In this document: one piece after another, positions 1 through 64,000 of the stretch
Position numbering within the stretch: the stretch's first letter is position 1
How the letters are laid out: each line of letters opens with the position of its first letter
NCBI GenBank assembly: GCA_014650475.1
Contig: BMVA01000023.1
Coordinates: forward strand, 46,079-110,078
Reading direction: 5' to 3'
Source of the DNA: Streptomyces albogriseolus
Lineage (GTDB): Bacteria > Actinomycetota > Actinomycetes > Streptomycetales > Streptomycetaceae
Length of the DNA: 64,000 nt
Notes under the pieces: generated by a model
Seen by the model: only the letters and a program-made list of their open reading frames with translations
Databases searched by the model: none
Told to the model about the DNA's origin: nothing
Translations under genes and position numbers: made by a program

Positions 1-330
1 GGCGCGGGAACGGATGGCGGCCTCGTCGGTGCCGTCGGTGGCGAACAGGCCGCCGTCGAACTCGCCGTGGCCGCGCTTCTTGCCCCGGGCGCGGGTGTGG
101 TGCGTGCACTCCGGCGACCCCCAAAGGATGTCGGTGCGCGGGTATCGGGTGGGCACTACCTGCGAGATGTCCGCGCAGTCGTGGTCGGTCGTGGGGTGGT
201 TGTGCTGGTGGGTGTTGATGGCGTGCCGGGAGTGGTTGGCGGCCATCACGACGCGCACCCCGGGGATCTGGAGGGCCCCGCAGGTGGATCCGCCGGCGCC
301 GCAGAACAGATCGGTCATGGTGACGAGCAC
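1..330 (-). CDS. DNA (cytosine-5) methyltransferase, N-terminal part (runs off left edge)
   Basis: The reverse strand encodes a protein opening with MTDLFCGAGGST, the SAM-binding motif I of C5-cytosine DNA methyltransferases. About 75 residues later comes GSPECTHHTRARGKK, at the place of the catalytic motif IV (usually PCQ); the Cys is kept but its neighbours are unusual. The GTG start is chosen because AAGGAG lies 7 nt upstream; an ATG four codons later is the alternative. Only about 110 residues are present, so the target recognition domain is outside the window. No restriction enzyme is visible beside it, so an orphan methyltransferase of phage or plasmid type is likely. Confidence 0.8.
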   Translation of the reverse strand, partial: MLVTMTDLFCGAGGSTCGALQIPGVRVVMAANHSRHAINTHQHNHPTTDHDCADISQVVPTRYPRTDILWGSPECTHHTRARGKKRGHGEFDGGLFATDGTDEAAIRSRA

Positions 331-373
331 GGTGAAGCTCCTTGATCTTCAGAATAAAAGAGGCGACGAGGGT

Positions 374-775
374 TCAGGCGAGCGGGAGCTGGGCGGTGGA
401 GCCCGAGGTCAGGGCCTCCCATTCCGGCTCGAAGTTCTTGTCCTGCTTGTCGATCACGCGGGCGGGCGCGGTGGCGAACAGCTCCTCGGCCATCGGCCAC
501 GCCGTGCCGCGGGGGCGGACCCATGCCCGGGCCCGTCCGAACACCGGGTCGTGCTCGACGTCGACGCGATGCCGCTCGGATACAGAGATCAGCCGACGGG
601 CGAGCTGCTGAGGGCGGCCGATGTCGACGCGCTCGGTGGAGCGCATCACCGGACGCCGCCCGCCGTCGGCCGACACGAGGAACAGTCGGCGCAACAGGTT
701 TGTTCCCGCACAGACCGTGTCCCCCGCAGGTCGTGTCGCTTTACGAGGCGACTGGCGACGTGGTCGGTGTCGCAT
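374..775 (-). CDS. Hypothetical protein upstream of the methyltransferase
   Basis: This open frame lies just upstream of the methyltransferase on the same strand. Its C-terminal part (about the last 90 residues) reads like a soluble alpha/beta protein, for example ARAWVRPRGTAW and DKQDKNFEPEWEAL. The first 35 residues are Arg-rich and look non-coding. The real start may therefore be an internal GTG or ATG, or the gene may be truncated at its 5' end. The family is not recognised. The gap of about 40 nt to the methyltransferase is compatible with co-transcription. Confidence 0.35.
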   Translation of the reverse strand: MRHRPRRQSPRKATRPAGDTVCAGTNLLRRLFLVSADGGRRPVMRSTERVDIGRPQQLARRLISVSERHRVDVEHDPVFGRARAWVRPRGTAWPMAEELFATAPARVIDKQDKNFEPEWEALTSGSTAQLPLA

Positions 776-950
776 AGCAGCAGCGCATCGTGTCGCTATC
801 CCCGTTCGGAGCTGTGACGAAGGCCATACCCTACTTGCTCTCCTCCCGGCTGCTACAAGATCACTCGGCAGCCGAGCGGCCGCCCGCCGTCGAGCCCTTG
901 CCGCCGCCAGCCGACTACGCCTGTGCGGAACACCTGGAGGAAACCCTGCG

Positions 951-1073
951 ATGAAGAACCACGCCCCCTACTTGATCGCCACCGCGCTGCTGGGTTGGAT
1001 CGCGTACCTCGTGCTGTGGATTGCCCGCGATCCCCAGCATGGCGGCCAGCCCTTGGCGAGGGGGCCCAAGTGA
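951..1073 (+). CDS. 40-residue single-pass membrane microprotein
   Basis: The ATG is preceded by GGAGG with good spacing. The predicted peptide is short, with one hydrophobic segment (about residues 6-25, LIATALLGWIAYLVLWIA) and a short polar tail. Coding potential rests on the ribosome binding site and the membrane segment only. The function is unknown. Confidence 0.35.
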   Translation: MKNHAPYLIATALLGWIAYLVLWIARDPQHGGQPLARGPK

Positions 1074-1121
1074 GCCGAAGGACACTATGGGGTGATCTTG
1101 ATGGGGCGAGGGGCTTCCAGG

Positions 1122-1436
1122 TCAGGATGGGGAGGCTGTTTCGAGTGCCTGCAGGAGCAGGCCGGGGTCGGGGGTGCCGGCGAATCCGTGTGTAGTTCGG
1201 TACACCCGGCAGGCCAGTCCCGCGGGGCGTCCGGGCTCGGCGAACGGGTCTCGCCCGTTGAGCAGGATGGTCGGCGACCCGGTGAAGCCTGCCCGTTCGG
1301 CCTGCTGCTGGTCGGTAATGACGCGCCTGGTGACCTCGGTGTCGTGCAAGCCGAGAGTGTCGAGCGCCCGACGCACCTGCAGGACGGCGGGCTCGGCGTT
1401 CGGGCAGTCCAGCACTGCCAAGACCTCGACCTTCAT
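1122..1436 (-). CDS. Small thioredoxin-fold-like protein (alkylmercury lyase-like or DF-family annotation)
   Basis: This is a 104-residue protein with an N-terminal beta strand and CPN motif (VEVLAVLDCPNAEP) and a later GFTGSPTILLNGRDPF segment with the cis-Pro typical of thioredoxin folds. Small actinobacterial proteins of this type are often annotated as alkylmercury lyase-like or thioredoxin-family. Only one Cys sits in the CxxC position, so a redox role is uncertain; thiol or metal handling fits the surrounding island. The ATG is chosen because the upstream extension is low-complexity and Arg-rich. GGAG lies unusually close to the start. Confidence 0.55.
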   Translation of the reverse strand: MKVEVLAVLDCPNAEPAVLQVRRALDTLGLHDTEVTRRVITDQQQAERAGFTGSPTILLNGRDPFAEPGRPAGLACRVYRTTHGFAGTPDPGLLLQALETASPS

Positions 1437-1659
1437 CTCTCCAGTATCGCGCGTATCGGGTCCGTGAGGACCGCGCCTGTCGGGGCCCGCCGCGCCGGGC
1501 GTTGCCCCTTCGTACGGAGCGGGGAGGGGATCACCGCGGCTTCCTTCAGGGGTCGTTCTCTCCGTACAGCGGTTGTCGGCGAAAAGATCTTGGACAGTGC
1601 AGGACCCCGGCGGCAGTGTCCGCCGAGGTCTGCACGTTGCCTCCACTCAGTGCCCCGAG

Positions 1660-1836
1660 ATCCTCGCCCTCGCCCTCGCCCTCAGAGAATCTCGGCGCAC
1701 TGAAGGGGAACAAGGGCGACCAGAACTACGTCCTGCCCGCCGATGTCGACCCGGCCGAGTACATGAGTGTGAGCATCTGGTGCGACCGTTTCGACGTCTC
1801 GTTCGGCGCGGCGGAACTGGCTCTGCCTGACGGATT
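1660..1836 (+). pseudogene. DM13-domain remnant
   Basis: A frame in this stretch encodes LGALKGNKGDQNYVLP, then YMSVSIWCDRF and DVSFGAAEL. This matches the closing part of the DM13 domain (a predicted redox, cytochrome-like domain with a conserved Cys). No signal peptide, start codon or first half of the domain can be found upstream, and downstream the frame loses similarity. It is the 3' piece of a lost gene. Confidence 0.6.
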
Positions 1837-2006
1837 TTCAACCCAGGGCGTCGGGGACGTGAGCCCCCATCCGCACCGGGATATCGGGTGCCGGAATTCT
1901 GAGTCCTGCGGCACCTGGCATCGACGTCGCGGACGAATCCCTACGGCCTCGGTCGTGAGATGACGACGCAGAGCGCGGGAACCGGCAGGAGTACGGGTGT
2001 TGGTGT

Positions 2007-3032
2007 TCAGGGCCTGCTGGCGGCGAAGAAGGGCATGCTGTCGAGGGGGACGATCTCGATGTTCTTGCCGGTGCGCGGTGCGTGGATGGCCTTGCCGTTG
2101 CCGACGTACATGCCGTTGTGCTGGTTGTCGTTGTACCAGTAGATGATGTCGCCGGGCTGCAGGTCGGAGCGGGCGACCTTGCGGCCGGCGTCGTACATCT
2201 CCTTGACCGTGCGCGGCAGCGAGACCCCCGCCGTGCGCCAGGAGGCGCCCACCAGCCCCGAGCAGTCGAAGGAGTTGGGGCCCGTCGAGCCCCACTCGTA
2301 GGGCTTGCCGAGCTGCGCGTACGCGAAGTCGAGCGCGGCCTTGGCGCGGCCGCTCGCCGGGCCGTTGTAGGTGGCGGCGGAGTCGCTGACGCCCGCGGCG
2401 GCGTCGTCCCGCTCCTGGTCGGCTTCCATTCTGGCGCGCTGTGCGGCCGTCAGGCTGTTCAGGAGCTTGCGCGCCTTGGTGAGCTTGGCCTGGACCTCGT
2501 CCTTTTTCTTGGCGGCCTTGGTACGCGTCTCCTCCAGGTCCTTCAGGCGTTCCTGGGCGGTCTGGCGCTCCTGGGTGAGTTCGCGCTGCTTGGCCTGCAT
2601 CGCCCCGAGGGCGTCGGCCTGTCGGTTGCTCGTACGGTCGAGCATCTCGGCCTGTTCGAGATAGTCGTCCGGGTCACCGGACAGGAAGAGCTGCACGCTC
2701 GGGTCGATGCCGCCGCTGCGGTACTGCGCGGCCGCCAACGGGCCTATCTTCTCCCGCAGTTCGTTGACCTCCTGCTGCTTGCGGGCCAGCCGGTCCCGCG
2801 CGCGGTCGGCCTCTCGCTGGAGTTTCTTCTGCTCCGCGCTGATGCGGTTGTACTCCTCTGTGGGAGCCGTGGCCTCCTCGTAGAGCTTCTCCACCTGCTG
2901 GCGCACCTCGTCCACCGTGGGCTTGGGGGCCGCCTGGGCCTGCGTCGGCAGGAGGCTGACGGCGCCGGCGGCCATGCCGAGCGTGGCGATCCGGGCGCGG
3001 CTGGGCGGCTTCGGCCGACGGTGCGTTCCCAT
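2007..3032 (-). CDS. Secreted NlpC/P60 peptidoglycan endopeptidase
   Basis: The 341-residue protein has an N-terminal export signal (cleavage likely after TQAQA), a long coiled coil over about residues 40-190 rich in Glu/Lys/Arg, and a C-terminal NlpC/P60 domain. The catalytic Cys is in FDCSG (about residue 256) and the His is in QHNGMYVGNG (about residue 305). These enzymes cleave stem peptides of peptidoglycan, as in RipA-like actinobacterial hydrolases. The ATG is chosen for its GAGGAG site and because the frame upstream lacks signal-peptide features. A direct repeat about 95 nt upstream resembles a BlaI site, and blaI is the nearby regulator. Confidence 0.9.
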   Translation of the reverse strand: MGTHRRPKPPSRARIATLGMAAGAVSLLPTQAQAAPKPTVDEVRQQVEKLYEEATAPTEEYNRISAEQKKLQREADRARDRLARKQQEVNELREKIGPLAAAQYRSGGIDPSVQLFLSGDPDDYLEQAEMLDRTSNRQADALGAMQAKQRELTQERQTAQERLKDLEETRTKAAKKKDEVQAKLTKARKLLNSLTAAQRARMEADQERDDAAAGVSDSAATYNGPASGRAKAALDFAYAQLGKPYEWGSTGPNSFDCSGLVGASWRTAGVSLPRTVKEMYDAGRKVARSDLQPGDIIYWYNDNQHNGMYVGNGKAIHAPRTGKNIEIVPLDSMPFFAASRP

Positions 3033-3125
3033 GCTGGGGTGGCTCCTCTGCGCGTCTTTGGACCAAGCAACTGAGCGTGCCCGTCGGATCGGTGCACGGC
3101 TGCCAGTGAGCAAGCGCGTTAGAAC

Positions 3126-3140
3126 TTAGTAGTTTAGTAG
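3126..3140. promoter_or_regulatory. Direct repeat TTAGTAG x2, candidate BlaI operator
   Basis: Two copies of TTAGTAG are spaced 8 bp apart upstream of the NlpC/P60 gene. They are A/T-rich islands in a GC-rich background. A related TAGTAG at 4516-4521 lies 50 bp upstream of the blaI-type gene. BlaI/MecI proteins bind TAC/GTA-rich dyads, so a shared operator is plausible. This is inference from motif and position. Confidence 0.35.
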
Positions 3141-3188
3141 TTCGTCCCGCAAGTGAGTCCGAATCACACCAGTCTCAGGTGCCGCCGG

Positions 3189-4100
3189 TCAGCCGAGACC
3201 GGGCGGGCACGCGATGACCAGAGGCAGCAGCGGAGTGGTCACGGCCGCGGCGGCCATCGAACCCCGCAGGACGGGGTGCGGGGTCCTGCGCGGCCCCAGG
3301 ACTCGCTGCAGGCGGATCAGGACGGTCTGACCTCCTGCCGCGAATGCCCCCGCCGGGGCACGGGCCTCCGCCATCTCGTACATGACAGTGGCGAGCGTGT
3401 CTTGGGAGTGGCTGCGCAGGGCGCGATCGTCCGCGACCATCTCCAGCAGGAGGGCCGTCTGCTCCCGGGCGTGGCGGGCCAGCGGCAGTCGGCGGAACAC
3501 GGAGTCGAACGCCTCCACGGCGATCAGTGCCAGGTGATGCCGGCCCGCGACATGGCTTTGCTCGTGTGCCAGCACCGCGTCGAGCTGCTCCGGCGTCAGC
3601 CGGCGCACCGCCGCGTCGCTGATCACGATCCGGGGGCGCAGTCCGGGCAGGCAGTAGGCGGCGGGGACGTCGTAGGGCAGGACGGTGGCGTTCAGGTGGG
3701 GCGAGTGGCGGCCCACCAGGTCCACGGCTTTGCGGTGTCGTGTGCGTGCCCGGCGGGCTCGTACGAGGTGGAAGGCGAAGCTCGCGGCCAGGGCCACCAC
3801 GATGGTGGCGGGCAGGGCGACGGCGAGCCGGTCCGCGGTGTCGGGGTCCGGGTGGGCTGATCCCACGTCAAGTCCGCAGGAGTGCAGCAGGCCCACCAGT
3901 CCCGCGTGCAGGTGCTCGGTCGGTACGGCCAGGTTGTACGCGGCGAGCGTGGCCGCGATCGAGAACGCGACCGTCAGGGCGTGCCACACCGCCGCCGCCA
4001 GGGCGGGCGCGCGGTGCGGCCAGCTGCTGCGCAGCATGAGGTGCGGGGCGACGAAGCCGATGGCTGCGGTGTAGGCGATCAGAACGGGGGCCGCGTTCAC
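3189..4100 (-). CDS. M56-family membrane metallopeptidase
   Basis: The 303-residue protein has hydrophobic segments at the N-terminus and around residues 80-110, then a zinc-protease motif HEQSH (about residues 180-184) in LDAVLAHEQSHVAGRHH, and a C-terminal hydrophobic stretch. This is the M56 (BlaR1-like) peptidase without an extracellular penicillin-binding sensor domain. Its GTG start overlaps the stop of the preceding blaI-type gene (GTGA), so the two are translationally coupled. In such pairs the peptidase inactivates the repressor, though the signal here is unknown. Confidence 0.88.
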   Translation of the reverse strand: MNAAPVLIAYTAAIGFVAPHLMLRSSWPHRAPALAAAVWHALTVAFSIAATLAAYNLAVPTEHLHAGLVGLLHSCGLDVGSAHPDPDTADRLAVALPATIVVALAASFAFHLVRARRARTRHRKAVDLVGRHSPHLNATVLPYDVPAAYCLPGLRPRIVISDAAVRRLTPEQLDAVLAHEQSHVAGRHHLALIAVEAFDSVFRRLPLARHAREQTALLLEMVADDRALRSHSQDTLATVMYEMAEARAPAGAFAAGGQTVLIRLQRVLGPRRTPHPVLRGSMAAAAVTTPLLPLVIACPPGLG

Positions 4101-4465
4101 GGCTTGTCCTGTCGTCCCACGTTCCGCAGGGCCTTGCGCAGGGCGGCCACTTCCTCCTCGGACATGTTCTCGACGAAGTGGACCAGCGCGGCCGGGCGGT
4201 CCTTGCTGGCTCCCAGACCGTCCTCCATGAGCGCGGCGGCGTACGCCTCGCGGCTGCGGACCGGGGTGTACAGCCAGGCGCGGCCCTGCTTGCCGCGCAG
4301 CAGCCAGCCTTTGGAGTACAGGATGTTGGTGACGGTCATCACCGTGGTGTACGCGACGGGACGGGTCTTGTTGATGTCGTCGACGACTTCGCGCACCGTC
4401 GCCGGACGGTTCCACGTCCAGAGGCGATCCATGATCTCCGCCTCGAGATCCCCCAGCCGCCGCAT
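4097..4465 (-). CDS. BlaI/MecI/CopY-family transcriptional repressor
   Basis: This is a 122-residue winged-helix repressor of family-typical length. It has MRRLGDLEAEIMDRLW at the start, the TTVMTVTNILYSKGWL recognition region, and a C-terminal dimerisation helix ending EEEVAALRKALRN. It is the first gene of a bicistron with the M56 peptidase. TAGTAG at 4516-4521 upstream may be part of an autoregulatory site. Likely targets are its own operon and possibly the NlpC/P60 gene. Confidence 0.92.
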   Translation of the reverse strand: MRRLGDLEAEIMDRLWTWNRPATVREVVDDINKTRPVAYTTVMTVTNILYSKGWLLRGKQGRAWLYTPVRSREAYAAALMEDGLGASKDRPAALVHFVENMSEEEVAALRKALRNVGRQDKP

Positions 4466-4693
4466 GGCCCCGACTCCCTTTCACCACCGAATGCGCAAGC
4501 GAATACGCAGCGCCATAGTAGACGGGCTCCCTTACAGCTTCCCTCGCGGAGGCGTCCGACGAAGAAGCTCGCCAAACGTCCAGACATCACGCGCTTGCCC
4601 TCGGCGCTCCCGACCCTTGTTCATGCTGCGTTCAGTGTGCGCTTCGAGACTTGCCGGTCAGCATGCTCGCAGCATTCGATCGAAGGGCTTTCA

Positions 4694-6190
4694 GTGAAGG
4701 ACAAGAACGCCAAGGATCCCGCGCCTTCTGCAGTCTCCAGGCGCCAGTTGGTCAAGTACGCCGGCGTCGGGGCAACCCTGGTCGCGGCAAGCCCGCTGGC
4801 GGGGGCCACTCCCGCCGCGGCGGATGACGGTGACACCCACACGCCGGGCGGCGGCTCCCGAAGAAGAGTGTGGCGTGCCGGCGATCACCACGTGCACTCG
4901 GAGTACAGCGGCTCGTTCGACACGTCGGCGAACCCGCCGAAGTTCCAGAAGGGCGGCGACGCCGTCTACCCGATCGTCACCAACGCGATCATGGCGAAGC
5001 ACTTCGGCCTCACCTGGGCGATGTGTACCGACCACGGTGGGCCGACGCACTCGAAGGTGAACCTTGAGCAGGCGTATCCGGACCTGCTGCGCTCACGCGT
5101 GCTCGTGCCCGAAATTCTCCAGTTCTGGGGGATGGAGTTCGACGCCCCGGCGCTGGACCACCACACGCTGATGATCCCTCACCACGCGGACGAGGCCCAG
5201 CAGTTGTTCGAGCTGGAGAGCCGCTTCGCCGCACGCGACGCCTTCCCCTCCGATCCCGGCCGCAACACCGAGGCCAAGATGATCGAGTTCCTGAAGGCCG
5301 CGAAGGACATGCGGCAGAAGCCGCTGGTCATCGCCCATCACGCGGCACGCTCGGCGACCGGCCTCGGCGTCTACGGGCAGGACACGCCGCGCGAGTTCCG
5401 CAACGGCAACAACGCCGCACCGGAGATATACGTCGGTTTCGAGGGGGCTCCCGGCCACCAGGCCGGCCCGCTCAACGGCGGCGCGCGCGGCGGCTACGGC
5501 AGCTACCCGACCCACGGTGGCTTCGACCAGATGACGGCTCGTGTCGGCGGGCTGTGGGATTCGCTGCTGGGCGAGGGCCGGCGCTGGTGGATCACCGCGA
5601 CCTCGGACTCGCACGTGCACTGGACGCGCGGCGGCTCCGACTTCTGGCCCGGCGAGTACAGCAAGACCTACGTGCTGGCCAGGCAGGACTACGCCGACAT
5701 CATGGACGGGCTCCGCAACGGCCGGATCTGGGTCGGCACGGGCGACCTGATCACCAGCCTCGATCTCACGGCCGGCAGCCAGGGCCGGAGTGCGGCCATG
5801 GGCGAGACCCTCTCCGTGAGCCGCCGCAAGCGCAGCGACGTCGACATCGAGATCCGGTTCCGGCCGCTTGCCGGCAAGAACGCGAACGGCGACCACCCGG
5901 AGGTCCAGCGCGTCGACCTGATCGTCGGTCAGGTCACCGGCCCGACCGCCAACCCCGACTCCGACACCAACCCCACCACGAAGGTCGTGGCGCGGTTCGG
6001 CCCCCGCGACTGGCGCAAGCACGGCAACGAGTACGTCATCAAGTACACCCTGCGCAACGTCGAGACCGACCTCTACGCCCGCGTGCGCGGCACGAGCACC
6101 GACGAGGCGGAGCCGCTCGCCGACGGACTGGAGAGCCCCTGGGACGATCTGTGGTTCTACTCGAACCCGGTGTTCGTCCAGGTCCGCTAA
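4694..6190 (+). CDS. Exported CehA/McbA-like PHP-domain metallohydrolase
   Basis: The 498-residue protein has a Tat-like signal (SRRQLVKYAG then a hydrophobic run and Ala-rich cleavage region). A PHP-type metal site follows: DHHVHSEYSG (about residue 65), TDHGG (about 112), IAHHAAR and TSDSHVH (about 305). It belongs to the CehA/McbA group, whose characterised members hydrolyse esters such as carbaryl, but the substrate here is unknown. The GTG start has AAGGG upstream and precedes the Tat motif by about 14 codons. It is transcribed alone, divergent from blaI, with a strong hairpin after it. Confidence 0.88.
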   Translation: MKDKNAKDPAPSAVSRRQLVKYAGVGATLVAASPLAGATPAAADDGDTHTPGGGSRRRVWRAGDHHVHSEYSGSFDTSANPPKFQKGGDAVYPIVTNAIMAKHFGLTWAMCTDHGGPTHSKVNLEQAYPDLLRSRVLVPEILQFWGMEFDAPALDHHTLMIPHHADEAQQLFELESRFAARDAFPSDPGRNTEAKMIEFLKAAKDMRQKPLVIAHHAARSATGLGVYGQDTPREFRNGNNAAPEIYVGFEGAPGHQAGPLNGGARGGYGSYPTHGGFDQMTARVGGLWDSLLGEGRRWWITATSDSHVHWTRGGSDFWPGEYSKTYVLARQDYADIMDGLRNGRIWVGTGDLITSLDLTAGSQGRSAAMGETLSVSRRKRSDVDIEIRFRPLAGKNANGDHPEVQRVDLIVGQVTGPTANPDSDTNPTTKVVARFGPRDWRKHGNEYVIKYTLRNVETDLYARVRGTSTDEAEPLADGLESPWDDLWFYSNPVFVQVR

Positions 6191-6260
6191 CCCTGTCCCC
6201 GCAAGGTGTTTTCGCCCGGCGGCAGTTGACCGCTGTCAGCCGTTCCCTGCGCAATAGCAA

Positions 6261-6294
6261 CCCGCCGGACGCTGCCCGGGCAACGTCCGGCGGG
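6261..6294. terminator. Hairpin terminator after the PHP-domain gene
   Basis: A perfect 11-bp GC-rich stem (CCCGCCGGACG with its complement) closes a 12-nt loop. It lies 70 bp after the stop codon and before the next start on the same strand. Confidence 0.7.
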
Positions 6295-6339
6295 TGGTCC
6301 GCGTCCTACAGCAAGTAAGCGTGGGGGAGGGAGAAGGCG

Positions 6340-7146
6340 ATGGATTCAGTCGCCGTGAACGGGGTGCGGCTCGCGTACGAGAGAGTCGGCACCGGGCGGC
6401 CCGTGGTCCTGGCGGGCGGGACCGGAATGCCACCCGTCGCCTGGGAGTTCAGTGGCCTGCGCGATGCGCTGGTGGAAGCCGGGCACGAGGTGGTCACCTA
6501 TGCGGCACGCGGCGTGGCCCCGTCCGACGCGCCCCCCGCCCCCTACACGATGGCGCAGCTGGCAGCGGATCTGGAAGGACTCCTGACAGCCCTGGACATC
6601 GGCGAAACCGCGGTCGTCGGCTACTCCCTGGGGGGCTTCACTGCCGAGTTGCTGGCCCGCTCCCGCCCCGACCTGGTGCGCTCGCTCGTACTCATGGCCG
6701 GTGCCGGGCCGCTCACCGCCGTGCTGGACGCGGTCCTGCGGGCTGAGGCCGAACTCATCGAGGCCACCGGGACACTGCCGCCCGCCTTCGTCCGGCTCCA
6801 GACGCTGCTTTCCACACTGGCACCGTCGGTGCTGTGTGAGGACGAGGAGCAGGTCCGCGGCTGGCTGGACCTGCTCAGCTCACAGGAGCAGGCGTGGACG
6901 TCAGCCGAGGGCGAGCGAGGCCAGTCGGCGGCAGCCGCCGACTGGCTGCGTGACGGGACCCGTATGGGCAGGCTCCGTGACATCACGGCACCCGCTCTGG
7001 TCGTCTGCTTCGAGCACGACACGTACTTCCCGCCGCGCAGCGGCCAGGTTGCCGCAGACTCGCTGCCGAACTCCCGGTTCGTACACGTCCCGGGTGCGGC
7101 CCATGGCGGGCTGCTGACCCATCCGCAGCCCGTCAAGGACCACTGA
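6340..7146 (+). CDS. Alpha/beta-fold hydrolase
   Basis: The 268-residue cytosolic protein has the nucleophile elbow VVGYSLGG (Ser about 95), a likely acid in FEHDTYFPP (Asp about 227) and the catalytic His in GAAHGG (about 254). The oxyanion region is GGTGMPP. Length and layout are standard for the family. The substrate is unknown. A GGAGG site precedes the ATG. It stands alone between two hairpins, with a convergent neighbour downstream. Confidence 0.9.
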   Translation: MDSVAVNGVRLAYERVGTGRPVVLAGGTGMPPVAWEFSGLRDALVEAGHEVVTYAARGVAPSDAPPAPYTMAQLAADLEGLLTALDIGETAVVGYSLGGFTAELLARSRPDLVRSLVLMAGAGPLTAVLDAVLRAEAELIEATGTLPPAFVRLQTLLSTLAPSVLCEDEEQVRGWLDLLSSQEQAWTSAEGERGQSAAAADWLRDGTRMGRLRDITAPALVVCFEHDTYFPPRSGQVAADSLPNSRFVHVPGAAHGGLLTHPQPVKDH

Positions 7147-7157
7147 AGACGCGATGA

Positions 7158-7207
7158 TGTGGCGGTCCGCAGCCTTGGATTGCCGTAGACCGCCACAGGC
7201 CACCCCG
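7158..7207. terminator. Inverted repeat between convergent genes
   Basis: Ten-bp perfect arms (TGTGGCGGTC and its complement) flank a 30-nt loop, placed exactly between the stops of two convergent genes. The long loop makes it weaker than a classic terminator. Confidence 0.45.
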
Positions 7208-7909
7208 CTACCGCGCTGCGGAACCACGCTCCTTGAGCATGTCGGCCATCAACTCCATCTCCGACTGCTGGGCGTCGACCATGCCCTGGGCGAGCTTCTT
7301 CTCCACCTGGACCTCGCACCGCTGAGCGCAGGCACGTGCCATGGTCACGCCGCCCATGTGGTGGTCGGTCATCAGCTGCAGGTAGAGGACCTCGGCCTGC
7401 CGCCCCTTGAGCTTGCCCAGCTGCTCCAACTCACCGTCGGTCGCCATCCCGGGCATCAGAGCCCCGCCCTTGGCCTGGTGCTCACCATGCCCCTGGTCTT
7501 TCATCCAGGTCATGTAGCCGTCGACGGAGATCTTCGGCAGCTCCCACAGATCAAGCCAACCGAACAGCATGCCGCGCTGGTTGGCCTGGGTCTGGGCGAT
7601 GTCGTACGCCAGGCGCCGGACGTCCTCATCGTCCGTCCGGTCGCGGACGGTGTAGGACATCTCCACGGCCTGCTGGTGGTGAACGGCCATGTCCCGGGCG
7701 AAGCCCGCGTCGGCGGAGTCGACGGCCGGCACCGGGCTGGTGGCAGTGTCGTCGGAGAGAGAGGTGGTCAGCGCCCAGGCGGCCAGCGCCAGCACCACGA
7801 CGACCGCCGTGGCGATGAGGAACGGTCGCGACGTGGGCCGTGTCGGCATGGAGCCCGCGTCCGCCGTGTCGGTGTCCGTGTCTTCGGTCAGTGTTTCGGT
7901 GTCGCTCAT
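7208..7909 (-). CDS. DUF305 membrane-anchored protein
   Basis: The 233-residue protein has an acidic N-terminus, one transmembrane helix (about residues 30-52) and an extracellular DUF305 domain with the two His-rich signatures ARDMAVHHQQAVEM and LMTDHHMGGVTMA. DUF305 is a ferritin-like helical domain common near copper genes. It probably binds metal at the outer membrane face. Its ATG overlaps the stop of the DUF3105 gene (ATGA), so the pair is coupled. A 3' remnant of a second copy lies at 10511-10625. Confidence 0.9.
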   Translation of the reverse strand: MSDTETLTEDTDTDTADAGSMPTRPTSRPFLIATAVVVVLALAAWALTTSLSDDTATSPVPAVDSADAGFARDMAVHHQQAVEMSYTVRDRTDDEDVRRLAYDIAQTQANQRGMLFGWLDLWELPKISVDGYMTWMKDQGHGEHQAKGGALMPGMATDGELEQLGKLKGRQAEVLYLQLMTDHHMGGVTMARACAQRCEVQVEKKLAQGMVDAQQSEMELMADMLKERGSAAR

Positions 7910-8571
7910 GCCGCGCTCAGTCCGTTCGTGCACGCGGCGCCCGGCTCGGGGGTCTGTGCGCCCTGGACGTACTTGGTGAGGAACTTCTCGACCCGGGGAT
8001 CCGAAGCCTTGTCGACGCTGAGCTGTGTCCCCCATGCGGAGAGCATGATGGTGCCGGCCTGTTCCTTGACCGGGCTCATCAGGGTGTACGGGGTCTTGGC
8101 GACCTGCTTGGCCAGTTGCTCCGTGTCGGCGCTGGACGCCTTGTCGTTGTACGTGATCCAGACCGCGCCGTGCTCCAGGGAATGGACCGCGTTTCCGGCG
8201 GCGACGGGCTTCTCGTAGACGTCGCCCTGGCAGTTCATCCAGGCGTTCTTGTGGTCACCGCCGACCGCGGGGGTCATCGGGTAGTCGACGTCCTGTTCGA
8301 CGTGGTTGCGGCCGAGTTTCTTCGCGTCCCAGCTCTTCGTGCCCTGCACGGGCTTCTTGGCCTCGGCGGTTTTCTGCTCTTCCTTTTCATTGGCGCTGTT
8401 GAGGGCGTACGCGCCCCAGCCGGCCAGCGACACGACGACGAGCGTGCTGGTCGTGATGGCGAGGATGCGGTTGCGGCGCTCGCGGGCCTTCTCGGCACGG
8501 CGCATTGCCTGCACATGAGCCTTGCGTTCAGCGGAGCTGCGGGCGGACTTGCCTGTCTTGGGGGCACCCAT
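7906..8571 (-). CDS. DUF3105 membrane-anchored protein
   Basis: The 221-residue protein has a basic cytosolic N-terminus (about 35 residues), one transmembrane helix (about 37-58) and an external DUF3105 domain with the signature VHSLEHGAVWITY and conserved Cys residues (NCQGDVY and AACTNG). DUF3105 and DUF305 genes often pair in actinobacteria, as here. A thiol or metal role is inferred; no enzymatic activity is known to me. Confidence 0.9.
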   Translation of the reverse strand: MGAPKTGKSARSSAERKAHVQAMRRAEKARERRNRILAITTSTLVVVSLAGWGAYALNSANEKEEQKTAEAKKPVQGTKSWDAKKLGRNHVEQDVDYPMTPAVGGDHKNAWMNCQGDVYEKPVAAGNAVHSLEHGAVWITYNDKASSADTEQLAKQVAKTPYTLMSPVKEQAGTIMLSAWGTQLSVDKASDPRVEKFLTKYVQGAQTPEPGAACTNGLSAA

Positions 8572-8669
8572 GGGTGTTCCTTGTCCCCGCCGCGCGAAGG
8601 CACGGCGGTGCTACGAAGGGGGATGTCGGATGGAGGGAGAGCGGCACGGGGAGCCGCCCGGACATCCCG

Positions 8670-9086
8670 CTACGTCCGCAGCACCTGCAGCACATGGAGG
8701 CTCGGCGCCGCGCGGCCCGTCTGCGACACCGCCGCGAGGAGAGGGCCGGTTGGCCTCGATGCGCAGGGCATTTCCGGTAGGACCACCGGGTCGAGCTGGG
8801 GTGGTGTGGAGACGACGGCCCCGACATGGTGCGTCGCCGAGACGCAGCAGGTCCCGCCCGCCGGACAGCCGTCCGGCATCGCGGCCCTGGAACCGTGCAA
8901 CGACGCGCTCGCCTCGGTCGGGGCAACAGCGGTGACCTGCACAATGGGCCCCCGCGTTACATCGTGGTGCCCAACCGCACTCACGCACACGAACAGAGCG
9001 GTCAGCGCCGCGGCCAGCCAGCACGCGAGGGCGGCCGATCCCACGGACCTCCGCGCCCTATTGTCGCCGTGTCCCGCTCGGTTCAT
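8670..9086 (-). CDS. Small exported protein, copper-island tail family (LRT end)
   Basis: The 138-residue protein has one N-terminal hydrophobic helix (ACWLAAALTALFVCVSAVG), a low-complexity middle with a Cys cluster (DGCPAGGTCCVS), and a C-terminus ending LHVLQVLRT. The final residues resemble those of several other small proteins in this window. The ATG is favoured because the upstream extension is Arg-rich; no strong ribosome binding site is seen. The function is unknown. It is divergent from ccdA and upstream of DUF3105 on the same strand. Confidence 0.5.
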   Translation of the reverse strand: MNRAGHGDNRARRSVGSAALACWLAAALTALFVCVSAVGHHDVTRGPIVQVTAVAPTEASASLHGSRAAMPDGCPAGGTCCVSATHHVGAVVSTPPQLDPVVLPEMPCASRPTGPLLAAVSQTGRAAPSLHVLQVLRT

Positions 9087-9164
9087 CGCCGCTGATAGTA
9101 ACGGCTGTGTGCCGCCGCGTATGCGGGTCCGGTGCGGAAGGTTGCCCCGGCCGCACGACCGTGA

Positions 9165-9308
9165 ATCGGCCGTGCCAGGCTGTCCCGCAGACACATCGCG
9201 CCGCGCCGGGACGACGGCACACTGACGCTGCGCGCCTGGTTCTACGAGGTGAACAGCGGCTCGGTGGCGACCTTCCATCCGGATCCGGACGCGTTCCTGC
9301 CCCGGTGA
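9165..9308 (+). pseudogene. Beta-carbonic anhydrase C-terminal remnant
   Basis: A frame ending at 9308 reads TLTLRAWFYEVNSGSVATF and then HPDPDAFLPR before the stop. This matches the last strand and tail of the intact carbonic anhydrases in this window (LHAWFHEIDTGATL and ending FLPL). The zinc-ligand part is absent. It is a 3' fragment of a third copy. Confidence 0.65.
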
Positions 9309-9347
9309 CAGCCCTGTCAATCCATGCGGACGCAAGGAGACTGAGTG

Positions 9348-10100
9348 ATGCTTCTGGCCGCCGGACTCGACGCCACCGTCGTGAGCGGCTCCCTCCTGCT
9401 CGCGCTGCCCATCGCCGGACTCGCCGGCGCCGTCTCCTTCTTCTCCCCGTGCGTACTGCCGCTCGTGCCCGGTTACCTCTCGTACATCACCGGGGTCAGC
9501 GGCGCGGATCTTGCCGAGGCCCGGCGCGGGCGCATCCTGGCGGGCACGCTGCTGTTCCTGGCCGGGTTCACGGCCGTGTTCGTCTCGTTCGGGGCCGCGT
9601 TCGGCTACGCGGGCAACACGCTGCTGGAGTACCAGGAACCGCTCATCCGGATCCTCGGCGCGCTGACCATCGTGATGGGCCTGTCGTTCATGGGCGTACT
9701 ACCGGGAATCCGGCGCGAGTGGCGCCTGCACCGGCGCCCGGCGGCCGGCCTGGCCGGTGCCCCGATGCTGGGCGTGCTGTTCGGCCTGGGCTGGACCCCG
9801 TGCATCGGCCCCACCCTTGCCGCGGTGCAGGCGCTGGCGTTCAGCGAGGCGAGTGCCGGCCGCGGGGCCGTGCTGACCGTCGCGTACTGCGCTGGGCTGG
9901 GACTGCCCTTCCTCGCTGCAGGGTTGGCCTTTCGTAAGACGCTCGGGGTGTTCTCCTGGGTCAAGGCTCACTACCAGTGGGTGATGCGTATCGGCGGCGG
10001 CATGATGATCGCGACGGGGCTGCTGATGGTGACCGGCGTGTGGAGCAGTCTCATCAGCCAGATGCAGTCCTGGTCGGCCGGGTTCACGGTGGGCATCTGA
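9348..10100 (+). CDS. ccdA: Cytochrome c biogenesis protein CcdA (thiol electron carrier)
   Basis: This 250-residue polytopic protein carries both CcdA Cys motifs, [16 protein letters not shown] (Cys about 34) and [15 protein letters not shown] (Cys about 151), at equivalent places in its two repeats. CcdA moves reducing power from cytosolic thioredoxin to extracellular thiol proteins such as cytochrome c assembly or DsbA-like partners. The ATG is preferred over a GTG one codon upstream because AAGGAG lies 8 nt before it. A broken second copy lies at 14200-14510. Confidence 0.92.
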
Positions 10101-10114
10101 AGCGGGCTCTAGCT

Positions 10115-10385
10115 CTAGCGAGCGTCCTCGGCCGCTGGCTGTTGACGAGGCTGCGCGGGAAGCCGTAGGGCGATGAGGGCCGAAACGGCGAGGCAGACCG
10201 CCGCGCTGGTGAGGAAGACGCGGGACACGGCGTCGGTGAAGGCCCCGGCGGCGTGGTTGGTCAGGTCCGCGCCGAGCGGAGGGTCGAGGCGTCGGGCGGT
10301 GGCATGGGCCCCGGCGACGCTGTCGCGGGCGGCATCGGCCACCGGCTGGGGAAGGCCCCGCAGATGGGGGTCGAGGTCGCCGGTG
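10115..10385 (-). pseudogene. MFS (DHA2-type) transporter C-terminal remnant
   Basis: The frame reads LPQPVADAARDSVAGAHA, then AFTDAVSRVF and a hydrophobic stretch (LTSAAVCLAVSALIALRLP). This is the last helix region of DHA2 drug:proton antiporters. The other 12-13 helices are missing upstream, so this is a 3' fragment. It converges on ccdA. Confidence 0.6.
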
Positions 10386-10510
10386 TCCACGCCACGGCCT
10401 CGACGTGCGCGGGGCCTTCACCCGTCCGCAGCGACTACGTGCTCGGTGCCGCCCTCAAGCAGGGCCCGAGCGGAGGGTGAAGGTGTTCAGGAGCCCTGAG
10501 GACAGCGAGG

Positions 10511-10625
10511 TCACCTGGGTGCCGCGCCGCGCCCCCTGAGCATGTCGGCCATGAGCTTCATCTCCGGGGACCCGGGCGAGGGCGAACAGACGGCGTGACA
10601 GGCCAACTGCGCCGTCGCGGCACTC
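10511..10625 (-). pseudogene. DUF305 C-terminal remnant
   Basis: The last codons read EMKLMADMLRGRGAAPR, nearly the same as the end of the intact DUF305 protein in this window (EMELMADMLKERGSAAR). A CHAVC motif upstream parallels its CAQRC. The N-terminal three quarters are gone. Confidence 0.6.
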
Positions 10626-10923
10626 CGAGCCTGGGTATCCGTCAACCTGCGGCGGGCTAGCACGCCGCCGCCCGGCCCGGCCATCGCGGCCGTCGCCGCA
10701 CCGCGAGCCGGCGCGCCCGCAGCCCGTGCGGCGCGCCGGCCGCCGGGGAGCGGGGCCTGTCGGGCACAGCGGTCGCATGAGTTCGGGCCTTCGGATAGTC
10801 AGTCGCGCTCTTGGAAGTGGTGCGGCTGTTCGTCCGTACGCCGTTGGTCGCGTAATCACCCTTCCGCACCCGGGCCCGCCGTTGGGCGGCTCCTATCGCG
10901 CCCCTTCGGACCGGTTGTATTTT

Positions 10924-10977
10924 CGCAGGTCAGGAGCCTGTTAACGGACATGACAACGGTCACCGATGCAGCCTTTG
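10924..10977 (+). promoter_or_regulatory. Conserved 54-bp leader upstream of the first CDF exporter
   Basis: This block matches 39430-39483 at 49 of 54 positions, including a run of 31 identical bases starting at the shared GACATGACAACGG. Both copies lie 60-70 bp before a CDF exporter start. The core holds GTTAAC and an odd-centred dyad CGGTCACCG. It is most likely a metalloregulator operator plus promoter; zinc (Zur-type) control is a candidate by analogy with other CDF genes but is not proven. Confidence 0.55.
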
Positions 10978-11039
10978 CCCCTTTTGGTCCCTGTGTGTTT
11001 CCCTGCCTGGAACAGACATCGTGAAAGGGGCGGGCGGTC

Positions 11040-11951
11040 ATGGGCGGAAACGGTCACAGCCATGGGGTGGGCAGTCACGCGGGAGGCCGGCACCGCTGGC
11101 GGCTCGCGGTGTCGTTCGCCATGGTGGGTTCGTTCTTCGTGGTCGAACTGGTCTACGGGCTGCTGTCGGGCTCGCTCGCGCTCCTGTCGGATGCCGGGCA
11201 CATGGCCGCCGACGTGGTGGCGCTGGGCGCGGCGCTGGTGGCAACCCGGATAGCCACCCGGCCCGACACCACCGGCCGCCGCACCTACGGCTCCTATCGC
11301 GCAGAGGTGTTCGCCAGCCTGCTCTCGGTGCTGCTGATGCTCGGCGTGTCGGTCTATGTGGTCGCCGAAGCCATCGGCCGCATCGGCGGCGACGCCGAGG
11401 TCGACTCCGGCCCCATGCTCGTCGTGGGCGTGCTCGGCCTGGCGGTCAACGTGGCCGCGCTGCTCCTGCTGCGGTCCGGCGCGTCCGAGAGCCTGAACGT
11501 CAAGGGCGCCTACCTGGAAGTCGTGGCCGACACCGCCGGCTCGGTCGGCGTGATTCTGGCGGGCGGGCTGGTGGCCGCCACCGGTCAGCCCCTCTGGGAC
11601 ACCCTGGTCGCCCTCGCCATCGGTGCGTTCGTCGCGGTGCGCGCCGTTGCACTGGGCCGCGAGGTCTTCGCCGTCCTCGGCCAGCACGTGCCGACGGGCA
11701 TGGACCAGGCCGCCGTGGCCGACGATCTGGCCGCCGTCGGCGGCGTGAAGGACGTGCATGACCTGCACCTGTGGACCCTGACCTCGGGCATGAACGTGGC
11801 AACGGCCCACTTGGTGACCGCCGACCGCGCCGACAGCCACGCCGTCCTCGACGAGGCGCGCGACCTGCTGCGCGATCGCCATGGTGTCGCCCATGCCACC
11901 CTGCAGGTCGAACCCGCCGAGCACACCGGCTGCGAGCGCGTCGGCTGGTAG
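11040..11951 (+). CDS. CDF-family heavy-metal cation exporter
   Basis: The 303-residue protein has a short His-containing N-terminus, six hydrophobic segments and a C-terminal cytosolic domain (VKDVHDLHLWTLTSGM). Transmembrane helix 2 has SDAGHMAADV (His-x3-Asp). In helix 5 the usual His-x3-Asp is replaced by Glu-x3-Asp (EVVADTAGSVG), which could change metal choice. CDF proteins export Zn, Cd, Co or other divalent ions against protons. The gene stands alone behind the conserved leader. No strong terminator is seen after it. Confidence 0.92.
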   Translation: MGGNGHSHGVGSHAGGRHRWRLAVSFAMVGSFFVVELVYGLLSGSLALLSDAGHMAADVVALGAALVATRIATRPDTTGRRTYGSYRAEVFASLLSVLLMLGVSVYVVAEAIGRIGGDAEVDSGPMLVVGVLGLAVNVAALLLLRSGASESLNVKGAYLEVVADTAGSVGVILAGGLVAATGQPLWDTLVALAIGAFVAVRAVALGREVFAVLGQHVPTGMDQAAVADDLAAVGGVKDVHDLHLWTLTSGMNVATAHLVTADRADSHAVLDEARDLLRDRHGVAHATLQVEPAEHTGCERVGW

Positions 11952-12294
11952 AGATGGCCTCTCCAGATGCCTCTGCCCAGAGGCCAGTTGCAATCCGGTG
12001 GCCCAGGGGTGCTCGCTGGGTGACTCCTTCGCCCCCGGTTTACGGTGAGGACCTGGGTCGGGGCCGAGCACCTGCCCGGCCCCGTCCATCAGCCACTCGT
12101 CGGGGCCGCCGAGTCGTGTCCGCCCTACCTTCCCGATGGGGATGCCCAGACCGTGGGCCGTCCCACGGCCAGAGCGGGCGACCGCCATGTCAGGGCCCAC
12201 CGGACGATGTCGCCGTCCGATGTACAGGGGTCCGCTGAGGCGTTCGTGCCGGGAATGGGTGGCACTCACGTGCGAGACCGCGGCCAGGGAGACC
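11952..12294. other. Intergenic stretch between convergent genes
   Basis: No supported gene, RNA or clear terminator is seen here. Frames on both strands lack recognisable domains. Confidence 0.3.
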
Positions 12295-13311
12295 TCAGTG
12301 GTCGGAAGGGCGGTGCTCGCCATGCGCAGCGCGGGGCGGGGCGCCGATAACAGCTCCGGCGTGCGCCCGGGCCGCGGGATCGCGCCGGGACTTGAGCAGG
12401 CTGGCCACCGTGGTGACGGCCAGAACCCCGCCGATGACCGCCAGCGACACGGGCGTGGAGATCTCGGGCACCCCGGAGTCGAGGCCGTGCCCCCAGTGCA
12501 GGATCAGCTTCACCCCGATGAACGCCAGGATCAGCGCCAGCCCGCTCGACAGGTACACCAGCCGGTCGAGCAGGCCGCTTACCAGGAAGAACAGCGCGCG
12601 CAGACCCAGCAGGGCGAAGGCGTTGGCGACGAAGACGATGTAAGCCTGTTCGGTCACTCCGAACACCGCTGGGATCGAGTCCAGCGCGAACAGGATGTCC
12701 GTGCCGCCGATGGCGATGAACACCACGAACAGCGGCGTGACCACGCGCCGGCCGTCGATACGGGCCAGCAGCCGGCCACCGACGTAGGTGTCGCTGACCG
12801 GCAGCACCCGACGGCAGGAATGCACCAGCACGTTGTTCTCGACGTCGGGGTCCTCGTCACGATGGCGGTACAGCTGCACCGCGGTCCACAGCAGCAGCAG
12901 TCCGAAGAGCAGGAACATGAAGGAGAACAGCGACAGCAGCGTTGCTCCCAGGGCGATGAAGATCGCTCGCAGGACCAGGGCGGCGATGATGCCGAAGGTG
13001 AGCACCCGCTGCTGGTGCTCACGGGGCACCGCGAACGTCGACATGATGATCACGAAGACGAAGAGGTTGTCGACTGACAGACTCTTCTCCACGATGTAGC
13101 CGGCGAAGTACTCGGCGCCGTATTCCCACCCCACCTGAGTGGCGAAGACCAGGCCGAAGACCACCGCCACCGCGATGTAGAAGGCGGACCAGGCGGCCGC
13201 CTCCCGGAAGCCCACCGCGTGCGGACGTACCGTGCCCACCACCAGATCCAGGGCAAGGAGCGCCAGGATCACACCGATCGTCAGAGCCCACCCGAGCGCG
13301 GTGACCTGCAT
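12295..13311 (-). CDS. terC: TerC-family integral membrane protein
   Basis: This 338-residue polytopic protein has the TerC signature region EKSLSVDNLFVFVIIMS (about residues 76-92) and a second acidic helix motif GGTDILFALDSIPAVFG. TerC/Alx proteins are linked to tellurite resistance and, in better studied members, to manganese export during exoprotein metalation. The ATG with GGGAGG 6 nt upstream sits directly before the first helix; the longer upstream frame is Arg-rich and rejected. It is transcribed leftward, convergent with the first CDF gene. Confidence 0.92.
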   Translation of the reverse strand: MQVTALGWALTIGVILALLALDLVVGTVRPHAVGFREAAAWSAFYIAVAVVFGLVFATQVGWEYGAEYFAGYIVEKSLSVDNLFVFVIIMSTFAVPREHQQRVLTFGIIAALVLRAIFIALGATLLSLFSFMFLLFGLLLLWTAVQLYRHRDEDPDVENNVLVHSCRRVLPVSDTYVGGRLLARIDGRRVVTPLFVVFIAIGGTDILFALDSIPAVFGVTEQAYIVFVANAFALLGLRALFFLVSGLLDRLVYLSSGLALILAFIGVKLILHWGHGLDSGVPEISTPVSLAVIGGVLAVTTVASLLKSRRDPAARAHAGAVIGAPPRAAHGEHRPSDH

Positions 13312-13539
13312 ACCAGACCTCCCATTGGTCTCGTCTTCGTCGGACGCCGCACCATGCCCGCGTCGGACCTGCGCGTCACTTCCACGATCATCTCCGGCCA
13401 TCACCGGATGCCTGAACATCGAAGTGCCCGACCCGCTGGTAGTCGTCCTCCTGCCATCCGTGATGAGCATTCGCGGCGTCGGAGTGACTGTCTCACCCGC
13501 CGGCCGTGGGTGCTCGCCCGCCGGAGCCGGGCCTGGCCC

Positions 13540-13665
13540 GACCGGATCGCCTGCCGGCTTGCCTACGCGCCCAACGGCACCAAGCCCGAGCGCTTGGGCG
13601 GGATCGCCGACGCCGCTGGGCGATCGAATTCGCCCTGCAGTCCGGCGCGGATGGGGTGAGCGCAT
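13540..13665 (+). pseudogene. DDE transposase remnant (IS701/IS4-like), frameshifted
   Basis: Two adjoining frames together read RLAYAPNGTKPERLGGIADAAG and, shifted by one base, RRWAIEFALQSGADGV. This resembles the APxGT ... RWxIE ... FQ block around the catalytic Glu of IS701-type transposases. The rest of the transposase and any terminal repeats are not found. The match is short, so the family call is tentative. Confidence 0.4.
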
Positions 13666-14199
13666 CGCTGTGGCCGCTGTCGACCGCCAGCCGTGCACAT
13701 GGGACAGGGCCACCGATGACTCCGAGTGTGCCCGCTGCTGCGCCCGATCGGAACAGCCGCCTCCGCTGGCGGCGAGGAGCGCGGAGGTGATCGCGGTTCC
13801 CACGCGGCCGAGCACAGGGCGGGCAGCCGGGCGTGCGGTCACTGAAGTCCCTTGCGTAGCTGTAGGTTCCGATCTGCAATGTCCTCGGGCGTCGCGCTGA
13901 CCTCGTGCTTTGGTCAACTGTCCGGACGGCTTGTCAGCGGATTTGTCCAGCCGGTCTGTCGCAGTGGCGAGGAGGTCGAGCGGGAGACCGCAAGGACCCA
14001 GTACGTGCCCCGCGACGAAGTCACCTGCGACTGAGCGACCGCCGAGAGATCAGCGCGACCAGGCGGCGCGCTCCCGGGCGGGGATTCGGAACGACCCCGT
14101 CGGCGGTACCCGCCGAACCCGGCTGGTTCAGAACCTGGCCCAGGGCCGCGTCCTCGTGGGGGTTCGAACCCGCCCGGGAAGCGCACGCATTTCGGCCGG
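13666..14199. other. Gene-free stretch before the ccdA remnant
   Basis: No supported gene. Near 14158-14172 there is a short T-arm-like GGTTCGAACC sequence without the rest of a tRNA. The stretch lies between an IS remnant and the broken ccdA, so it is probably scar tissue. Confidence 0.3.
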
Positions 14200-14510
14200 G
14201 GCTGGCCCCCGTGCATCGGCCCGACCCTCGCCGCCGTCCTCAGCCTGTACGTCACCACGGGCAGCGCCGGACGCGGCGCCATACTCGCCTTCGTCTACAG
14301 CGTCGGCCTGGGCCTGCAGTTCCTCGTCGCCGTGATCGGCTTCCGGCGCGCGCTGAAGGCGTTCGGGCTCGCGCGCTGTAACGCGCGGGGCATGATGCGG
14401 TTCGGTGGAGCGGTGCTCGTCCTCGTCGGAATCCTCCAAGTCAGCGGTATCTGAACGTACTTCACGGGGCAACTGCGCTACGGGTTGGCGGGCGTCCAGC
14501 CGTGGCTGTA
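14200..14510 (+). pseudogene. Truncated ccdA copy with an internal stop
   Basis: The frame begins abruptly at [18 protein letters not shown] (second CcdA Cys motif) and runs through the last helices to VLVGILQVSGI, where TGA at 14451-14453 interrupts it. The same frame then continues TYFTGQLRYGLAGVQPWL to a natural stop, as expected if a Trp codon became TGA. The first half, with the other redox Cys, is missing. It cannot encode a working CcdA. Confidence 0.75.
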
Positions 14511-14696
14511 GCGCCCCATCCGCGAGAAGCAACAACAGCTCGGCCAGGAAACAGCGTCTGGCGGATTCACCTGCCGCTCCACCGGGCCGCTTTCGGCCAG
14601 AAAGCGTGCCCAGCAGCACCCAACAGGGGGTGGTCCGCACCCTGGTCGGACACACCGCCCTCGAAGGCGACACCGGGCAGGGATAATTGCCTCAAC

Positions 14697-15284
14697 ATGT
14701 TCGTCCAGTCTGTCGGTGACCGAACCGTGAAGGGCAGCGCCGTCCGCGCAGCCGCCGTCGCGGTGCTCGGCAGTGCCCTGGCCGCCGGACTTCACCACGC
14801 CACGGGCGACTCGCCGGTTTCAGGGCCGGCGGTGGCACTCGCGGCATCCGTACTATTCGTGGGCGCGTTCCTCGCGTTCGCGGTCTGCTCGCCCCGTACG
14901 ACGGCGCTGCTCCTCGCGGCCGCGCAGGCGGCCCTGCCGATCTGGCTCAACACCACCGAACCGCTGGCTGCTTCGGACGGCCATTACCGGTTGCTGCCCA
15001 CGTGGCACCACAGCAGTCCGGCCATGGCCGCCCTGAACCTCACGGTGGCCGTGGCGCTGACCTGGCTGTTGAGCAGTGCGTGCGAGTTGCCCGCCCGGCT
15101 GGTGAACGCCTGCCTGGAGCCTGCCCGGCAGTGGCTGCTCCGACTGGCCGGCTTCCTCGGACTGCCTCTCCCTCTTCCCTACGAAGCGGTGACGTCCCGT
15201 CCCCGAGGGCGAGCCTCGGACATTCCGCTGCTTCCTGTCGCCTGCCTCGTTCTTCGGCATCAGCGCGTGCCGTGCGGGCCGTGA
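14697..15284 (+). CDS. Four-helix membrane protein, copper-locus family (copy 1)
   Basis: The 195-residue protein has about four hydrophobic segments, an HHSSPAMAALNLTVAVALTW block, and a C-tail ending LRHQRVPCGP. Two other proteins in the window (33070-34020 and 38581-39252) share the layout: N-terminal helices, a His/Ala-rich external loop, one helix pair, then a basic tail related to VVRRGPP. Those sit in the YcnI/CopC operon, so a copper-linked role is inferred. No ribosome binding site stands out; the ATG is the first before the helices. Confidence 0.6.
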   Translation: MFVQSVGDRTVKGSAVRAAAVAVLGSALAAGLHHATGDSPVSGPAVALAASVLFVGAFLAFAVCSPRTTALLLAAAQAALPIWLNTTEPLAASDGHYRLLPTWHHSSPAMAALNLTVAVALTWLLSSACELPARLVNACLEPARQWLLRLAGFLGLPLPLPYEAVTSRPRGRASDIPLLPVACLVLRHQRVPCGP

Positions 15285-15395
15285 GTTCGGCGTATCGCCG
15301 AATCCGTCCGCACGACTCGTGCGACCGGCCCGGAGCCGTGATCGTGCACGGCCCGGGGACCGTTCGCGACCACTGATGTCCTGGAGCGTTTCGCC

Positions 15396-15683
15396 ATGCC
15401 CATCCCATTGGCCGGGTGGTGCCCGGACGGTTTCGTCCGTGCAGTCCTGGGATCCGACAGCCCCGCACCCGATGACAGGTACGCACCCGAGCACGAGGAT
15501 TCCGGCGGAGGTCTGCTCGACTTCCTCGCTTCCACCCAGATGATCCTGCTTATGGTCTTGGGGGTGTTGGCCGTTGTCCTGCTGGTATGGGTGCACTTCA
15601 TGCACCGCCGGGAGGACAGGAACCTCGACAGGGAGGCTCCTCGCGGTCCGGCGCCGCAAGCGCAAGACCGCGAAGGGGAGTGA
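15396..15683 (+). CDS. Small single-pass membrane protein
   Basis: The 95-residue protein has a polar N-terminus, one long hydrophobic helix (about residues 50-68, MILLMVLGVLAVVLLVWVHF) and a basic/acidic cytosolic tail. GGAG lies 8 nt before the ATG. No family is recognised. It follows the membrane protein at 14697 and ends at a very strong hairpin. Confidence 0.5.
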   Translation: MPIPLAGWCPDGFVRAVLGSDSPAPDDRYAPEHEDSGGGLLDFLASTQMILLMVLGVLAVVLLVWVHFMHRREDRNLDREAPRGPAPQAQDREGE

Positions 15684-15685
15684 CA

Positions 15686-15720
15686 CCTGGGAGGCCGACC
15701 GCTCCGGTCGGCCTCCCAGG
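15686..15720. terminator. Strong bidirectional terminator
   Basis: A perfect 16-bp stem with a 3-nt loop (CTC) sits 2 bp after one stop codon and 8 bp from the stop of the convergent MFS gene, so it serves both strands. Confidence 0.85.
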
Positions 15721-15728
15721 CGGTTGCA

Positions 15729-16988
15729 TCAGGCAGGGGCGAGCTGTGGTTCCTCTCGTACGGCCAGGCGCCCGCTGCGGGCGAGCGCGGCGACGGATGC
15801 CGCACAGATGAGACCGGTGACGGTCAGCATGCACCAGGTCAGCCAGAGGGCGTCGTGCCTCGCGGCGAAGTCCCAGAGGGCGCCGGTGGCGAGGTTGCCG
15901 AGGGTGATGCCGAAGCCGGAGACGGTGTTGTACAGGCCGTAGTGGGTGGCGACGAGGCGGTTGCCGGAGAGGGTGACGACGGTGTCCATCTCGAACGGGT
16001 AGACCACCGCGCTGCCCGCCGCGAGCAGCACCACGGCCGCCACCAGGGCGGCGAGCACCGCGCCGGTGGCGCCGGGCGGGGTGAGGGCCAGCGGCAGGAA
16101 GGCGAGTCCCATCGCGGTCAGTCCGCGGACCAGTGCCCGCCCGGAACTCCACCGCTGCTTCGCCCAGCCGGTGAGCCTGAGCTGACCCATGACGGCGACT
16201 GCGGCGGAGACGACGAAGAGGCCGCTGGTGACCCAAGTGCCCTTCGATCCCAGGGCGTTGGACGCGGCCAGGGGAAGGGCGAGGTAGACCTGGAAGGTCA
16301 GGACGTACGAGCCGATCATCGCAGTGGCGAAGAGCAGGAAGGGCCGGTTGGCGACGACCGTGCGCCACTGGGCCAGCACCCCGTCCGGTGCGGCCGTGGT
16401 GCCTGCCGTGTCGCCGTGGCGTGCGGGCAGAGCACGCCACTGCAGCACGGTCAGTACGGCGAAGATGGCGGCGGCCACGGTGCACACGAGCCGGAAGTCG
16501 GCGGCCAGCAGGGCGAGTCCGACCAGCGGGCCCAGCAGCATTCCGGCCTGGTAGTAGACGTTGAAGGTGGCGAAGGCGTCCACGCGCCGCTCGCCCGCCT
16601 CGACGGCCAGGTAGGCGCGGACGGCGGGGTTGAACAGGGCGCCCGCGAAGCCGGTGGCCGCCGAGGCGGCGATGAGGGCGGGGAGGCTGTCGACCCAGCC
16701 GAGCAGGCCGAAGCCGAGCGTGCGCAGGAGACAGCCGGCCATGATCGGGGCCTTGTAGCCGAAGCGGTCGGCGAGTGTGCCGCCGATCAGGAACATGCCC
16801 TGCTGGGAGAAGTTGCGCACGCCCAGGACGAGTCCGACCGCCCAGGCCGCGAGACCGAGCCCTCCGGACAGGTGGGCGGCGAGGTAGGGCATGAGCATGT
16901 AGAAGGCGAGGTTGATGGCGAACTGGTTGGCCATCAACAGGCGTACGGCGGGCGGGAAGGAGCGGGTCTGCTGCCACAGGGTCTTCAT
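15729..16988 (-). CDS. MFS transporter (MdtH-like exporter)
   Basis: This 419-residue protein has 12 predicted helices and the MFS motif A variant [11 protein letters not shown] between helices 2 and 3, with [10 protein letters not shown] typical of drug:H+ antiporter family 1. Its ATG overlaps the stop of the PLP enzyme gene (ATGA), so the two are made together. The transporter probably exports the product of that enzyme. The substrate is unknown. Confidence 0.9.
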
Positions 16989-18139
16989 CGGGCGGCTCCC
17001 GCGAGAGCCTGCTCGACGGCATTCTGCTCGCCGGTGGTGGCGAGCGGGTCGGCGATGCGTGTGCAGCGGGTCCAGCGGGTGACGACCCGGTCGCCGGGGT
17101 GGGCGATCTCGTCCGGGTCGTCGGCGGGCAGGTGGCCGAGGAGGTCGTGTTCGCGGCAGTAGGTGTCGTTGAAGATGGTGCCGACGTAGCGTTGCGGGCC
17201 GTCGGGGAAGACGGCGACGACCCGGTTCTCGGCGGGCAGGGTGCGGGCCAGCCAGCGCGCGACGAGCGCGACGGCGCCGACGCTCCAGCCGCCGGTGGCG
17301 TAGTGGTGGCGGGCCAGGCGCCGGGCGGCCCACACGGCTTCGGGCGCGGCGACCCAGTGGACCTCGTCGAACAGGTCGTAGGCGACGTTGCGGGGATAGA
17401 TGCTGCTGCCCAGGCCGCGCATCAGGCGCGGGGCGGCGGGCTGGCCGAAGATGGTCGAGCCGGTGGTGTCCACGCCCACGACCCGCAGCCGGGGGAAGAA
17501 GCCACGGAGAACGGAGGCGATGCCGGCGGAGTGGCCGCCGGTGCCGACGGAGACGACGAGGGTGTCGATGCGGCCGAGCTGGGCGACGAGTTCGTGGGCC
17601 AGCGGAGCGTAGGCGGCCACGTTGTCGGGGTTGTTGTACTGGTCGGGACACCAGGCATCAGGATGACGGTTGAGGAGTTCCTCCACGCGGTGGCGGCGAG
17701 CCTCCTGCCACCCTCCGGTGGGGTGCGGGGTGTCGACGAGTTCGACCTCGGCCCCGTACGCGGTGAGCAGGCCGGTCATGAGAGCTTCCATGCCGGGGTC
17801 GGTGACCACGGTGACCGGGTGGCCGTACGTGGCTCCGGCGAGGGCCAGGCCGAGGCCGAGGGTGCCGGAGGTGGACTCGACGATCCGCGCGCCGGGCAGC
17901 AGCTGGCCGCGTTCGCGGGCGGCGCGGACCATGTGCAGGGCGGTGCGGTCTTTGATGCCGCCGGGGTTGTGGCCTTCGAGCTTGACCCAGAAGCCGCGTC
18001 CGGCGGGGGCGAAGGGTTCACCGATCCACAGGACAGGGGTGCCGCCGACCAGGCCGGCGGGGGTGTGCAGCGGATGTTCGGCGCCGGCCAGCAGCTGGGC
18101 GGGCGAGGTGGGCACAACGGTGCGGGTGAGGTGGTTCAT
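16985..18139 (-). CDS. PLP-dependent cysteine synthase-family enzyme
   Basis: The 384-residue enzyme is of the fold-type II PLP family. It has the Schiff-base Lys in [10 protein letters not shown] (about residue 64), the substrate loop [12 protein letters not shown], and the PLP phosphate loop [11 protein letters not shown]. It is longer than O-acetylserine sulfhydrylase and diverges near the C-terminus, so the reaction may be formation of another beta-substituted amino acid (compare SbnA-type diaminopropionate synthesis). It is coupled to an MFS exporter, suggesting an exported amino acid, perhaps a metal ligand; this is inference. Confidence 0.88.
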
Positions 18140-18258
18140 GGCGTGCTTCTCCTGCGGCCGGCGCCGCGAACGGCGACCGGTCGTATGAACGGGGGAAGAG
18201 GCGGAGGTGATCGGCTGCCGCGCCGGAGTCGTCAGGGAGGGCTAGGCAGCAGGGACGA

Positions 18259-18705
18259 TCAGGTCCGCCACACGCCGATACGGGACCGCGTCTGCCCGGT
18301 GGATGACACGCCGGGCGTGGCGGGCGTGGACTGAAGGGCCGGGGACGGGGGCGGCGGCTGGGTGCCGAGGAATTCGGCGCGGGAAGCGTCATGAACCGCG
18401 GGAACGGCCAGGGCGACATCGCGCGGGGGCTGAACCGTCGGCTCATCCAGGCCCCAGCAGTGCACACCGCCGTGGTCTGCGGGAGCCGCCTGCCGCGCCA
18501 TCGTCTGCTGCGGCCGCTCGGGGGCCTGCCCACAGCTCGCGGAGGAGGCGAACAGCGGCGTGTCGGCCTGCCCAGCCGGGGTAGCTGTAGGGCCGTGTGC
18601 GCAGGCCAGGACATGTACGAGCGCGGCCAGCAACACCAGGAGCACCGCTCCGGTCCGTGCCACGGAGCGGCTGCTTCGAGAGACCGAGCCAGCCCACATG
18701 AACAC
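18259..18705 (-). CDS. Small exported protein, copper-island tail family (WRT end)
   Basis: The 148-residue protein has an N-terminal hydrophobic segment (TGAVLLVLLAALVHVLACAHG), a Pro/Ala-rich variable middle with His and Cys, and ends RIGVWRT. A GTG start or an ATG two codons later is possible; no ribosome binding site is seen. An A/T-rich block directly upstream (18700-18740) could be a promoter for a nearly leaderless message. Function unknown; it resembles DUF6153-type proteins. Confidence 0.5.
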   Translation of the reverse strand: MFMWAGSVSRSSRSVARTGAVLLVLLAALVHVLACAHGPTATPAGQADTPLFASSASCGQAPERPQQTMARQAAPADHGGVHCWGLDEPTVQPPRDVALAVPAVHDASRAEFLGTQPPPPSPALQSTPATPGVSSTGQTRSRIGVWRT

Positions 18706-18956
18706 AAAGAGTAATCAATAGATCACGTAAAGTTCTTGTTAAAGGTGATTGCTCCACGCGGTGCCGAGCCTCGGCGCGATGGTGAAATTCCCCGCGCCGC
18801 CCGGATCCGTATGCGTCTTGGGCGGACGCCCGTACGGGCAACTTCCGTTACCCCCGATCACCGCATCGGGTGAATCCCGGCCCCGATCGGCCGCATCCAG
18901 GCCGCACCGCCCGGCATCCGGAGGTTCTCTGAGCGGGAGCACACCAGGAGATCCGG

Positions 18957-19385
18957 ATGCGGCACACCCCCGGCACGACAGCACCCAGGCCCGCGGCAGC
19001 CCGCGGCCTGGGCGCTGTCGTGCTGCTCGCGCTCCTGGCCCTCCTGCACGCGACGTTCAGCCCCGGCCCGTCGCACCTGACCGCGCTCGACCTGGACGGC
19101 TGCCGACTGCGTGCCGCCGCGACGAGCGCGCACCTCTGCGAAACGGCACCGCCGGTGGTCGTGACCGCAGCGGGCGCCGAAGGCCATCAGGACGGCGACG
19201 CGCCCCAGTCCTGCGACGCCTCCGGCTACGGGCCACGCCAACTCGCGGACCTCTCCCACCCCCCGGCCGTGTCCGGCACCACACCAGGCGCCCCCGCGGC
19301 CTCATCGCCGGGCAACGTGTCACCCGCCGTGACGAGTGCGTCCGCCCCGGGTTCGCCCTTCGGCTCGGTCGTCCTGCGCTGCTGA
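18957..19385 (+). CDS. Small exported protein, copper-island tail family (LRC end)
   Basis: The 142-residue protein has a hydrophobic N-terminal segment (LGAVVLLALLALLHATF), two separated Cys residues in DGCRLRAAATSAHLC, a variable Ala/Pro-rich region and the end SVVLRC. CAGGAG precedes the ATG. It is first in a run of three small genes leading to the carbonic anhydrase. Function unknown. Confidence 0.5.
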   Translation: MRHTPGTTAPRPAAARGLGAVVLLALLALLHATFSPGPSHLTALDLDGCRLRAAATSAHLCETAPPVVVTAAGAEGHQDGDAPQSCDASGYGPRQLADLSHPPAVSGTTPGAPAASSPGNVSPAVTSASAPGSPFGSVVLRC

Positions 19386-19470
19386 GAGGAACCGGCGCCC
19401 CGCCCTGACATGCGCGCGGGCACCTCACCGGTTCCCCTCCCTTCCCTGACTGCACCGCAGGAGCATCACC

Positions 19471-19692
19471 ATGCCCATGGACGTCTACGCCGCCGTCGGC
19501 GCGCTCGTACGCGCCGAGATCGCCTACACGCACACCCAGCCGCCCCACCCGCCGGCAGACGATGCCGCGGTCCGCGAGGAGATCGTCGCGGCGAAGCCCC
19601 CGGCCGCGGCGGCCTCGCCCGAGCCCGTCCGGCGGCGCCTGCGCACACGGGCCACCGCGGTCCTGCGCCGACTCGCCGCAGTCTCCGGGTAG
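19471..19692 (+). CDS. Small Arg/Ala-rich hypothetical protein
   Basis: The 73-residue protein starts MPMDVYAAVGALVRAEIAYT and continues with a basic helical C-terminal half (RRRLRTRATAVLRRLAAV). AGGAG lies 9 nt before the ATG. No signal peptide or known family. It lies between two members of the small exported family and may be co-transcribed with them. Confidence 0.5.
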   Translation: MPMDVYAAVGALVRAEIAYTHTQPPHPPADDAAVREEIVAAKPPAAAASPEPVRRRLRTRATAVLRRLAAVSG

Positions 19693-19817
19693 TGCCGCAC
19701 CGCCGCCCGGTCCTCACCGGCTGCCTACATCCGGCAAGCTCCGCCGAACCGGGTGATTGCTCTTGCAACCAGGGTGCCGGTGTTGCTCATGTCACCTTTT
19801 CCACCCGGGAGTTCAGC

Positions 19818-20285
19818 ATGTACAAGGAACGCAGGCCGGTAACGTTTTGGCGTCGGCATGAGCGAAGCGTCGGGGGTCCAGTGGTGATACGTCGTATGGC
19901 GGCAGCGGTCGTGCTGCTCGCCGCGGCTGTCCTGCTGCACTTCGGAACGCCGCACCACTCCTCGGTCGCATCCGGCGCGGTGTCCTCCATGGCACCCGCG
20001 ATCGAACCGGAGTCCAGGAAGCAGCAGGGTTCCTCATCTGCCGTGCCGCATGTCGGTGCCGGCTCGCAGCAGCACCAGGCCGACGCCGAGGCGCTCGCCC
20101 TGCCGCCCCGGACCGGTCACCCCGTCGAGGCACCGTCGCTCGCCGCCGACGCGATCGCGGACGAGTCACTCGCGTCCCTCACCGCGGTGTCCGGGCCGGC
20201 GCATCCCCGCACCGCGAGGGAGGTCTGGAACCCGGGCGCCGGACTTGCGCCCACCCCCAGCACTCTGCAGACCTTCCGCTGCTGA
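19818..20285 (+). CDS. Small exported protein, copper-island tail family (FRC end)
   Basis: The 155-residue protein has a basic N-terminus, a hydrophobic helix ([16 protein letters not shown]), a His/Ser/Gln-rich variable region and the ending STLQTFRC. GGAG lies 7 nt before the ATG. The final tail parallels VLQVLRT and ELQLLRI of other members in this window. It is 170 bp upstream of the carbonic anhydrase. Confidence 0.5.
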   Translation: MYKERRPVTFWRRHERSVGGPVVIRRMAAAVVLLAAAVLLHFGTPHHSSVASGAVSSMAPAIEPESRKQQGSSSAVPHVGAGSQQHQADAEALALPPRTGHPVEAPSLAADAIADESLASLTAVSGPAHPRTAREVWNPGAGLAPTPSTLQTFRC

Positions 20286-20456
20286 TCGGCAGCGTGCTGC
20301 GCGCACCCTTCGCACTTCCGGTACGCACCACCGCGGGACGAGCGTCCAACCGGGCGCTCCCCACGGTTCGTTGACGCACACCCGGACGCGCGCAGTACGC
20401 ACTCTTCGCTCCCTTTCGTCCTGAGAGCCCCACGAAGAGTTACGAGGCCGATTCCC

Positions 20457-21065
20457 ATGCACGCTCTCATCGAGCACGCCCGTACGTTCCCTGAGAAGAT
20501 CGCCGACCGGCAGGAGGAGTTCGCCCGGCTGGCCGGGGGCCAGCAGCCCCAGGCCCTGTTCATCTCCTGCTCCGACTCCCGCGTCGTTCCCTCCCTGTTC
20601 ACCGGTGCCCGCCCCGGTGACCTCTTCGAGCTGCGCACCGCGGGCAACATCGTTCCGCCCTACCGCGGGCAGGCCGCCTGCGGTGTCGCCGGATCCCTCG
20701 AATTCGCCGTCCAGGCCCTGCAGGTACCCGACATCATCGTGTGCGGCCACTCGCACTGCGGCGCCGTCCAGGGGCTGATGCGCGAGCAGAACGTCCAGAC
20801 GATGCCGCTCGTACGGCGCTGGCTTGCCCGGGCCGGACACCGCGCCAGGACCGACGAGCCGTGGCAGACCCAGGGGCTCGGCGAGGACCCCACCGAGGTG
20901 ACCCAGCAGCACGTCCTCACCCAGCTCGACCACCTGCGCAGCTACCCGTTCATCGCCCGGCGCCTGTCGTCGGGGCGGCTGCGGCTGCACGGCTGGTACT
21001 ACACCGTCGAGACCGGCGAAGTCCTCTTCGCCATGCCCGGCACCCGCGCCTTCAAGCCCCTGTGA
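20457..21065 (+). CDS. Beta-class carbonic anhydrase
   Basis: The 202-residue enzyme interconverts CO2 and bicarbonate. Zinc ligands are visible: Cys and Asp in SCSDSR (about residues 38-40), then His and Cys in CGHSHCGAV (about 97-101). Length is family-typical. It is followed within 80 bp by a SulP transporter, a pairing known from fused or adjacent SulP-carbonic anhydrase systems, so it likely handles bicarbonate delivered by that transporter. Confidence 0.93.
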   Translation: MHALIEHARTFPEKIADRQEEFARLAGGQQPQALFISCSDSRVVPSLFTGARPGDLFELRTAGNIVPPYRGQAACGVAGSLEFAVQALQVPDIIVCGHSHCGAVQGLMREQNVQTMPLVRRWLARAGHRARTDEPWQTQGLGEDPTEVTQQHVLTQLDHLRSYPFIARRLSSGRLRLHGWYYTVETGEVLFAMPGTRAFKPL

Positions 21066-21142
21066 CCCGACCGGACCACAGCTCTACCCGTCCGCTCCGG
21101 TCGCTTCTCACGCGACGTTCCTTCCCCCACAGAGAGAACGCC

Positions 21143-22615
21143 ATGACCTCACCTTTCTCCTCCCTCCGGTCCGCCCTGCGCACCGACTTCACCTCCTCCC
21201 TGGTCGTCTTCCTCGTCGCCGTGCCCCTGTGCGTGGGCGTCGCCGTCGCCTCCGGCGTCCCGGCCGAACTCGGCCTGATCACCGGCATCGTCGGCGGTCT
21301 CGTCACCGGGCTGCTGCCCGGCAGCAGCCTCCAGGTCAGCGGGCCCGCCGCCGGGCTGACCGTGCTCGTCCTCACCGCCGTCCAGGAGTACGGCCTGTCC
21401 GCCCTCGGCGTGATCGTCCTCGCCTGCGGGCTGCTCCAACTCACCCTCGGCGCCCTGCGCTGGGGACGCTTCTTCCGCGCCATCTCGCTGTCGGTCGTGC
21501 ACGGCATGCTCGCCGGCATCGGCCTCGTACTGATCCTCGGACAGCTCTACGCGCTCGCGGACAGCAAAGCCCCGGGCACCGGCATGGAGAAGATCGCCGG
21601 ACTGCCCGGCCTCGCCGTCGACGTCCTGCTCTCGGACCCGGCCCTGATCGCCGTCGCCCTCGGCGCCGGAACCATCGCCGTCATGACGCTGTGGAAGAAG
21701 CTGCCCGGCAAGGCACAACTGCTGCCGGGTCCGCTCGTCGCGGTCGGCACGGCGACCCTCGCCACCGTCGTCTTCGACCTGCCCGTCGCCCGCGTCAAGG
21801 TCAGCGGCCTCATGGAGGCGATCCAGCCGCCCGGCGGGAGCGACTTCGGCCGGCTGGCCGAGGTCGGACTGCTGACCACCATCGTCGCGTTCACGCTGAT
21901 CGCCTCCGCCGAGTCACTGTTCAGCGCCGCCGCGGTCGACCGGCTGCACGACGGCCCGAAGACCGACTACGACAAAGAGCTGATGGCCCAGGGCACGGGC
22001 AACACCCTGTGCGGGCTGCTCGGCGCGCTGCCGATGACCGCGGTGATCGTCCGCAGCGCCGCCAACGTCCAGGCGGGCGCCCGCACCAAGGTCTCCCGCG
22101 TCCTGCACGGCGTGTGGCTGCTACTGTTCGCCGCCCTGCTGCCCGGCGCCCTCGGCATGATCCCGACCGCCGCGCTCGCCGGCGTCCTCATCCACGCCGG
22201 CTTCAAACTGCTCCCGGTCAAGGAGCTGGGGCCGCTGTGGCGCGAACACCGGGGCGAGGCCGTGGTGCTGGTGATCACGGCCGGGGCGATCCTGGTCACC
22301 AACATGTTCGAAGGCGTCCTGATCGGACTGCTCCTCGCAGTGGTCAAGACGGCCTGGGAGACCTCGCACGTCCACATCGACGTCACCGACCCGGGCAGCG
22401 GCCCGGTGCGGGTGCGGATCGCCGGCCACGCCACCTTCCTGCGCCTGCCGCGCATCCTCGACACCCTGGAACAACTGCCCGCCGACCGGCCCGTCGAGCT
22501 CAACCTCGCCGGGCTGCGCCACCTCGACCACGCCTGCATGAGCGCCCTGCAGCACTGGGCGGACCAGCACAACGCGCACACCGTTCAACCCGAGCGCACC
22601 CACGCCTCGGCGTGA
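21143..22615 (+). CDS. SulP-family anion (bicarbonate/sulfate) transporter
   Basis: The 490-residue membrane protein has the SulP core (AVPLCVGVAVASGVPAELG near the N-terminus, then about 11 helices and the FTLIASAESLFSAAAVDR region) and a C-terminal STAS-like domain (about residues 410-480, LRHLDHACMSALQHW). Adjacency to a carbonic anhydrase favours bicarbonate over sulfate. The ATG has AGAGAG upstream. A strong terminator follows. Confidence 0.92.
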   Translation: MTSPFSSLRSALRTDFTSSLVVFLVAVPLCVGVAVASGVPAELGLITGIVGGLVTGLLPGSSLQVSGPAAGLTVLVLTAVQEYGLSALGVIVLACGLLQLTLGALRWGRFFRAISLSVVHGMLAGIGLVLILGQLYALADSKAPGTGMEKIAGLPGLAVDVLLSDPALIAVALGAGTIAVMTLWKKLPGKAQLLPGPLVAVGTATLATVVFDLPVARVKVSGLMEAIQPPGGSDFGRLAEVGLLTTIVAFTLIASAESLFSAAAVDRLHDGPKTDYDKELMAQGTGNTLCGLLGALPMTAVIVRSAANVQAGARTKVSRVLHGVWLLLFAALLPGALGMIPTAALAGVLIHAGFKLLPVKELGPLWREHRGEAVVLVITAGAILVTNMFEGVLIGLLLAVVKTAWETSHVHIDVTDPGSGPVRVRIAGHATFLRLPRILDTLEQLPADRPVELNLAGLRHLDHACMSALQHWADQHNAHTVQPERTHASA

Positions 22616-22620
22616 GTGAG

Positions 22621-22656
22621 GGCCCGTGGGGCGGTGTTCCGGCCGCCCCACGGGCC
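22621..22656 (+). terminator. Terminator after the SulP gene
   Basis: A perfect 14-bp GC-rich stem with an 8-nt loop is followed by a short T-run (TTTG). It starts 6 bp after the stop codon. Confidence 0.8.
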
Positions 22657-22670
22657 TTTGGTTACATACG

Positions 22671-22696
22671 GGGTGAACGGCCACGGATGTTCACCC
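22671..22696. promoter_or_regulatory. Inverted repeat upstream of the lipoprotein gene
   Basis: Perfect 8-bp arms (GGGTGAAC and GTTCACCC) flank a 10-nt spacer about 64 bp before the lipoprotein start. Size and position fit an operator rather than a terminator, since the terminator is already upstream. Confidence 0.35.
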
Positions 22697-22759
22697 GTAC
22701 TCCCTGTCGTACGCCTGTCCGCTGGTGCGGGCAGGCCCAGCCCGGATACGGAGAGGCAC

Positions 22760-23278
22760 GTGCCCCAGCATCCCGAGCAGTCACAGCACCCACAGTGGGG
22801 ACGCACCGGCCGTACCCTGCCCACCGCCCGCCTGATACGCGGCGCCGCACTCGCCGCGAGCCTGGCGTTTCTTCCCCTGGCGACGGCCTGCAGTGGTGGT
22901 GAGGACGACGCGTCCCCGAACAGCAAGCCGTCGGAGATATCCGCCGCCCCTGCGGCCGGTGTCGTGGCCCCGGCCAAGGTCGAGGTGATCGCCAACCTCA
23001 CCGGCTGCAAGCCCAAGATCCGCATTGACGCGGACGAACTGCGCCAGGGCGTGTGCCACACGGCCAAGGTCGACTACAGCATCACGACCTTCCCCGAGGA
23101 GAAGTACAAGGAGACCTGGCTGGACTCCGCCGCGATCTACGGGGGCAAGTACCTCGTCGGCCCGCGCTGGGTCCTCGCCGCGAAGCCGGAGATGCTGGAG
23201 GGCTTCCGTGCCAAGCTCGGCGGGACCATCCAGGAACTGAGCGGCCTGAGCGGGGGCCCGGCCCCGAGCGCGTCGTAG
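22760..23278 (+). CDS. Putative lipoprotein, unknown function
   Basis: The 172-residue protein has an N-terminal hydrophobic stretch ending in a lipobox (FLPLATACSGG; lipidated Cys about residue 45) and a compact globular domain with two Cys residues (LTGCKPKI and QGVCHTAK). It contains AIYGGKYLVGPRWVLAA. GTG is chosen for its GGAG site. It precedes the CopC-CopD fusion by about 85 bp and may share its operon. Family not recognised. Confidence 0.65.
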   Translation: MPQHPEQSQHPQWGRTGRTLPTARLIRGAALAASLAFLPLATACSGGEDDASPNSKPSEISAAPAAGVVAPAKVEVIANLTGCKPKIRIDADELRQGVCHTAKVDYSITTFPEEKYKETWLDSAAIYGGKYLVGPRWVLAAKPEMLEGFRAKLGGTIQELSGLSGGPAPSAS

Positions 23279-23362
23279 CGGCGGCCACGTCCCCACCGCC
23301 ATCGCACACCCCCGTCGCAGCCCTTTCCTGCGGCGTACGCCCCCTGACCTGGAGACTGCTTC

Positions 23363-25327
23363 ATGCACACGGCACCGCGCCGGACCAGGAAACCGCTGAC
23401 CGTCATGCTCCTGGTCGGCACGGTGCTCGCCCTCCTCCTCGGCGGCGCCGGATCCGCCTCCGCCCACGCCACCCTGACCAGCGCCGAACCGGCCGACGTC
23501 TCCGTCCTCAAGACGGCCCCGAAGCAGATCACGCTCGCCTTCAGTGAATCCGTCAGCCTCTCCGACGGCTCCCTGCGTGTCCTGTCCCCGAAGAACCTGC
23601 GGGTCGACAGCGGGGCGGTCACGCATGCGGGGAAGGAAACGGACACCGCCCGGGTGAAGCTGCGCGACAAGCTGCCCGAGGGCACGTACACGGTGTCCTG
23701 GCGGGTCGTCTCCGCGGACAGCCACTCGATCTCCGGCGCGTTCACCTTCTCCGTCGGCAAGCCGTCCGCCACCGCCGCCGTGGTGCCCACCGAGTCCTCG
23801 GACGACACCGCCGTCTCCCGCATCTACGACGTCTTCCGCTACGTCGCGTACGGCGGCCTCGCCCTGCTGATCGGCGTCGCCCTGTTCGCCCTCGTCTGCT
23901 GGCCGGCCGGCGCGGGCCTGCGCCCGCTGCGCAGGCTGCTGCTCGCCGGCTGGACGGCGCTGTTCGCCTCCACCGTCGTGCTGTTGCTGCTGCGCGGCCC
24001 GTACGAGACCGGCCGAGGTCTCACCGCGGCCTTCGACCTGTCGCTCCTGGGCCAAACCATCACGGGCAAGACCGGACTGGCCCTGAGCGTGCGGTTGGTG
24101 CTGCTCGCGGCGGCGGCAATCCTCGTGGCGCTGTCCGCGGCCCGCCTCCGCCGCGCAGCTGACAGGACGCAGCGCGATCCCGCCGCCGCGCACGCGGTCG
24201 ATCAGCCCGCCGCGGAACCGCAGTTCGGCATCGGCGTACGCGTCGTGGGCACGCTGTTCGCCGTGGGCCTGGCCCTCACCTGGGCCGCCGCCGAACACGC
24301 CTCCGCCGGTATCCAGGTGCCGTTGGCGATCCCCGTCTCGGTGCTGCACCTGCTCGCCATGGCGGTGTGGCTGGGCGGTCTGGCCGCGCTGGTCGTTGCC
24401 CTGTTCCGGGCACCCGCCGATGTGGTGGTCCCGGTGGCAGCGGTTGCGCGCTTCTCCCGGCTGGCCTTCACCGCGGTCGTCGTCCTGGTCGCGACCGGCG
24501 TCTACCAGTCGTGGCGGCAGGTCGGTTCGTGGGAGGCCGTGTCCACCACCGAGTACGGCAGGCTCCTCACCTTCAAGGTCGGTGCGGTGGCCCTGGTGCT
24601 GACCGCTGCGTGGTTCTCCCGGCAGTGGACCGCGCAGCTCACCCAGGAGCGGCTGCCAAAAACCCTTCCGGCGGCCGCACCCGAACTTGTACGTGTGGCA
24701 CAGACCGTCGGCGTCGGCGCCTCCTCAGGCAGCGACACAGCCGAGGGAACGGGCGGCGACGCCGGGACGCCCACTTTGTGCGATCTGCCTGACACCCCTG
24801 GGCCATCCGGCTCGCCGTCCGCCTCCGACGGCCACCGGCGTAGTTTGCGCCGGTCGGTCGCCGCCGAGGCCGTCCTCGGTGTCGTGGTCCTGGCGATCAC
24901 CACGCTGCTCACCGGAACCCAGCCCAGCCGCGCCGCCGTCCAGAGCGCCGCAGCGACCGCCGCCGCCCAGGAACCCACAGCGCGGGTCGTGACAATCCCG
25001 TTCGACGTCGGCACCCCGAACGGCACCGGCGCGGTGCAGCTCACCTTCGGGCCCGGGCGCGTCGGCGACAACACCGTTGAAGCTCTGGTGTACGGCCCCG
25101 ACAAGGGCATCGCCACGGTCCCCGAACTCCGGCTTACCCTCACCCAGAACGCCCAGCGGATCGGCCCGCTGGACGCCAAACTGGCCAACAAGGGCGGCTA
25201 CTGGGCCGCCGACCGCCTGCGGTTGCCGCTGTCCGGAACATGGACCCTGCGGGTCACCGTCCGGGTCACGGACATCGACCAGGTCACCGTCTCCAAGAAC
25301 GTGACCATCAGGCCGTCACTTTTCTGA
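23363..25327 (+). CDS. CopC-CopD fusion copper protein with C-terminal extracellular domain
   Basis: The 654-residue protein starts with a signal peptide followed by AHATLTSAEPAD, so the mature N-terminal His can bind Cu(II) as in CopC; the CopC domain ends in ADSHSISGAFTFSVG. About eight membrane helices of the CopD type follow (residues about 155-500). After another helix near 510 comes an extracellular beta domain (about 545-650) like the YtkA type. Such proteins import or shuttle copper across the membrane. GAGA and GG-rich sequence precedes the ATG. Confidence 0.88.
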   Translation: MHTAPRRTRKPLTVMLLVGTVLALLLGGAGSASAHATLTSAEPADVSVLKTAPKQITLAFSESVSLSDGSLRVLSPKNLRVDSGAVTHAGKETDTARVKLRDKLPEGTYTVSWRVVSADSHSISGAFTFSVGKPSATAAVVPTESSDDTAVSRIYDVFRYVAYGGLALLIGVALFALVCWPAGAGLRPLRRLLLAGWTALFASTVVLLLLRGPYETGRGLTAAFDLSLLGQTITGKTGLALSVRLVLLAAAAILVALSAARLRRAADRTQRDPAAAHAVDQPAAEPQFGIGVRVVGTLFAVGLALTWAAAEHASAGIQVPLAIPVSVLHLLAMAVWLGGLAALVVALFRAPADVVVPVAAVARFSRLAFTAVVVLVATGVYQSWRQVGSWEAVSTTEYGRLLTFKVGAVALVLTAAWFSRQWTAQLTQERLPKTLPAAAPELVRVAQTVGVGASSGSDTAEGTGGDAGTPTLCDLPDTPGPSGSPSASDGHRRSLRRSVAAEAVLGVVVLAITTLLTGTQPSRAAVQSAAATAAAQEPTARVVTIPFDVGTPNGTGAVQLTFGPGRVGDNTVEALVYGPDKGIATVPELRLTLTQNAQRIGPLDAKLANKGGYWAADRLRLPLSGTWTLRVTVRVTDIDQVTVSKNVTIRPSLF

Positions 25328-25434
25328 CCGTCCGTACGCACGGACACGCTCCGCCCAGCTGACCGGCGCAGCACAGCCACTCCCGGGCGAACCGTCCCAG
25401 GGCGGCCGTCCCCGCACAGAGGCAACGGCCACAC

Positions 25435-25530
25435 ACCGCTCTCCCCGGCACGGCGTCGCTGGACGGCGATCCGCACACCGCCGTCCAGCAAGAGGAACAC
25501 ACCGAACAGCACCAGCGCCCAGGCAGCCAT
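25435..25530 (-). pseudogene. ICMT-like methyltransferase N-terminal remnant
   Basis: The first 32 codons read MAAWALVLFGVFLLLDGG and VRIAVQRRRAGESG, parallel to the start of the intact ICMT-like protein at 41708 (GWAWAALALYGFWLLSAFG, then LRTLIQRRRTGDSG). After that the frame loses similarity. It begins 6 bp after the stop of the methyltransferase gene, as a downstream operon partner would. Confidence 0.5.
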
Positions 25531-25535
25531 CGCCC

Positions 25536-26165
25536 TCACCCCCGGTCCGGGTCCTGCTTGCGGGCCGCGCCGAGCAGGTAGTCGCCGCTGATACGGGTGA
25601 ACGCGCCCGTCACCGCCAGGCCGTGACGCGGCAGTTCGGCGAGGAACTTCTGCGCCGTGAACCGGTCGTGCTCGGGGTGCTCGAACAGCATCCGGTAGGA
25701 CGGGCGGGCCAGGGCGTGCGCGGTGACCTCGTCGAAGACGAACACTCCGCCCGGCTTCAGCACGCGGGCGATCTCCGCGACGGCAGATCGCCAGTCGGGG
25801 ATGTGGTGGATGATCGCGAAGTCGAACGCGGCGTCGTAGGCACCGTCCTTGGCGCCGAACGCCGACTTGAGGTCGGTCGCGTCGCCCACGGCCAGGCGGA
25901 CAAGGCCCGGCCGGTCCGCCAGCCGGCGCCGGGCCTTGGCGACCATGGTCTCGTCCAGGTCGACGGCGTCGACCTGCGCGGCGCGGAAGTGGTCGAGGAT
26001 CAGCTTCGTGCCGTAGCCGGAGCCGCAGCCGATCTCCACCGCTCTCACACCGGGCGGCAGCGGGCCGCCGGCCAGCCGCAGCAGGGCCGGGACCTCGTAG
26101 AAGCGTTGCAGCGCCCGGCGGGCGGGATTGTTGACCGCCGCTTTCTCGATCCGGTTCATCAGCAT
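25536..26165 (-). CDS. Class I SAM-dependent methyltransferase
   Basis: The 209-residue enzyme has motif I VEIGCGSGYGTK (about residue 43), the acidic motif II VDAVDLDE and the motif around FDFAIIHHIPDW, then VLKPGGVFVFDE. It resembles small-molecule methyltransferases; the substrate is unknown. The ATG is chosen because a GGGGGG run lies 8 nt upstream. It is divergent from a CmtR-type sensor with only 50 bp between them, so its expression may respond to the same metal. Confidence 0.85.
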   Translation of the reverse strand: MLMNRIEKAAVNNPARRALQRFYEVPALLRLAGGPLPPGVRAVEIGCGSGYGTKLILDHFRAAQVDAVDLDETMVAKARRRLADRPGLVRLAVGDATDLKSAFGAKDGAYDAAFDFAIIHHIPDWRSAVAEIARVLKPGGVFVFDEVTAHALARPSYRMLFEHPEHDRFTAQKFLAELPRHGLAVTGAFTRISGDYLLGAARKQDPDRG

Positions 26166-26193
26166 GACGCGGCCCCCCAAAGATGACATCGAC

Positions 26194-26224
26194 TAGCATG
26201 GCTATCATCGTTCCATGACGATGA
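26194..26224. promoter_or_regulatory. Operator-like dyads between methyltransferase and sensor genes
   Basis: Two dyads overlap: TAGCATGGCTA (4-bp arms, 3-bp centre) and TCATCG-N8-CGATGA (perfect 6-bp arms spanning the sensor start codon). Both lie in the short divergent gap and fit ArsR/CmtR autoregulation. The message may be nearly leaderless. Confidence 0.4.
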
Positions 26225-26604
26225 ATAGCACGGAGGCCACACCGTCGGCCACCACTTCGTGCGGGGCGCCCTCGGCGGCGGTCGCCCTGTTCCGGTCCTT
26301 GGGCGACCCGGCCCGCCTGGCGATCCTGCGCCGCCTGGCCGAGGGCGAAGCGCGGGTGACCGACCTGGTCGCCTGTGTGGGCCTGGCGCAGTCCACAGTC
26401 TCGGCGCACCTGGCCTGCCTGCGCGACTGCGGCCTGATCACCTCCCGTCCGCAGGGCCGCGCGACCCTGCACGCGCTGGCGCACCCCGAGCTGCTGGACC
26501 TGCTGGCCTCCGCCGAGCAGTTGCTCGCCGCGACCGGCGAGGCCGTCGACCTGTGCCCCACCTACGGAACCACCACCCCTGTCGTCGAGGAGTCCGCCCG
26601 ATGA
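26215..26604 (+). CDS. ArsR/SmtB-family metal sensor, CmtR-like
   Basis: The 129-residue winged-helix repressor has Cys68 and Cys72 in the recognition helix (HLACLRDCGL) and Cys114 in the C-terminal tail (VDLCPTYG). This is the three-Cys pattern of CmtR, the mycobacterial Cd/Pb sensor (Cys57, 61, 102). Metal binding would release it from DNA. The stop overlaps the start of the transporter gene (ATGA). ATG at 26215 or two codons later is possible. Confidence 0.9.
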   Translation: MTMNSTEATPSATTSCGAPSAAVALFRSLGDPARLAILRRLAEGEARVTDLVACVGLAQSTVSAHLACLRDCGLITSRPQGRATLHALAHPELLDLLASAEQLLAATGEAVDLCPTYGTTTPVVEESAR

Positions 26605-27305
26605 GCACCGCCCCCGCCGCCGTTCCTGATGTCACCGGGCCGGCCGCGCACCGCGCGGTGCGGTACGCGAAGTTCACCATCGGCTACAACGTCATCGAGG
26701 GGATCATCGCCATCTCGGCCGGCGCGGCCGCCGGGGCGGTCTCGCTGATCGGGTTCGGCATCGACTCCGGCATCGAGGTCGCCGCCGCGGTGGTGGTCCT
26801 GATACGGCTGCTGGCGGAGATCAAGGGCGGCGAGCCGGACGAGGCCAAGGAACGCAAGGCGCTGAAGTTCATCGCGATCACGTTCTTCGCGCTCGCCGCC
26901 TACGTCACCGTCGAGGGCGTCCGCGACCTGTTCAGCGGAGAGAAGCCCGACACCTCGCTGGTCGGTATCGTCCTGACCGGCGTGTCCATCGTGATCATGC
27001 CGTGGCTGGCGCGCGCCAAGCGCAAGGCCGGTCTGGAGATGAACTCCCGCCTGGTCGTCGCCGACGCCGCCGAGACCAAGCTGTGCGCCTGGCTGTCGGT
27101 GTCCACCTTCGCCGGCCTGCTCGCGTTCGCCTTCTTCGGCTGGACCTGGCTGGACCCGGTCGCCGGATTCGTCATCGCCGCCTTCGCGATCATGGAGGGC
27201 AAGGAAGCCTGGGAGGGCGAACTCGTCTGCGACGACGGCTGCGAAGACGACGACAAGTCGGCCGCGGCCGGCGAGGCGTCCTCCTGCTCGGACGGCTGCA
27301 AGTGA
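26601..27305 (+). CDS. CDF-like cation transporter with Cys-rich tail
   Basis: The 234-residue protein has six hydrophobic segments, with acidic helix motifs IGFGIDSGIEVAAA and VVADAAETKLCAW in place of the usual CDF HxxxD pairs. The C-terminus is cytosolic and metal-ligand rich (CDDGCEDDDK and CSDGCK) and could hand metal to the pore. It is coupled to the CmtR-like sensor upstream and to LspA downstream (GTGA overlap). Probable Cd/Pb/Zn exporter. Confidence 0.85.
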   Translation: MSTAPAAVPDVTGPAAHRAVRYAKFTIGYNVIEGIIAISAGAAAGAVSLIGFGIDSGIEVAAAVVVLIRLLAEIKGGEPDEAKERKALKFIAITFFALAAYVTVEGVRDLFSGEKPDTSLVGIVLTGVSIVIMPWLARAKRKAGLEMNSRLVVADAAETKLCAWLSVSTFAGLLAFAFFGWTWLDPVAGFVIAAFAIMEGKEAWEGELVCDDGCEDDDKSAAAGEASSCSDGCK

Positions 27306-27793
27306 CCGCCCCCACCACCACGGCCGCGGCCCGGCCCGGCGCTCTCAAGCGCCGGGCCGGACTGCTGGCCCTGGCCGCCGTCCTCGCCGGTGCCGACCTC
27401 GGCCTCAAGGCGTGGGCGCAGCAGGCCCTGCCGGGCTCTCCGATCGAGGGCGGTCCGCTCGACCTCCGGCTCGCCTTCAACTCCGGGGTCGCGTTCTCCT
27501 TCGCCGCCGGCGCCCCCGCCTGGACCGTCATTGCCGTCACCGGGCTCATCACCCTGATCGTGGCGGCCGCGCTGTGGCGCACCGCCCCGACGGCCTCGCG
27601 CCTGTGGGGTGGGGCGCTGGCCGCCGTCCTCGGCGGAGCTGCCGCCAACCTCCTCGACCGGGCTCCCGACGGACAGGTCACCGACTACCTGCATACCGGC
27701 TGGTGGCCCACCTTCAACCTCGCCGACGTCTTCATCGTCTGTGGCGGCCTGCTGCTCGTCGCCCTGTCCTGGCGCGCGCCCGAGCGGACCTGA
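27302..27793 (+). CDS. lspA: Signal peptidase II-like protein (LspA)
   Basis: The 163-residue, four-helix protein has the LspA blocks: an Asp/Lys pair in the first helix (ADLGLKAW), FNSGVAFSFAAG, GGAAANLLDR with VTDYLH, and FNLADVFI. The last two hold the catalytic Asp pair (about residues 118 and 141). LspA removes signal peptides from lipoproteins. Being third in a metal-sensor operon, it is an accessory copy, as seen in other Cd/Pb resistance operons. Confidence 0.88.
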   Translation: MTAPTTTAAARPGALKRRAGLLALAAVLAGADLGLKAWAQQALPGSPIEGGPLDLRLAFNSGVAFSFAAGAPAWTVIAVTGLITLIVAAALWRTAPTASRLWGGALAAVLGGAAANLLDRAPDGQVTDYLHTGWWPTFNLADVFIVCGGLLLVALSWRAPERT

Positions 27794-27807
27794 AGGCGGA
27801 CCGTACG

Positions 27808-28218
27808 ATGGGCCTCATGACCAGCAGCACCGGATCGAGCCGCCGCCCCGCCGGGCGGCTGTTCGTGCTGCTGGTGATGGCGGTCCTGACCGGTGTGCTG
27901 GGCATGCACGCCCTGGGCCCCGCCGGGGCGCCGTCACCACGCATGGATGCCGGTCACGACATGGTGATGACTATGGCCGATGGCGCCGCGCACGCGAGCG
28001 AGGGATGCTCGCACGCGGACGGCGGGCCGGATCACCTCGATCACGCGGACGGGACGTGTGCGGCGGCCGGCATCGGCTCCGGGTACGCGCCGCCCGCGCT
28101 GACCAGCGTCCTGACGGACGCGCCCGTCGCTTCTGCCTCGGTGTCGCCAGCTGCGGTGTCGGCCGGGAGCGGCCGGGCGCCGCCCGACCTGTCTGAGCTG
28201 CAACTCCTGCGGATATAG
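27808..28218 (+). CDS. DUF6153-like small exported protein (LRI end)
   Basis: The 136-residue protein has an N-terminal helix (LFVLLVMAVLTGVLGMHALG), a His/Met/Asp-rich stretch (GHDMVMTMADGAAH, CSHADGG, HLDHADGTC) fit for metal binding, and a C-terminus ending LSELQLLRI. It is the clearest DUF6153-like member of the small exported set. It sits 14 bp after lspA. ATG at 27808 or three codons later; the ribosome binding site is weak. Confidence 0.55.
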   Translation: MGLMTSSTGSSRRPAGRLFVLLVMAVLTGVLGMHALGPAGAPSPRMDAGHDMVMTMADGAAHASEGCSHADGGPDHLDHADGTCAAAGIGSGYAPPALTSVLTDAPVASASVSPAAVSAGSGRAPPDLSELQLLRI

Positions 28219-28343
28219 AGCGGCCCGCACGGCACCCCCAGGCCCGGATACTTCCGGTGGCTGGTGCCGCGCCATCGCACGCCCTCATCCCATGAACACC
28301 CGCGCGCCCTGTCGTGGCTGCGCGGTGAAGGAGTTGCACCACC

Positions 28344-28973
28344 ATGAACCACAAGCGTTCCCTCGTCCGTCGTACCGCCGCCGTGGCTGCCGCCGGTGCG
28401 GCCGCGCTCGTCCTGGCCGCCTGTGGCGGGAACGGCGACAGCTCGGCCGGACACGACGGCCACACCTCGAAGTCCCCGTCCGCCTCCGCGTCGGCCTCGC
28501 AGGGCCAGCACAACGCGGCCGACGTCGCCTTCGCCAAGGGCATGATCCCGCACCACCGCCAGGCCGTTGAGATGGCCGACCTCGCGCCGTCCCGGGCCGA
28601 GTCGGCGGAGGTGAAGAAGCTCGCCGAGGACATCAAGAAGGCCCAGGACCCGGAGATCAAGACGTTGTCCGGCTGGCTGACCTCCTGGGGCGAGGAGGTG
28701 CCGACGGAGGGCGCCATGGACCACTCCGCGCACGGCGCCGACGGCGGGATGATGACGCCCGAGGAGATGGACCAGCTCAAGAACTCCTCTGGCAAGGCGT
28801 TCGACACCGCCTTCATGGAAATGATGATCAAGCACCACGAAGGCGCGGTGGCCATGGCCAAGACCGAACAGGCCGACGGCGCCTACGCGCCCGCCAAGAA
28901 GATGGCCGGCGCGATCATCACCTCCCAGACCGCGGAGATCACCCAGATGAACAAGCTGCTCGGCAAGAACTGA
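28344..28973 (+). CDS. DUF305 lipoprotein
   Basis: The 209-residue protein has a lipobox signal (ALVLAACGG; Cys about 28), a Ser/His linker, then the DUF305 ferritin-like domain with AKGMIPHHRQAVEMA and MEMMIKHHEGAVAMA. His and Met residues in these helices are likely metal ligands. AAGGAG precedes the ATG. It follows the DUF6153-like gene, an arrangement common at actinobacterial copper loci. Confidence 0.9.
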   Translation: MNHKRSLVRRTAAVAAAGAAALVLAACGGNGDSSAGHDGHTSKSPSASASASQGQHNAADVAFAKGMIPHHRQAVEMADLAPSRAESAEVKKLAEDIKKAQDPEIKTLSGWLTSWGEEVPTEGAMDHSAHGADGGMMTPEEMDQLKNSSGKAFDTAFMEMMIKHHEGAVAMAKTEQADGAYAPAKKMAGAIITSQTAEITQMNKLLGKN

Positions 28974-28989
28974 CCGGACACCGGCCACA

Positions 28990-29016
28990 GGGGCGGGCGC
29001 CGCAGGCGCCCGCCCC
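28990..29016 (+). terminator. Terminator after the DUF305 gene
   Basis: A perfect 12-bp GC-rich stem closes a GCA triloop 17 bp after the stop codon. Confidence 0.75.
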
Positions 29017-29065
29017 GGCACGCCCGCGCACCGTCTGCTCCTCCCCGACAGCTTGGAATCCGCTC

Positions 29066-29971
29066 GTGATCACCTCTGCCCGCATACCCCGGCGCCGCGG
29101 CCGCGCCGCTGCCCTCCTCGCAGCCGCCGCCGTGCTGCTCGCCGCCTGCACCAGCACCGGCCCCGCCACCAAGCAGGCCGCCACCCCCGACCCGGGAACA
29201 GGCCACCTGCACGGACTGGGCGTCGACCCAGCCGACAACACCGTCTACGCCGCCGGACACCTCGGCGTCTTCCGTCTCAGCAGCGGCAAGGCGGTCCGGG
29301 TGGCCGACCGCTACCAGGACACCATGGGCTTCACCGTCACCGGCCCCTCCACCTTCCTCGCCAGCGGCCACCCCTCACCCGCCGACCCCGACGCCCGCTC
29401 CCCTCACCTGGGCCTGATCCGCAGCACGGACGCCGGCCGGACCTGGACCACGCTCTCCGCCGAGGGTGAAGCCGACTTCCACGCCCTCCAGCAGGCCGGG
29501 GACAGGCTGTACGGCTTCGACAGCCAGAGCGGCAAGGTGTGGGCGAGCACCGACGGCGGCCACAGCTGGGACAAGCGCGCCCGGCTGCCGCTGCTCGACC
29601 TCGCCGCGCACGCCAAGACCCCCGAGACGGTGTGGGCCGCCACCGGCAAGGGACTCCAGCGCAGCATCGACGGAGGGCGCACCTTCACGGCCGTCCCCGA
29701 CGCCCCTGCCCTGGCCGCGATCGACGAGCCCGCCCCCGGGCTGCTCGTCGCCCTGGCCGCCGACGGTCGCGCGCTCAGCAGCCGGGACGCCCGCACCTGG
29801 ACCGAGCACGGCCGCTTGCCGCAAGGCGGTGATCCGACCGTGCTCACGGCCGTGACCGAGCAGCGACTGCTGGCCGCCGACAGCACCGACACCGTCTACC
29901 AGTCCACCGACGCTGGCCGCACCTGGAAGGTCCTCCACCAGCCCACCGCCCAGACGACGGAACACCACTAG
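29066..29971 (+). CDS. F510_1955-type BNR/sialidase-like exported protein
   Basis: The 301-residue protein has an N-terminal lipobox-like signal (VLLAACTSTG), then GTGHLHGLGVDPAD, and repeated Asp-box motifs (STDAGRTWTT, STDGGHSWD, SIDGGRTFT, STDAGRTWKV) marking a beta-propeller. The HLHGLGVD start is typical of the F510_1955 group found beside DUF305 and copper genes. Catalytic activity is unproven; it may be a structural or metal-binding propeller. GTG start with GGAA upstream. Confidence 0.85.
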   Translation: MITSARIPRRRGRAAALLAAAAVLLAACTSTGPATKQAATPDPGTGHLHGLGVDPADNTVYAAGHLGVFRLSSGKAVRVADRYQDTMGFTVTGPSTFLASGHPSPADPDARSPHLGLIRSTDAGRTWTTLSAEGEADFHALQQAGDRLYGFDSQSGKVWASTDGGHSWDKRARLPLLDLAAHAKTPETVWAATGKGLQRSIDGGRTFTAVPDAPALAAIDEPAPGLLVALAADGRALSSRDARTWTEHGRLPQGGDPTVLTAVTEQRLLAADSTDTVYQSTDAGRTWKVLHQPTAQTTEHH

Positions 29972-29975
29972 AGGA

Positions 29976-29992
29976 ATACCCCTAGGGGGTAT
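29976..29992. promoter_or_regulatory. CsoR-type copper operator
   Basis: The sequence ATACCCC-TAG-GGGGTAT is a perfect 7-3-7 dyad matching the known CsoR operator pattern in actinobacteria. It lies 5 bp after the previous stop and about 50 bp before the DUF4396 start. No csoR gene is in the window, so a repressor encoded elsewhere would act on it. Confidence 0.6.
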
Positions 29993-30043
29993 ACGGTTGT
30001 GGCGTGGGGCCCGGTGAACGGACCGCACTGGACGGGAATGGGG

Positions 30044-30589
30044 ATGAAGGTCATGGACCACAGCGCTCACCACACCGGCACGGCGCACGACCCGGCCGCC
30101 CAAGAGGCTCACCACCACGCCGCTCACGCCGGCGGCCACGGCGGGCACGCCCCCGGGGCGTCCTGGTCGACGGCCGCCAAGGCGACGCTGCACTGCCTGA
30201 CCGGGTGCGCCATCGGCGAGATCCTCGGCATGGTCATCGGCACCGCCCTGCTGTGGGGCAACGTCGAGACGATGGCCCTGGCGATCACGCTGGCATTTCT
30301 CTTCGGCTACTCGTTCACCCTGTTCGCGGTCCGCCGGGCCGGCCTGGGCTGGAAGAGCGCCATCAAGGTGGCGCTGGCCGCCGACACCGTCTCGATCGCC
30401 GTGATGGAGCTGGTCGACAACGGCATCATCGCCCTCACCCCGGGAGCGATGGACGCCCACCTGTCCGACGCACTGTTCTGGACGGCCCTGCTGGGCGGCT
30501 TCGCCGTGGCCTTCGTGATCACGACGCCGGTGAACAAGTGGATGATCGGCCGCGGCAAAGGCCACGCCGTCGTCCACGCCTACCACTGA
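30044..30589 (+). CDS. DUF4396 membrane protein, probably copper-induced
   Basis: The 181-residue protein has a His-rich N-terminus (DHSAHHTG, HHHAAHAGGHGGH), then the DUF4396 core ATLHCLTGCAIGEILGMVIG with two Cys residues in the first helix, and three further helices. The His tract and Cys pair suggest copper contact. The CsoR-like dyad just upstream supports copper induction. Several ATG codons are close together; the one used here has GGG/AATGGGG upstream. Confidence 0.85.
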   Translation: MKVMDHSAHHTGTAHDPAAQEAHHHAAHAGGHGGHAPGASWSTAAKATLHCLTGCAIGEILGMVIGTALLWGNVETMALAITLAFLFGYSFTLFAVRRAGLGWKSAIKVALAADTVSIAVMELVDNGIIALTPGAMDAHLSDALFWTALLGGFAVAFVITTPVNKWMIGRGKGHAVVHAYH

Positions 30590-30606
30590 CCCAGCCGCTC
30601 GGCTCT

Positions 30607-30640
30607 GCGCCCGGCCGCACCTCACGGTGCGGCCGGGCGC
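30607..30640. terminator. Strong terminator after the DUF4396 gene
   Basis: A perfect 15-bp stem with a 4-nt loop (TCAC) begins 17 bp after the stop codon and lies between convergent units. Confidence 0.85.
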
Positions 30641-30797
30641 GCTCGTGCCTGGGGGTGCAGCTGGAGGTATCGGGCTTTCGTGGCGGCCGCCCCGGACCTT
30701 CCGGCTCCGGGGGAGGCACCCTGATGTTCAGCGTCGTGGCTGTGCACCAGGCACCCGGGTGCCGCGACAGATTCGAACGGAGGGGGGTGCCAGCCAG

Positions 30798-30940
30798 TCA
30801 CAGGCCGAAGGCGCCGCCCTTGATGAGGATGAGCAGTCCGATGGCGATCAGGACCAGGGGCAGCAGGCTGTGGCCCCAGCGGGCGAGGGCCTTGGCGATG
30901 ACGGGGCGGGTGGCGAAGTACCGGTTCCTCGGCTGACCGC
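30798..30940 (-). pseudogene. CadD-like cadmium transporter C-terminal remnant
   Basis: The frame ends FATRPVIAKALARWGHSLLP followed by LVLIAIGLLILIKGGAFGL. This matches the last helix of CadD-family cadmium resistance transporters (GH.LLP.VLI.IGL.IL). The upstream frame is Arg/Pro-rich noise, so the first four helices are missing. Confidence 0.6.
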
Positions 30941-30951
30941 ATGGGGGCGGG

Positions 30952-31473
30952 TCAGCGCGGCTGGGGCGTCTGCTCGCGCTGGCGGCGGCGCCCGTAGCGG
31001 GTCGCCCCGCGCGGCTTGAACACCGACAGGGCGGCCGCTGTGAGCAGGACCACCAGGGCGGCGGCCGCATCCGCAATCAGCTGAATCCGCATGCCCTGAA
31101 GCTCGCCGCCCGCGAGCGCCGCCCGGGCGGCCGCATCCGCGAGGTGCCCGACCGGCTGCATGTGAACCAACAGCAGAACGGTCGCGACCACGGTGATCAG
31201 GAACTTCGCGATCACCCAGTAATGGCGCAGCAGCCCCCACGCCGTGCCGAGGGACTGCACCAGGCCGGTCAGCAGACAGGCGATGCTGAACGGCACGATC
31301 ACGAACCAGCCCACCACGTCCATGGCCAGGTAGGCGCCCCGCACCGTCTGAGGTGAGCTGCTGATCAGTCCGGCGAGGGCGAGGAACGCCGCGACCGCGC
31401 CCAGCCAGCCGACCGAGGAGGTGACGTGGAGCGTGAGGGCCCGCTTGCGCAGCCGCGGCGGGAACGGGGTCAC
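30952..31473 (-). CDS. DUF2269-like integral membrane protein
   Basis: The 173-residue protein has four hydrophobic segments. It opens RALTLHVTSSVGWLGAVAAF, with a His in the first helix, and contains GTAWGLLRHYWVIAKFLIT. This is the pattern of small four-helix heme- or copper-linked membrane proteins. The GTG start overlaps the stop of the 48-residue gene upstream (GTGA). Probable target of the divergent TetR protein. Confidence 0.6.
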   Translation of the reverse strand: MTPFPPRLRKRALTLHVTSSVGWLGAVAAFLALAGLISSSPQTVRGAYLAMDVVGWFVIVPFSIACLLTGLVQSLGTAWGLLRHYWVIAKFLITVVATVLLLVHMQPVGHLADAAARAALAGGELQGMRIQLIADAAAALVVLLTAAALSVFKPRGATRYGRRRQREQTPQPR

Positions 31474-31616
31474 AGTGCGTGCCCCGTCATGCCGCCGCCG
31501 GCCAGGTGCACGATCACGAACACCAGCACCAGGACGACAGCGACCGCTGCGGAGACCTTCACCCAGCGCGGCGCTCCCTCGCCGTCGTCCTCGTGACGGC
31601 CCGGTGAGCCTGCCAT
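31470..31616 (-). CDS. 48-residue membrane microprotein
   Basis: The ATG has a perfect AGGAGGT site. The peptide has a charged N-terminus and one helix (VSAAVAVVLVLVFVIVHLA) and ends GGGMTGHAL. It is translationally coupled to the four-helix protein and transcribed divergently from the TetR gene. It may be a subunit or partner of the downstream protein. Confidence 0.5.
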   Translation of the reverse strand: MAGSPGRHEDDGEGAPRWVKVSAAVAVVLVLVFVIVHLAGGGMTGHAL

Positions 31617-31633
31617 GACACCTCCTGCTTTTC

Positions 31634-31648
31634 GAGACACTCTGTCTC
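31634..31648. promoter_or_regulatory. TetR-type operator
   Basis: GAGACA-CTC-TGTCTC is a perfect 6-3-6 palindrome in the divergent gap between the TetR gene and the microprotein operon, about 18 bp from the microprotein start. It is the best candidate for TetR binding. Confidence 0.5.
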
Positions 31649-31695
31649 TAGCTGAAACTGAGTGTATGCCCTGTGGGCGTCCGTATCCTGGGTGG

Positions 31696-32265
31696 GTGCC
31701 GAAGCTGTGGAACGAGACGATCGACGCGCACCGCGCCGCCGTGCGGGAGGCGATCCTGGACACCACCGCGAAGCTGGTGGCCCAAGGCGGCCTGCGGTCG
31801 GTGACCATGTCCCAGATCGCCGAGCAGACCGGCATCGGCCGCGCGACGCTCTACAAGTACTTCGCCGACATCGAAGCGGTCCTGCGGGCCTGGCATGAGC
31901 GCCAAGTCGCCGCCCACCTCCAGCAGCTCGCAGGCATCCGCGACCAGGACGGCACCGCCATGGAGCGCCTACGCGCGGCGCTGGAGGCGTACGCGGGCAT
32001 CGCCCGGCAGCGGCACGGTGGCGAACTCGCCGCACTCCTGCACCAGGGCGAGCACGTCACCCACGCAGAACGGCACCTGCACGGCATGCTCCAGCACCTC
32101 CTCGCCGAAGCAGTCGAAGCCGGCGACGTGCGCTCCGACGTCCCGCCGGCCGAACTCGCCCAGTACTGCCTCCACGCCCTGACCGCCGCGACCGCCCTCA
32201 CCTCCCAGGCCGCAGTGACCCGCTTGGTCGCCGTCACCCTCGACGGCCTGCGCCCGGTTCCCTGA
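31696..32265 (+). CDS. TetR-family transcriptional regulator
   Basis: The 189-residue regulator has the TetR helix-turn-helix at about residues 30-55 (VTMSQIAEQTGIGRATLYKY) and a C-terminal ligand domain with an AELAQYCLHALTAATAL helix. GTG is chosen because the domain starts just after it and the upstream frame crosses the palindrome. It likely represses the divergent membrane-protein operon; the ligand is unknown. Confidence 0.9.
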   Translation: MPKLWNETIDAHRAAVREAILDTTAKLVAQGGLRSVTMSQIAEQTGIGRATLYKYFADIEAVLRAWHERQVAAHLQQLAGIRDQDGTAMERLRAALEAYAGIARQRHGGELAALLHQGEHVTHAERHLHGMLQHLLAEAVEAGDVRSDVPPAELAQYCLHALTAATALTSQAAVTRLVAVTLDGLRPVP

Positions 32266-32512
32266 ACCCGCCCGGACCACCGCTTCGCTGAGATCTACAC
32301 CATTCTCGCTCTCGGCCACCCCGAGTCCGCTCTCATAAACGGTCCTTTGCCAGAGCAAGATCACTTGGGAGGCGTGAAGGCCATCCGGGAGCTCGATCGG
32401 TTCGCATAACTCGTTCTCACTCGAAAGCGGGAGTCACCTTCTACCGGGCTCATAACGGGCCCTCACACCGTACCCGTGTCCGATGAGCACGCACGCGGCT
32501 CCTGCGTTCGGC
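32266..32512. other. Intergenic stretch after the TetR gene
   Basis: No gene or RNA is supported. GC content dips near 32280-32450, but no promoter or repeat stands out. Confidence 0.3.
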
Positions 32513-32542
32513 CTGTGGGGCGGAAGCGGTTCCGCCCCACAG
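32513..32542 (-). terminator. Terminator of the copper operon
   Basis: A perfect 13-bp stem with a 4-nt loop lies 20 bp past the ycnI stop, closing the eight-gene leftward operon. Confidence 0.8.
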
Positions 32543-32561
32543 ACGACACGTCAAACGGGGG

Positions 32562-33311
32562 TCAGCTCTGCGAAGTGGTCGTGCGCCGCTTCACCAGCCA
32601 CCACGCACCGCCGCCCAGGACGAGCAGCGCCACGACGACTCCGCCGATGACCAGGCCCGTCGAGCCGCCCTCGTCCTCCTCTGTCGCCTTGGTGTCGGTT
32701 TCGGAGCCCGCAGCCGCAACCGTCGACTCGGTAGCCGACGGGGTCGGGGTGGGTGTCTCGCTCTCGGTCGGGCTGGCGCTGGGACTGGGGCTCACCGGCT
32801 CGGCGTCTGGGGCCGCCGCCTTCAACTCCAATACCGGCGCGGGCTGTTCCGGCTCCTCACCCCCGGCGGGCAGTTCGATCCAGCGGGAGATCTTGCCGTC
32901 GCTGTAGACCTCGATCGTCTTGAACGCGATCTCCTTGGCGTTCGGCAGCTGCCGGACCTTGATCTTATGCTCGGCGTCGACGCCGGCCTTCAGAGCGGGG
33001 CCGGCGACGTTGTAACCGTCGCTGGTGGCCTTCAGCTTCCAGCCCTTGGGGGCCTCGTCGAGCGTCACGTCACCGGGAGCGATGCCCTTGGGCAGCACGA
33101 CGCGCATCTCGGTGAAGCCCGCGGAGGCGGACTCGGCCTCGGAGACGAAGCTGAGGGTGACGTTCTCGGCCAGGGCCTGGGCCTTGTCGGCTTCGACCTC
33201 CGCGTGCGCGGCGGCCGGTGCGGCCAGGGCGAGCGTGGCCGTCAGTGCGGCGGCACCGGCGAGTGCGATCCGGCGGCCGGCACGGGCCAACGGGTGCTTG
33301 GACATGGACAC
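32562..33311 (-). CDS. ycnI: YcnI/DUF1775 copper-binding membrane protein
   Basis: The 249-residue protein has a signal peptide ending AAPAAAH followed by AEVEADKA, so the mature protein starts with His, the Cu(II) ligand of YcnI. The DUF1775 domain (about residues 35-170) is followed by a Pro/Ser/Thr/Glu linker and a C-terminal helix and basic anchor. YcnI works with CopC/CopD-type copper proteins. The GTG start has AAGGAG 7 nt upstream; an ATG two codons later is the alternative. Last gene of the operon. Confidence 0.9.
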   Translation of the reverse strand: MSMSKHPLARAGRRIALAGAAALTATLALAAPAAAHAEVEADKAQALAENVTLSFVSEAESASAGFTEMRVVLPKGIAPGDVTLDEAPKGWKLKATSDGYNVAGPALKAGVDAEHKIKVRQLPNAKEIAFKTIEVYSDGKISRWIELPAGGEEPEQPAPVLELKAAAPDAEPVSPSPSASPTESETPTPTPSATESTVAAAGSETDTKATEEDEGGSTGLVIGGVVVALLVLGGGAWWLVKRRTTTSQS

Positions 33312-34020
33312 AGGGAAGCTCCTTGCTGGTACGGGAAGAGCCGGCCCCGCAGACGTCAGGGACCGGTGAGGGATGGAGGCACTCCCGCCCGGGTGGTCCC
33401 CTGCGCACCACCGCGTGCTCCAGTACGTCATCCCATGCGTGCGCCGCCACCTCGAAGAGGGCCCTTGGCCGCCGGTCGGGCAGCGCGAGCACCATGCGGC
33501 CGGTGTCGTGGACCGGTCGCGGCAGCACCTGGACCAGGGCCGCAACGGCCGCCCTGGCCAGCGTCCCGAGCGCGGCGAAGGCGGCCGTCAACCGTGCGTC
33601 CGCCCGGTGCAGCAGCCAGGCCACGACCAGCGCGGCGACCACGTGCACGGCCGTCATCGCCGCCCCGGCGTGATGCCAGCCGTGACCGTCCCCTGCCACG
33701 GCCGTGCCGTGCCCGGCGTGCATTACGTGCCCCGCCATACCCGTCGGTGTGTCACCGTCTGCGTAGGACAGCGCGAGATGCAGCACGCCCTGCGTGGCCA
33801 GCGTGAACGCGAGGGTCGCGGCCGGGGTGTAGCGGCGGCGTGCCAGCGGCCAGACCGCCGCGAACTGGGCCAGGACCGACGCCCCCGCCAGCCGCCAGGG
33901 CACCGTGCCCTCGGCGATCGCGTGATGGCCGAAGGCCGCGAGCACAGTGCCGAGCACGGCGAACAGGCCGGCCCGCGCGCACGTTCCCGCGCGGCCGGCC
34001 CGGCCTGCGGGGGCACGCAT
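33070..34020 (-). CDS. Four-helix membrane protein, copper-locus family (copy 2), 3' end uncertain
   Basis: The protein has about five hydrophobic segments and a His-rich loop (HVMHAGHGTAVAGDGHGWHH) between helices. Around residue 215 it reaches VVRRGPP, where its relatives end. The frame then runs on for about 80 residues inside ycnI in another frame, which looks non-coding. A one-base shift near 33385 would give a stop near 33360, so a frameshift or lost stop is likely. ATG at 34020 or GTG at 34050 are both possible starts. Confidence 0.5.
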   Translation of the reverse strand: MRAPAGRAGRAGTCARAGLFAVLGTVLAAFGHHAIAEGTVPWRLAGASVLAQFAAVWPLARRRYTPAATLAFTLATQGVLHLALSYADGDTPTGMAGHVMHAGHGTAVAGDGHGWHHAGAAMTAVHVVAALVVAWLLHRADARLTAAFAALGTLARAAVAALVQVLPRPVHDTGRMVLALPDRRPRALFEVAAHAWDDVLEHAVVRRGPPGRECLHPSPVPDVCGAGSSRTSKELPCVHVQAPVGPCRPPDRTRRCRRTDGHARPGRTGRRARGGRSRQGPGPGRERHPQLRLRGRVRLRGLHRDARRAAQGHRSR

Positions 34021-34113
34021 CTCGTGCCCGGTCACGTGATCACGTGGCACGGTCGCTCATCATTCCCTACCGGTCGGCGCCCGTCCGGGAAACAGCCGTA
34101 CGACACCGTTCGG

Positions 34114-34569
34114 TCAGGCTCGCGCACCGATCGCCTCGGCAAGCCGGTCCGGCGTCCGCGTGGAGAGGTAGAGGTAGGGCGTGGGGTCGTCGGGGTCGAC
34201 GATCTCGACGCGCACCGCGGTGGTGATGAAGCTGCGCATCACCATGAAGGCCCGCAGATCGGCCTTGTACGTCCGCCAGGCCCGCGCCTCCTCGCCGTCG
34301 AGGACCTCCGGCTGCCCCAGCGCGGCCAGCGGGATGCGGGCGTCCATCACGAACAGCGTGTCGTCGGTGACCCGGATGCGTGCCGATCCCTGCGCGCTGA
34401 CGTACATCCCGGCCAGACAGGTGCCGATGGCCAGGGCGATGAGCGCGGCGATGGGCCCGTAGGGAAGGAAGATCAGGGCCAGGGAGAGGCCGAAGAGGAC
34501 GGCGATGGCCCACCAGGTTCTGGGGGCGGTCAGGCGTTCGTCGTAGACGAGCCGGCTGGTGGAGGTCAC
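34114..34569 (-). CDS. DUF3093 membrane protein
   Basis: The 151-residue protein has the DUF3093 opening YDERLTAPRTWWAIAVLFG, two adjacent helices (about residues 19-58) and a soluble beta domain (RIRVTDDTLFV ... YLYLSTRTPDRLAEAI) that resembles a PH-like fold. The family is actinobacterial and of unknown function. Its place between carbonic anhydrase and copper genes in one operon is unusual. Confidence 0.85.
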   Translation of the reverse strand: MTSTSRLVYDERLTAPRTWWAIAVLFGLSLALIFLPYGPIAALIALAIGTCLAGMYVSAQGSARIRVTDDTLFVMDARIPLAALGQPEVLDGEEARAWRTYKADLRAFMVMRSFITTAVRVEIVDPDDPTPYLYLSTRTPDRLAEAIGARA

Positions 34570-34611
34570 GGGCGTTCACCTCGTCGTATACGTCAGATGG
34601 GGCTTGGTGGT

Positions 34612-35178
34612 TCACAGGGGCAGGAAGGTGCTGGCGCGGGGGTGGTGGGCCAGGGTCGCGCCGGTGTCGATCTCGTGGAACCAGGCGTGCAGGTGCAGCG
34701 ACCGGTCGGCCAGCCGGGGCACGACGCACGGGTAGTTGCTGAGCGCGTCGAGCTGGCTGAGCACGTGCCAGTGCCCGGCGGCGGTGACGTCTCCGGTCAG
34801 TGGGGCCGGATCGTCGTCGGACTCCGTGATGCCGGAGGCCGTCAGGCTGTCGTGCATGGCCGCGGTGACGACGTCGCAGTGCGAGTGGCCGCAGACGATG
34901 ATGTCCGCGACCTTCAGCTCGTTGACCGCGTACTCGATCGTCCTGGATTCGCCGGTCGGCGTGTTCGCGTCGTAGGGCGGTATTACCCCTCCATATGTGC
35001 GCAGTTCGAAGAGGTCTCCGGGCCGGGCAGCGGTGAGCAGGGCGGGCACGACGCGGGCGTCGGAGCACGAGATGAGCATCGCCCGTGGCCGGTGGTGCTG
35101 GGTGAGGCCGGCCAGGTGCAGGGTGTGGGCTGCCGCGCGGGCGCGGAAGACCCGCACCTGGTCGATCAGGTACTGCAT
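34612..35178 (-). CDS. Beta-class carbonic anhydrase (operon copy)
   Basis: The 188-residue protein has zinc ligands in ISCSDARVVP (Cys about 38, Asp about 40) and CGHSHCDVV (His and Cys about 97-101). It lacks most of the loop found in the other copy after this motif. It lies 17 bp after the DsbA-like gene inside the copper operon. The close relative at 20457 serves a SulP transporter; here the partner may be local pH or bicarbonate control linked to oxidase assembly, which is inference. Confidence 0.92.
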   Translation of the reverse strand: MQYLIDQVRVFRARAAAHTLHLAGLTQHHRPRAMLISCSDARVVPALLTAARPGDLFELRTYGGVIPPYDANTPTGESRTIEYAVNELKVADIIVCGHSHCDVVTAAMHDSLTASGITESDDDPAPLTGDVTAAGHWHVLSQLDALSNYPCVVPRLADRSLHLHAWFHEIDTGATLAHHPRASTFLPL

Positions 35179-35195
35179 GCTGCCTCCGCACTCGG

Positions 35196-35864
35196 TCAGT
35201 CGGACAGCCGGGCATCGATGAGCGCCTTGAACGCCTCGTACGAACCGGGGATGGCGATCTGTTCTCCGTCGAGGAAGAAGGTCGGGGTGCCCTGCACGCC
35301 CAGGCCGAGGCCATCGCGCTGGTCGTCCTGGACGCGTCCGGCCACCTCCGGGTCGGCGAGGTCGGCGTCGAACCGGGCCATGTCCAGGCCGAGTTCCTTC
35401 GCGTAGCCGCGGAAGACGGACTCCTTCCACTCCTGGGACTCGCCCCACTCCTTCTGAGTGGTGAAGAGCTTGGTGTACATCTCCTCGAACTTGCCCTGTC
35501 GGGCGGCGGCTTCGGCGGTGCGGGCGGCGAGTTCGCCGTTGCGGTGGCCGGGCATGGGGAAGTAGCGGGCGACGAAGGTGACCCGGTCGCCGTACTCCTC
35601 GCGCAGCTGCTCCACCACCGGGTACATCGCCCCGCACGACTCGCACTCGAAGTCGAGGAACTCGACGATCGTCAGCTCGCTCTTCTTCGGCTCGCTGAGA
35701 CGGTGGCTGGAGTCGCGCACGGGCAGCGCCTCGGCGGCGGGCTGCACGTCCAGGCCGCCGGCATCGCGGTCGTCGGGGGAGAACAGCAGGAAGGAGCCGA
35801 AGGCGGCGGCGAAACCGGCCACCAGCACAGCGGCGACGATCAGGTGCTTGTGCAGCTTCTTCAT
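35196..35864 (-). CDS. DsbA-family thiol oxidoreductase, membrane-anchored
   Basis: The 222-residue protein has an N-terminal helix (LIVAAVLVAGFAAAFGSFLL), the active site FECESCGAMYP (Cys about 73 and 76) and the cis-Pro loop VQGTPTFFLDG. These features define extracellular DsbA-like proteins. It may load or reduce copper-site thiols for oxidase assembly. Its ATG overlaps the stop of the CopD-CtaG gene (ATGA). CcdA at 9348 is a possible electron donor. Confidence 0.92.
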   Translation of the reverse strand: MKKLHKHLIVAAVLVAGFAAAFGSFLLFSPDDRDAGGLDVQPAAEALPVRDSSHRLSEPKKSELTIVEFLDFECESCGAMYPVVEQLREEYGDRVTFVARYFPMPGHRNGELAARTAEAAARQGKFEEMYTKLFTTQKEWGESQEWKESVFRGYAKELGLDMARFDADLADPEVAGRVQDDQRDGLGLGVQGTPTFFLDGEQIAIPGSYEAFKALIDARLSD

Positions 35865-37912
35865 GATTCCTCGGTGGGCGTGGTCGTCGTAGGGGGGTTG
35901 GCGGGTCGCCGGTCGCGGGCGTGCAGGCCCGCCAGGTAGGCGTTGTAGGCGGCGAGCGGGTCGTTGCCGTCGCCGCGGTCGATCTGCCGGTCCACGCGGC
36001 GGGCCTCGCGCTGGTCGGAGCGGACCCACTGGATGGCCAGGATGATCGTGGTGATCAGGACGGGGATGTCGCCGGTGGCCCAGGCGATGGCTCCGGCGTC
36101 GTACTGGTCGTCCATCGGGTACTCGACCCAGGGCCGCTCGAGCGCCGACCACCAGCCTTCGCCGATCAGCGCGGTCGAGCTCATCAGCGAGATGCTGAAC
36201 CAGGAGTGGAACGGCATCGTCAGGATCAGCGCGAACAGCCGGCCCAGATGGGGCGGGCGGCGCGGGCCGGGGTCGATGCCGATGACGACCCAGAAGAACA
36301 GCAGTCCAACGGCCAGGAAGTGCACCAGCATGAACGTGTGGCCCAGATGGCTGCGCATCAGGGTCTCGAAGAGCGAGCTGTAGTAGACGACGAAGGCACT
36401 GCCGATGAACAGCACGCTGGCCACCACCGGATGCGAGATGACCTTGACGTACCGGCTGTGCAGCAGCTTCATCAGCATCTCGCGCGGCCCGTCCGGCTCC
36501 CCCTTCGGGGCGGCGGGCAGGGCCCGCAGGGCGAGGGTGGCCGGCCCGCCCAGCACGAGCAGGATCGGTACCGTCATCGCGAGGATCATGTGCTGGCCCA
36601 TGTGCACGCTGAACAGCACCTTGCCGTACGTGTTGAGCCCGCTCATCGTGGCCAGGACGGTCACCGCCAGGCCCAGCAGCCACGAAATCGTCCGTCCGAC
36701 GGGCCACTTGTCGCCCCGCTTGCGCAACTTCCGTACGCCCGCCAGATACAGCAGCGCGGCGGCGGCCGCGCCGAAGGCGAACAGCGGGTCGAAGTGCCAC
36801 TGGGTGAACAGCGGCGTCCACGGGAAGTCACCGAGCGGCGGCGGCATGGCGAAGCCCAGCAGCTCCTCGGTGGGCGAGAGCGAGGCGTCACCGGCGCCGG
36901 GGGCGGGAGTGCGCGAGAGGCCGACGGCGAGACCGATGGCGGCGGCCATGAGCAGGAGTTCGCCGGCGGCGAGCCGGACGAACCCCCGCCGCCTGCCGTC
37001 CTTGAGGGCGGGCAGTGTGCGGCGGCGATGCCACCATCCGATGCCTCCCAGCGCGGCGAGCGCCGCCGCCTTGGCGAGCACCATCAGCCCGTACCGGCTG
37101 GTGAACACCTCACCCAGGGACGGGAATCGGACCACGGCGTTCACCATGCCGCTGGCCGCGACCGCGAGGAGCGCCCACGCGGCGAGCGGGCTGAAGCGCC
37201 GGACGGCGTCCGCCGCCTGCTCCTCCCTGCGCGCGGCGACGATCAGGACGAAGACCAGCCCGCCGACCCATACCGCGACACCGACCAGGTGCAGGGCGAG
37301 GCTGGTGACGGCGGCGTCGTGATTGCCCGCCGCCGAGGAGTGCCCGGTGAAGGCGGGCGGGAGCATCCCGGCGACCGCGAGGACGAGCGCCAGACGGGCC
37401 CAGCGGGCCGTGCCGATGCCCACGCAGAGCGTCGCGATCAGACCCGCGGCACCCGCCATAAGCGCGTACGAGCGTCCCTGGGCGTCCGTGGCGACGAAGT
37501 CCGCCACCACCGCGGGAGACACGATCTCGCCGACCGGCTGGGCGAACAGGTCCGAGAGCGTGAACACCAGCGCGGCCACCGCCGCCAACGTCCACAACGC
37601 CGCAGCCGCGGCAGCCCAGTTGAGGTAACGCAGCTGCGTTGGGCTGAGCTTCTTGCCGCCCGGCAACAGCACGACGACCAGCAACAGCGCACCCACACTC
37701 GCCACGGCGGCCGCGTCCGCGAGGGTACGGGCAACCGGCAGGCCCCACGCGGTCAGCGCACCCGCATCCTCAATCCCGGGGATCTCGACCGCGGCCCCGC
37801 CACCGGCCCACACCGCGACCGCGGTGACGGCGACGGCCAGGCCAACCGATCCGGCCAGCACGAGCGGCAGCTGCGGCAGCCGCCCGGCCCTGGAGGTGGT
37901 CTCAGTGGCCAT
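35861..37912 (-). CDS. CopD-CtaG fusion copper and oxidase assembly protein
   Basis: The 683-residue polytopic protein has a CopD half (about residues 15-320, with HLVGVAVWVGGLVFVLIVA) and a C-terminal CtaG/caa3-type oxidase assembly half (about 370-650, with FSVHMGQHMILAMTVP and THTFMLVH-like GHTFMLVHFLAVG). It likely imports copper and helps insert it into cytochrome oxidase. Its start overlaps the end of copC by 11 bp. The fusion is known in actinobacteria. Confidence 0.92.
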   Translation of the reverse strand: MATETTSRAGRLPQLPLVLAGSVGLAVAVTAVAVWAGGGAAVEIPGIEDAGALTAWGLPVARTLADAAAVASVGALLLVVVLLPGGKKLSPTQLRYLNWAAAAAALWTLAAVAALVFTLSDLFAQPVGEIVSPAVVADFVATDAQGRSYALMAGAAGLIATLCVGIGTARWARLALVLAVAGMLPPAFTGHSSAAGNHDAAVTSLALHLVGVAVWVGGLVFVLIVAARREEQAADAVRRFSPLAAWALLAVAASGMVNAVVRFPSLGEVFTSRYGLMVLAKAAALAALGGIGWWHRRRTLPALKDGRRRGFVRLAAGELLLMAAAIGLAVGLSRTPAPGAGDASLSPTEELLGFAMPPPLGDFPWTPLFTQWHFDPLFAFGAAAAALLYLAGVRKLRKRGDKWPVGRTISWLLGLAVTVLATMSGLNTYGKVLFSVHMGQHMILAMTVPILLVLGGPATLALRALPAAPKGEPDGPREMLMKLLHSRYVKVISHPVVASVLFIGSAFVVYYSSLFETLMRSHLGHTFMLVHFLAVGLLFFWVVIGIDPGPRRPPHLGRLFALILTMPFHSWFSISLMSSTALIGEGWWSALERPWVEYPMDDQYDAGAIAWATGDIPVLITTIILAIQWVRSDQREARRVDRQIDRGDGNDPLAAYNAYLAGLHARDRRPANPPTTTTPTEES

Positions 37913-38495
37913 GACCGGCCCGCCTTCGTCGTACGGCGTACGCGCCCGCGGCTGCCACGACCAGCGCGCCGGCACCCACGAGGACGGGGACGCCCCCACC
38001 GGAGGACCCCGTATCGGTCTTGTCCGGCGCGGACTCCTGGGCGGCGCGGGGAGTCGCCGCACCGGTCGACTCCGCGGCGCGTGGCGACGGAGTGAGGCTG
38101 GTGGTCGCGGCGACAGTGAAGGTGTACGAGCCGGAGACGGGGTGGCCGTCGGCGGAGACGACCCGGTAGCCCACCGTGTACGGCCCGGCGGGCGAGGCGG
38201 GATCGAGGGCGAGGGTGACCGTCTTGCCGGAGACCCGCGGCTCGCCCGAGGCGGCCGACTTGCCGTCCGAGGTGGTGACGGCGACCTTGGCGTACTTCTG
38301 GGTCATCGCGTCGCTGAAGGTCAGCGTGACGCGCGGGGGCAGCCCGGCGAGTTCGGCGTTCGCGCCCGGGCTGCTGGTGTCGAGTTCGGTGTGGGCCGCG
38401 GCCTGCGGCGCTGCGACGGCCAGGGCCGCCAGGGCGGCGGGGAGAACAAGGGCGCGTGCCGCCGTGCGGACGGCACGCCGGTCGGTGACGTACAT
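37902..38495 (-). CDS. copC: CopC copper-binding protein, membrane-anchored
   Basis: The 197-residue protein has a signal peptide ending PQAAA, followed by HTELDTSSPGANAEL with the N-terminal His ligand, the CopC beta sandwich ending ADGHPVSGSYTFTVA (second His), a Ser/Thr/Pro linker and a C-terminal helix with a basic stop (AVRRRRAGHGH). CopC binds Cu(II) outside the cell and passes it to the overlapping CopD-CtaG protein. Confidence 0.92.
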   Translation of the reverse strand: MYVTDRRAVRTAARALVLPAALAALAVAAPQAAAHTELDTSSPGANAELAGLPPRVTLTFSDAMTQKYAKVAVTTSDGKSAASGEPRVSGKTVTLALDPASPAGPYTVGYRVVSADGHPVSGSYTFTVAATTSLTPSPRAAESTGAATPRAAQESAPDKTDTGSSGGGVPVLVGAGALVVAAAGAYAVRRRRAGHGH

Positions 38496-38580
38496 GACGC
38501 GGAACTCTCTGTGACCCCCGGCAGCCAGGGCGCCGGGACGGGAGGGACCGGCCCGCCGGGCGGCCCTCGCGTCAGGCCCG

Positions 38581-39252
38581 TCAGGGCAGGCGGAGAGCGC
38601 CGATCGGCGTCGGCCGGAGAAGGGCGAACGGACCGTGCCCGTCACGCGGCGGCGCCCGGCCCTCGTGCAGCCGCACCAGCAGAGCCGACATCAGCGGCGA
38701 GGTGCTCTCGGGGTAGGCGGCCTGCGCGCCGGTGCTGTGACGGCCGCCGAGCAGTGGCCAGAAGAACAGCAGCAGACGCCGTACGACCAGCAGGAGGGAC
38801 CTGCTCTGCCACAGCAGCCGCTCCGAAACGCCCAGCAGGCGGGCGACGAGCAGCAGGGTGACCAGGTGGCCGGCGAGCAGCACGCCGGGCGGCGGCCCGG
38901 CGGCCGCGTCGTGCTCGATCAGCCGGCCCAGGCCGCCGACGGAACTGTCCTGCCCGGTCACCGCGGCGCAGGCTCCGGGCAGCGAGTAGGCCACGTGGTA
39001 GGCGAACTGCGCGAGGGCGAGCACGCCCAGCAGCTGGGTGTCCGTCAGCCGATGCCGCGTCAGCACCGCCGCGCCCGGCAGCGCGACGGCCGCCGTCGCG
39101 GCCACGATGATCCACCGGGGCGCGTGACACTGCGAAAGCACGTGCCCGGCCAGCGGCAACAGCACGCACAGCACCGCGAGCACCCCGGCCCGAAGCCCGC
39201 GCAGAACGCCGGACGCCGGCGAGCCGGGTCCGGGCGAGCAGTGCGTACGCAT
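38581..39252 (-). CDS. Four-helix membrane protein, copper-locus family (copy 3)
   Basis: The 223-residue protein has helices around residues 20-45, 50-70 and 75-95, then a second pair (LLAGHLVTLLLVARLLGVS and RSLLLVVRRLLLFFWPLL). It ends with a basic tail that includes LLVRLHEGRAPPRD, like the VVRRGPP tail of copy 2. It is the first gene of the leftward copper operon. The ATG is tentative; another lies at 39324. Function unknown. Confidence 0.6.
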   Translation of the reverse strand: MRTHCSPGPGSPASGVLRGLRAGVLAVLCVLLPLAGHVLSQCHAPRWIIVAATAAVALPGAAVLTRHRLTDTQLLGVLALAQFAYHVAYSLPGACAAVTGQDSSVGGLGRLIEHDAAAGPPPGVLLAGHLVTLLLVARLLGVSERLLWQSRSLLLVVRRLLLFFWPLLGGRHSTGAQAAYPESTSPLMSALLVRLHEGRAPPRDGHGPFALLRPTPIGALRLP

Positions 39253-39429
39253 CAGATCGTGGCCTTCAGGGAGTCCGTCGCGGGGAGCGGACGGGGCGGC
39301 GGGTGACAGGTGACGGGATCGCATGGCCCGTACGTCCTGGAAGCGTACCGACCACCCCGCCCGCTGGTTCACGACAGGGTCCAGCTCCCGGCGCCGCCGC
39401 TCGGACGCTTCCACCAGTCGAGAGGTTTC

Positions 39430-39483
39430 CGCAGGTCAGATGATTGTTAACCGACATGACAACGGTCACCGATGCAGCCTTTG
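39430..39483 (+). promoter_or_regulatory. Conserved 54-bp leader upstream of the second CDF exporter
   Basis: This is the partner of the block at 10924-10977 (49 of 54 identical, the last 31 fully). It sits 66 bp before the CDF start. The strict conservation ends abruptly at GCCTTTG, outside any conserved coding sequence, which points to protein binding or RNA function rather than to translated sequence. Confidence 0.55.
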
Positions 39484-39549
39484 GTGATTCGCGTATGCGT
39501 GCGTTTCACTGCGGGCAAGGCAACCGCTGCGAGGGGGAAGGCGTACAAC

Positions 39550-40572
39550 ATGGGCGATCGCAATCACGAGCACGGTCCAGGACACGAGCACGGAGGAGGA
39601 GGGCACGCCGGGCACTCCCACGGCGTCTCGGCGGACGCCGACCGGCGCTGGCTGGGCATCGCGCTCGGCCTGATCACCGTGTTCATGGCGGGCGAGGTCG
39701 TCATCGGCATCATGGCCCAGTCCCTCGCCCTGATCTCGGACGCGGCGCACATGCTGACCGACGCCGTGTCGATCGTGTTCGCGCTGATCGCCATGCGGCT
39801 GTCCGCACGCCCGGCACGCGGCGTCTTCACCTACGGGCTCAAGCGTGCCGAGATCCTCTCCGCCCAGGCCAACGGCCTGACCCTGCTGCTGCTCGGTGCC
39901 TGGCTGGCGTACGAGGCCGTGCACCGCCTGATCGATCCGCCCGAGGTGGAAGGCGGGCTGGTGTTCGGCACAGCCCTCGCCGGGATCGTGGTGAACATCG
40001 CGGCCGCCTGGTGCATCTCCAAGGCCAACCGCTCCTCCCTCAACGTCGAGGGCGCCTACCAGCACATCCTCAACGACCTGTTCGCGTTCATCGGCACCGC
40101 GGTGGCAGGTCTGATCGTGCTGACGACCGGGTTCGCCCGCGCCGACGCCATCGCCACGCTCGTGGTGGTCGCCCTCATGTTCAAGGCCGGGTACGGGCTG
40201 CTGCGCGAGTCCGGCCGGATCTTCCTGGAGGCCGCCCCCGCAGATGTCGACCCGGACGCACTGGGCGACAAGCTCGTCTCCCAGCCGGCCGTCGTCGAGG
40301 TCCACGACCTGCACGTCTGGCAGATCACCTCCGGCCAGTCCGCCCTGTCCGCGCACGTCCTGGTCGAACCCGGCGGCGACTGCCACGCCGTCCGCCGCGA
40401 CCTCGAAGAACTCCTCCAGCACGACTACGGCATCACCCACACCACGCTCCAGGTCGACCACACCCAGGAAGAGGTGCTGCAACTCGCCCTGACCGGCGAA
40501 GGAGCGGGCGACGCCGCGCACTGCGAGGACCCGCACGGCCCCACCCACCGGGACGGGCCGCACAACCACTGA
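39550..40572 (+). CDS. CDF-family zinc/cadmium exporter (CzcD/ZitB-like)
   Basis: The 340-residue protein has a His-rich N-terminus (HEHGPGHEHGGGGHAGHSHG), six helices with both canonical sites (SDAAHMLTDAV in helix 2 and YQHILNDLFAF in helix 5), a CDF C-terminal domain (VVEVHDLHVWQITSG) and a His-rich tail (HRDGPHNH). It should export Zn or Cd by proton exchange. The start is chosen for its GAGGGGGAAGG site; the longer frame upstream covers the conserved leader. Confidence 0.93.
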   Translation: MGDRNHEHGPGHEHGGGGHAGHSHGVSADADRRWLGIALGLITVFMAGEVVIGIMAQSLALISDAAHMLTDAVSIVFALIAMRLSARPARGVFTYGLKRAEILSAQANGLTLLLLGAWLAYEAVHRLIDPPEVEGGLVFGTALAGIVVNIAAAWCISKANRSSLNVEGAYQHILNDLFAFIGTAVAGLIVLTTGFARADAIATLVVVALMFKAGYGLLRESGRIFLEAAPADVDPDALGDKLVSQPAVVEVHDLHVWQITSGQSALSAHVLVEPGGDCHAVRRDLEELLQHDYGITHTTLQVDHTQEEVLQLALTGEGAGDAAHCEDPHGPTHRDGPHNH

Positions 40573-40589
40573 CCTTCGGGCCGACGCGA

Positions 40590-40633
40590 CGACGGTACAC
40601 GGTTCCCTGAATTCAAGTTTCCGTGTACCGTCG
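40590..40633. promoter_or_regulatory. CmtR operator: 13-bp inverted repeat
   Basis: Perfect arms CGACGGTACACGG and CCGTGTACCGTCG flank an 18-bp A/T-richer spacer that could hold the promoter. The right arm ends 5 bp before the sensor start codon. Size, symmetry and position strongly suggest autoregulation by the CmtR-type gene. Confidence 0.65.
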
Positions 40634-40638
40634 AGGGT

Positions 40639-40974
40639 GTGCTGACCATTGCCTCCGACATCGACGCCCTGGCCCGCTTCGGCCGTGCGCTCGCCGACCC
40701 GCTCCGCTGCCGCATCCTGCTTGCGCTGCGGAAGGCGCCCGCGCACCCGGCCGATCTGGCCGAGGCGTTGGAGATCTCCCGTACCCGGCTGTCGAACCAC
40801 CTCGCCTGTCTGCGTGACTGCGGCATCGTCGTCGCCGTCCCCGAAGGCCGTCGCGTGCGCTACGAACTGGCCGACGCCCGCCTCGGCCACGCCTTGGACG
40901 ACCTGCTCGGCGCGGTCCTCGCTGTCGAGGCCGACCGCACCTGCCCGGACGCCGAGGAGAAGGGCTGCTGCTGA
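40639..40974 (+). CDS. cmtR: CmtR-type Cd(II)/Pb(II) sensor
   Basis: The 111-residue ArsR/SmtB repressor has Cys57 and Cys61 in the recognition helix (NHLACLRDCGIV) and Cys102 in the tail, exactly the residue numbers of the three metal ligands of mycobacterial CmtR. Two extra Cys residues end the protein (EKGCC). The GTG start is very near the operator and the message may be almost leaderless. The stop overlaps the transporter start (TGATG). Confidence 0.93.
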   Translation: MLTIASDIDALARFGRALADPLRCRILLALRKAPAHPADLAEALEISRTRLSNHLACLRDCGIVVAVPEGRRVRYELADARLGHALDDLLGAVLAVEADRTCPDAEEKGCC

Positions 40975-41711
40975 TGACGATGTCGATCTCCCTGGGCCCC
41001 GCGCCGGACCGCCGCACCCAACTGGCCCGCCGCATACGCCTGCTGGTCGCCGCCACCATCACCTACAACGTCATCGAGGCGATGGTCGCAATTACCGCCG
41101 GCACCCTCGCCTCCTCCACCGCCCTGATCGGCTTCGGCCTGGACTCGGTCGTCGAGGTCTCATCGGCAGCAGCCGTCGCCTGGCAGTTCTCCGCCGCCGA
41201 CCACGCCGTACGCGAAGCCCGGGAGAAGACGGCGCTGCGCATCAGCGCCCTCTCCTTCTTCGCGCTCGCCGCCTACGTCACCGTCGACTCCGTACGCGCC
41301 CTCACCAGCACCGGCGAGGCCGAACACTCCACACCGGGCATGGTCCTGGCCGCCCTCTCCCTCGCGGTCATGCCGTTCTTGTCCACCGCCCAGCGCCGCG
41401 CCGGACGCGAACTCGGCTCCGCCTCCGCGGTCGCCGACTCCAAGCAGACTCTCCTGTGCACGTACCTGTCGGCCGTCCTCCTGGTCGGCCTGCTCGCCAA
41501 CTCCCTGCTCGGCTGGAGCTGGGCCGACCCCGTCGCCGCCCTCGTCATCGCCGCCGTCGCGGTCAAGGAAGGCCGCGAGGCATGGCGCGGCGACAACTGC
41601 TGCGCGATGCCCATCGGAGGAATCACTCCTGAAGCCGAGGAGCAGGACGGATGCGGGTGCGGGCCGGGCTGCTCGTGCTGCACCCCGGCGAAGGAGGCGA
41701 GTACCCGATGA
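40974..41711 (+). CDS. CDF-like cation transporter with Cys-rich tail (second copy)
   Basis: The 245-residue protein is related to the one at 26601: six helices, motifs IGFGLDSVVEVSSA and AVADSKQTLLCTYL, and a C-terminal Cys cluster (DNCCAM, then CGCGPGCSCC). It is the transporter of the CmtR operon, probably exporting Cd, Pb or Zn. Its stop overlaps the start of the ICMT-like gene (ATGA). Confidence 0.87.
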   Translation: MTMSISLGPAPDRRTQLARRIRLLVAATITYNVIEAMVAITAGTLASSTALIGFGLDSVVEVSSAAAVAWQFSAADHAVREAREKTALRISALSFFALAAYVTVDSVRALTSTGEAEHSTPGMVLAALSLAVMPFLSTAQRRAGRELGSASAVADSKQTLLCTYLSAVLLVGLLANSLLGWSWADPVAALVIAAVAVKEGREAWRGDNCCAMPIGGITPEAEEQDGCGCGPGCSCCTPAKEASTR

Positions 41712-42346
41712 TCGGCTGGGCCTGGGCGGCACTGGCGCTGTACGGATTCTGGTTGCTGTCCGCCTTCGGCCTGCGCACGCTCATCCAGCGCCGCCGCACC
41801 GGCGACTCCGGGTTCCGCGGCCTGTCGGGCACGCCCGGCTCGGCGTCGTGGTGGGCCGGAGTGCTCTTCGTCGTGGCTCTGCTGGGCGCCGTCGCCGCAC
41901 CCGCCGCGACACTGGCGGGCCTGCCGGTCCTCATCGACGACATCCCAGCCGTGTACGGGATCGGTGCGGCGATCGCCATGCTCGGCGTCGCCGGAACACT
42001 GACAGCCCAGCAGGCCATGGGAGCGTCCTGGCGGGTGGGCGTTGACCACGCCGAGCGCACCGCACTCGTCAGCGACGGCCCGTTCGCTCACATCCGCAAC
42101 CCGATCTTCACCACCATGGCCGTCACCGGCCTCGGACTGACGCTGATGGTGCCGAACGTCCTGGCGCTCGCCTGCCTCGCCGCGCTGATCATCGCCGTCG
42201 AGCTACAGGTGCGTGTGGTCGAGGAGCCTTACCTTCGGGCAGTCCACGGCCCTACCTACCTCCACTACGCGGCCACTGCGGGCCGCTTCGTACCCGGCAT
42301 CGGGCGGGAGCGAACCAGTAGGAAGGACGCTGGCCTCCAGTCATGA
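41708..42346 (+). CDS. ICMT-like membrane methyltransferase
   Basis: The 212-residue protein has about four helices and the isoprenylcysteine carboxyl methyltransferase core: GASWRVGVD, VSDGPFAHIRNPIFT and VRVVEEPYLRAVHGPTYLHY, which form the SAM and substrate pockets. Bacterial ICMT-like enzymes often lie in metal operons, with lipid or thiol substrates suspected. GGAGG precedes the ATG by about 10 nt. It is third in the sensor-transporter operon. A remnant of a second copy lies at 25435-25530. Confidence 0.82.
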   Translation: MIGWAWAALALYGFWLLSAFGLRTLIQRRRTGDSGFRGLSGTPGSASWWAGVLFVVALLGAVAAPAATLAGLPVLIDDIPAVYGIGAAIAMLGVAGTLTAQQAMGASWRVGVDHAERTALVSDGPFAHIRNPIFTTMAVTGLGLTLMVPNVLALACLAALIIAVELQVRVVEEPYLRAVHGPTYLHYAATAGRFVPGIGRERTSRKDAGLQS

Positions 42347-42663
42347 CCCGAGCCATTAGCGCCAGCCTCTGACGCAGCGGCAGCGACATGACAGGTGGCG
42401 GACAGTCATCTGTTCGGCGGCCAGCCGGCCTGCCAGGTTGGCTTTCTCGGAGTATTTGGCCCCACCTGTTCCGGCCTGACCTGGACCTGAGCCTTCGTTC
42501 GATTCCGGCCTCACGTGGCCCCACTTGGTTTTGTATCGGCCGGTGGGCAGTGGTGCCGGACGAAGCCGGAACTACGCCCGTCCGTTTTGGGGTGGTCCAA
42601 CGCAAACCGGAGAACCGGGGCCGAATGGCGGTGAGAAAGCCAGCCAGGTGTCGCACCACAGGT
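42347..42663. other. Gene-free stretch
   Basis: No gene is supported. Two short look-alike segments (TGGCCCCACCTG near 42458 and TGGCCCCACTTG near 42511) are spaced about 50 bp apart; their meaning is unknown. Confidence 0.3.
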
Positions 42664-43048
42664 TGACCTGCCACCGGCGGGTGTCCCTCGACCTCTGGCT
42701 CGCCACCATGAACAGCGGCCTCAGCTTCGGCCGACTGTCCATCGGCTCCTCCGCCCGTGCCCTCGGCCTGGCCGATCCCGGGCCGGGGCGGGCCTGTACG
42801 ACGGCGGCACCCTCGTCTGTGTGACCGCCCGCCCTGCCTGCGAGGACGCCAACGGGCTCGGCCTCATCGCGCGCGGCCCGGACAGAAGCAAACTCATCGG
42901 CCAGGTCAGCGATCTCCTGCGGCGCTGGAGCCAGGAGAGGCCCGAGCAGCCCGTCGTCACCGGCTACCCCGCGGCCACACCCGACGACCGTCTCGCCGCC
43001 GGTGCCCACGTCAACCGCCGCGTGACCCGCCTGACCATCGGCTGGTGA
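42664..43048 (+). pseudogene. Isoaspartate methyltransferase-like (FxLD-system type) 3' remnant, frameshifted
   Basis: Two frames join to a typical C-terminal half of the protein-L-isoaspartate methyltransferase-like proteins of FxLD lanthipeptide systems. The first reads VSLDLWLATMNSGLSFGRLS. After a shift near 42785 comes GAGLYDGGTLVCVTARP, then GYPAATPDDRL and the final VTRLTIGW. The SAM-binding N-terminal half and the precursor peptide are missing. It lies just outside the recombinase-trio element, perhaps cut by its arrival. Confidence 0.6.
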
Positions 43049-43159
43049 CCACCTTGAACTCCGTGGGCTCCAGCGTCACCAGACCGATGGGATAAGGACG
43101 TTCGACGGCCCCAAGGGGGCATGTCCTCGGCCCGGCGAGGAGATCCCATCTCAACGCAG

Positions 43160-43201
43160 GGGGCGGGGCACCCGGCAGTCTTCGACCGAAAACCCCGCCC
43201 C
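43160..43201. terminator. Hairpin downstream of the recombinase operon
   Basis: Nine-bp arms GGGGCGGGG and CCCCGCCCC flank a 24-nt loop, about 80 bp after the stop of the tnpC-like gene. It may end that operon or mark the element end. Confidence 0.5.
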
Positions 43202-43280
43202 TGTACGTGAACGTTCTCGCAGGCGCCGCAGTACCGCACCCTGCGCGGGTGCCAGCCGAAACCGGTGCTGGAGCGGGCAG

Positions 43281-43778
43281 TCAGCTACACGATCCGTACG
43301 GCGCACTCGCTCTCGAGCTGTTCGGCAGAGCCCGGACATTCGACGGCGCGGCCAAGGCATCGCGAAGCCGTTCGATCTCCATCCGCTGGGCGGCGATCTG
43401 CGACAGAGCCCGTTCCCTGAAGTCCGTGAGACCGCCGATCTGCTCGTCACGCGCGGCGAGGCGCTCTTTCAGCCCGGAGACCTGTTCTTTGAGGCGCTCG
43501 ATCTGTGCAGCCCGCGGGTCCGGAATCACGCCCGTTTCCCGAAGCTCGGCCAACCGGCGCTCGAACTCCTCCGCCAGGTGCTGGTAGGGACCTGGCCGCG
43601 GCGAGCCGTCGCGATTCTTCTTGGGATAGAAGCCGGTGCGGGTGACCCCGGCTTGGGCCGCGAGGGTCTTGATATCGCACTTGCTGCCTGCGGGAATTTC
43701 ACCGGCAAGGAGCCGGTCCATGACGTGCCGAATGGCCGCCTCGTTGTCCCGTCGGGTCTCGTCGCTGATGCGGGCCAC
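43281..43778 (-). CDS. TnpC-like (DUF6262) transposition accessory protein
   Basis: The 165-residue protein has an N-terminal helix-turn-helix-like part (CDIKTLAAQAGVTRTGFYPK) and a long coiled coil (about residues 75-150: AQIERLKEQVSGLKERLAA, then RMEIERLRDALAA). Tn554 TnpC is a similar small protein that sets the orientation and efficiency of transposition. The GTG starts 1 bp after the recombinase stop. Confidence 0.75.
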   Translation of the reverse strand: MARISDETRRDNEAAIRHVMDRLLAGEIPAGSKCDIKTLAAQAGVTRTGFYPKKNRDGSPRPGPYQHLAEEFERRLAELRETGVIPDPRAAQIERLKEQVSGLKERLAARDEQIGGLTDFRERALSQIAAQRMEIERLRDALAAPSNVRALPNSSRASAPYGSCS

Positions 43779-43779
43779 G

Positions 43780-45960
43780 TCATGCCCCCGTTCCGGAGTT
43801 CACGTCAATCTCGGACAACACCCGTTCATCGCGGGCAAGCTCCGCACCCAGCCGGGCCTTCTCCGTCCGCTGCGCGCGCCCGATGGTGGCGATGAACACC
43901 TTCTTGCTCTCCGCGCTAGCCGCCCACACCGGGCGGTGCCCGGCATGGTGGGTGGCCTGGGGGCACCGCGCTGAATCGCACATGCCGATCAAGGGCTCTG
44001 TCGCCCCGCGGGCGTGGGCCCCTGCGAGCTTGAGGCACAGCGCCTTGGACGGATCGAGGAACCAGCAGTAGTTCGCCGGCCCCAGGTGCAGGGCCTTGGC
44101 CCGCTTGGCGAGCAGGTTCGTCACCTCCTGGTCGCTGCGCTTGATGTTCGGCGCCCCGGAGGAATCCAGCTGTTCGTCGACGAACGCGAAGAAGTCCAGG
44201 AGGTCGCTGGCGCCAGGCCCCGCAGGCCGGATACCGTTCTGGTAGTCGCGGAAAGCGTCGAGAGCGACGCGCATCTTGTGCTCTCGCTCCTCTTGGCCGA
44301 ACTCGGCCATCAGCACCGACTGGGCCCCACCGGGGCGGTCCGCATAGCCCTCCGTGGTGACCACGGAAATGTGCTTGAGATGGATCTTGGCCGCCAGCAG
44401 ACCACCGGGCCGGTGCGCCATTTCCACCGCGAGGGTTCTCCTTAGCATCCGCAGACTGACCGGCACCTCGGGGATCGGCGCCAGCCCAAGGCGACGGCCC
44501 ACTGGGCCATTGACCCAGGTCAGGAACCATTCGTACGGGGTGAAGAAGGAGAGCGACTTAAACAGGTGACCGGCGTTCTTCACCGGGTCAGCGAGCGAGG
44601 CGGCTACGCCGGCGGTGTCGTACGCCTGCTTGATGGTCACCCACTGATCGTGTTCACCACCCAGCTTCCGGCCCTTGATGACCTTGCCCTTCAGGCGGTA
44701 GCGAACGCGGCCCTCGCCGAGCTGTTCGGGAGGCAGGCGGCAGTCATGGGTCAGCTCAGCCAGTTCACTCTTCCGCATCCCCGTCAGTGCGGCGAGCGCG
44801 ATGACGCAGGCTGTGCGGGCCCGGGAGAGCTGCAGGCGGGCCTCGGTGGTGTTCAGCGGCAGGGTCCAGGGAACACTGCCCCGTCCGTCCGCGCGTTCGA
44901 CCAGAGCGGCCGTCCGGCCCCAGCGTTTGGACAGGCCGACTTCCCTGACGGCCTCCTCCAGGTGGCCGCGCAGCGTGGGCAGCCACGTGTAGTGGAAGGC
45001 GTGCCGCCCGGTCTCGTGAGCGAGGGAGATCAGGTTCACCCGCAGCAGCGGATCGTCCGGATCCCAGCCGTCCGCCAGCCGCTCGGCTACGACGTGATCG
45101 AGAGCGACATCCAACGGATCGCCCTCCTGTATGTGCCGGTCGATGGCCTGCGCGACCTCGACCCTCCAGTCCGGACGCTCACGGTTGTTGCGGCCCGGCC
45201 GGTTCGGCACCATCTCCTGCAACTGTTGCTGCAGCTCCATGACGTGCGGCGCCAGCACCTCCACCACGTACAGGGCCGCCGCGACGAGCGGTTGGAAGAC
45301 GTCGTTGCTCAGCGGAGGTGTCGTGTTGCCCGTCCGACGGACCATCCCGGCGACGGAGTACGCCGTGCGTCGCCCCCACGGACGGAAGGCCGACACGTAG
45401 CCGTCGGCCGAGAACAATTCCTTGTAGTAGCCCAGCTCCTGGATGACCGCCACGACGTCCATGCGGTAGCCGGGGCTGCTGTCGCGGATCACGACACCGT
45501 GCTTGTCCCGTACCTTCTTGCGAAGCTCCAGGTAGGCACCGCAGTGCTGCTGGGTGACCTCCCCGAGACTGTCCACGCCCTGCTCGGTGAGCCAGTTCAG
45601 CCAGCCGGTCAGCACGGTCAGCCGCCCATGCACCGTGGCAATCAGCACCGGCGTTCGGTAGGCGTGAGCAAGTTCCCGCACAGCACGGTGGTCCGGTGCG
45701 AGCCGGGCGAAAATGAACTCCTTCGCGAGTTCCCTCCACTGAGGATTGAGGATCTCGGTGAAGGACAAGATCCGCGCGTACCGCGCAAGGTACCGCGGCA
45801 GCCCGATGACACCGGTGAAGTCCCAAATTGCGTCATCGAAGTGAGGATGCGGGCCCGCGCCGTGGACCGGCAGACCGGCCGCAGCGCACACGTCTTCACC
45901 TCGAAAGACGGAACGCGAAAAGGCAGCCGCGAGGCCCGCGGGCCGGTGCAGGGTGGTCAT
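43780..45960 (-). CDS. Tyrosine recombinase, TnpB-like
   Basis: The 726-residue protein has a catalytic domain with the first Arg in LTGMRKSELAELT (about residue 396), RRTLAVEMAHRPG (second Arg region) and LKHISVVTTEGYAD with the nucleophile Tyr (about 537). A C-terminal extension of about 180 residues carries Cys/His pairs (CWFLDPSKALCLK, MCDSARCPQATHH) that could bind zinc. The size fits Tn554 TnpB. The start overlaps the stop of the preceding gene (ATGA). Confidence 0.88.
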   Translation of the reverse strand: MTTLHRPAGLAAAFSRSVFRGEDVCAAAGLPVHGAGPHPHFDDAIWDFTGVIGLPRYLARYARILSFTEILNPQWRELAKEFIFARLAPDHRAVRELAHAYRTPVLIATVHGRLTVLTGWLNWLTEQGVDSLGEVTQQHCGAYLELRKKVRDKHGVVIRDSSPGYRMDVVAVIQELGYYKELFSADGYVSAFRPWGRRTAYSVAGMVRRTGNTTPPLSNDVFQPLVAAALYVVEVLAPHVMELQQQLQEMVPNRPGRNNRERPDWRVEVAQAIDRHIQEGDPLDVALDHVVAERLADGWDPDDPLLRVNLISLAHETGRHAFHYTWLPTLRGHLEEAVREVGLSKRWGRTAALVERADGRGSVPWTLPLNTTEARLQLSRARTACVIALAALTGMRKSELAELTHDCRLPPEQLGEGRVRYRLKGKVIKGRKLGGEHDQWVTIKQAYDTAGVAASLADPVKNAGHLFKSLSFFTPYEWFLTWVNGPVGRRLGLAPIPEVPVSLRMLRRTLAVEMAHRPGGLLAAKIHLKHISVVTTEGYADRPGGAQSVLMAEFGQEEREHKMRVALDAFRDYQNGIRPAGPGASDLLDFFAFVDEQLDSSGAPNIKRSDQEVTNLLAKRAKALHLGPANYCWFLDPSKALCLKLAGAHARGATEPLIGMCDSARCPQATHHAGHRPVWAASAESKKVFIATIGRAQRTEKARLGAELARDERVLSEIDVNSGTGA

Positions 45961-47735
45961 ACGGTGTGCTCCTCAGGTCGCAGCGGAAGCTCGACATCGG
46001 AGTCGGTGACCTCGGCAGCTGCTGCCCGTAGCGCGTGCTCGGAGAAGTACCGGTCGGGGGTCAGGATCTCGTCGAGACGGTGGGCGTACGGGCCGAAGAC
46101 GGGGATGAACTCGGCGGTGGGCATCTGCTGCCACTGGCGGGAGAAGAACGCCCGCAGTCGCAGCAGGTTCGGCAGATGGCGTGGGGCGAACAAGGCCAGC
46201 GGGCACAGCAGGCAAACCCACGGGCGTGCCGGACAGGGCTTGCCCTTCGGCCCATGGAGCCCCGACAGTTGATCTCCACATGCCGCGGTGAACACGTCGC
46301 GTTCCCCGGACAAAAGCTGCGCCAAGGCGTCGTCGTCCAGGCCGAGCCGCTTCATGTGCTCGGGATAGTTCTCCACCAGGTCGGCCATTTCAGCGGTGGC
46401 CAGCACCAAGGGCGGCAGCGCCCGGCGAACGAGGTCCTCCTGCGCCTGGGCGATGATGTCTTCCGCCGCCTCGCGCTGAGCCGGCGTCGTGTTCGTCAGG
46501 TAGTGGTCCCCCTCGATGCCGGGGGACCGGTTCGGATCCAGCGTTGACCGGCGGCTGCCGCGCCAGTGCGATCGGTCTTTCAGCGCGTCGTGGGTAGTGC
46601 GGATGCGGTGCCGGTGAAGGAACAGGGGGCGGCCGTCGTCACCAGTCATCTGCGTGGGGCGCCCGTCCTCGTCGACGGCTTGGCGCCGCTCCACCCAGGC
46701 GCATATGGACAGGCGCGTGGCCGGCTTGGCCAGCCATCGCTCTCCCGCCCATGTGCCACTCGGCGTGAAACGCACCCAGAGTTCGTCGCGCAGTTCCTCG
46801 GGCGCGAAGCGGCGGGCCACCGCGGAGTGATCGAGCCACTGTTCCAGCAGGCGAGTGGCCTGACGTGACAGAGCAAGGCTCTCCGCCGCCGTGCGGCCCT
46901 TGACGTAGCTGAGGAGGATCTTCTCGTCACCCGCCCACTCGATGTCGGTAAGTCCCAGGTCCGCGATCCCGTCCGGCACGACCCCGGTGTAGGCGCCGAA
47001 CAGCAGCTGATAGGCGATGATCACATCCAGGGTCGGGATCAGCGGATCCAGCACCGCGCGAAGACCGACCCCGTATCTCTGCCGGAAGGGGAACGAGCCG
47101 CGGCCTGCCATCTCGCTGACGAGCGGGTCGGGCCCGTTGTGAAGCACCAGCCAGTGATGGGCAGTGCGCTCACGGAGCGAAGCCCCTGGCCCGTCAGCTG
47201 ACGAAGCCTGCTCACGGGCCGCGCAGAACGCGCGGAACGCGCCATCGACCTCGTCGCGGCAGGTACGGATGAGCCGGGCCCATTCGGCCTCGCTGTACGG
47301 CTGGTGCGAGCCGTACCGCTCGCCCGTGTTGAACAGCCGGCCATCGACGAACGCGCGCACATCCGGCGCGAGAATCTGATCCTGGTCATCCGCGCAGCGC
47401 AACATCGCCCGCAGCGCGCTCTCCTGGGAGGATCGCACCCCTTGCCGCCAGTACCGGGCGAGGAGCGCGCGCGTCAGGTCGGAGGCCCCGCCGGAGAACC
47501 CGAACTCGACCAGCCAGTCGGTGAAGCCGCGGACGGCCGTGAGGTAGAGGTCGAAGCCTCCCGCGCTGTCGACCTGCCCGTGCGGATGGACAAGGTCCGT
47601 AGCGCCTTCCAGCAGCGTGCGTGCCAGCCCCGGGAGCTCCACTGGCCGCCGCACACGCAGGGGACGGCGGTACTCCGACCCGTCGCTGAAGATGCAGTGC
47701 ACACCCAGCGGGTCAAGGGTGACGGTGGCCGGCAT
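45957..47735 (-). CDS. Recombinase-trio middle protein (divergent tyrosine recombinase)
   Basis: The 592-residue protein has an N-terminal SAM-like region and a central domain with LLFGAYTGVVPDGIADLGLT at the place of the first catalytic Arg, which seems to be replaced. HRHRIRTTHDALKDRSHW may hold the His-x-x-Arg part. Its C-terminal Cys motif (CPARPWVCLLCPLALFAPRH) resembles the TnpB-like partner. It may be a degenerate or structural subunit. Start and stop overlap both neighbours. Confidence 0.75.
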   Translation of the reverse strand: MPATVTLDPLGVHCIFSDGSEYRRPLRVRRPVELPGLARTLLEGATDLVHPHGQVDSAGGFDLYLTAVRGFTDWLVEFGFSGGASDLTRALLARYWRQGVRSSQESALRAMLRCADDQDQILAPDVRAFVDGRLFNTGERYGSHQPYSEAEWARLIRTCRDEVDGAFRAFCAAREQASSADGPGASLRERTAHHWLVLHNGPDPLVSEMAGRGSFPFRQRYGVGLRAVLDPLIPTLDVIIAYQLLFGAYTGVVPDGIADLGLTDIEWAGDEKILLSYVKGRTAAESLALSRQATRLLEQWLDHSAVARRFAPEELRDELWVRFTPSGTWAGERWLAKPATRLSICAWVERRQAVDEDGRPTQMTGDDGRPLFLHRHRIRTTHDALKDRSHWRGSRRSTLDPNRSPGIEGDHYLTNTTPAQREAAEDIIAQAQEDLVRRALPPLVLATAEMADLVENYPEHMKRLGLDDDALAQLLSGERDVFTAACGDQLSGLHGPKGKPCPARPWVCLLCPLALFAPRHLPNLLRLRAFFSRQWQQMPTAEFIPVFGPYAHRLDEILTPDRYFSEHALRAAAAEVTDSDVELPLRPEEHTV

Positions 47736-49195
47736 CAGACTACCGCCGGTTCGTCGTCGAACTCAGTCTCGAGCTCCAGCTCGGCCTCCTCGGCCAGCAG
47801 CCCGTACTCCTTGCCGACCCGTCGATACAGGGAGGTGAACAGGCGGAGCACGTCCAGACGGTGGAGGTACGCTTCCGTGGTCAATGAACTGGTATGTCCG
47901 AGCAGATCGCGCAGAATCAGCAGCGGTTCTTGGGTCCGCAGGTAGTGCGCCAGGGCGGCATCGTCGTCGGTGTCGCGGACCTGTCGAGCAGCCTGCTCGT
48001 ACCAGCCGCGCATCAGCCGCGCCATGGTCGCCATGGCCATGGTGTGACGCAGCCGGTGCGGATTGACGTGCGGGAAGCGCGGCTCGTAACGCTCGCGGAT
48101 GCGGTCAGAGGTCCTGGCGAAGACCGTGGACCATCCGGTGAACGGGCGTCCCTGGCCCCACACCGACAGCAGCATCGAACCGCCCTCCGGGGCGACCAGA
48201 CGCCGCCGATCGCCGGGGCCGAGCGAGCTCCACTGCACACGGACCCCGTTGACGCGTCCGCCCCGCTGGTCGGCGTCCGTCACGAACAGCGGCTCTCCCC
48301 AGCGGGCCGGTGGACGCCACGACGATCCGAACGTCGCTGCTGCTCGGTCGAGAGCGATGTAGGAGTGCAGCTCGGCCAGCGAGTCGTAGTCGATCCACGA
48401 CTCGCGGTACTTGCTTCCCTTGGTGATACCGGAAGGGATCGGGAACGACACCGGCACCGCGGTCCGTCGCGAGGGAAGCAAGGGCACCTCGCAGACCAGC
48501 AGGTATGTGTACTCCTGGCTGCGTAGCCCGCTGGAGACGATCATTCGGCCGACCGCCGAGTTTCGGGCCAACTCCCGTCCGCGGTACCGCAGATCCCGCT
48601 CCCCGTCGGGGCTCAGGCCCGCCAACCCCTTCAGGAACATGTCCGTGAAGTCGTCGTCGAGATACTTGATCGTCACGTGAGGCTTGGCCTGGCGCCGCCG
48701 TGACTGGTTGACCTGTCCGCGACGGACTTGCCCCTTGAAAGTCCAGACCGCCTGCCGGTACGTGAACGGCTCGGAGTCGGCGTACTCCTCGTCCTTCGCC
48801 CACTTGTAGAACCCCGCCAGAATCCCCATGTTCTGGTTCCACGTGGACGTCTCGAAGCGGTGCTGGATGGGCCCCTGGGCTCGATAGACGGAGTACGCGC
48901 TCAACGCTGCCTTCAGGCGACGCCGCGTGTCGAACAGGGCGACCCCGTGCCCGGATATGAATTCCAGCCACTCACGCACCGTACGCACGTAGTAGGGCCA
49001 CGAATTTGGTGATGGGCATCCATTCGCTGGCAGCTCGCAGGCCCAGCAGTTGATCACGGTGGTGGGACGGACGCCGTTGCTGTCTTCGAAGAGAAGGTCC
49101 TCGTCGAACAGCAACGGCATCCCCTCCGGGATCGCCGGCCTGAACGCAAGTCCCCAGGACTCCCAGCCTGCTGATGAGTACGTCGATTGGTGCAT
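47735..49195 (-). CDS. Tyrosine recombinase, TnpA-like
   Basis: The 486-residue protein has the full catalytic set: Arg in VSSGLRSQEYTYL (about residue 224), HRLRHTMAMATMARL (His and Arg about 380), and LLGHTSSLTTEAYLHRL with the His and nucleophile Tyr (about 442). It is the first gene of the recombinase operon. The ATG is tentative, as no clear ribosome binding site is seen; a TTG 13 codons upstream is also in frame. Confidence 0.85.
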   Translation of the reverse strand: MHQSTYSSAGWESWGLAFRPAIPEGMPLLFDEDLLFEDSNGVRPTTVINCWACELPANGCPSPNSWPYYVRTVREWLEFISGHGVALFDTRRRLKAALSAYSVYRAQGPIQHRFETSTWNQNMGILAGFYKWAKDEEYADSEPFTYRQAVWTFKGQVRRGQVNQSRRRQAKPHVTIKYLDDDFTDMFLKGLAGLSPDGERDLRYRGRELARNSAVGRMIVSSGLRSQEYTYLLVCEVPLLPSRRTAVPVSFPIPSGITKGSKYRESWIDYDSLAELHSYIALDRAAATFGSSWRPPARWGEPLFVTDADQRGGRVNGVRVQWSSLGPGDRRRLVAPEGGSMLLSVWGQGRPFTGWSTVFARTSDRIRERYEPRFPHVNPHRLRHTMAMATMARLMRGWYEQAARQVRDTDDDAALAHYLRTQEPLLILRDLLGHTSSLTTEAYLHRLDVLRLFTSLYRRVGKEYGLLAEEAELELETEFDDEPAVV

Positions 49196-49282
49196 GGCCG
49201 ATGAGTACCAATGCAACCCGGCTGAGTGCAACAAGCAAACGAGCAGGTCAGGTGGGGTATCAGACGGTAAGCAACACCGTCG

Positions 49283-50197
49283 TTAAGCGGGAACAAGCAG
49301 GTAGAGCGCCCACGGCATGTCCAGCTCCCGCTCGAAAGCCTCCAGGCACGCCCGGTCCCGCGGCCGCGCCCGGTCGAAGAACTCGAGCAGGGTCCTGCGG
49401 CCGTACAGCTTCGCGTTCGGGTTGAGGCTCATCGCCGTGTACTCCAGGCGCAGCACCTCACCGGCGATGTCCGGGTGGGCGCGCATGCGCTCCAGGTGGG
49501 CGGGGAGGGCGCCCATGGAGACGGGGAAGCAGCAGAACGTGCAGTAGCTCTTGGGCCAGTGCACGCCGAACCGCGCCAGGAGGTAGTCCTCGACCTGCTG
49601 CCGTCCCCAGCCCCAGTCGACGAGCGGGTAGAGGCCTTCCCGTCCGGGGAGCTTGGACGCGGTCTCGTCCCGCAGGCAGCGCCCTTTCTCGTCGGCGTTG
49701 AAGCCCATGACCTGCCGGAAGGGACGGCCGTTGAAGACCTGGGCGAGCCACCAGTCACCGACCGCGCCCTTGGCCCACAGGCTGCACTTGCGGGTGCCGG
49801 CCTGCTGGGGGACGGTGCCGACGGACTCCAGGTCGTCCCACAGCGTCCACGGCCCGCGGACGAGGAGCCGCTCGGGGCTGCGGGAGTCGTCCAGGACTGT
49901 GAACCCGTCTTCCTTCCGGTGTCCGTTGCGCGCCAGCTGGACCAGGCGCACGCCGTGCTCGCGCAGCAGCGGCAGCATGGACTCCTCGACCAGGAGCCGG
50001 GTCTCGGGCCACTCGCTGCCGGTGGCCATGTAGAGGACGGCGGTGCGGTCCAGGTCGATGCCGTGCGCGGAGGGGGCGGTGAGCATCCGTGCGAGGTAGG
50101 CGGTGGAGTCGGCACCTAAGCCCCAGTTGATGACGGTGTCCAGGCCGTCGGTGGTGCTGAGGCCGGGCAGCGACGGCGTGTACGCGGTGCGGGTCAT
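49283..50197 (-). CDS. PP-loop (PAPS reductase-like) protein with Cys-rich motifs
   Basis: The 304-residue protein has a modified PP-loop (INWGLGADSTAYLARML, about residue 24), TRKCSLWAKG (Cys about 137), FNADEKGR and a dense YCTFCCFPVSMG motif (about residue 222). PP-loop ATPases with such Cys sets include PAPS reductases, tRNA thiolases and DndC/DptC-type enzymes. The Cys triad could hold a 4Fe-4S cluster. It lies alone at the end of the accessory block; substrate unknown, nucleic-acid modification possible. Confidence 0.82.
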   Translation of the reverse strand: MTRTAYTPSLPGLSTTDGLDTVINWGLGADSTAYLARMLTAPSAHGIDLDRTAVLYMATGSEWPETRLLVEESMLPLLREHGVRLVQLARNGHRKEDGFTVLDDSRSPERLLVRGPWTLWDDLESVGTVPQQAGTRKCSLWAKGAVGDWWLAQVFNGRPFRQVMGFNADEKGRCLRDETASKLPGREGLYPLVDWGWGRQQVEDYLLARFGVHWPKSYCTFCCFPVSMGALPAHLERMRAHPDIAGEVLRLEYTAMSLNPNAKLYGRRTLLEFFDRARPRDRACLEAFERELDMPWALYLLVPA

Positions 50198-50261
50198 CCG
50201 GCACTCCTTCGGCGGCCGCCCCCGTGCCCGGAGCGGCCGGGCACGGGGGCGGTAGGGGATG

Positions 50262-51104
50262 TCAGAGCAGGGCGAGAGCGCGTGCGGGGTCCGGGACCAG
50301 GACGGCGCGCTGCTCGGCGAGCAGTCGGGCGCTGCCGTCGGCGCGGACGTCCTCGGCGGCAGGCGGGCAGAGCAGGGGGCGGTTCAGGGCGGTGGCGGCC
50401 TCGGCGGTGCGCATTGCCGCCTCGGCGTGGTCCAGGGCCTCGATGAGGATCACCGTGCGCGTGAGCGCGGCGAGCAGGACGGAGGTAGCTTTGAGCGTGG
50501 CGCCGCTGGGCGCGGTGCCCGGCCGGTAGAGGCTGAGTACGGCGCCGCCGTTGGCGGGGATGGAACCCAGCAGCTGGGCGTGGTCGTGCGGATGGGCGCG
50601 GTCCAGGCCGCAGGGCAGGACTGCGAGCGTTGCCCGTCCGGCCAGGGCGGCAGCCCGGTGGGCTGCCGAGTCCACGCCGTACGCGAGTGTCGCGGTGACT
50701 GTGTGACCGGCCTCGGCGACGGCGGTGGCGAAGGCGGCCGCATGGGCCAGGGCCTGCACGGTCGCGTTGCGGTTGCCGGTCACCGCGACGGCGCGGGCGG
50801 TGAGCTGCGGGAGCCGGTCCCCTCCCCGGGCCCACAGACCGAGCGGGCAGTCGGGCCCGAGGTCGGCCAGGGCGGCGGGCCAGACCTCGTCCGAGGGGAT
50901 GATGAACTGGCAGGTCAGTTGTGCGTTGCCGAGTTCGCCAGCGGGCTTGTACCGGGCCAGGCGCCCGCTGTTGTCGTTGCGGACACGCCGCTCCCACACC
51001 TCCTCGGCGCTGAACGTGGCTAGGTCGGCGGCGAGTTGCGCGGGAGTGAAGTGCTCGGCGAGCGCGGCACGGGCGGCGCGTTCGGGCAGGGCGGGGCAGG
51101 GCAT
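50262..51104 (-). CDS. DprA/Smf-like DNA-binding protein
   Basis: The 280-residue protein has a Rossmann-type core as in DprA/Smf: ARAVAVTGNRNATVQALAHA, TVTATLAYGVDSAAHRAALA-like VDSAAHRAAALAGRATLAV, and LPCGLDRAHPHDHAQLL. Chromosomal DprA loads RecA on single-stranded DNA during uptake; plasmid copies may protect or process entering strands. GGAGG precedes the ATG. It lies 76 bp downstream of ssb, and the two may act on single-stranded DNA together. Confidence 0.78.
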   Translation of the reverse strand: MPCPALPERAARAALAEHFTPAQLAADLATFSAEEVWERRVRNDNSGRLARYKPAGELGNAQLTCQFIIPSDEVWPAALADLGPDCPLGLWARGGDRLPQLTARAVAVTGNRNATVQALAHAAAFATAVAEAGHTVTATLAYGVDSAAHRAAALAGRATLAVLPCGLDRAHPHDHAQLLGSIPANGGAVLSLYRPGTAPSGATLKATSVLLAALTRTVILIEALDHAEAAMRTAEAATALNRPLLCPPAAEDVRADGSARLLAEQRAVLVPDPARALALL

Positions 51105-51180
51105 GGTGAACCTCCGTGAGGGGGCGCCGGCGGGCATGCCGCCGACGCCGTGCGGAGCGGTGAGCTGGGGGTGAGTGCGG

Positions 51181-51723
51181 TCAGCGCGCGGTGCGGCTGG
51201 GCGCGGCGGGGGCGTCCCAGGTCGTGCGGGGCGCGGACCGCCACCAGTCAGTCGCGGCGGCCGGGACCGGGGCCGGTCGGGCTGCCGGGGCGGGACGGCT
51301 CGGTCGGGCCCGGTGAGCGGCTGGCGCCTGGGGCGCGGCCGTCGGGCGCGGGGTCGAAGCGGGAGCGCGTCCGGCGAGGACGGCGGGCAGGGTGTCGTCG
51401 ATGTAGGCGACGTGGTGGGCGAGATCCACACCGACCTGAGCGGAGTCGAGGTAGAGCACGTTGTCGCGCAGGGCCACGTTCCCGGTGGCGATCACGTGCA
51501 CGGCGTCGGTGAGGCACTCGGCGACGTGCCGGGCGAGCGGGCCGGTGACCGTGCAGATCACGGGGACCGGCTCCCCGTCGCGCCACTGGCGCTGGGCGTA
51601 GTCGTACTCGCGCGGGATCTGTACCACGGTGAAGCGGGCCGCTGGGGTGCCGCGTTCGGTGTGGCGCAGCTGCACGGTTCCGTACACGCGGCCGCGGATG
51701 ACGGCGGTCGTCTCTCCATTCAT
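51181..51723 (-). CDS. ssb: Single-stranded DNA-binding protein
   Basis: The 180-residue protein has an OB-fold of the SSB type (VYGTVQLRHTERGTPAARFT, then VTGPLARHVAECLTDAVHVI and GNVALRDNVLYLDSAQVGVD), followed by a Pro/Ala-rich tail. The tail ends in SRTAR and lacks the acidic DDDIPF-like tip used by canonical SSB to recruit partners. GAGGAG precedes the ATG. Promoter-like TATTAT sequence lies about 63 bp upstream. Confidence 0.87.
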   Translation of the reverse strand: MNGETTAVIRGRVYGTVQLRHTERGTPAARFTVVQIPREYDYAQRQWRDGEPVPVICTVTGPLARHVAECLTDAVHVIATGNVALRDNVLYLDSAQVGVDLAHHVAYIDDTLPAVLAGRAPASTPRPTAAPQAPAAHRARPSRPAPAARPAPVPAAATDWWRSAPRTTWDAPAAPSRTAR

Positions 51724-51785
51724 GCGGGGCGCTCCTCGATGTGACGAACGTGAGCCGGTGCCCGGAAGCCATCCGAACAAGTTCC

Positions 51786-51813
51786 ATAATACGTGAAACG
51801 GTGCGGGTGTCAT
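51786..51813 (-). promoter_or_regulatory. Promoter P1 upstream of ssb
   Basis: On the reverse strand ATGACA (-35) is followed after 16 bp by TATTAT (-10) and GGAAC. It shares the TATTATGGAAC block with four other sites but lacks the inverted repeat of P2-P4. Confidence 0.5.
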
Positions 51814-51892
51814 CCCCTTTTTCCCAACCGGGTGGGAGCACCCGCCCCTGCGGGGCCGGCCGCAGTCACGACCGCGCCCGCTCTGCCCGGTG

Positions 51893-52777
51893 CTACGCGG
51901 CGCGCTGTTCCTCTGGCGGCCGGGCCTCGTGGCAGGGCCCCGGACCCTCGCAGCAGCCGGCTGTCTCCGGGACAACCCCCCGCCGCTCGCCGCCGCCGGG
52001 CCTGGTGGCGCGCCGGGCGAGCCGCCCGAGGCGGGCCCTCCAGCCGGTCGGCGTCGGCGCCGGCGACGTAGGGGGACTGGTGAACACCGTGGCGTCCTCG
52101 ACGTCCACCTGCACCGGGACCGTGCCGTCGGCCAGGAGTACCTGCTCGTCGGTGGTGTCCAGGTGGACGGAGACCCGCACGGCCCTGGTGTCGGCGTCGA
52201 GGTAGGCGAACACGAGGACCCCGGCGATCTCGATGCAGGGCAGGCCCTCGTCGTCGGTCCCCTCCATCGGGTGGAAGACCGCAGCGCTGTTGGCCTCCGC
52301 GCAGGCCTGGCCGTCCGAGAGGCTCAGGCGGCGGGTTGAGGCCCCGTGGCGGAGGACGTCGTACGCGCGCAGCGTGTAGTCCTCGTCGCACCGATCCTCT
52401 ACAGGGCCGTAGTAGACGTCGACAGCCGTCCGGTCGTCGGCGGGAGGAAGAAGGGGCACGCCGTCGGTGCCTGCCACGTTGTCCCAGCAGCTGCGCACGT
52501 GCTGCGCCAGTGAGGCCAGCGCGGAGGCCTCGTCGGACCAGAGCGTCACCTCCTCGCTGCGCCGGTCCCACCGGCGCAGCACCCACGCCCGGCCGGCCCG
52601 CTGCGCCGTGAGGGCGGTGGGGACGGCGAAGCTGAAGCGGCTCAGCCAGCCGCTGAGGATGTCGGCGGTCTCCGCGCCCGGCCATTCGCCGGTGCGGGCC
52701 TGGAGGACGTCCATCAGTGTGGCCAGATCGATGATGGCCGCGCCTGCGGGCGTGGCCGGGTCTGGTGTGATCAGCAC
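51893..52777 (-). CDS. Hypothetical plasmid-type protein
   Basis: The 294-residue soluble protein has a central region with WVLRRWDRRSEEVTLWSDEA and a C-terminal basic stretch followed by CCEGPGPCHEARPPEEQ. No known domain is recognised. The GTG start has AAGGAG upstream. It lies upstream of ssb on the same strand, with P1 between them. Confidence 0.6.
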   Translation of the reverse strand: MLITPDPATPAGAAIIDLATLMDVLQARTGEWPGAETADILSGWLSRFSFAVPTALTAQRAGRAWVLRRWDRRSEEVTLWSDEASALASLAQHVRSCWDNVAGTDGVPLLPPADDRTAVDVYYGPVEDRCDEDYTLRAYDVLRHGASTRRLSLSDGQACAEANSAAVFHPMEGTDDEGLPCIEIAGVLVFAYLDADTRAVRVSVHLDTTDEQVLLADGTVPVQVDVEDATVFTSPPTSPAPTPTGWRARLGRLARRATRPGGGERRGVVPETAGCCEGPGPCHEARPPEEQRAA

Positions 52778-52828
52778 GGCGGGCTCCTTTACATGCGGTG
52801 TGCGGGGGGAGAGGGACAAGGAAGGTGG

Positions 52829-53338
52829 TCAGGACCCGTTCATGAGGGCGTTCCACAGGTCCATCAGGTGCTGCTGGCCGGGAGTGAGCGCCGCTGCGCG
52901 CAGCACGCGTGTGCGCAGGACGGGCACGTCGACGCTGATGCCGGCGGGCGCATCGGGCCTGCCGGGCGGGTGGACGAGACGGTAGGTCCGCGTGCGGATC
53001 ATCCAGGCCTCGTACCGGTCGGCGGGGCTGCCGCTGCGCGCGGTGTGGCCTTCGTCGGGGGAGCTGGAGGGGCACGGGCAGGACGGGTCGGTGCACGGGC
53101 GTCCGGCCGGGTGGCCGGCCAGGACCGGGCGGCGGTAGTGCGTCGCGGTGCCGTTGAGCATGGGGCAGTGCGCGGCGGTGTACGGCAGGCACTCGGGGTG
53201 GAGTGCCGGTTCGGGGGAACAGCCCTGGACGACGTCGGCCGGACGGACGATCAGGTAGCACCGCTCGTCCAGGGGCTGGCCGCAGATCTGGCACAGGCGC
53301 CGCAGGCGGCATGGCCGCCGTGGACCAGGGACACCCAC
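52829..53338 (-). CDS. Hypothetical Cys-rich (zinc ribbon-like) protein
   Basis: The 169-residue protein has CQICGQPLDERC near the N-terminus, HPECLPYTAAHC and CTDPSCPC, which suggest one or two zinc-binding knuckles. The rest is helical. The start is uncertain: the GTG used lacks a good site, while an ATG at 53397 with GGGAGAA upstream lies in another frame that stops after 45 codons. A frameshift between them is possible. Confidence 0.5.
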   Translation of the reverse strand: MGVPGPRRPCRLRRLCQICGQPLDERCYLIVRPADVVQGCSPEPALHPECLPYTAAHCPMLNGTATHYRRPVLAGHPAGRPCTDPSCPCPSSSPDEGHTARSGSPADRYEAWMIRTRTYRLVHPPGRPDAPAGISVDVPVLRTRVLRAAALTPGQQHLMDLWNALMNGS

Positions 53339-53512
53339 GGCACGACCAGACCGCCCGCCAGCGGCCGGCGCGCACAGCGTTGGGGTATCGAGTGCATCTG
53401 TCTTCTCCCTCGGATCGCGGGTGGGACAACTAGGCCTCAGTTGCTGGAGGGTGGCGGCCGTCCCGCCCCGCCCGCCGGACAGGGCGGGACGGGCGGGACG
53501 GCCAGGGGGCGG

Positions 53513-54109
53513 TCAGCCGTGTGGTGTGGTCGCCTCTGCCGCGGCGGATCCGGCTGCCGGGCGGGGCCATTGCCAGTCGCCGTGGTGGAGGTCCGTCCAG
53601 CGGCACGCGCCGTCCGGGTTCCACTGCACGCGCACGGGCCCCCAGCCGCCGACCGGGTCGGTGCGGCGGATTGCCGCCGGGCTGCCGAGGAGGTGGGTAC
53701 GCCGCAGGTTGCTGCCGTCCAGTTGCGGAGCCTGGCCGAGTTGGTCCAGGGCCTGTAGCACGTCGGCGAGCAGTGCCCAGAGCTGGTCGGGGTCCTGGGG
53801 CAGATTGCGGATGCGCTGGTTGGAGGTGACGATCCGTCGGGCGGCCTCGTCGCCGCGGCGGTACCAGATGCCGCCGCCTGGCACCGCCCGCACGGCGGTG
53901 CTCAGCTCCTTCACGTCCGGCCTGGCCGGTTCTCCGGGACGGGTGAGGATGCGGAACGTCTCACCCATCCCCAGGTAGTACGCGGCTTCGTGCGCCGGCT
54001 TCAGCGGGCCGTTGCCCTGGTCGGCGGGTGACGGCTCTGGCAGGGGCGCACCGCTCATGTCGCTGGCGTACGTTCGGGCGGCTGCAACGGCGCCTGGGGA
54101 GATGACCAT
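53513..54109 (-). CDS. Hypothetical protein
   Basis: The 198-residue soluble protein has a helical middle (PQDPDQLWALLADVLQALDQ) and a C-terminal part with VGGWGPVRVQWNPDGACRWTD. No family is recognised. AGAGG lies upstream of the ATG. It is one of a run of leftward unknown genes spaced by 80-140 bp. Confidence 0.55.
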   Translation of the reverse strand: MVISPGAVAAARTYASDMSGAPLPEPSPADQGNGPLKPAHEAAYYLGMGETFRILTRPGEPARPDVKELSTAVRAVPGGGIWYRRGDEAARRIVTSNQRIRNLPQDPDQLWALLADVLQALDQLGQAPQLDGSNLRRTHLLGSPAAIRRTDPVGGWGPVRVQWNPDGACRWTDLHHGDWQWPRPAAGSAAAEATTPHG

Positions 54110-54246
54110 GGGTGCCTCTGCTTTCTCAAGGGCTGACGGGGGAGTGGCCGTGCTCTGACGGCTGGCATCGCCGGGCTCGAATCGGCGGCCTGTCGGCGCG
54201 GTCCCCTGGGGGCAGCACAGCCTGCTGCCCCCAGGGGCCGGTGTTC

Positions 54247-54621
54247 TCAGGAGTCGGCCGGGTCGGTGAGCTCGATGCAGGCGGCCGGGACCTTGGCGAG
54301 CCGGTACCGCTTCTCGCCGTCGGCGACGCGGAAGCGGGTGTTGCTCGGGTCGCGGCGCAGCCGCTCGGTGGAGGCTTCGTCCAGCAGGAAGTCGAAGCGG
54401 CTGCGCGTGCGGTTGGGCTGCTGGACGGTGCCGGTCAGCAGGCGCAGGCACGCCGGGGTGATCGTCGTGCCGATCCGGGCGGTGCGGCCGGGAGTGATGA
54501 CCGGGCGCTTGGCGGCGTCCAGCTGGATCAGGCGGTTGGTGGCGGCCTCCTGGAGAGCGGCCACGGAGACGACGTCGGGCAGCTCGCTGATGAAGGCGCG
54601 GACCTCGGCAAGGGTGGGCAT
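54247..54621 (-). CDS. Hypothetical protein
   Basis: The 124-residue protein opens MPTLAEVRAFISELPDVVSV and contains AALQEAATNRLIQLDAAKRP and FRVADGEKRYRLAKVPAACI, a mixed alpha/beta pattern. No known domain. AGAGG lies 8 nt before the ATG. Confidence 0.55.
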   Translation of the reverse strand: MPTLAEVRAFISELPDVVSVAALQEAATNRLIQLDAAKRPVITPGRTARIGTTITPACLRLLTGTVQQPNRTRSRFDFLLDEASTERLRRDPSNTRFRVADGEKRYRLAKVPAACIELTDPADS

Positions 54622-54746
54622 GGGTGTGTCCTCTCTCGGGTCTGTGGTGCGGGGGACCGGACGTGAGGCGCCCGGCGGGAACCGGCGCCACGGGTGGGCC
54701 GGGGCGGCGGGCACCGGCTGTGCGGTGCCCGCCGGGTGCACGGCGG

Positions 54747-55070
54747 TCAGCCGAGCGGGTAGAGCACCAGGGCGGCGCGGGCGTCGGCCGGAACCTTCGG
54801 GAACAGCGCGCGCAGCCCGGCGTCTGCCGCGAGTTCGCTCTCCAGCGGGTACACCTCACCAGTCAGCTCGTAGACGGGGGAGTACCGGCCGATCGCGTAG
54901 GTGCTGAACGGCGAGTAGAGGTTGCCCTCGGTGTCGCGGGAGAGCACGACCAGGGTGTCGCCCGGGAGACGGGCCCAGTCATTGCCGACCAGTCGCCGCA
55001 GCACATCCAGGGTGAGCGGCTGGTCGCCATCGACCGGCTGGGCGGGATCGGCGGTGCCGGACTTGTGCAT
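54747..55070 (-). CDS. Hypothetical protein downstream of the ParB-like gene
   Basis: The 107-residue protein contains PLTLDVLRRLVGNDWARLPG and LVVLSRDTEGNLYSPFSTY, which reads like a small beta-rich domain. GGAG lies 7 nt before the ATG. It follows the ParB-like gene by about 85 bp and may be co-transcribed. Family unknown. Confidence 0.55.
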   Translation of the reverse strand: MHKSGTADPAQPVDGDQPLTLDVLRRLVGNDWARLPGDTLVVLSRDTEGNLYSPFSTYAIGRYSPVYELTGEVYPLESELAADAGLRALFPKVPADARAALVLYPLG

Positions 55071-55154
55071 GACGGACTCCAAGCGGGTCTCGCTCGTGCG
55101 TGGGTGGGGGGCCGGGCACGTGGTGCCCGGCCGTGGGGTGATGTCCGGGGCGGC

Positions 55155-56702
55155 TCAGGCGGCGGAATCGTCCCCCGGGGCCTCGCCCCGGTGCGCGGCG
55201 ACGGCCTGTTCCTCGACCTCGGACAGCCGGTAACTGCCCTTGTCGTCCTGGCCGAGCTTTTCCAGCAGCAGCAGGTAGGAGGCCTGTTCGGGGGTGGGGT
55301 TCTCCCACAGGAAGCTGACCTGCATGCGGGCGGCGTTCCAGCCCTTCGGGTCACGCATGTCGCGCTCGAAGGCGGCGGCGACGTGCGCGAACAGCACGTG
55401 GGCCATGCGGGCCTTGGACAGGGTCGCTAGCTCCGACAGCCGCACCCGCTCGAAAGGGCTGTCGGGCAGCTTCACGCCCAGCAACTGGGCGACGTCCTCG
55501 GCCTCCTGCCGCTGCGCCCACTTGCCGTAGAAGGAGGGGAGGTCCAGCAGCACGGTCAGGGCGAACCGCCAGGCTTCCTCCGGCAGGGCCTTGCTGCCGC
55601 GCACCAGCCGGGCAACGAACTCCTTGCGGGGCCCGGCGGCAGCCTTCCAGGCCCGGTTGCAGGCGGTGATGCGTGCCCGCTCGGCGGCCTTCTCCTCGTC
55701 CTCGGGCGTCTTGACCGGCTTCGGCTTCGGGCGCACCTTGTGACCGTGCGCGGCTGGGTCGGCGCAGTACCAGATGGGCTGGTGCTCGTCGTCGAGCCGG
55801 GCGCTGTGGCCGGGGCAGCCCTTGTGCCCGTTCTCGTCCAGCGGGTTGCCCAGCGGCGTGGTCAGCTCCGACAGCGGCCGGGCGGTGTCCTTCTCCCCGT
55901 ACGGGCGGTGCGTGGGCAGCAGGGGCACGCCCGCCTTCTCCAGAGCCGCGACGGCCTTCCTGCGGGCGTTCAGGTCGTCCTGTTCGGCCTTGAGCAGCGC
56001 GAGCTCCTGGTCCCAGTGGCCGCGCCCGCCGCCCTCCTCCGCCTCGTCCCGGGCCAGTGCCCGCAGGAGACGGTCCTGCGCGCGGGGCACGTCCTCGACC
56101 TCGGCGAGCTGCGAGAGCTGTTCGAGGTCCATGCCCCCGGCGGAGGCCCGGCGCAGCGTGGCGTCATCGAGCTGCTGCGCACGGCCCAGCCGCTTGCCGG
56201 TGCCGCGCTTGAGGCCCAGGGCCCGCGCGGCCTGCTTCTGCTCTACCTCGTCCATCCCGATCAGCGACAGTTCGGCGGCCTTGAGAGTGTCCTTGGGGGA
56301 CATGCCCTGCCGCTGGTGGTTCTCGATCAGGGACAGGAACCGCGTCCAGGCGTCCCGGCCGACCAGATCCGCGCGCACGTACGCCTTGATCTGCCGCCTG
56401 GGGTGGCCCTCCGCCTCGGCGGCGGCGTTGGCGATCTGCGCGGCCTGGGTGCGCCGCCAGCCCTTGAACGCGCCGTAGGTGCCGTCCGGGCGGGGGCGGA
56501 CGCTGACCGGGTCCTGGACGCCCACGGCCTTGACGGAGTTGATCAGGTCGGTGTCGGGCTCGGTGTCCGTCTCGCGGGCGTTGCACTCGTCGCGCGTGAT
56601 CGCGTCCGGGTCGAGCAGGACTGCGGTGAGGCTCGTCTCGTCGGCGTCGACCGGGGCGGTCTCGGCCGTCTCGGCGGTGGGGGACTCGGTGACTGTGGCC
56701 AT
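55155..56702 (-). CDS. ParB/sulfiredoxin-fold (ParB-like) protein
   Basis: The 515-residue protein has an N-terminal ParB-like domain (about residues 28-115) with INSVKAVGVQDPVSVRPRP and the GAFKGWRRTQAAQIA box, in the place of the usual GERRW motif. A helix-turn-helix region follows (GMSPKDTLKAAELSL, ARALGLKRGTGKRLG). The C-terminal 250 residues are unknown, with a Cys/His pair (GCPGHSAR, WYCADPAAHGH). It may act in plasmid partition or as a CTP-dependent regulator. AAGGAGG precedes the ATG; promoter P2 lies upstream. Confidence 0.8.
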   Translation of the reverse strand: MATVTESPTAETAETAPVDADETSLTAVLLDPDAITRDECNARETDTEPDTDLINSVKAVGVQDPVSVRPRPDGTYGAFKGWRRTQAAQIANAAAEAEGHPRRQIKAYVRADLVGRDAWTRFLSLIENHQRQGMSPKDTLKAAELSLIGMDEVEQKQAARALGLKRGTGKRLGRAQQLDDATLRRASAGGMDLEQLSQLAEVEDVPRAQDRLLRALARDEAEEGGGRGHWDQELALLKAEQDDLNARRKAVAALEKAGVPLLPTHRPYGEKDTARPLSELTTPLGNPLDENGHKGCPGHSARLDDEHQPIWYCADPAAHGHKVRPKPKPVKTPEDEEKAAERARITACNRAWKAAAGPRKEFVARLVRGSKALPEEAWRFALTVLLDLPSFYGKWAQRQEAEDVAQLLGVKLPDSPFERVRLSELATLSKARMAHVLFAHVAAAFERDMRDPKGWNAARMQVSFLWENPTPEQASYLLLLEKLGQDDKGSYRLSEVEEQAVAAHRGEAPGDDSAA

Positions 56703-56774
56703 GTCTGGCCTCCTTGTGCTGGGTTGACGGACTTTCAGCGGTGTCGGGAGGGCGCCACCCTCTCGACGTGTTCC

Positions 56775-56827
56775 ATAATACTTCACTTTGAGGGTGGGGC
56801 AACTGAATTGCTCGACGCTGCCTCGCT
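56775..56827 (-). promoter_or_regulatory. Promoter P2 with operator, upstream of the ParB-like gene
   Basis: Reverse strand: TTGCCC (56797-56802), 16-bp spacer, TATTAT (56775-56780), then GGAAC. The TGCCCCACC operator arm overlaps the -35 (56793-56801); a weak second arm (6 of 9 bases) lies at 56819-56827. Distance to the start codon is about 70 bp. Confidence 0.65.
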
Positions 56828-56842
56828 GGTTGGAAGTGCAGG

Positions 56843-57025
56843 TCAGGAAGCCTTGCGGCGCCGCGCCGCATGTACGGAGCAGGCGTATACGGCGCGGCTT
56901 CCGCCCCGGAGGCGAGGGATGGTGGTCACCTGCTCGGTGCAGGGTAGGCCGCAGTCGACGCATCTGCGGTCGGTATCGGCCGTGAGGGCCGGCGGGAGCG
57001 GCGGGGGCATGGCGGGTCGGGGCAT
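56843..57025 (-). CDS. 60-residue zinc-knuckle microprotein
   Basis: The small protein has CVDCGLPCTEQV and a later Cys/His (YACSVHAARR) that together form a plausible zinc site. The N-terminus is Pro-rich. GAGAGG precedes the ATG, and promoter P3 lies about 110 bp upstream, so this is a real expressed unit despite its size. Function unknown. Confidence 0.55.
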   Translation of the reverse strand: MPRPAMPPPLPPALTADTDRRCVDCGLPCTEQVTTIPRLRGGSRAVYACSVHAARRRKAS

Positions 57026-57133
57026 GGCGGGACCTCTCTCATGGCCGGGAATGGGGGTCTGGGTGGGGCCAGCCGTCTGTGCGGAGTTGCCGTCGGCGGC
57101 TCCGGCGTGGGGGCATCAGGCGTAGCGAGTTTC

Positions 57134-57186
57134 ATAATACCTACTGCTGGCGGTGGGGCAACGGGTTTTCCTGGCGCTACCCCACC
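57134..57186 (-). promoter_or_regulatory. Promoter P3 with operator, upstream of the zinc microprotein
   Basis: Reverse strand: TTGCCC (57156-57161), 16-bp spacer, TATTAT (57134-57139), then GAAAC. Operator arms lie at 57152-57160 and 57178-57186 (8 of 9 paired) with a 17-bp spacer. The upstream arm sits just before the -35. Confidence 0.7.
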
Positions 57187-57208
57187 GTCGACGGCTACGG
57201 ACCGGCGG

Positions 57209-57697
57209 TCAGGTGCTGATGCGGGTGACTGCGCGGGTGGGGAGGTGGACGCGCAGGATGTCCCCGTGGTCGGGCGGGTCCAGTACCGCGAGCCGGTTGA
57301 GCGCCGCGGTCAGTTCGGGGTCGGCGAAGACCTCTTCCGCCAGCGCGGCTTCCCCGACAGGCACGGCGGTCACCGTGGTCCGGGTGGGCCGGAGATCCGG
57401 AATGGCCTCGGTGTCCGAGAGGGCGGCGACGAAGGGACTCCAGCCCAGGCGCATGCCGTCGGCTGCGCGCCGTTCCGTGGTGGTGAAGTAGGCGGCCACT
57501 GCCGGGCGTCCGTCCCCGGGCTGCCCGGCCGCGAATGCCTTGACCCGGCTCACCAGCACCTGCCGCCACGCCTCCGGTGGCCGCCAGTGCCGCGATGACC
57601 AGCGCGTCCAGTTCCCTGGGGCGAGTTCACGCAGCGCCTCCCGGACTGGATGCTCGGTCGGGGCGGTCAGTAGTTCGGCAAGTTCCAAAGGCCTCAT
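57209..57697 (-). CDS. Hypothetical protein
   Basis: The 162-residue soluble protein has PLELAELLTAPTEHPVREAL at the start, a Trp-rich stretch (NWTRWSSRHWRPPEAW) and a beta-rich C-terminus. No family is recognised. It ends 22 bp before the operator of P3. The ATG has no strong ribosome binding site. Confidence 0.5.
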   Translation of the reverse strand: MRPLELAELLTAPTEHPVREALRELAPGNWTRWSSRHWRPPEAWRQVLVSRVKAFAAGQPGDGRPAVAAYFTTTERRAADGMRLGWSPFVAALSDTEAIPDLRPTRTTVTAVPVGEAALAEEVFADPELTAALNRLAVLDPPDHGDILRVHLPTRAVTRIST

Positions 57698-57738
57698 GGG
57701 CGTTGTCCTGTTCGGTCGGAGGGAGGGGGCCGGCGCTG

Positions 57739-57985
57739 TCAGTCGCGAGACAGCGGCGTGTGTGCGGAGAAGACGTAGTGACCGAGCTCGCGCAGTGCGC
57801 CGGCGGTGCGGTCCACGGCCTCGGAGCTGTGATCGGTCGGGCGGGTGTAGGCCTCGATGTCGCTGTTCCAGGTGAACCCCTGGGCAGTGAGCGTCTCTTC
57901 GGTGCCGGGGGTGAGGTCTTCGGGGGAGCGGGGGGGGGGGGGCGGCCACCAGGCCGTGGATTGGGTCGGGCGTGACCAGGAACAC
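57739..57985 (-). pseudogene. Small hypothetical gene split by a 13-G tract
   Basis: A GTG with AAAGGAG upstream starts VFLVTPDPIHGLVAAPPP. The downstream half (SPEDLTPGTEETLTAQGFTW, ending FSAHTPLSRD) is in another frame. The two frames meet at a run of 13 G (57930-57942), where loss or gain of one base would restore an approximately 80-residue protein. The shift may be a sequencing error, decay or true slippage. Confidence 0.5.
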
Positions 57986-58053
57986 CGGAAGCTCCTTTCA
58001 GTGCGGGCCACCCCGGTGGCGGGCGGCCCGCAGGCTGGTGGGGATGGGATGGG

Positions 58054-58316
58054 TCAGTGGGCGACGGTGACGGTGTAGTCGGCCTCCAGGACGGCGAGGG
58101 CGGCACGGATGGCGGCGCGGGTCTCCGGGCTCGGGGCCGAGTACGGGAAGTCGTCCAGGGCGCGCACGGCGTCGTCCAGGTGGTCGTCTGGCATCGGCAG
58201 CACGTGGCGAACGCTTCGCGGGCGGTGGGCGGCAGTGCCGCGATTCCGGCCGTGAAGCGGCGGGCGGGGATACGCAGGCGGGCCGGTCGCAGGGCACGGC
58301 GCAGCGCTCGCAGCAT
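58054..58316 (-). pseudogene. Small hypothetical gene with a one-base frameshift
   Basis: The ATG has GAGGAG upstream and starts MLRALRRALRPARLRI up to PPTAREAF. The next frame continues RHVLPMPDDHLDDAVRALDD and ends EADYTVTVAH. One extra C near 58205 would join them into a protein of about 87 residues. Family unknown. Confidence 0.5.
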
Positions 58317-58325
58317 GGCAACTCC

Positions 58326-58511
58326 TCAGAACTCGGGTCGGGCAGGCGACGTGAACGATTGGGTGGTGTGGCGCTCGGCGTCGGCGCGGGCGTCTTCGGC
58401 GGTGTATCCGGTGTCGCACCACGCCCGGCAGAGCTGGCCGGGCGGCGCGCCGCAGGTCTCGCAGCGCTCGTCGAAGTCCTCGGGACGGAACGGCGGCGGT
58501 GGGCTGCTCAT
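58326..58511 (-). CDS. 61-residue Cys-rich microprotein
   Basis: The protein contains CETCGAPPGQLCRAWCDTG, four Cys residues spaced like a zinc ribbon, then a helical AEDARADAERHT tail. Its ATG overlaps the stop of the upstream gene (ATGA), so it is translated together with it. Similar small proteins are common on actinobacterial plasmids and phages; function unknown. Confidence 0.55.
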   Translation of the reverse strand: MSSPPPPFRPEDFDERCETCGAPPGQLCRAWCDTGYTAEDARADAERHTTQSFTSPARPEF

Positions 58512-58798
58512 GCCGCGTCCCTGATGTGCTCCGCTACCTGGCGGGCGGACAGGACGGGGGTGGTGGTCATCAGAGCGGGGCAGCTGGTCTGCCAGATCTG
58601 CCTCGGGGCGGAGGGGGAGATCTGGAAGCTCGTGGCGGGGCTGATCCGCCATGTGCGGCCGTGGGAGTCGGTGACGGTGTAGGTCAGGAACTGGGGGGCG
58701 CCTTGCTGGCCGTTGTCGCTCCAGGTGAGGCCGGCGGCGGTGAGGGCACGGCCGAGCTGGGCGCAGCGTTCCGGTGTGGCGTGGCTGAACGTGGCCAC
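58508..58798 (-). CDS. Hypothetical protein
   Basis: The 96-residue protein opens VATFSHATPERCAQLGRALT and contains APQFLTYTVTDSHGRTWRI, a small alpha/beta pattern. The GTG is preferred because AGGAGGAG lies just upstream of it, inside a longer open frame. Coupled to the Cys-rich microprotein. Confidence 0.5.
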   Translation of the reverse strand: MATFSHATPERCAQLGRALTAAGLTWSDNGQQGAPQFLTYTVTDSHGRTWRISPATSFQISPSAPRQIWQTSCPALMTTTPVLSARQVAEHIRDAA

Positions 58799-58878
58799 GA
58801 GGTATCTCCTCCTGCTCAAGGGCATGCGAGGGCGGGCGCCGGGGCGGCTCGTCGCCCCGGCGCGGAGGCCACGGAGGC

Positions 58879-59709
58879 CTAGCGGCGGGTGAGATCGTTA
58901 CGGACACGCTCGCTGTCAGTGAGGCCGCGACGGCGCTGGCGAATCTGCTGGTTCCGCAGGCCGGCGGCCTCGGTCTCGGCGCGGCGGGCCTGGTCGTGTT
59001 CGCGACTGGCGGCGGTCAGGCAGTAGGGGGCCAGCCACTGCATGACGGAGACGTGGCGGGACAGTGAGCCGGGATAGTCGGCCAGCATCACCAGCAGCAC
59101 CGGGTGCGGGGAGGCGGTGAACCAGCGTGCAACGGTCCACCAGGCGGCCACGGCTGCGCGCCGGGCGGGGTGGGCGGCCCGGGCCTCCGCTTCGAGGCGC
59201 GCGGCTTCGGCCTGGTGGTGGGTGACCGACCAGTCCAGGAAGCGCAGCAGGGCGGGGGTGTCGCGCTCGCGGGAGGCGGTGAGGATGGCGGGCAGGTCCT
59301 CGCGCTGCATGACGTGCTCGGCGCAGGCACGCAGGACGGCGGTGAGCGTCGCGGCCGTCTTCGGGGACGGCTCGTGCCCGGCGGCGGTCTCCATCGGATA
59401 GACCGACACTTCGGGGCGGCCGACGACGTCGGTGTGCAGCCTCAGGCTTCCCCGGTAGCCGCTGCTGCCGCGGGCGAGGCGGGGCAGTGCGTCGTCGGGG
59501 GCGGTCGTCTGGTAGGCGTTGACGGGGCCGAGACAGGCGCGGACGGCGGTGAACCGGTCCCAGTGCTGGGGGTGGTGCGTGCCGGTGACGTGCACGCTGC
59601 CGCGCATCGCGCCGCCCAGCTCGAACACGACGGCGTCACCCCGGCGGAGGCCGGCGGTCGCGTGCACGGTGCCTGCGGGGGTCGCGACGGTCAGGCTGTC
59701 ACGGTTCAT
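58879..59709 (-). CDS. Hypothetical protein
   Basis: The 276-residue protein has an N-terminal beta region (TVATPAGTVHATAGLRRGD) and an extended helical C-terminal half rich in Ala/Arg (RLEAEARAAHPARRAAVAAW, ending in a basic RQRRRGLTDSERVRND). No family is recognised. GGAGG lies 8 nt before the ATG. Confidence 0.6.
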   Translation of the reverse strand: MNRDSLTVATPAGTVHATAGLRRGDAVVFELGGAMRGSVHVTGTHHPQHWDRFTAVRACLGPVNAYQTTAPDDALPRLARGSSGYRGSLRLHTDVVGRPEVSVYPMETAAGHEPSPKTAATLTAVLRACAEHVMQREDLPAILTASRERDTPALLRFLDWSVTHHQAEAARLEAEARAAHPARRAAVAAWWTVARWFTASPHPVLLVMLADYPGSLSRHVSVMQWLAPYCLTAASREHDQARRAETEAAGLRNQQIRQRRRGLTDSERVRNDLTRR

Positions 59710-59861
59710 GGACGGTGCCTCCTGGGCGTTCGCAGCGGTGGCTTTCGGCAGTGGGTCCCGGCAGGTGCCGGGGGCCGGTGGGGGAAGGCTCGGGGCCGGT
59801 GGCCGCTCGGGGCCGGTGCCGTCACCCGAGGCGACGGCACCGGCGTGCTTGCGGGTCTCGC

Positions 59862-60275
59862 CTAGCTCTCTGCCAGGAAGCGCGAAAGCTCCAGATCGAG
59901 GTTGAGGTGACCGCCTTCCGTGCCGGGCGGCACCGCGGCGTCCGTGCGCCGCAGGAAGGACTCCAGGACCTTCGCCGGGGCGTGGAGCAGGGCTTCACCC
60001 TCCTCGGACGCCAGGGCGATGCACACGACGTCCATGCCGTGACTGCGAGACGGCCAGATCTGGACGTCACCGATCCCGGTGGGGCGGTGGAGACCTTCGG
60101 CGAGAGACTCGCGGGCGAACACCCAGTCCACGGTGTCCTCGTCTCCGGTGTGGAAGGCAGCCTGCACGGCGTACGGGTCGGCCGTGTCGTAGCGCAGGCT
60201 CGCCGGGATAGGCAGGGAAGACTCACTCGACACAACGAGGCGCACGTGCAGCTCGCAAGTGACCGTGCTGTTCAT
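59862..60275 (-). CDS. SsgA-like (SALP) sporulation/cell-division protein
   Basis: The 137-residue protein matches the SsgA/SsgB family of sporulating actinomycetes: SLPIPASLRYDTADPYAVQA, FARESLAEGLHRPTG, IWPSRSHGMDVVCIALAS and ESFLRRTDAAVPPGTE. Members guide septum placement and peptidoglycan work during sporulation. Accessory copies occur on plasmids. ATG or a GTG two codons upstream is possible. Neighbours give no cell-division context. Confidence 0.9.
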   Translation of the reverse strand: MNSTVTCELHVRLVVSSESSLPIPASLRYDTADPYAVQAAFHTGDEDTVDWVFARESLAEGLHRPTGIGDVQIWPSRSHGMDVVCIALASEEGEALLHAPAKVLESFLRRTDAAVPPGTEGGHLNLDLELSRFLAES

Positions 60276-60329
60276 GAGCACCAGGGCCTTTCGCTCAGTG
60301 TGCGTTGCAGGTGAGAGACGGGCGCGGCC

Positions 60330-60797
60330 TCAGTGGCCGTGGGGCTGGTCCAGGACCGGGGCGCTGTAGACCTCCCGGCGCACGTTCGGAAGACCAGGGC
60401 AGGGACGGACGGCCAACTCAAGCTCGGCCGTGTCCATGGGGCGCAGCCATCCGTCCCGTACCGTCCACGCGCAGGCCCGGGGGGTGGGCTCGGCGGCCGT
60501 GCTGGCGACCAGGACGGCGCGGCGGACGGTGCTGCCCTCCAGCGCGAAAGTGATCAGCGTGTACAGCGTGCCGAACTCCGTCTCGTCCAGTACGGCCAGC
60601 CGTTCGGGGCCGATGCCGACGGACACGTCGGCGTGGCCACTGACCAAACCGTCGTTGGTCTGCTCGACGGCGAGATTCAGGGTGTGCTCACCGGTGCCGA
60701 GAGCTTCGAACACGGCGGCGAGTGCGGAGACGGTGCGGCGCGCGGCGGCCGCAATGGCGGCGTCATCGGGGCGGACGAGTTCCGGGCGTGCGGGCAT
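60330..60797 (-). CDS. Hypothetical protein
   Basis: The 155-residue protein has a helical N-terminus (DDAAIAAAARRTVSALAAVF) and a beta-rich remainder (HTLNLAVEQTNDGLVSGHAD). No family is recognised. GGAG precedes the ATG by 9 nt. It ends just before the SsgA-like gene and its upstream side faces the hairpin cluster. Confidence 0.55.
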   Translation of the reverse strand: MPARPELVRPDDAAIAAAARRTVSALAAVFEALGTGEHTLNLAVEQTNDGLVSGHADVSVGIGPERLAVLDETEFGTLYTLITFALEGSTVRRAVLVASTAAEPTPRACAWTVRDGWLRPMDTAELELAVRPCPGLPNVRREVYSAPVLDQPHGH

Positions 60798-60848
60798 AGG
60801 TCGTCTCTCCTCAGCGGAAACGATGGGGGGCGTTGCTCTCTCCCCCCC

Positions 60849-61040
60849 CCCCGCGCAGCGGGGTCCTCCGGGCTGCGCCCGGAGCAGTGGGCGGCTCGCT
60901 GCGCGAGCCGGTGGGGGTGCCCCCTGCGCTGCGCTCCGGGGGCGGCTGGGCGGTCTGCTGCGCAGCCGCCTGGCGGCGGGGCGGGCGCGCTGCGCGCTCC
61001 CTCTCGGGTGGGGCGCTGCGCGCTCGGCAGGCGCCGGAGT
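60849..61040. repeat. Cluster of GC-rich hairpins with GCA/TGC triloops
   Basis: At least five adjoining short palindromes share the same triloop: CCCCGC-GCA-GCGGGG, CTCCGGGC-TGC-GCCCGGAG, GGCTCGC-TGC-GCGAGCC, then imperfect ones around CTGC-TGC-GCAG and GCGC-TGC-GCGC. On one strand each presents a C-GNA-G type loop. No gene is supported inside. Confidence 0.65.
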
Positions 61041-61112
61041 GGGGCGTTGGTGGGGCCGGACGGGCGCCCCGCGAGGGGGAGGGGATGGGGCGCCCGTCCG
61101 GCGGTCAGGGGG

Positions 61113-62117
61113 TCAGACCGTGGTGAGGGCGAATGCCTTCTCCATCAGGTCGTTGGCGGCGCCGCTGATGACCCGCTCGGCGCGGGCGGCTGCCTTCTCG
61201 GTGTCGGTCTTGCCCTGGGCGGGGGCGACGTGGTTCGCGTACTCGGTCAGGGCGTTGTATCCGGCCCACCGCGTGCCCCGGACCCCGGCCTGAGTGTCGG
61301 CGTGCTCGAACAGGTTGGAGATCGCTCCCCAGCGCTGCCGCTGGTTGGTCTTCTTCCGGGGGCTGTCGCTGTCCTTGACCGGCCAGAGCTGATCAACCAC
61401 CGACTTCAGCTCCCCGAGCGTCATCTCGGCTTCGATCATCCGCTGGGCGGCCTGCTCGAACTCCTCGGCGTAGCGGAACGTCAGACCCAGGGCGTCACGG
61501 GCCTGCGCGATGCGGGCCTTGGCTCCAGCGGTGTGCCGGACCACGAAGCTGGAGCGGGCGCCGTGGAGGGCGGCGCGCATGGTGTTCGCGCACACCACCC
61601 GGACGGGGGTCACCACGATGCGGAAAGCGCTGCCCCCGTCGTGGCTGTTGAAAGCCGCGATGTAGAGATCAACGTCGTCGCTTCCGCCGATCGTGAGGGT
61701 CTGCGGCATCTTCATGGTGAGGAACACCTGACGGCCGTTCTTGAGCGAACCGGCGGTCTCGAAGTGGGCGCCGGACTCGTCGGCCAGCAGGTTCAGAAAC
61801 TCGGCGTGCTCCTCGTTCTGAACCGGGTGGTAGTCGCTGCCGACCACTCCCAGCGTCTCCGTGCGGCCGGTCTTCGGGTGCGTCCGCGCGGTCGCGAAGT
61901 GCTGCGCCACCTCGACGGGCGTGGTGCCGTCGGCGGTGATCTCGGTTGCGGTCAGGGGCAGGAGCCGGACGTTCCAGCCGGACAGGGAGGCGATACGCAT
62001 CGCTTCCTCGGCGGTCATCGCGCCGTCGGTGACGGTGCCCAGCTTGTGCCAGGCGCTCGTGTTGGCGGAGGCGAAAGCGGCGGTGCCGTCGGTGAACTGC
62101 TCGATCTCGTGAGCCAC
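61113..62117 (-). CDS. DUF932 (phage/plasmid-like, TIGR03299-type) protein
   Basis: The 334-residue protein matches the phage/plasmid DUF932 family: TSAWHKLGTVTDG near the start, VVGSDYHPVQNEEHAEFLN, and VVTPVRVVCANTMRAALHGA. Family members occur on mobile elements and their role is unclear. The GTG has GGAAGG upstream, and promoter P4 with a perfect operator lies about 70 bp upstream, so it is probably highly expressed. Confidence 0.85.
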   Translation of the reverse strand: MAHEIEQFTDGTAAFASANTSAWHKLGTVTDGAMTAEEAMRIASLSGWNVRLLPLTATEITADGTTPVEVAQHFATARTHPKTGRTETLGVVGSDYHPVQNEEHAEFLNLLADESGAHFETAGSLKNGRQVFLTMKMPQTLTIGGSDDVDLYIAAFNSHDGGSAFRIVVTPVRVVCANTMRAALHGARSSFVVRHTAGAKARIAQARDALGLTFRYAEEFEQAAQRMIEAEMTLGELKSVVDQLWPVKDSDSPRKKTNQRQRWGAISNLFEHADTQAGVRGTRWAGYNALTEYANHVAPAQGKTDTEKAAARAERVISGAANDLMEKAFALTTV

Positions 62118-62185
62118 TGGGGCTTCCTTCCTGATGACGAACTTTGGCGGGTCCGGTAGGGGGCCAACCCTTCCGAACTGGTTCC

Positions 62186-62239
62186 ATAATACCTAGCCCG
62201 GGTGGTGGGGCAACCGATTAAAACTCCAGCTGCCCCACC
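62186..62239 (-). promoter_or_regulatory. Promoter P4 with perfect operator, upstream of the DUF932 gene
   Basis: Reverse strand: TTGCCC (62208-62213), 16-bp spacer, TATTAT (62186-62191), then GGAAC. Operator arms GGTGGGGCA (62204-62212) and TGCCCCACC (62231-62239) are perfectly paired with an 18-bp spacer. Confidence 0.7.
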
Positions 62240-62272
62240 GGGCCGGAAAGGCCGGCCGTCAGGCTCCGGTGC

Positions 62273-62776
62273 TCACAGGGTGCTCCTCTGCCAGTACTGG
62301 GGCAGCGCCGTGATGCTCTCGACGTGGACCCCGGACAGGGCGGTGACGAACACCCCGCCCCGGTACTCGCTCAGGCGGTACAGCACGTACTCACGCCCCC
62401 AGCGGCTGAACTGGCGCTCGATCCCCGTGACCCAGTAACGCCCCCATGCGCGCTGATGCGTACCGTGGTAGCTGACCAACTGGCCGATACCGGGGCCGCT
62501 GTCCTGGCTCCTGGCGGCCAGGCTCGCCAGTGCCTCACTGAACGTCTCGGGCGGCAACGGCACACCGGCCAGCGCGGGCCCGGTGTGGCCGGTACGGACA
62601 CCGGAGATCCATCCGACCTCGAACAGAGCGCGGGCCCGCTCGCGCACGGCGTGCGACAGACCGGTGTTGGGGGGAAGCTGCTCCAGGGCTGCCTGGAACG
62701 CGGCCTCCATCTGCTCGCTCTCGCTCTCGCTCGGCGGCTCGGCGCGGTGGGTGGGCTCGATGTTCGTCATGCTCAC
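62273..62776 (-). CDS. Hypothetical protein
   Basis: The 167-residue soluble protein has an acidic N-terminus (PPSESESEQMEAAFQ), a helical middle (HAVRERARALFEVGWISG) and a C-terminal beta part (RYWVTGIERQFSRWGREYVL). No family is recognised. The GTG with AAGGG upstream is preferred over the ATG two codons later. Confidence 0.55.
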   Translation of the reverse strand: MSMTNIEPTHRAEPPSESESEQMEAAFQAALEQLPPNTGLSHAVRERARALFEVGWISGVRTGHTGPALAGVPLPPETFSEALASLAARSQDSGPGIGQLVSYHGTHQRAWGRYWVTGIERQFSRWGREYVLYRLSEYRGGVFVTALSGVHVESITALPQYWQRSTL

Positions 62777-62856
62777 GGTGGCTGTCCCTTCGGGTGATGT
62801 GAGTGCTGGGCCGGTGCTCCGGGGGCCCAGCGAGCCGGGCCCCCGGAGATTGCCTG

Positions 62857-63204
62857 TTACTTCAGCCCACGTGTCCGCAGGAATTCACTGATGCGGTAGG
62901 CGACAGCTCGCACGGGAAGGGACGCGCCCCGGAAAGTCCCGAGAATTCGGGGGCCGGTTTCGCTGTCGTGGATGATGTGGAACTCAAACCCGTCAGCGAC
63001 GGGAAGAACAACCCGAATGGGACCGGCCGCGGTGTCGAATCGAATCGACGTCGTGTTCTCGTCCTGGTTGTGTTCGATGACGGCATCCCGCAGCAGTTCC
63101 GGGCGAGGCAGGAAGTTCGCGATCCCGCGCGCCTTCTGGGCCTGGGGGGTGTTGATCTCGGCCGTACCGGAGGTCACCTTGCCTGCGCTGATGACGATTT
63201 CCAC
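62857..63204 (-). CDS. Hypothetical protein behind promoter P5
   Basis: The 115-residue protein opens VEIVISAGKVTSGTAEINTP and contains TSIRFDTAAGPIRVVLPVAD, a small beta-rich domain, and a helical end (VRAVAYRISEFLRTRGLK). GTG is chosen for its AAAGG site and its position 68 bp after the P5 -10 element. Family unknown. Confidence 0.5.
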   Translation of the reverse strand: MEIVISAGKVTSGTAEINTPQAQKARGIANFLPRPELLRDAVIEHNQDENTTSIRFDTAAGPIRVVLPVADGFEFHIIHDSETGPRILGTFRGASLPVRAVAYRISEFLRTRGLK

Positions 63205-63271
63205 GTTGGGCCTTTCTGTTGACGAACGTTCGGTGATGCCGGTAGGGGAGCCACCCCGTCCGACATGTTCC

Positions 63272-63299
63272 ATAATACAGCACCGAAGATCTGCTGCAC
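63272..63299 (-). promoter_or_regulatory. Promoter P5 of the last leftward gene
   Basis: Reverse strand TATTAT followed by GGAAC as in P1-P4. The -35 position holds GTGCAG, which is part of the CTGCAC repeat series, so a different regulator may act here. Confidence 0.45.
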
Positions 63300-63347
63300 C
63301 ATCCCACGCGCAAACTCCTGCACAATCTCCTGCACCAACTCCTGCAC
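63294..63347. repeat. Phased CTGCAC repeats
   Basis: CTGCAC occurs at 63294, 63318, 63330 and 63342, that is at 24, 12 and 12 bp steps. The last three lie in near-identical 12-bp units (AACTCCTGCACA-like). This could be an iteron-type protein site upstream of P5; on the reverse strand it would also encode a short VQEIVQEF-like repeat, which is considered less likely. Confidence 0.45.
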
Positions 63348-63364
63348 CTGCCTGGCGGCCAGCC

Positions 63365-63746
63365 TCCGATCACTGCTGGTCAGAAGGACGATTGGCCATG
63401 GTCGGGGAGCTGACATCCCCTCTGCTGCCACTTGTCCCCGCACGGTTGAAGGATGAGTGAGGCGGGCGGGCGCGGTGCGAGCGGCGGCCTCGGGGATCGG
63501 GCGGCCTGGATTCTGCTTGCGCGTCGGCCGGAGCCGCCGCGCTGGGAGTGGGGGAACGGGGCCCAATTCGGGCCCTGGACGGGGCAGAAAAGCCCGGGGC
63601 TTTAGCCCGGAGTAGGGCGCCTTCATCCTTTGGCGATCCTGCTGTGTTGGTCTTCTCCTGCGTAGCGGGGGCGCATGCTGGTGCCAGAGTCAATCGGGTT
63701 TGCACTTTGAAGCGAGGGAGTGCCCCGTTCCTGCCAAAGCTACATG
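63365..63746. other. Gene-free stretch
   Basis: No gene is supported. One short hairpin of the AAAGCCC-G-GGGCTTT type lies near 63588-63602. Frames here are low-complexity. Confidence 0.3.
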
Positions 63747-63764
63747 CTGCATCACCTGATGCAG
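63747..63764. promoter_or_regulatory. Perfect 18-bp palindrome
   Basis: CTGCATCA-CC-TGATGCAG has perfect 8-bp arms and a 2-bp centre. Size and symmetry fit a dimeric repressor site (GntR/Kor-like or LexA-unlike). Confidence 0.4.
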
Positions 63765-63798
63765 AGTCACCGACCCCAGCCATCCCCCTCTTGCTGCT

Positions 63799-63987
63799 CG
63801 GGCCGTAGGCCCGTTGGCCGACCCGCGCAGCGGGTCCGGCCCTTGGGGGTGCGCAGCGGCCCGGTGGCTGGAGCGCAGCGGAGGCCACCCTCAGGGCCGT
63901 AGGCCCCGCAGCTCCGGGAGCGCAGCGGACGGAGCGTCACCCGCCTTGCTCCGCAAGGCGGGTGGACTGCCCCGCGTAGCGGGGCAG
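63799..63987. repeat. Telomere-like cluster of triloop hairpins
   Basis: Seven adjoining palindromes, several perfect: CGGGCC-GTA-GGCCCG (63799-63813), GACCCGC-GCA-GCGGGTC (63820-63836), GGGCC-GTA-GGCCC, CACCCGCCTTGC-TCC-GCAAGGCGGGTG (63938-63964) and CTGCCCCGC-GTA-GCGGGGCAG (63967-63987), with two imperfect ones between. C-GNA-G triloops of this kind are known from Streptomyces telomere palindromes. Whether this is near a replicon end cannot be seen. Confidence 0.6.
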
Positions 63988-64000
63988 CAGCGCTCACGCG

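Follow-up and report, generated by a model that had tools for sequence, protein, structure and literature searches.

Genes of the telomere-adjacent block

The stretch of DNA that we analyzed, which we call the window, is 64,000 nucleotides long, and its position 64000 is the end of the contig. The block at 49300..64000 (minus strand) has 99.2% identity to the end of a sister plasmid, the linear record NZ_CP109216.1, and the window stops about 0.2 kb or less from the end of that 99%-identical record. By this sequence match, the window ends in a telomere-adjacent block, and the Streptomyces replicon that carries it is linear.

All of the genes discussed here are on the minus strand. The outermost is gene1 (62857..63204, 115 aa), whose AF2 model (pLDDT 76.5) gave no fold match at E≤0.001. 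Inward of it are gene2 (62273..62776, 167 aa), which by sequence comparison keeps its position in most relatives, and genes for a DUF932/TIGR03299 protein (61113..62117), an SsgA-like protein (59862..60281), a CxxC microprotein of 60 aa that comparison shows to be conserved in relatives (56843..57025), a ParB-like protein of 515 aa (55155..56702), an SSB-like protein of 180 aa (51181..51723) and a DprA-like protein (50262..51104). The DUF932, SsgA-like, ParB-like and DprA-like assignments come from profile matches, and the match of the SSB-like protein to Pfam SSB is below the cut-off. Some relatives also have methylase genes in their block.

A Pfam scan of 23 proteins found no DNA-binding regulator family above the cut-off besides the ParB-like and SSB-like proteins, and no RHH match. 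A PADLOC scan of ten proteins, a PDB sequence search and fold searches with gene1 gave no significant match. An ORF of 61 aa at 58329 shows a weak match, below the cut-off at E 0.0046, to a putative phage zinc finger. ParA was absent among the scanned block proteins and from the annotated block of the sister plasmid, which carries a separate parA-parB pair at 98.6–100.8 kb; the ParB-like protein of the block has no adjacent ParA partner of the kind that marks a ParABS system.

Five promoter-like units

The initial annotation described three reverse-strand promoters with TTGCCC, a 16-bp spacer, TATTAT and then G(G/A)AAC, and this layout matches the sequence. P2 is upstream of the ParB-like gene (-10 at 56775..56780, -35 at 56797-56802), P3 of the CxxC microprotein gene (-10 at 57134..57139, -35 at 57156-57161) and P4 of the DUF932 gene (-10 at 62186..62191, -35 at 62208-62213). 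TATTAT is followed by GGAAC in P2 and P4 and by GAAAC in P3, and the core around it reads GTATTATGGAAC in P2 and P4 and GTATTATGAAAC in P3. We found two further units on the same strand. Promoter 1 (-10 TATTAT at 51786..51791, core GTATTATGGAAC at 51781-51792) is upstream of the ssb-like gene and has ATGACA, read by eye, as its -35 at 51808-51813. P5, the unit nearest the telomere (-10 at 63272..63277), is upstream of gene1 and has no clear -35. Both carry GTATTATGRAAC and lack TTGCCC as well as the inverted repeat GGTGGGGCA/TGCCCCACC of P2–P4. Four of the five units thus have a -35-like hexamer 16 bp upstream of the -10. TATTAT occurs five times in the 64 kb, each time on the minus strand, where 0.30 occurrences are expected, and all five units are oriented away from the telomere. 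The units are about 120 bp long with promoter-like hexamers and, judged from sequence, would be strong, active promoters.

The leaders also have features in common. A hairpin is followed by GTTCGTCA and the ribosome site in the P4 leader (62118..62185, GTTCGG..CCGGAC), by GTTCGTCA in the P5 leader (63205..63271, GTCGG..CCGGC) and by GTCCGTCA in the P2 leader (56703..56774, GTCG-GAGGG..CCCTC-CGAC), all on the minus strand; for these three, the near-identical leader of a relative was folded. The promoter-1 leader (51724..51785, minus strand) has GTTCGTCA and a possible short hairpin, which in a relative is not clearly above shuffles. Stem lengths differ among leaders, so leader covariation with MAFFT/RNAalifold was uninformative (3 weak pairs, zero double changes), and we instead folded leaders one by one against shuffles and neighboring windows. 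Across relatives, many units have a stem-loop close to where the mRNA is expected to start, and the mean fold z of the leaders (n=63) was -1.20, whereas the control windows gave -0.03 and +0.16. In our window's own lineage, leader folding is weak or does not exceed that of shuffles (in the relative L067, z ranges from -1.60 to +0.68). Rfam gave two matches below the gathering score at 50–64 kb, none at a leader.

Confinement to telomere-adjacent clusters

The core 12-mer GTATTATGRAAC has five matches at ≤1 mismatch in the 8.07-Mb genome, all on one strand and all in this block. The initial annotation had proposed a private regulon and named random occurrence of the motif across the genome as evidence against one. 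The core is instead restricted to this block, and elsewhere it is nearly restricted to terminal clusters, so the proposal of a private regulon is supported. Among 392 genomes of the genus, nine (our own included) have the exact 12-mer, at 35 clustered sites. The exact general pattern has 16 sites in seven of 199 genomes. Of these 16, 14 belong to our block or to clusters in four further genomes; in one of the four, a contig the size of a chromosome carries the cluster at each of its ends. An exception is a cluster in genome G350, which is 2.6 Mb inside an 11-Mb contig. Eleven of the 32 pattern-bearing stretches belong to unrelated taxa and seem to be chance matches; these were excluded from one promoter comparison and from the leader comparison, and retained in the other promoter comparison and in the all-loci scans. 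Identical sequences were removed before the promoter and leader comparisons.

In 16 whole records of related plasmids, the general pattern (≤1 mismatch) has 56 sites on 12 records, with 2–9 per replicon. All 56 point inward and 55 are no farther than 24 kb from an end; the remaining site, at 41.5 kb on NZ_CP109471.1, is directly upstream of the ssb of that plasmid. Eleven of the 12 site-bearing plasmids have their sites at one end only. The other four records have no site, although they were picked for a related ParB or DUF932. Bare TATTAT behaves similarly on the same 12 plasmids (3.9 Mb), with 82 sites, of which 67 are within 25 kb of an end and all of those 67 point inward.

The genes follow this arrangement to different degrees. 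In 25 of 32 plasmid records, a homologue of the ParB-like protein is no farther than 20 kb from an end, 24 of the 25 being inward, and three of the seven homologues farther from an end are outward. The best SSB places are inward in 16/16 records and within 23 kb of an end in 15/16. DUF932 is near the record ends yet outward in four plasmids. We also considered a phage origin and set it aside: there was no ParB match in phages, and the single pattern match in a viral contig was unrelated by inspection.

Plasmid-specific -10 flanks

The six bases upstream of the -10 have an identity of 0.73 within plasmids and 0.38 between plasmids. We compared regions of the units using nine representatives of 13 ends, chosen to avoid near-duplicates; a relative with one site (L079) was excluded here and from the co-variation below. 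The upstream -10 flank scored 0.759 against 0.410 when shuffled (z 17.8) and the downstream flank 0.585 against 0.414 (z 9.3). To some extent, plasmid specificity also extends to other regions (z 7.2 for the upstream region, 5.7 for the spacer, 5.1 for the leader and 3.7 for the -35). In these sequences, the replicon-private part is the bases around the -10, rather than the inverted repeat. The -10 flanks gave no signal of dyad symmetry (0.462 against 0.470 in the control), which speaks against a simple dimeric operator.

The flanks also vary together with some of the proteins. The rho between flank and protein was 0.81 for SSB, 0.72 for gene1, 0.54 for gene2, 0.25 for DUF932 and 0.00 for ParB, from five proteins and two regions, uncorrected, in two non-independent runs with overlapping taxa. 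With 9–11 taxa, shared descent may explain this co-variation. The SSB-like protein follows the -10 flank as well as gene1 does, and the ParB-like protein is disfavored as a reader of the flank by its rho.

Inverted repeats and alternative explanations

The initial annotation scored the GGTGGGGCA/TGCCCCACC arms at the -35, with gaps of 17–18 bp, and these scores are confirmed: 9/9 with a gap of 18 in P4 (62204..62239), 8/9 with a gap of 17 in P3 (57152..57186) and 6/9 with a gap of 17 in P2 (56793..56827). The repeat lies 34 nt after the end of gene2 in P4, 23 nt after an upstream ORF in P3 and 16 nt after the microprotein gene in P2. A search with the gap-17 repeat at ≤3 mismatches, a pattern that did not cover the gap-18 P4, matched P2 and P3 only, against 0.19 expected in shuffles. 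For one arm alone, GGTGGGGCA at ≤1 mismatch, there is no enrichment (45 matches against 40 expected; 20 of 100 shuffles reach 45). Upstream of the ssb promoter there is a hairpin of another kind (z -1.97 in L067). Across relatives, upstream hairpins are weaker at the 11 telomere-most promoters (mean z -0.28) than at the 52 others (-1.17, p 0.037), a difference that is strong in lineage I only. The inverted repeat is more likely a 3' hairpin or insulator of the upstream gene.

This placement downstream of genes, and the weaker hairpins at the telomere-most promoters, would suit an account with no dedicated regulator, in which strong constitutive promoters were duplicated and homogenized per plasmid and the repeats are terminator-like insulating hairpins between tandem genes. 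Hairpins at the 5' end can stabilize mRNA, which such an account could also use. Exchange of telomeres between replicons, which has been described (PMC8743542), would spread the ends. However, within plasmids the spacer and leader are conserved much less than the -10 flanks, a pattern that would not be expected from plain duplication. We consider this account rather unlikely.

A block for replicating or maintaining telomeres, rather than for establishment, is unlikely. Closeness to the telomere would matter for end-patching, telomere-like palindromes adjoin the block, and SSB-, ParB- and DprA-like proteins could act on telomeric single strands. Both telomeres need patching, yet 11 of the 12 plasmids have sites at a single end, and the methylases of some relatives better fit evasion of defense.

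The initial annotation took the 9-bp repeat across the -35 as the operator of one dedicated repressor or activator; such a factor would be dimeric. The repeat is indeed non-random and recurs in lineage-I relatives at the promoters of the DUF932, microprotein and ParB genes, and the hairpins are strong at those of DUF932 and of the P3 type (z -2.3 to -4.6). But we dropped it as an element common to all units since two of the five members here lack it, and the telomere-most promoter of four lineage-I plasmids has no such hairpin either. The hairpin is weak at the ParB promoter in three of four lineage-I plasmids (z -0.50 to -1.55), and elsewhere the arms differ by inspection between promoters of a single plasmid. 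Together with the repeat's position just after upstream genes and a -35 region whose replicon specificity is far below that of the -10 flanks, this leaves the shared operator unsupported, and we judge that model quite improbable.

Frpo-like promoters, in which DNA that enters as a single strand becomes a double-stranded promoter by folding on itself, are very improbable here even though there are inverted repeats at the -35 and end-first entry by a telomere is conceivable. In the folded single strands, none of the five sites has more than two of its six -10 bases paired, none has both -35 and -10 inside a single-strand hairpin as Frpo/ssi promoters do, and folding energies equal those of shuffles (z -1.02 to 0.45).

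Comparison with known systems

One close parallel is EGeRS2 (Reg576) of the Bacillus plasmid p576, described as an establishment regulon with an RHH repressor, in which several copies of one strong-promoter sequence precede establishment genes and one copy precedes the regulator gene (PMC8708921). Several similar promoter regions are likewise present here (five in our block, 2–9 per positive plasmid), where their strength and a role in establishment are our inference. The EGeRS2 operators are TTATCCC dual motifs that adjoin the promoter (PMC8708921). Our units differ in having their private bases on both sides of the -10 and in being tied to a telomere. The dual motif TTATCCCnnTTATCCC has one match at ≤3 mismatches against 0.71 expected, and 44 of 100 shuffles reach one. 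The RHH repressor of EGeRS2 is known (PMC8708921), and none was found among our 23 Pfam-scanned proteins. EGeRS1 elements span about 400–750 bp, contain many inverted repeats and lack a clear promoter, unlike our units of about 120 bp with promoter-like hexamers.

Leading-region anti-defense islands carry ssb and methylase genes, co-oriented and sharing Frpo/ssi promoters (PMC11541004). Our block is similar in its SSB gene, in the methylase genes of some relatives, and in its co-orientation and shared promoters, and it would likewise enter first. It differs in that the replicon is linear and has a telomere where the islands have oriT; for our block, expression soon after entry into the recipient is presumed. 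In addition, Frpo/ssi promoters act as folded single strands (PMC11541004), while the -10 here is mostly unpaired.

The ttrA helicase gene of Streptomyces replicons is also telomere-adjacent and usually transcribed inward, and SLP2 conjugation requires it (PMC8743542). A link between our block and conjugation would be by analogy. Where ttrA is a single helicase gene (PMC8743542), we see a multi-operon block of 12–25 kb with shared promoters. The sister plasmid has two genes annotated as helicase-associated at the end opposite the block, one inward and one outward.

A putative leading end

To our knowledge, how linear, protein-capped Streptomyces replicons enter a cell and settle there is poorly understood. 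We lean slightly toward reading the five units as a replicon-private establishment ("leading-end") regulon, whose promoters would be active and run by a plasmid-specific factor that reads the -10 flanks. On this reading, the replicon would be a linear conjugative element and the block its functional leading end. In a resident cell, the plasmid-encoded factor would hold the promoters down; on entry, there would be a burst of expression of the ssb-like, ParB-like, DUF932 and DprA-like genes, and of methylase genes in some relatives, which would protect and settle the incoming DNA. The outermost gene, gene1, would be the first candidate for the controlling factor.

More tentatively, and as a reading that is less likely than not, we suggest that linear Streptomyces plasmids are polarized, with one telomere as the true leading end that is first into the recipient and carries the establishment regulon. 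A factor from the block itself would recognize the plasmid-specific -10 code, giving lineage-specific zygotic induction and immunity; this factor could be gene1, or else the SSB-like protein, which co-varies with the flanks and would act on the -10 strand once melted. An inward promoter family that marks one telomere provides a handle, as it names genes to test and predicts both the leading end and plasmid-specific regulation. It may also mark plasmid ends in draft assemblies.

A shared promoter in the telomere-end block

The three - strand promoters P2, P3 and P4, which stand before a ParB-like gene, a CxxC microprotein gene and a DUF932 gene, re-read in the window as the initial annotation had described them. 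Exact TATTAT, their -10, occurs five times in the 64 kb, always on the - strand (0.30 expected): at 51786 before an ssb-like gene, 56775 before the ParB-like gene, 57134 before the microprotein gene, 62186 before the DUF932 gene and 63272 before gene1, a 115-aa ORF that is the outermost gene of the block. All five promoters have GTATTATGRAAC in common. Across the 8.07-Mb assembly this 12-mer is found only at the five window sites, even with one mismatch (reversed control, 1). Searching for TTGCCC-N16-TATTATG with up to two mismatches gave three exact sites and five at two mismatches, which are at chance level because the control also gives 5 matches. In other lineages, conservation of the 60-aa microprotein (56846-57025) goes down to 49-53%, and the sister linear plasmid NZ_CP109216.1 has no annotated gene at the corresponding position.

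The window is the final 64 kb of a 110,078-bp contig. Its bases 49300-64000 match 213-15037 of NZ_CP109216.1 at 99.2% identity in three joined pieces, and by inspection its last bases lie amid GC-rich palindromes resembling the ends of several other linear plasmids; such palindromes are like those of archetypal Streptomyces telomeres. This end match and the palindromes indicate that the block starts beside a telomere, no more than about 0.2 kb inside the NZ_CP109216.1 record end. Bases 1 to about 140 of that record resemble nanopore adapter rather than telomere.

In the upstream part examined (window 16001-49313), the sequence matches interior regions of four other Streptomyces plasmids, with copper, cation-efflux and recombinase genes, at 99.9-100% identity. 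This match and the linear-plasmid-end match overlap by 14 bp at a sharp junction (49300-49313), beside which are three long genes (43.8-49.2 kb), two with weak tyrosine-recombinase matches. Since the two plasmid matches meet there next to recombinase-like genes, a recombinase-borne metal-resistance segment seems to have been inserted at the junction.

Recurrence at plasmid and chromosome ends

GTATTATGRAAC was found exactly in 9 of 392 genus genomes, our own included, with 35 sites in same-strand clusters. The first site is 0.7-3.4 kb from the contig start in five genomes, and two genomes have inward sites on both arms of one chromosome-sized contig. In G301 the sites are 28 kb from each contig end; genome G350 is an exception, with its cluster 2.6 Mb inside an 11-Mb contig.

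We opened the ends of 16 plasmid records, 15 labelled linear and one (NZ_CP086103.1) circular. The gene order from the end was small ORF(s), DUF932 and later ParB-like in 11 of the 16, with an annotated SSB also present in 10 of those 11. Further in, some ends have DprA, methylase or PAPS reductase, and, a few exceptions apart, the genes are oriented inward. For 13 plasmid ends (three without a site), 49 TATTAT sites point inward and 0 outward. A general pattern, GGTT-N2-C-N17-TATTAT with at most one mismatch, gave 56 sites in 12 of the 16 whole records, some of the one-mismatch sites being TAATAT, TAGTAT or CATTAT and at least one a shifted match; the reversed pattern gave 2. All 56 point inward, and 55 lie no more than 24 kb from an end. 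The remaining one, at 41.5 kb in NZ_CP109471.1, is just upstream of that plasmid's ssb homologue. Among the 16, only NZ_CP108236.1 has sites at both ends, and W06, W13, W15 and W16 have none at up to one mismatch.

Bare TATTAT, counted only on the 12 plasmids chosen as positive (3.9 Mb), has 82 sites: 67 no farther than 25 kb from an end (67/67 inward) and 15 elsewhere; the built-in control is meaningless here because TATTAT reads the same backwards. The exact general pattern gave 16 sites in 7 of 199 genomes. Those in G149 and G191 look like chance; the others belong to our own block or to clusters in four further genomes, one of which has its cluster at both ends of a 9.64-Mb contig. Near-identical promoters and genes occur in JODU01000027.1 (loci L040 and L051), labelled Kitasatospora aureofaciens, so the block is not confined to Streptomyces-named records.

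Marker genes were used as an independent line of evidence. ParB-like homologues occur in 32 plasmid records; 25 lie no more than 20 kb from a record end, and 24 of these point inward (one on a record labelled circular); of the other seven, four are inward relative to the nearer end and three outward. Counting the best place per record and leaving out two further places, SSB homologues (E<=1e-12) are inward in 16/16 records and within 23 kb of an end in 15/16. H6, H7, H8 and H11 break the inward rule, each with an outward-pointing DUF932 homologue near a record end; the one of these that we opened was without such promoters. TATTAT lies within 120 bases upstream of homologous starts for gene1 (21/22), DUF932 (21/23), ParB (15/19) and SSB (13/18), counts that are partly circular because many loci were fetched by motif.

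Promoter anatomy

A -35-like hexamer (TTGCCC, TTCACA, ATGACA etc.) is commonly 16 bp from TATTAT. The 45-nt leader beginning 6 nt past the -10 has a mean fold z of -1.20 (SE 0.23) versus shuffles over 63 promoters at 13 ends, with z <= -1 in 27; two windows further down gave -0.03 and 0.16 (p about 4e-6, paired Wilcoxon test). Other lineages show this signal most strongly; single values in NZ_CP109216.1, which is near-identical to the window, are -1.60 to +0.68. By inspection, stem sequence varies by lineage and gene with pairing kept. The automatic covariation test could not align the stems, and no Rfam family matches the leader.

Upstream of the gene1 promoter is a 12-bp-period repeat, GTGCAGGAGNTN (63288-63352), also seen in many relatives of lineage I (the plasmid group related to our block) and absent in L070 and L084. 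At loci L067-L069 the gene1 promoter falls downstream of the annotated gene1 start. In a second lineage group (L071, L073-L078, L080), many promoters other than the first and the ssb one have a GCAGGTCA-like element, possibly an activator site, about 10 bp before the -35.

The 9-bp inverted repeat around the -35 of P2-P4 had been proposed as a shared operator, a reading we now favour less because telomere-most promoters are without it, its arms vary within a plasmid and it adjoins the upstream gene end. The three window copies are 16, 23 and 34 nt past the upstream gene. The repeat is missing from the telomere-most promoter of four lineage-I plasmids, where fold z is -0.94 to 0.55, compared with -2.30 to -4.37 at the DUF932 promoters of these plasmids; three of them also have a weak repeat at the ParB promoter (-0.50 to -1.55). 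Outside lineage I, by inspection, the arms stand on either side of the -35 and vary among promoters of one plasmid. Over all lineages, the upstream hairpin has a mean z of -0.28 at 11 telomere-most promoters versus -1.17 at 52 others (p 0.037). With moderate confidence, we regard the repeat less as an operator than as a 3' hairpin or insulator.

Replicon-private flanks and their candidate readers

We compared promoters within and between nine plasmid lineages, with 300 label shuffles. Identity within plasmids was 0.73 versus 0.38 between for the six bases before the -10 (z 17.8), 0.65 versus 0.40 for the five bases after it (z 9.3) and 0.58 versus 0.53 for the -35 (z 3.7); z was 7.2 upstream of the -35, 5.7 in the spacer and 5.1 in the leader. 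For every region, 0/300 shuffles reached the observed value. As identity in the -10 flanks is higher within than between plasmids, the constant -10 is embedded in a sequence particular to each plasmid. These flanks have no dyad symmetry beyond control.

Over 9-11 taxa (an 8-taxon version was also run), flank similarity follows protein similarity for SSB (rho 0.81, p 0.0005), gene1 (0.72, p 0.0005) and gene2, a 167-aa ORF at 62273-62776 (-) (0.54, p 0.0025), more weakly for DUF932 (0.25, p 0.047) and not for ParB (0.00). Partial correlations are 0.39 for gene1 given SSB and 0.51 for SSB given gene1. This co-variation points to gene1 or SSB as the candidate flank reader, away from the ParB-like protein; shared descent may also account for it.

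A 61-aa ORF (58329-58511) has a weak match, below cut-off, to the putative DNA-binding phage zinc finger PF24623 (E 0.0046) and is a further candidate regulator. NZ_CP109216.1 (in L093) has a sigma-factor-like HTH protein (106725-107540), a WhiB (78793-79101) and an Lsr2 (94831-95697), any of which could regulate the terminal promoters.

Relation to establishment systems

These promoter-like sequences form a telomere-anchored, inward, multi-unit family; their -10 flanks are replicon-private and their leaders prone to form hairpins. In the open-licence literature we found no description of shared promoters at Streptomyces plasmid ends, including by term in the available text of PMC8743542 and PMC13245405. 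Inward ttrA lies near the ends of most Streptomyces replicons examined; SLP2 conjugation depends on it, and a role for its orientation has been suggested (PMC8743542). In NZ_CP109216.1, transfer-type genes lie at 36-60 kb and two helicase-associated genes near the end opposite the block. Since this sister plasmid also has a separate parA-parB pair (98.6-100.8 kb), the ParB-like protein at its telomere is unlikely to be its partition ParB.

Leading regions of conjugative plasmids have co-oriented ssb and orphan methylases (PMC11541004), and in p576 a repressor acts on several strong-promoter copies before establishment genes, its own included (PMC8708921). On the features tested, the terminal family does not fall within the known establishment regulons. 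By analogy, it may nevertheless work like one: when a linear replicon enters a cell, the terminal promoters would give a burst of expression, after which a plasmid factor would shut them off.
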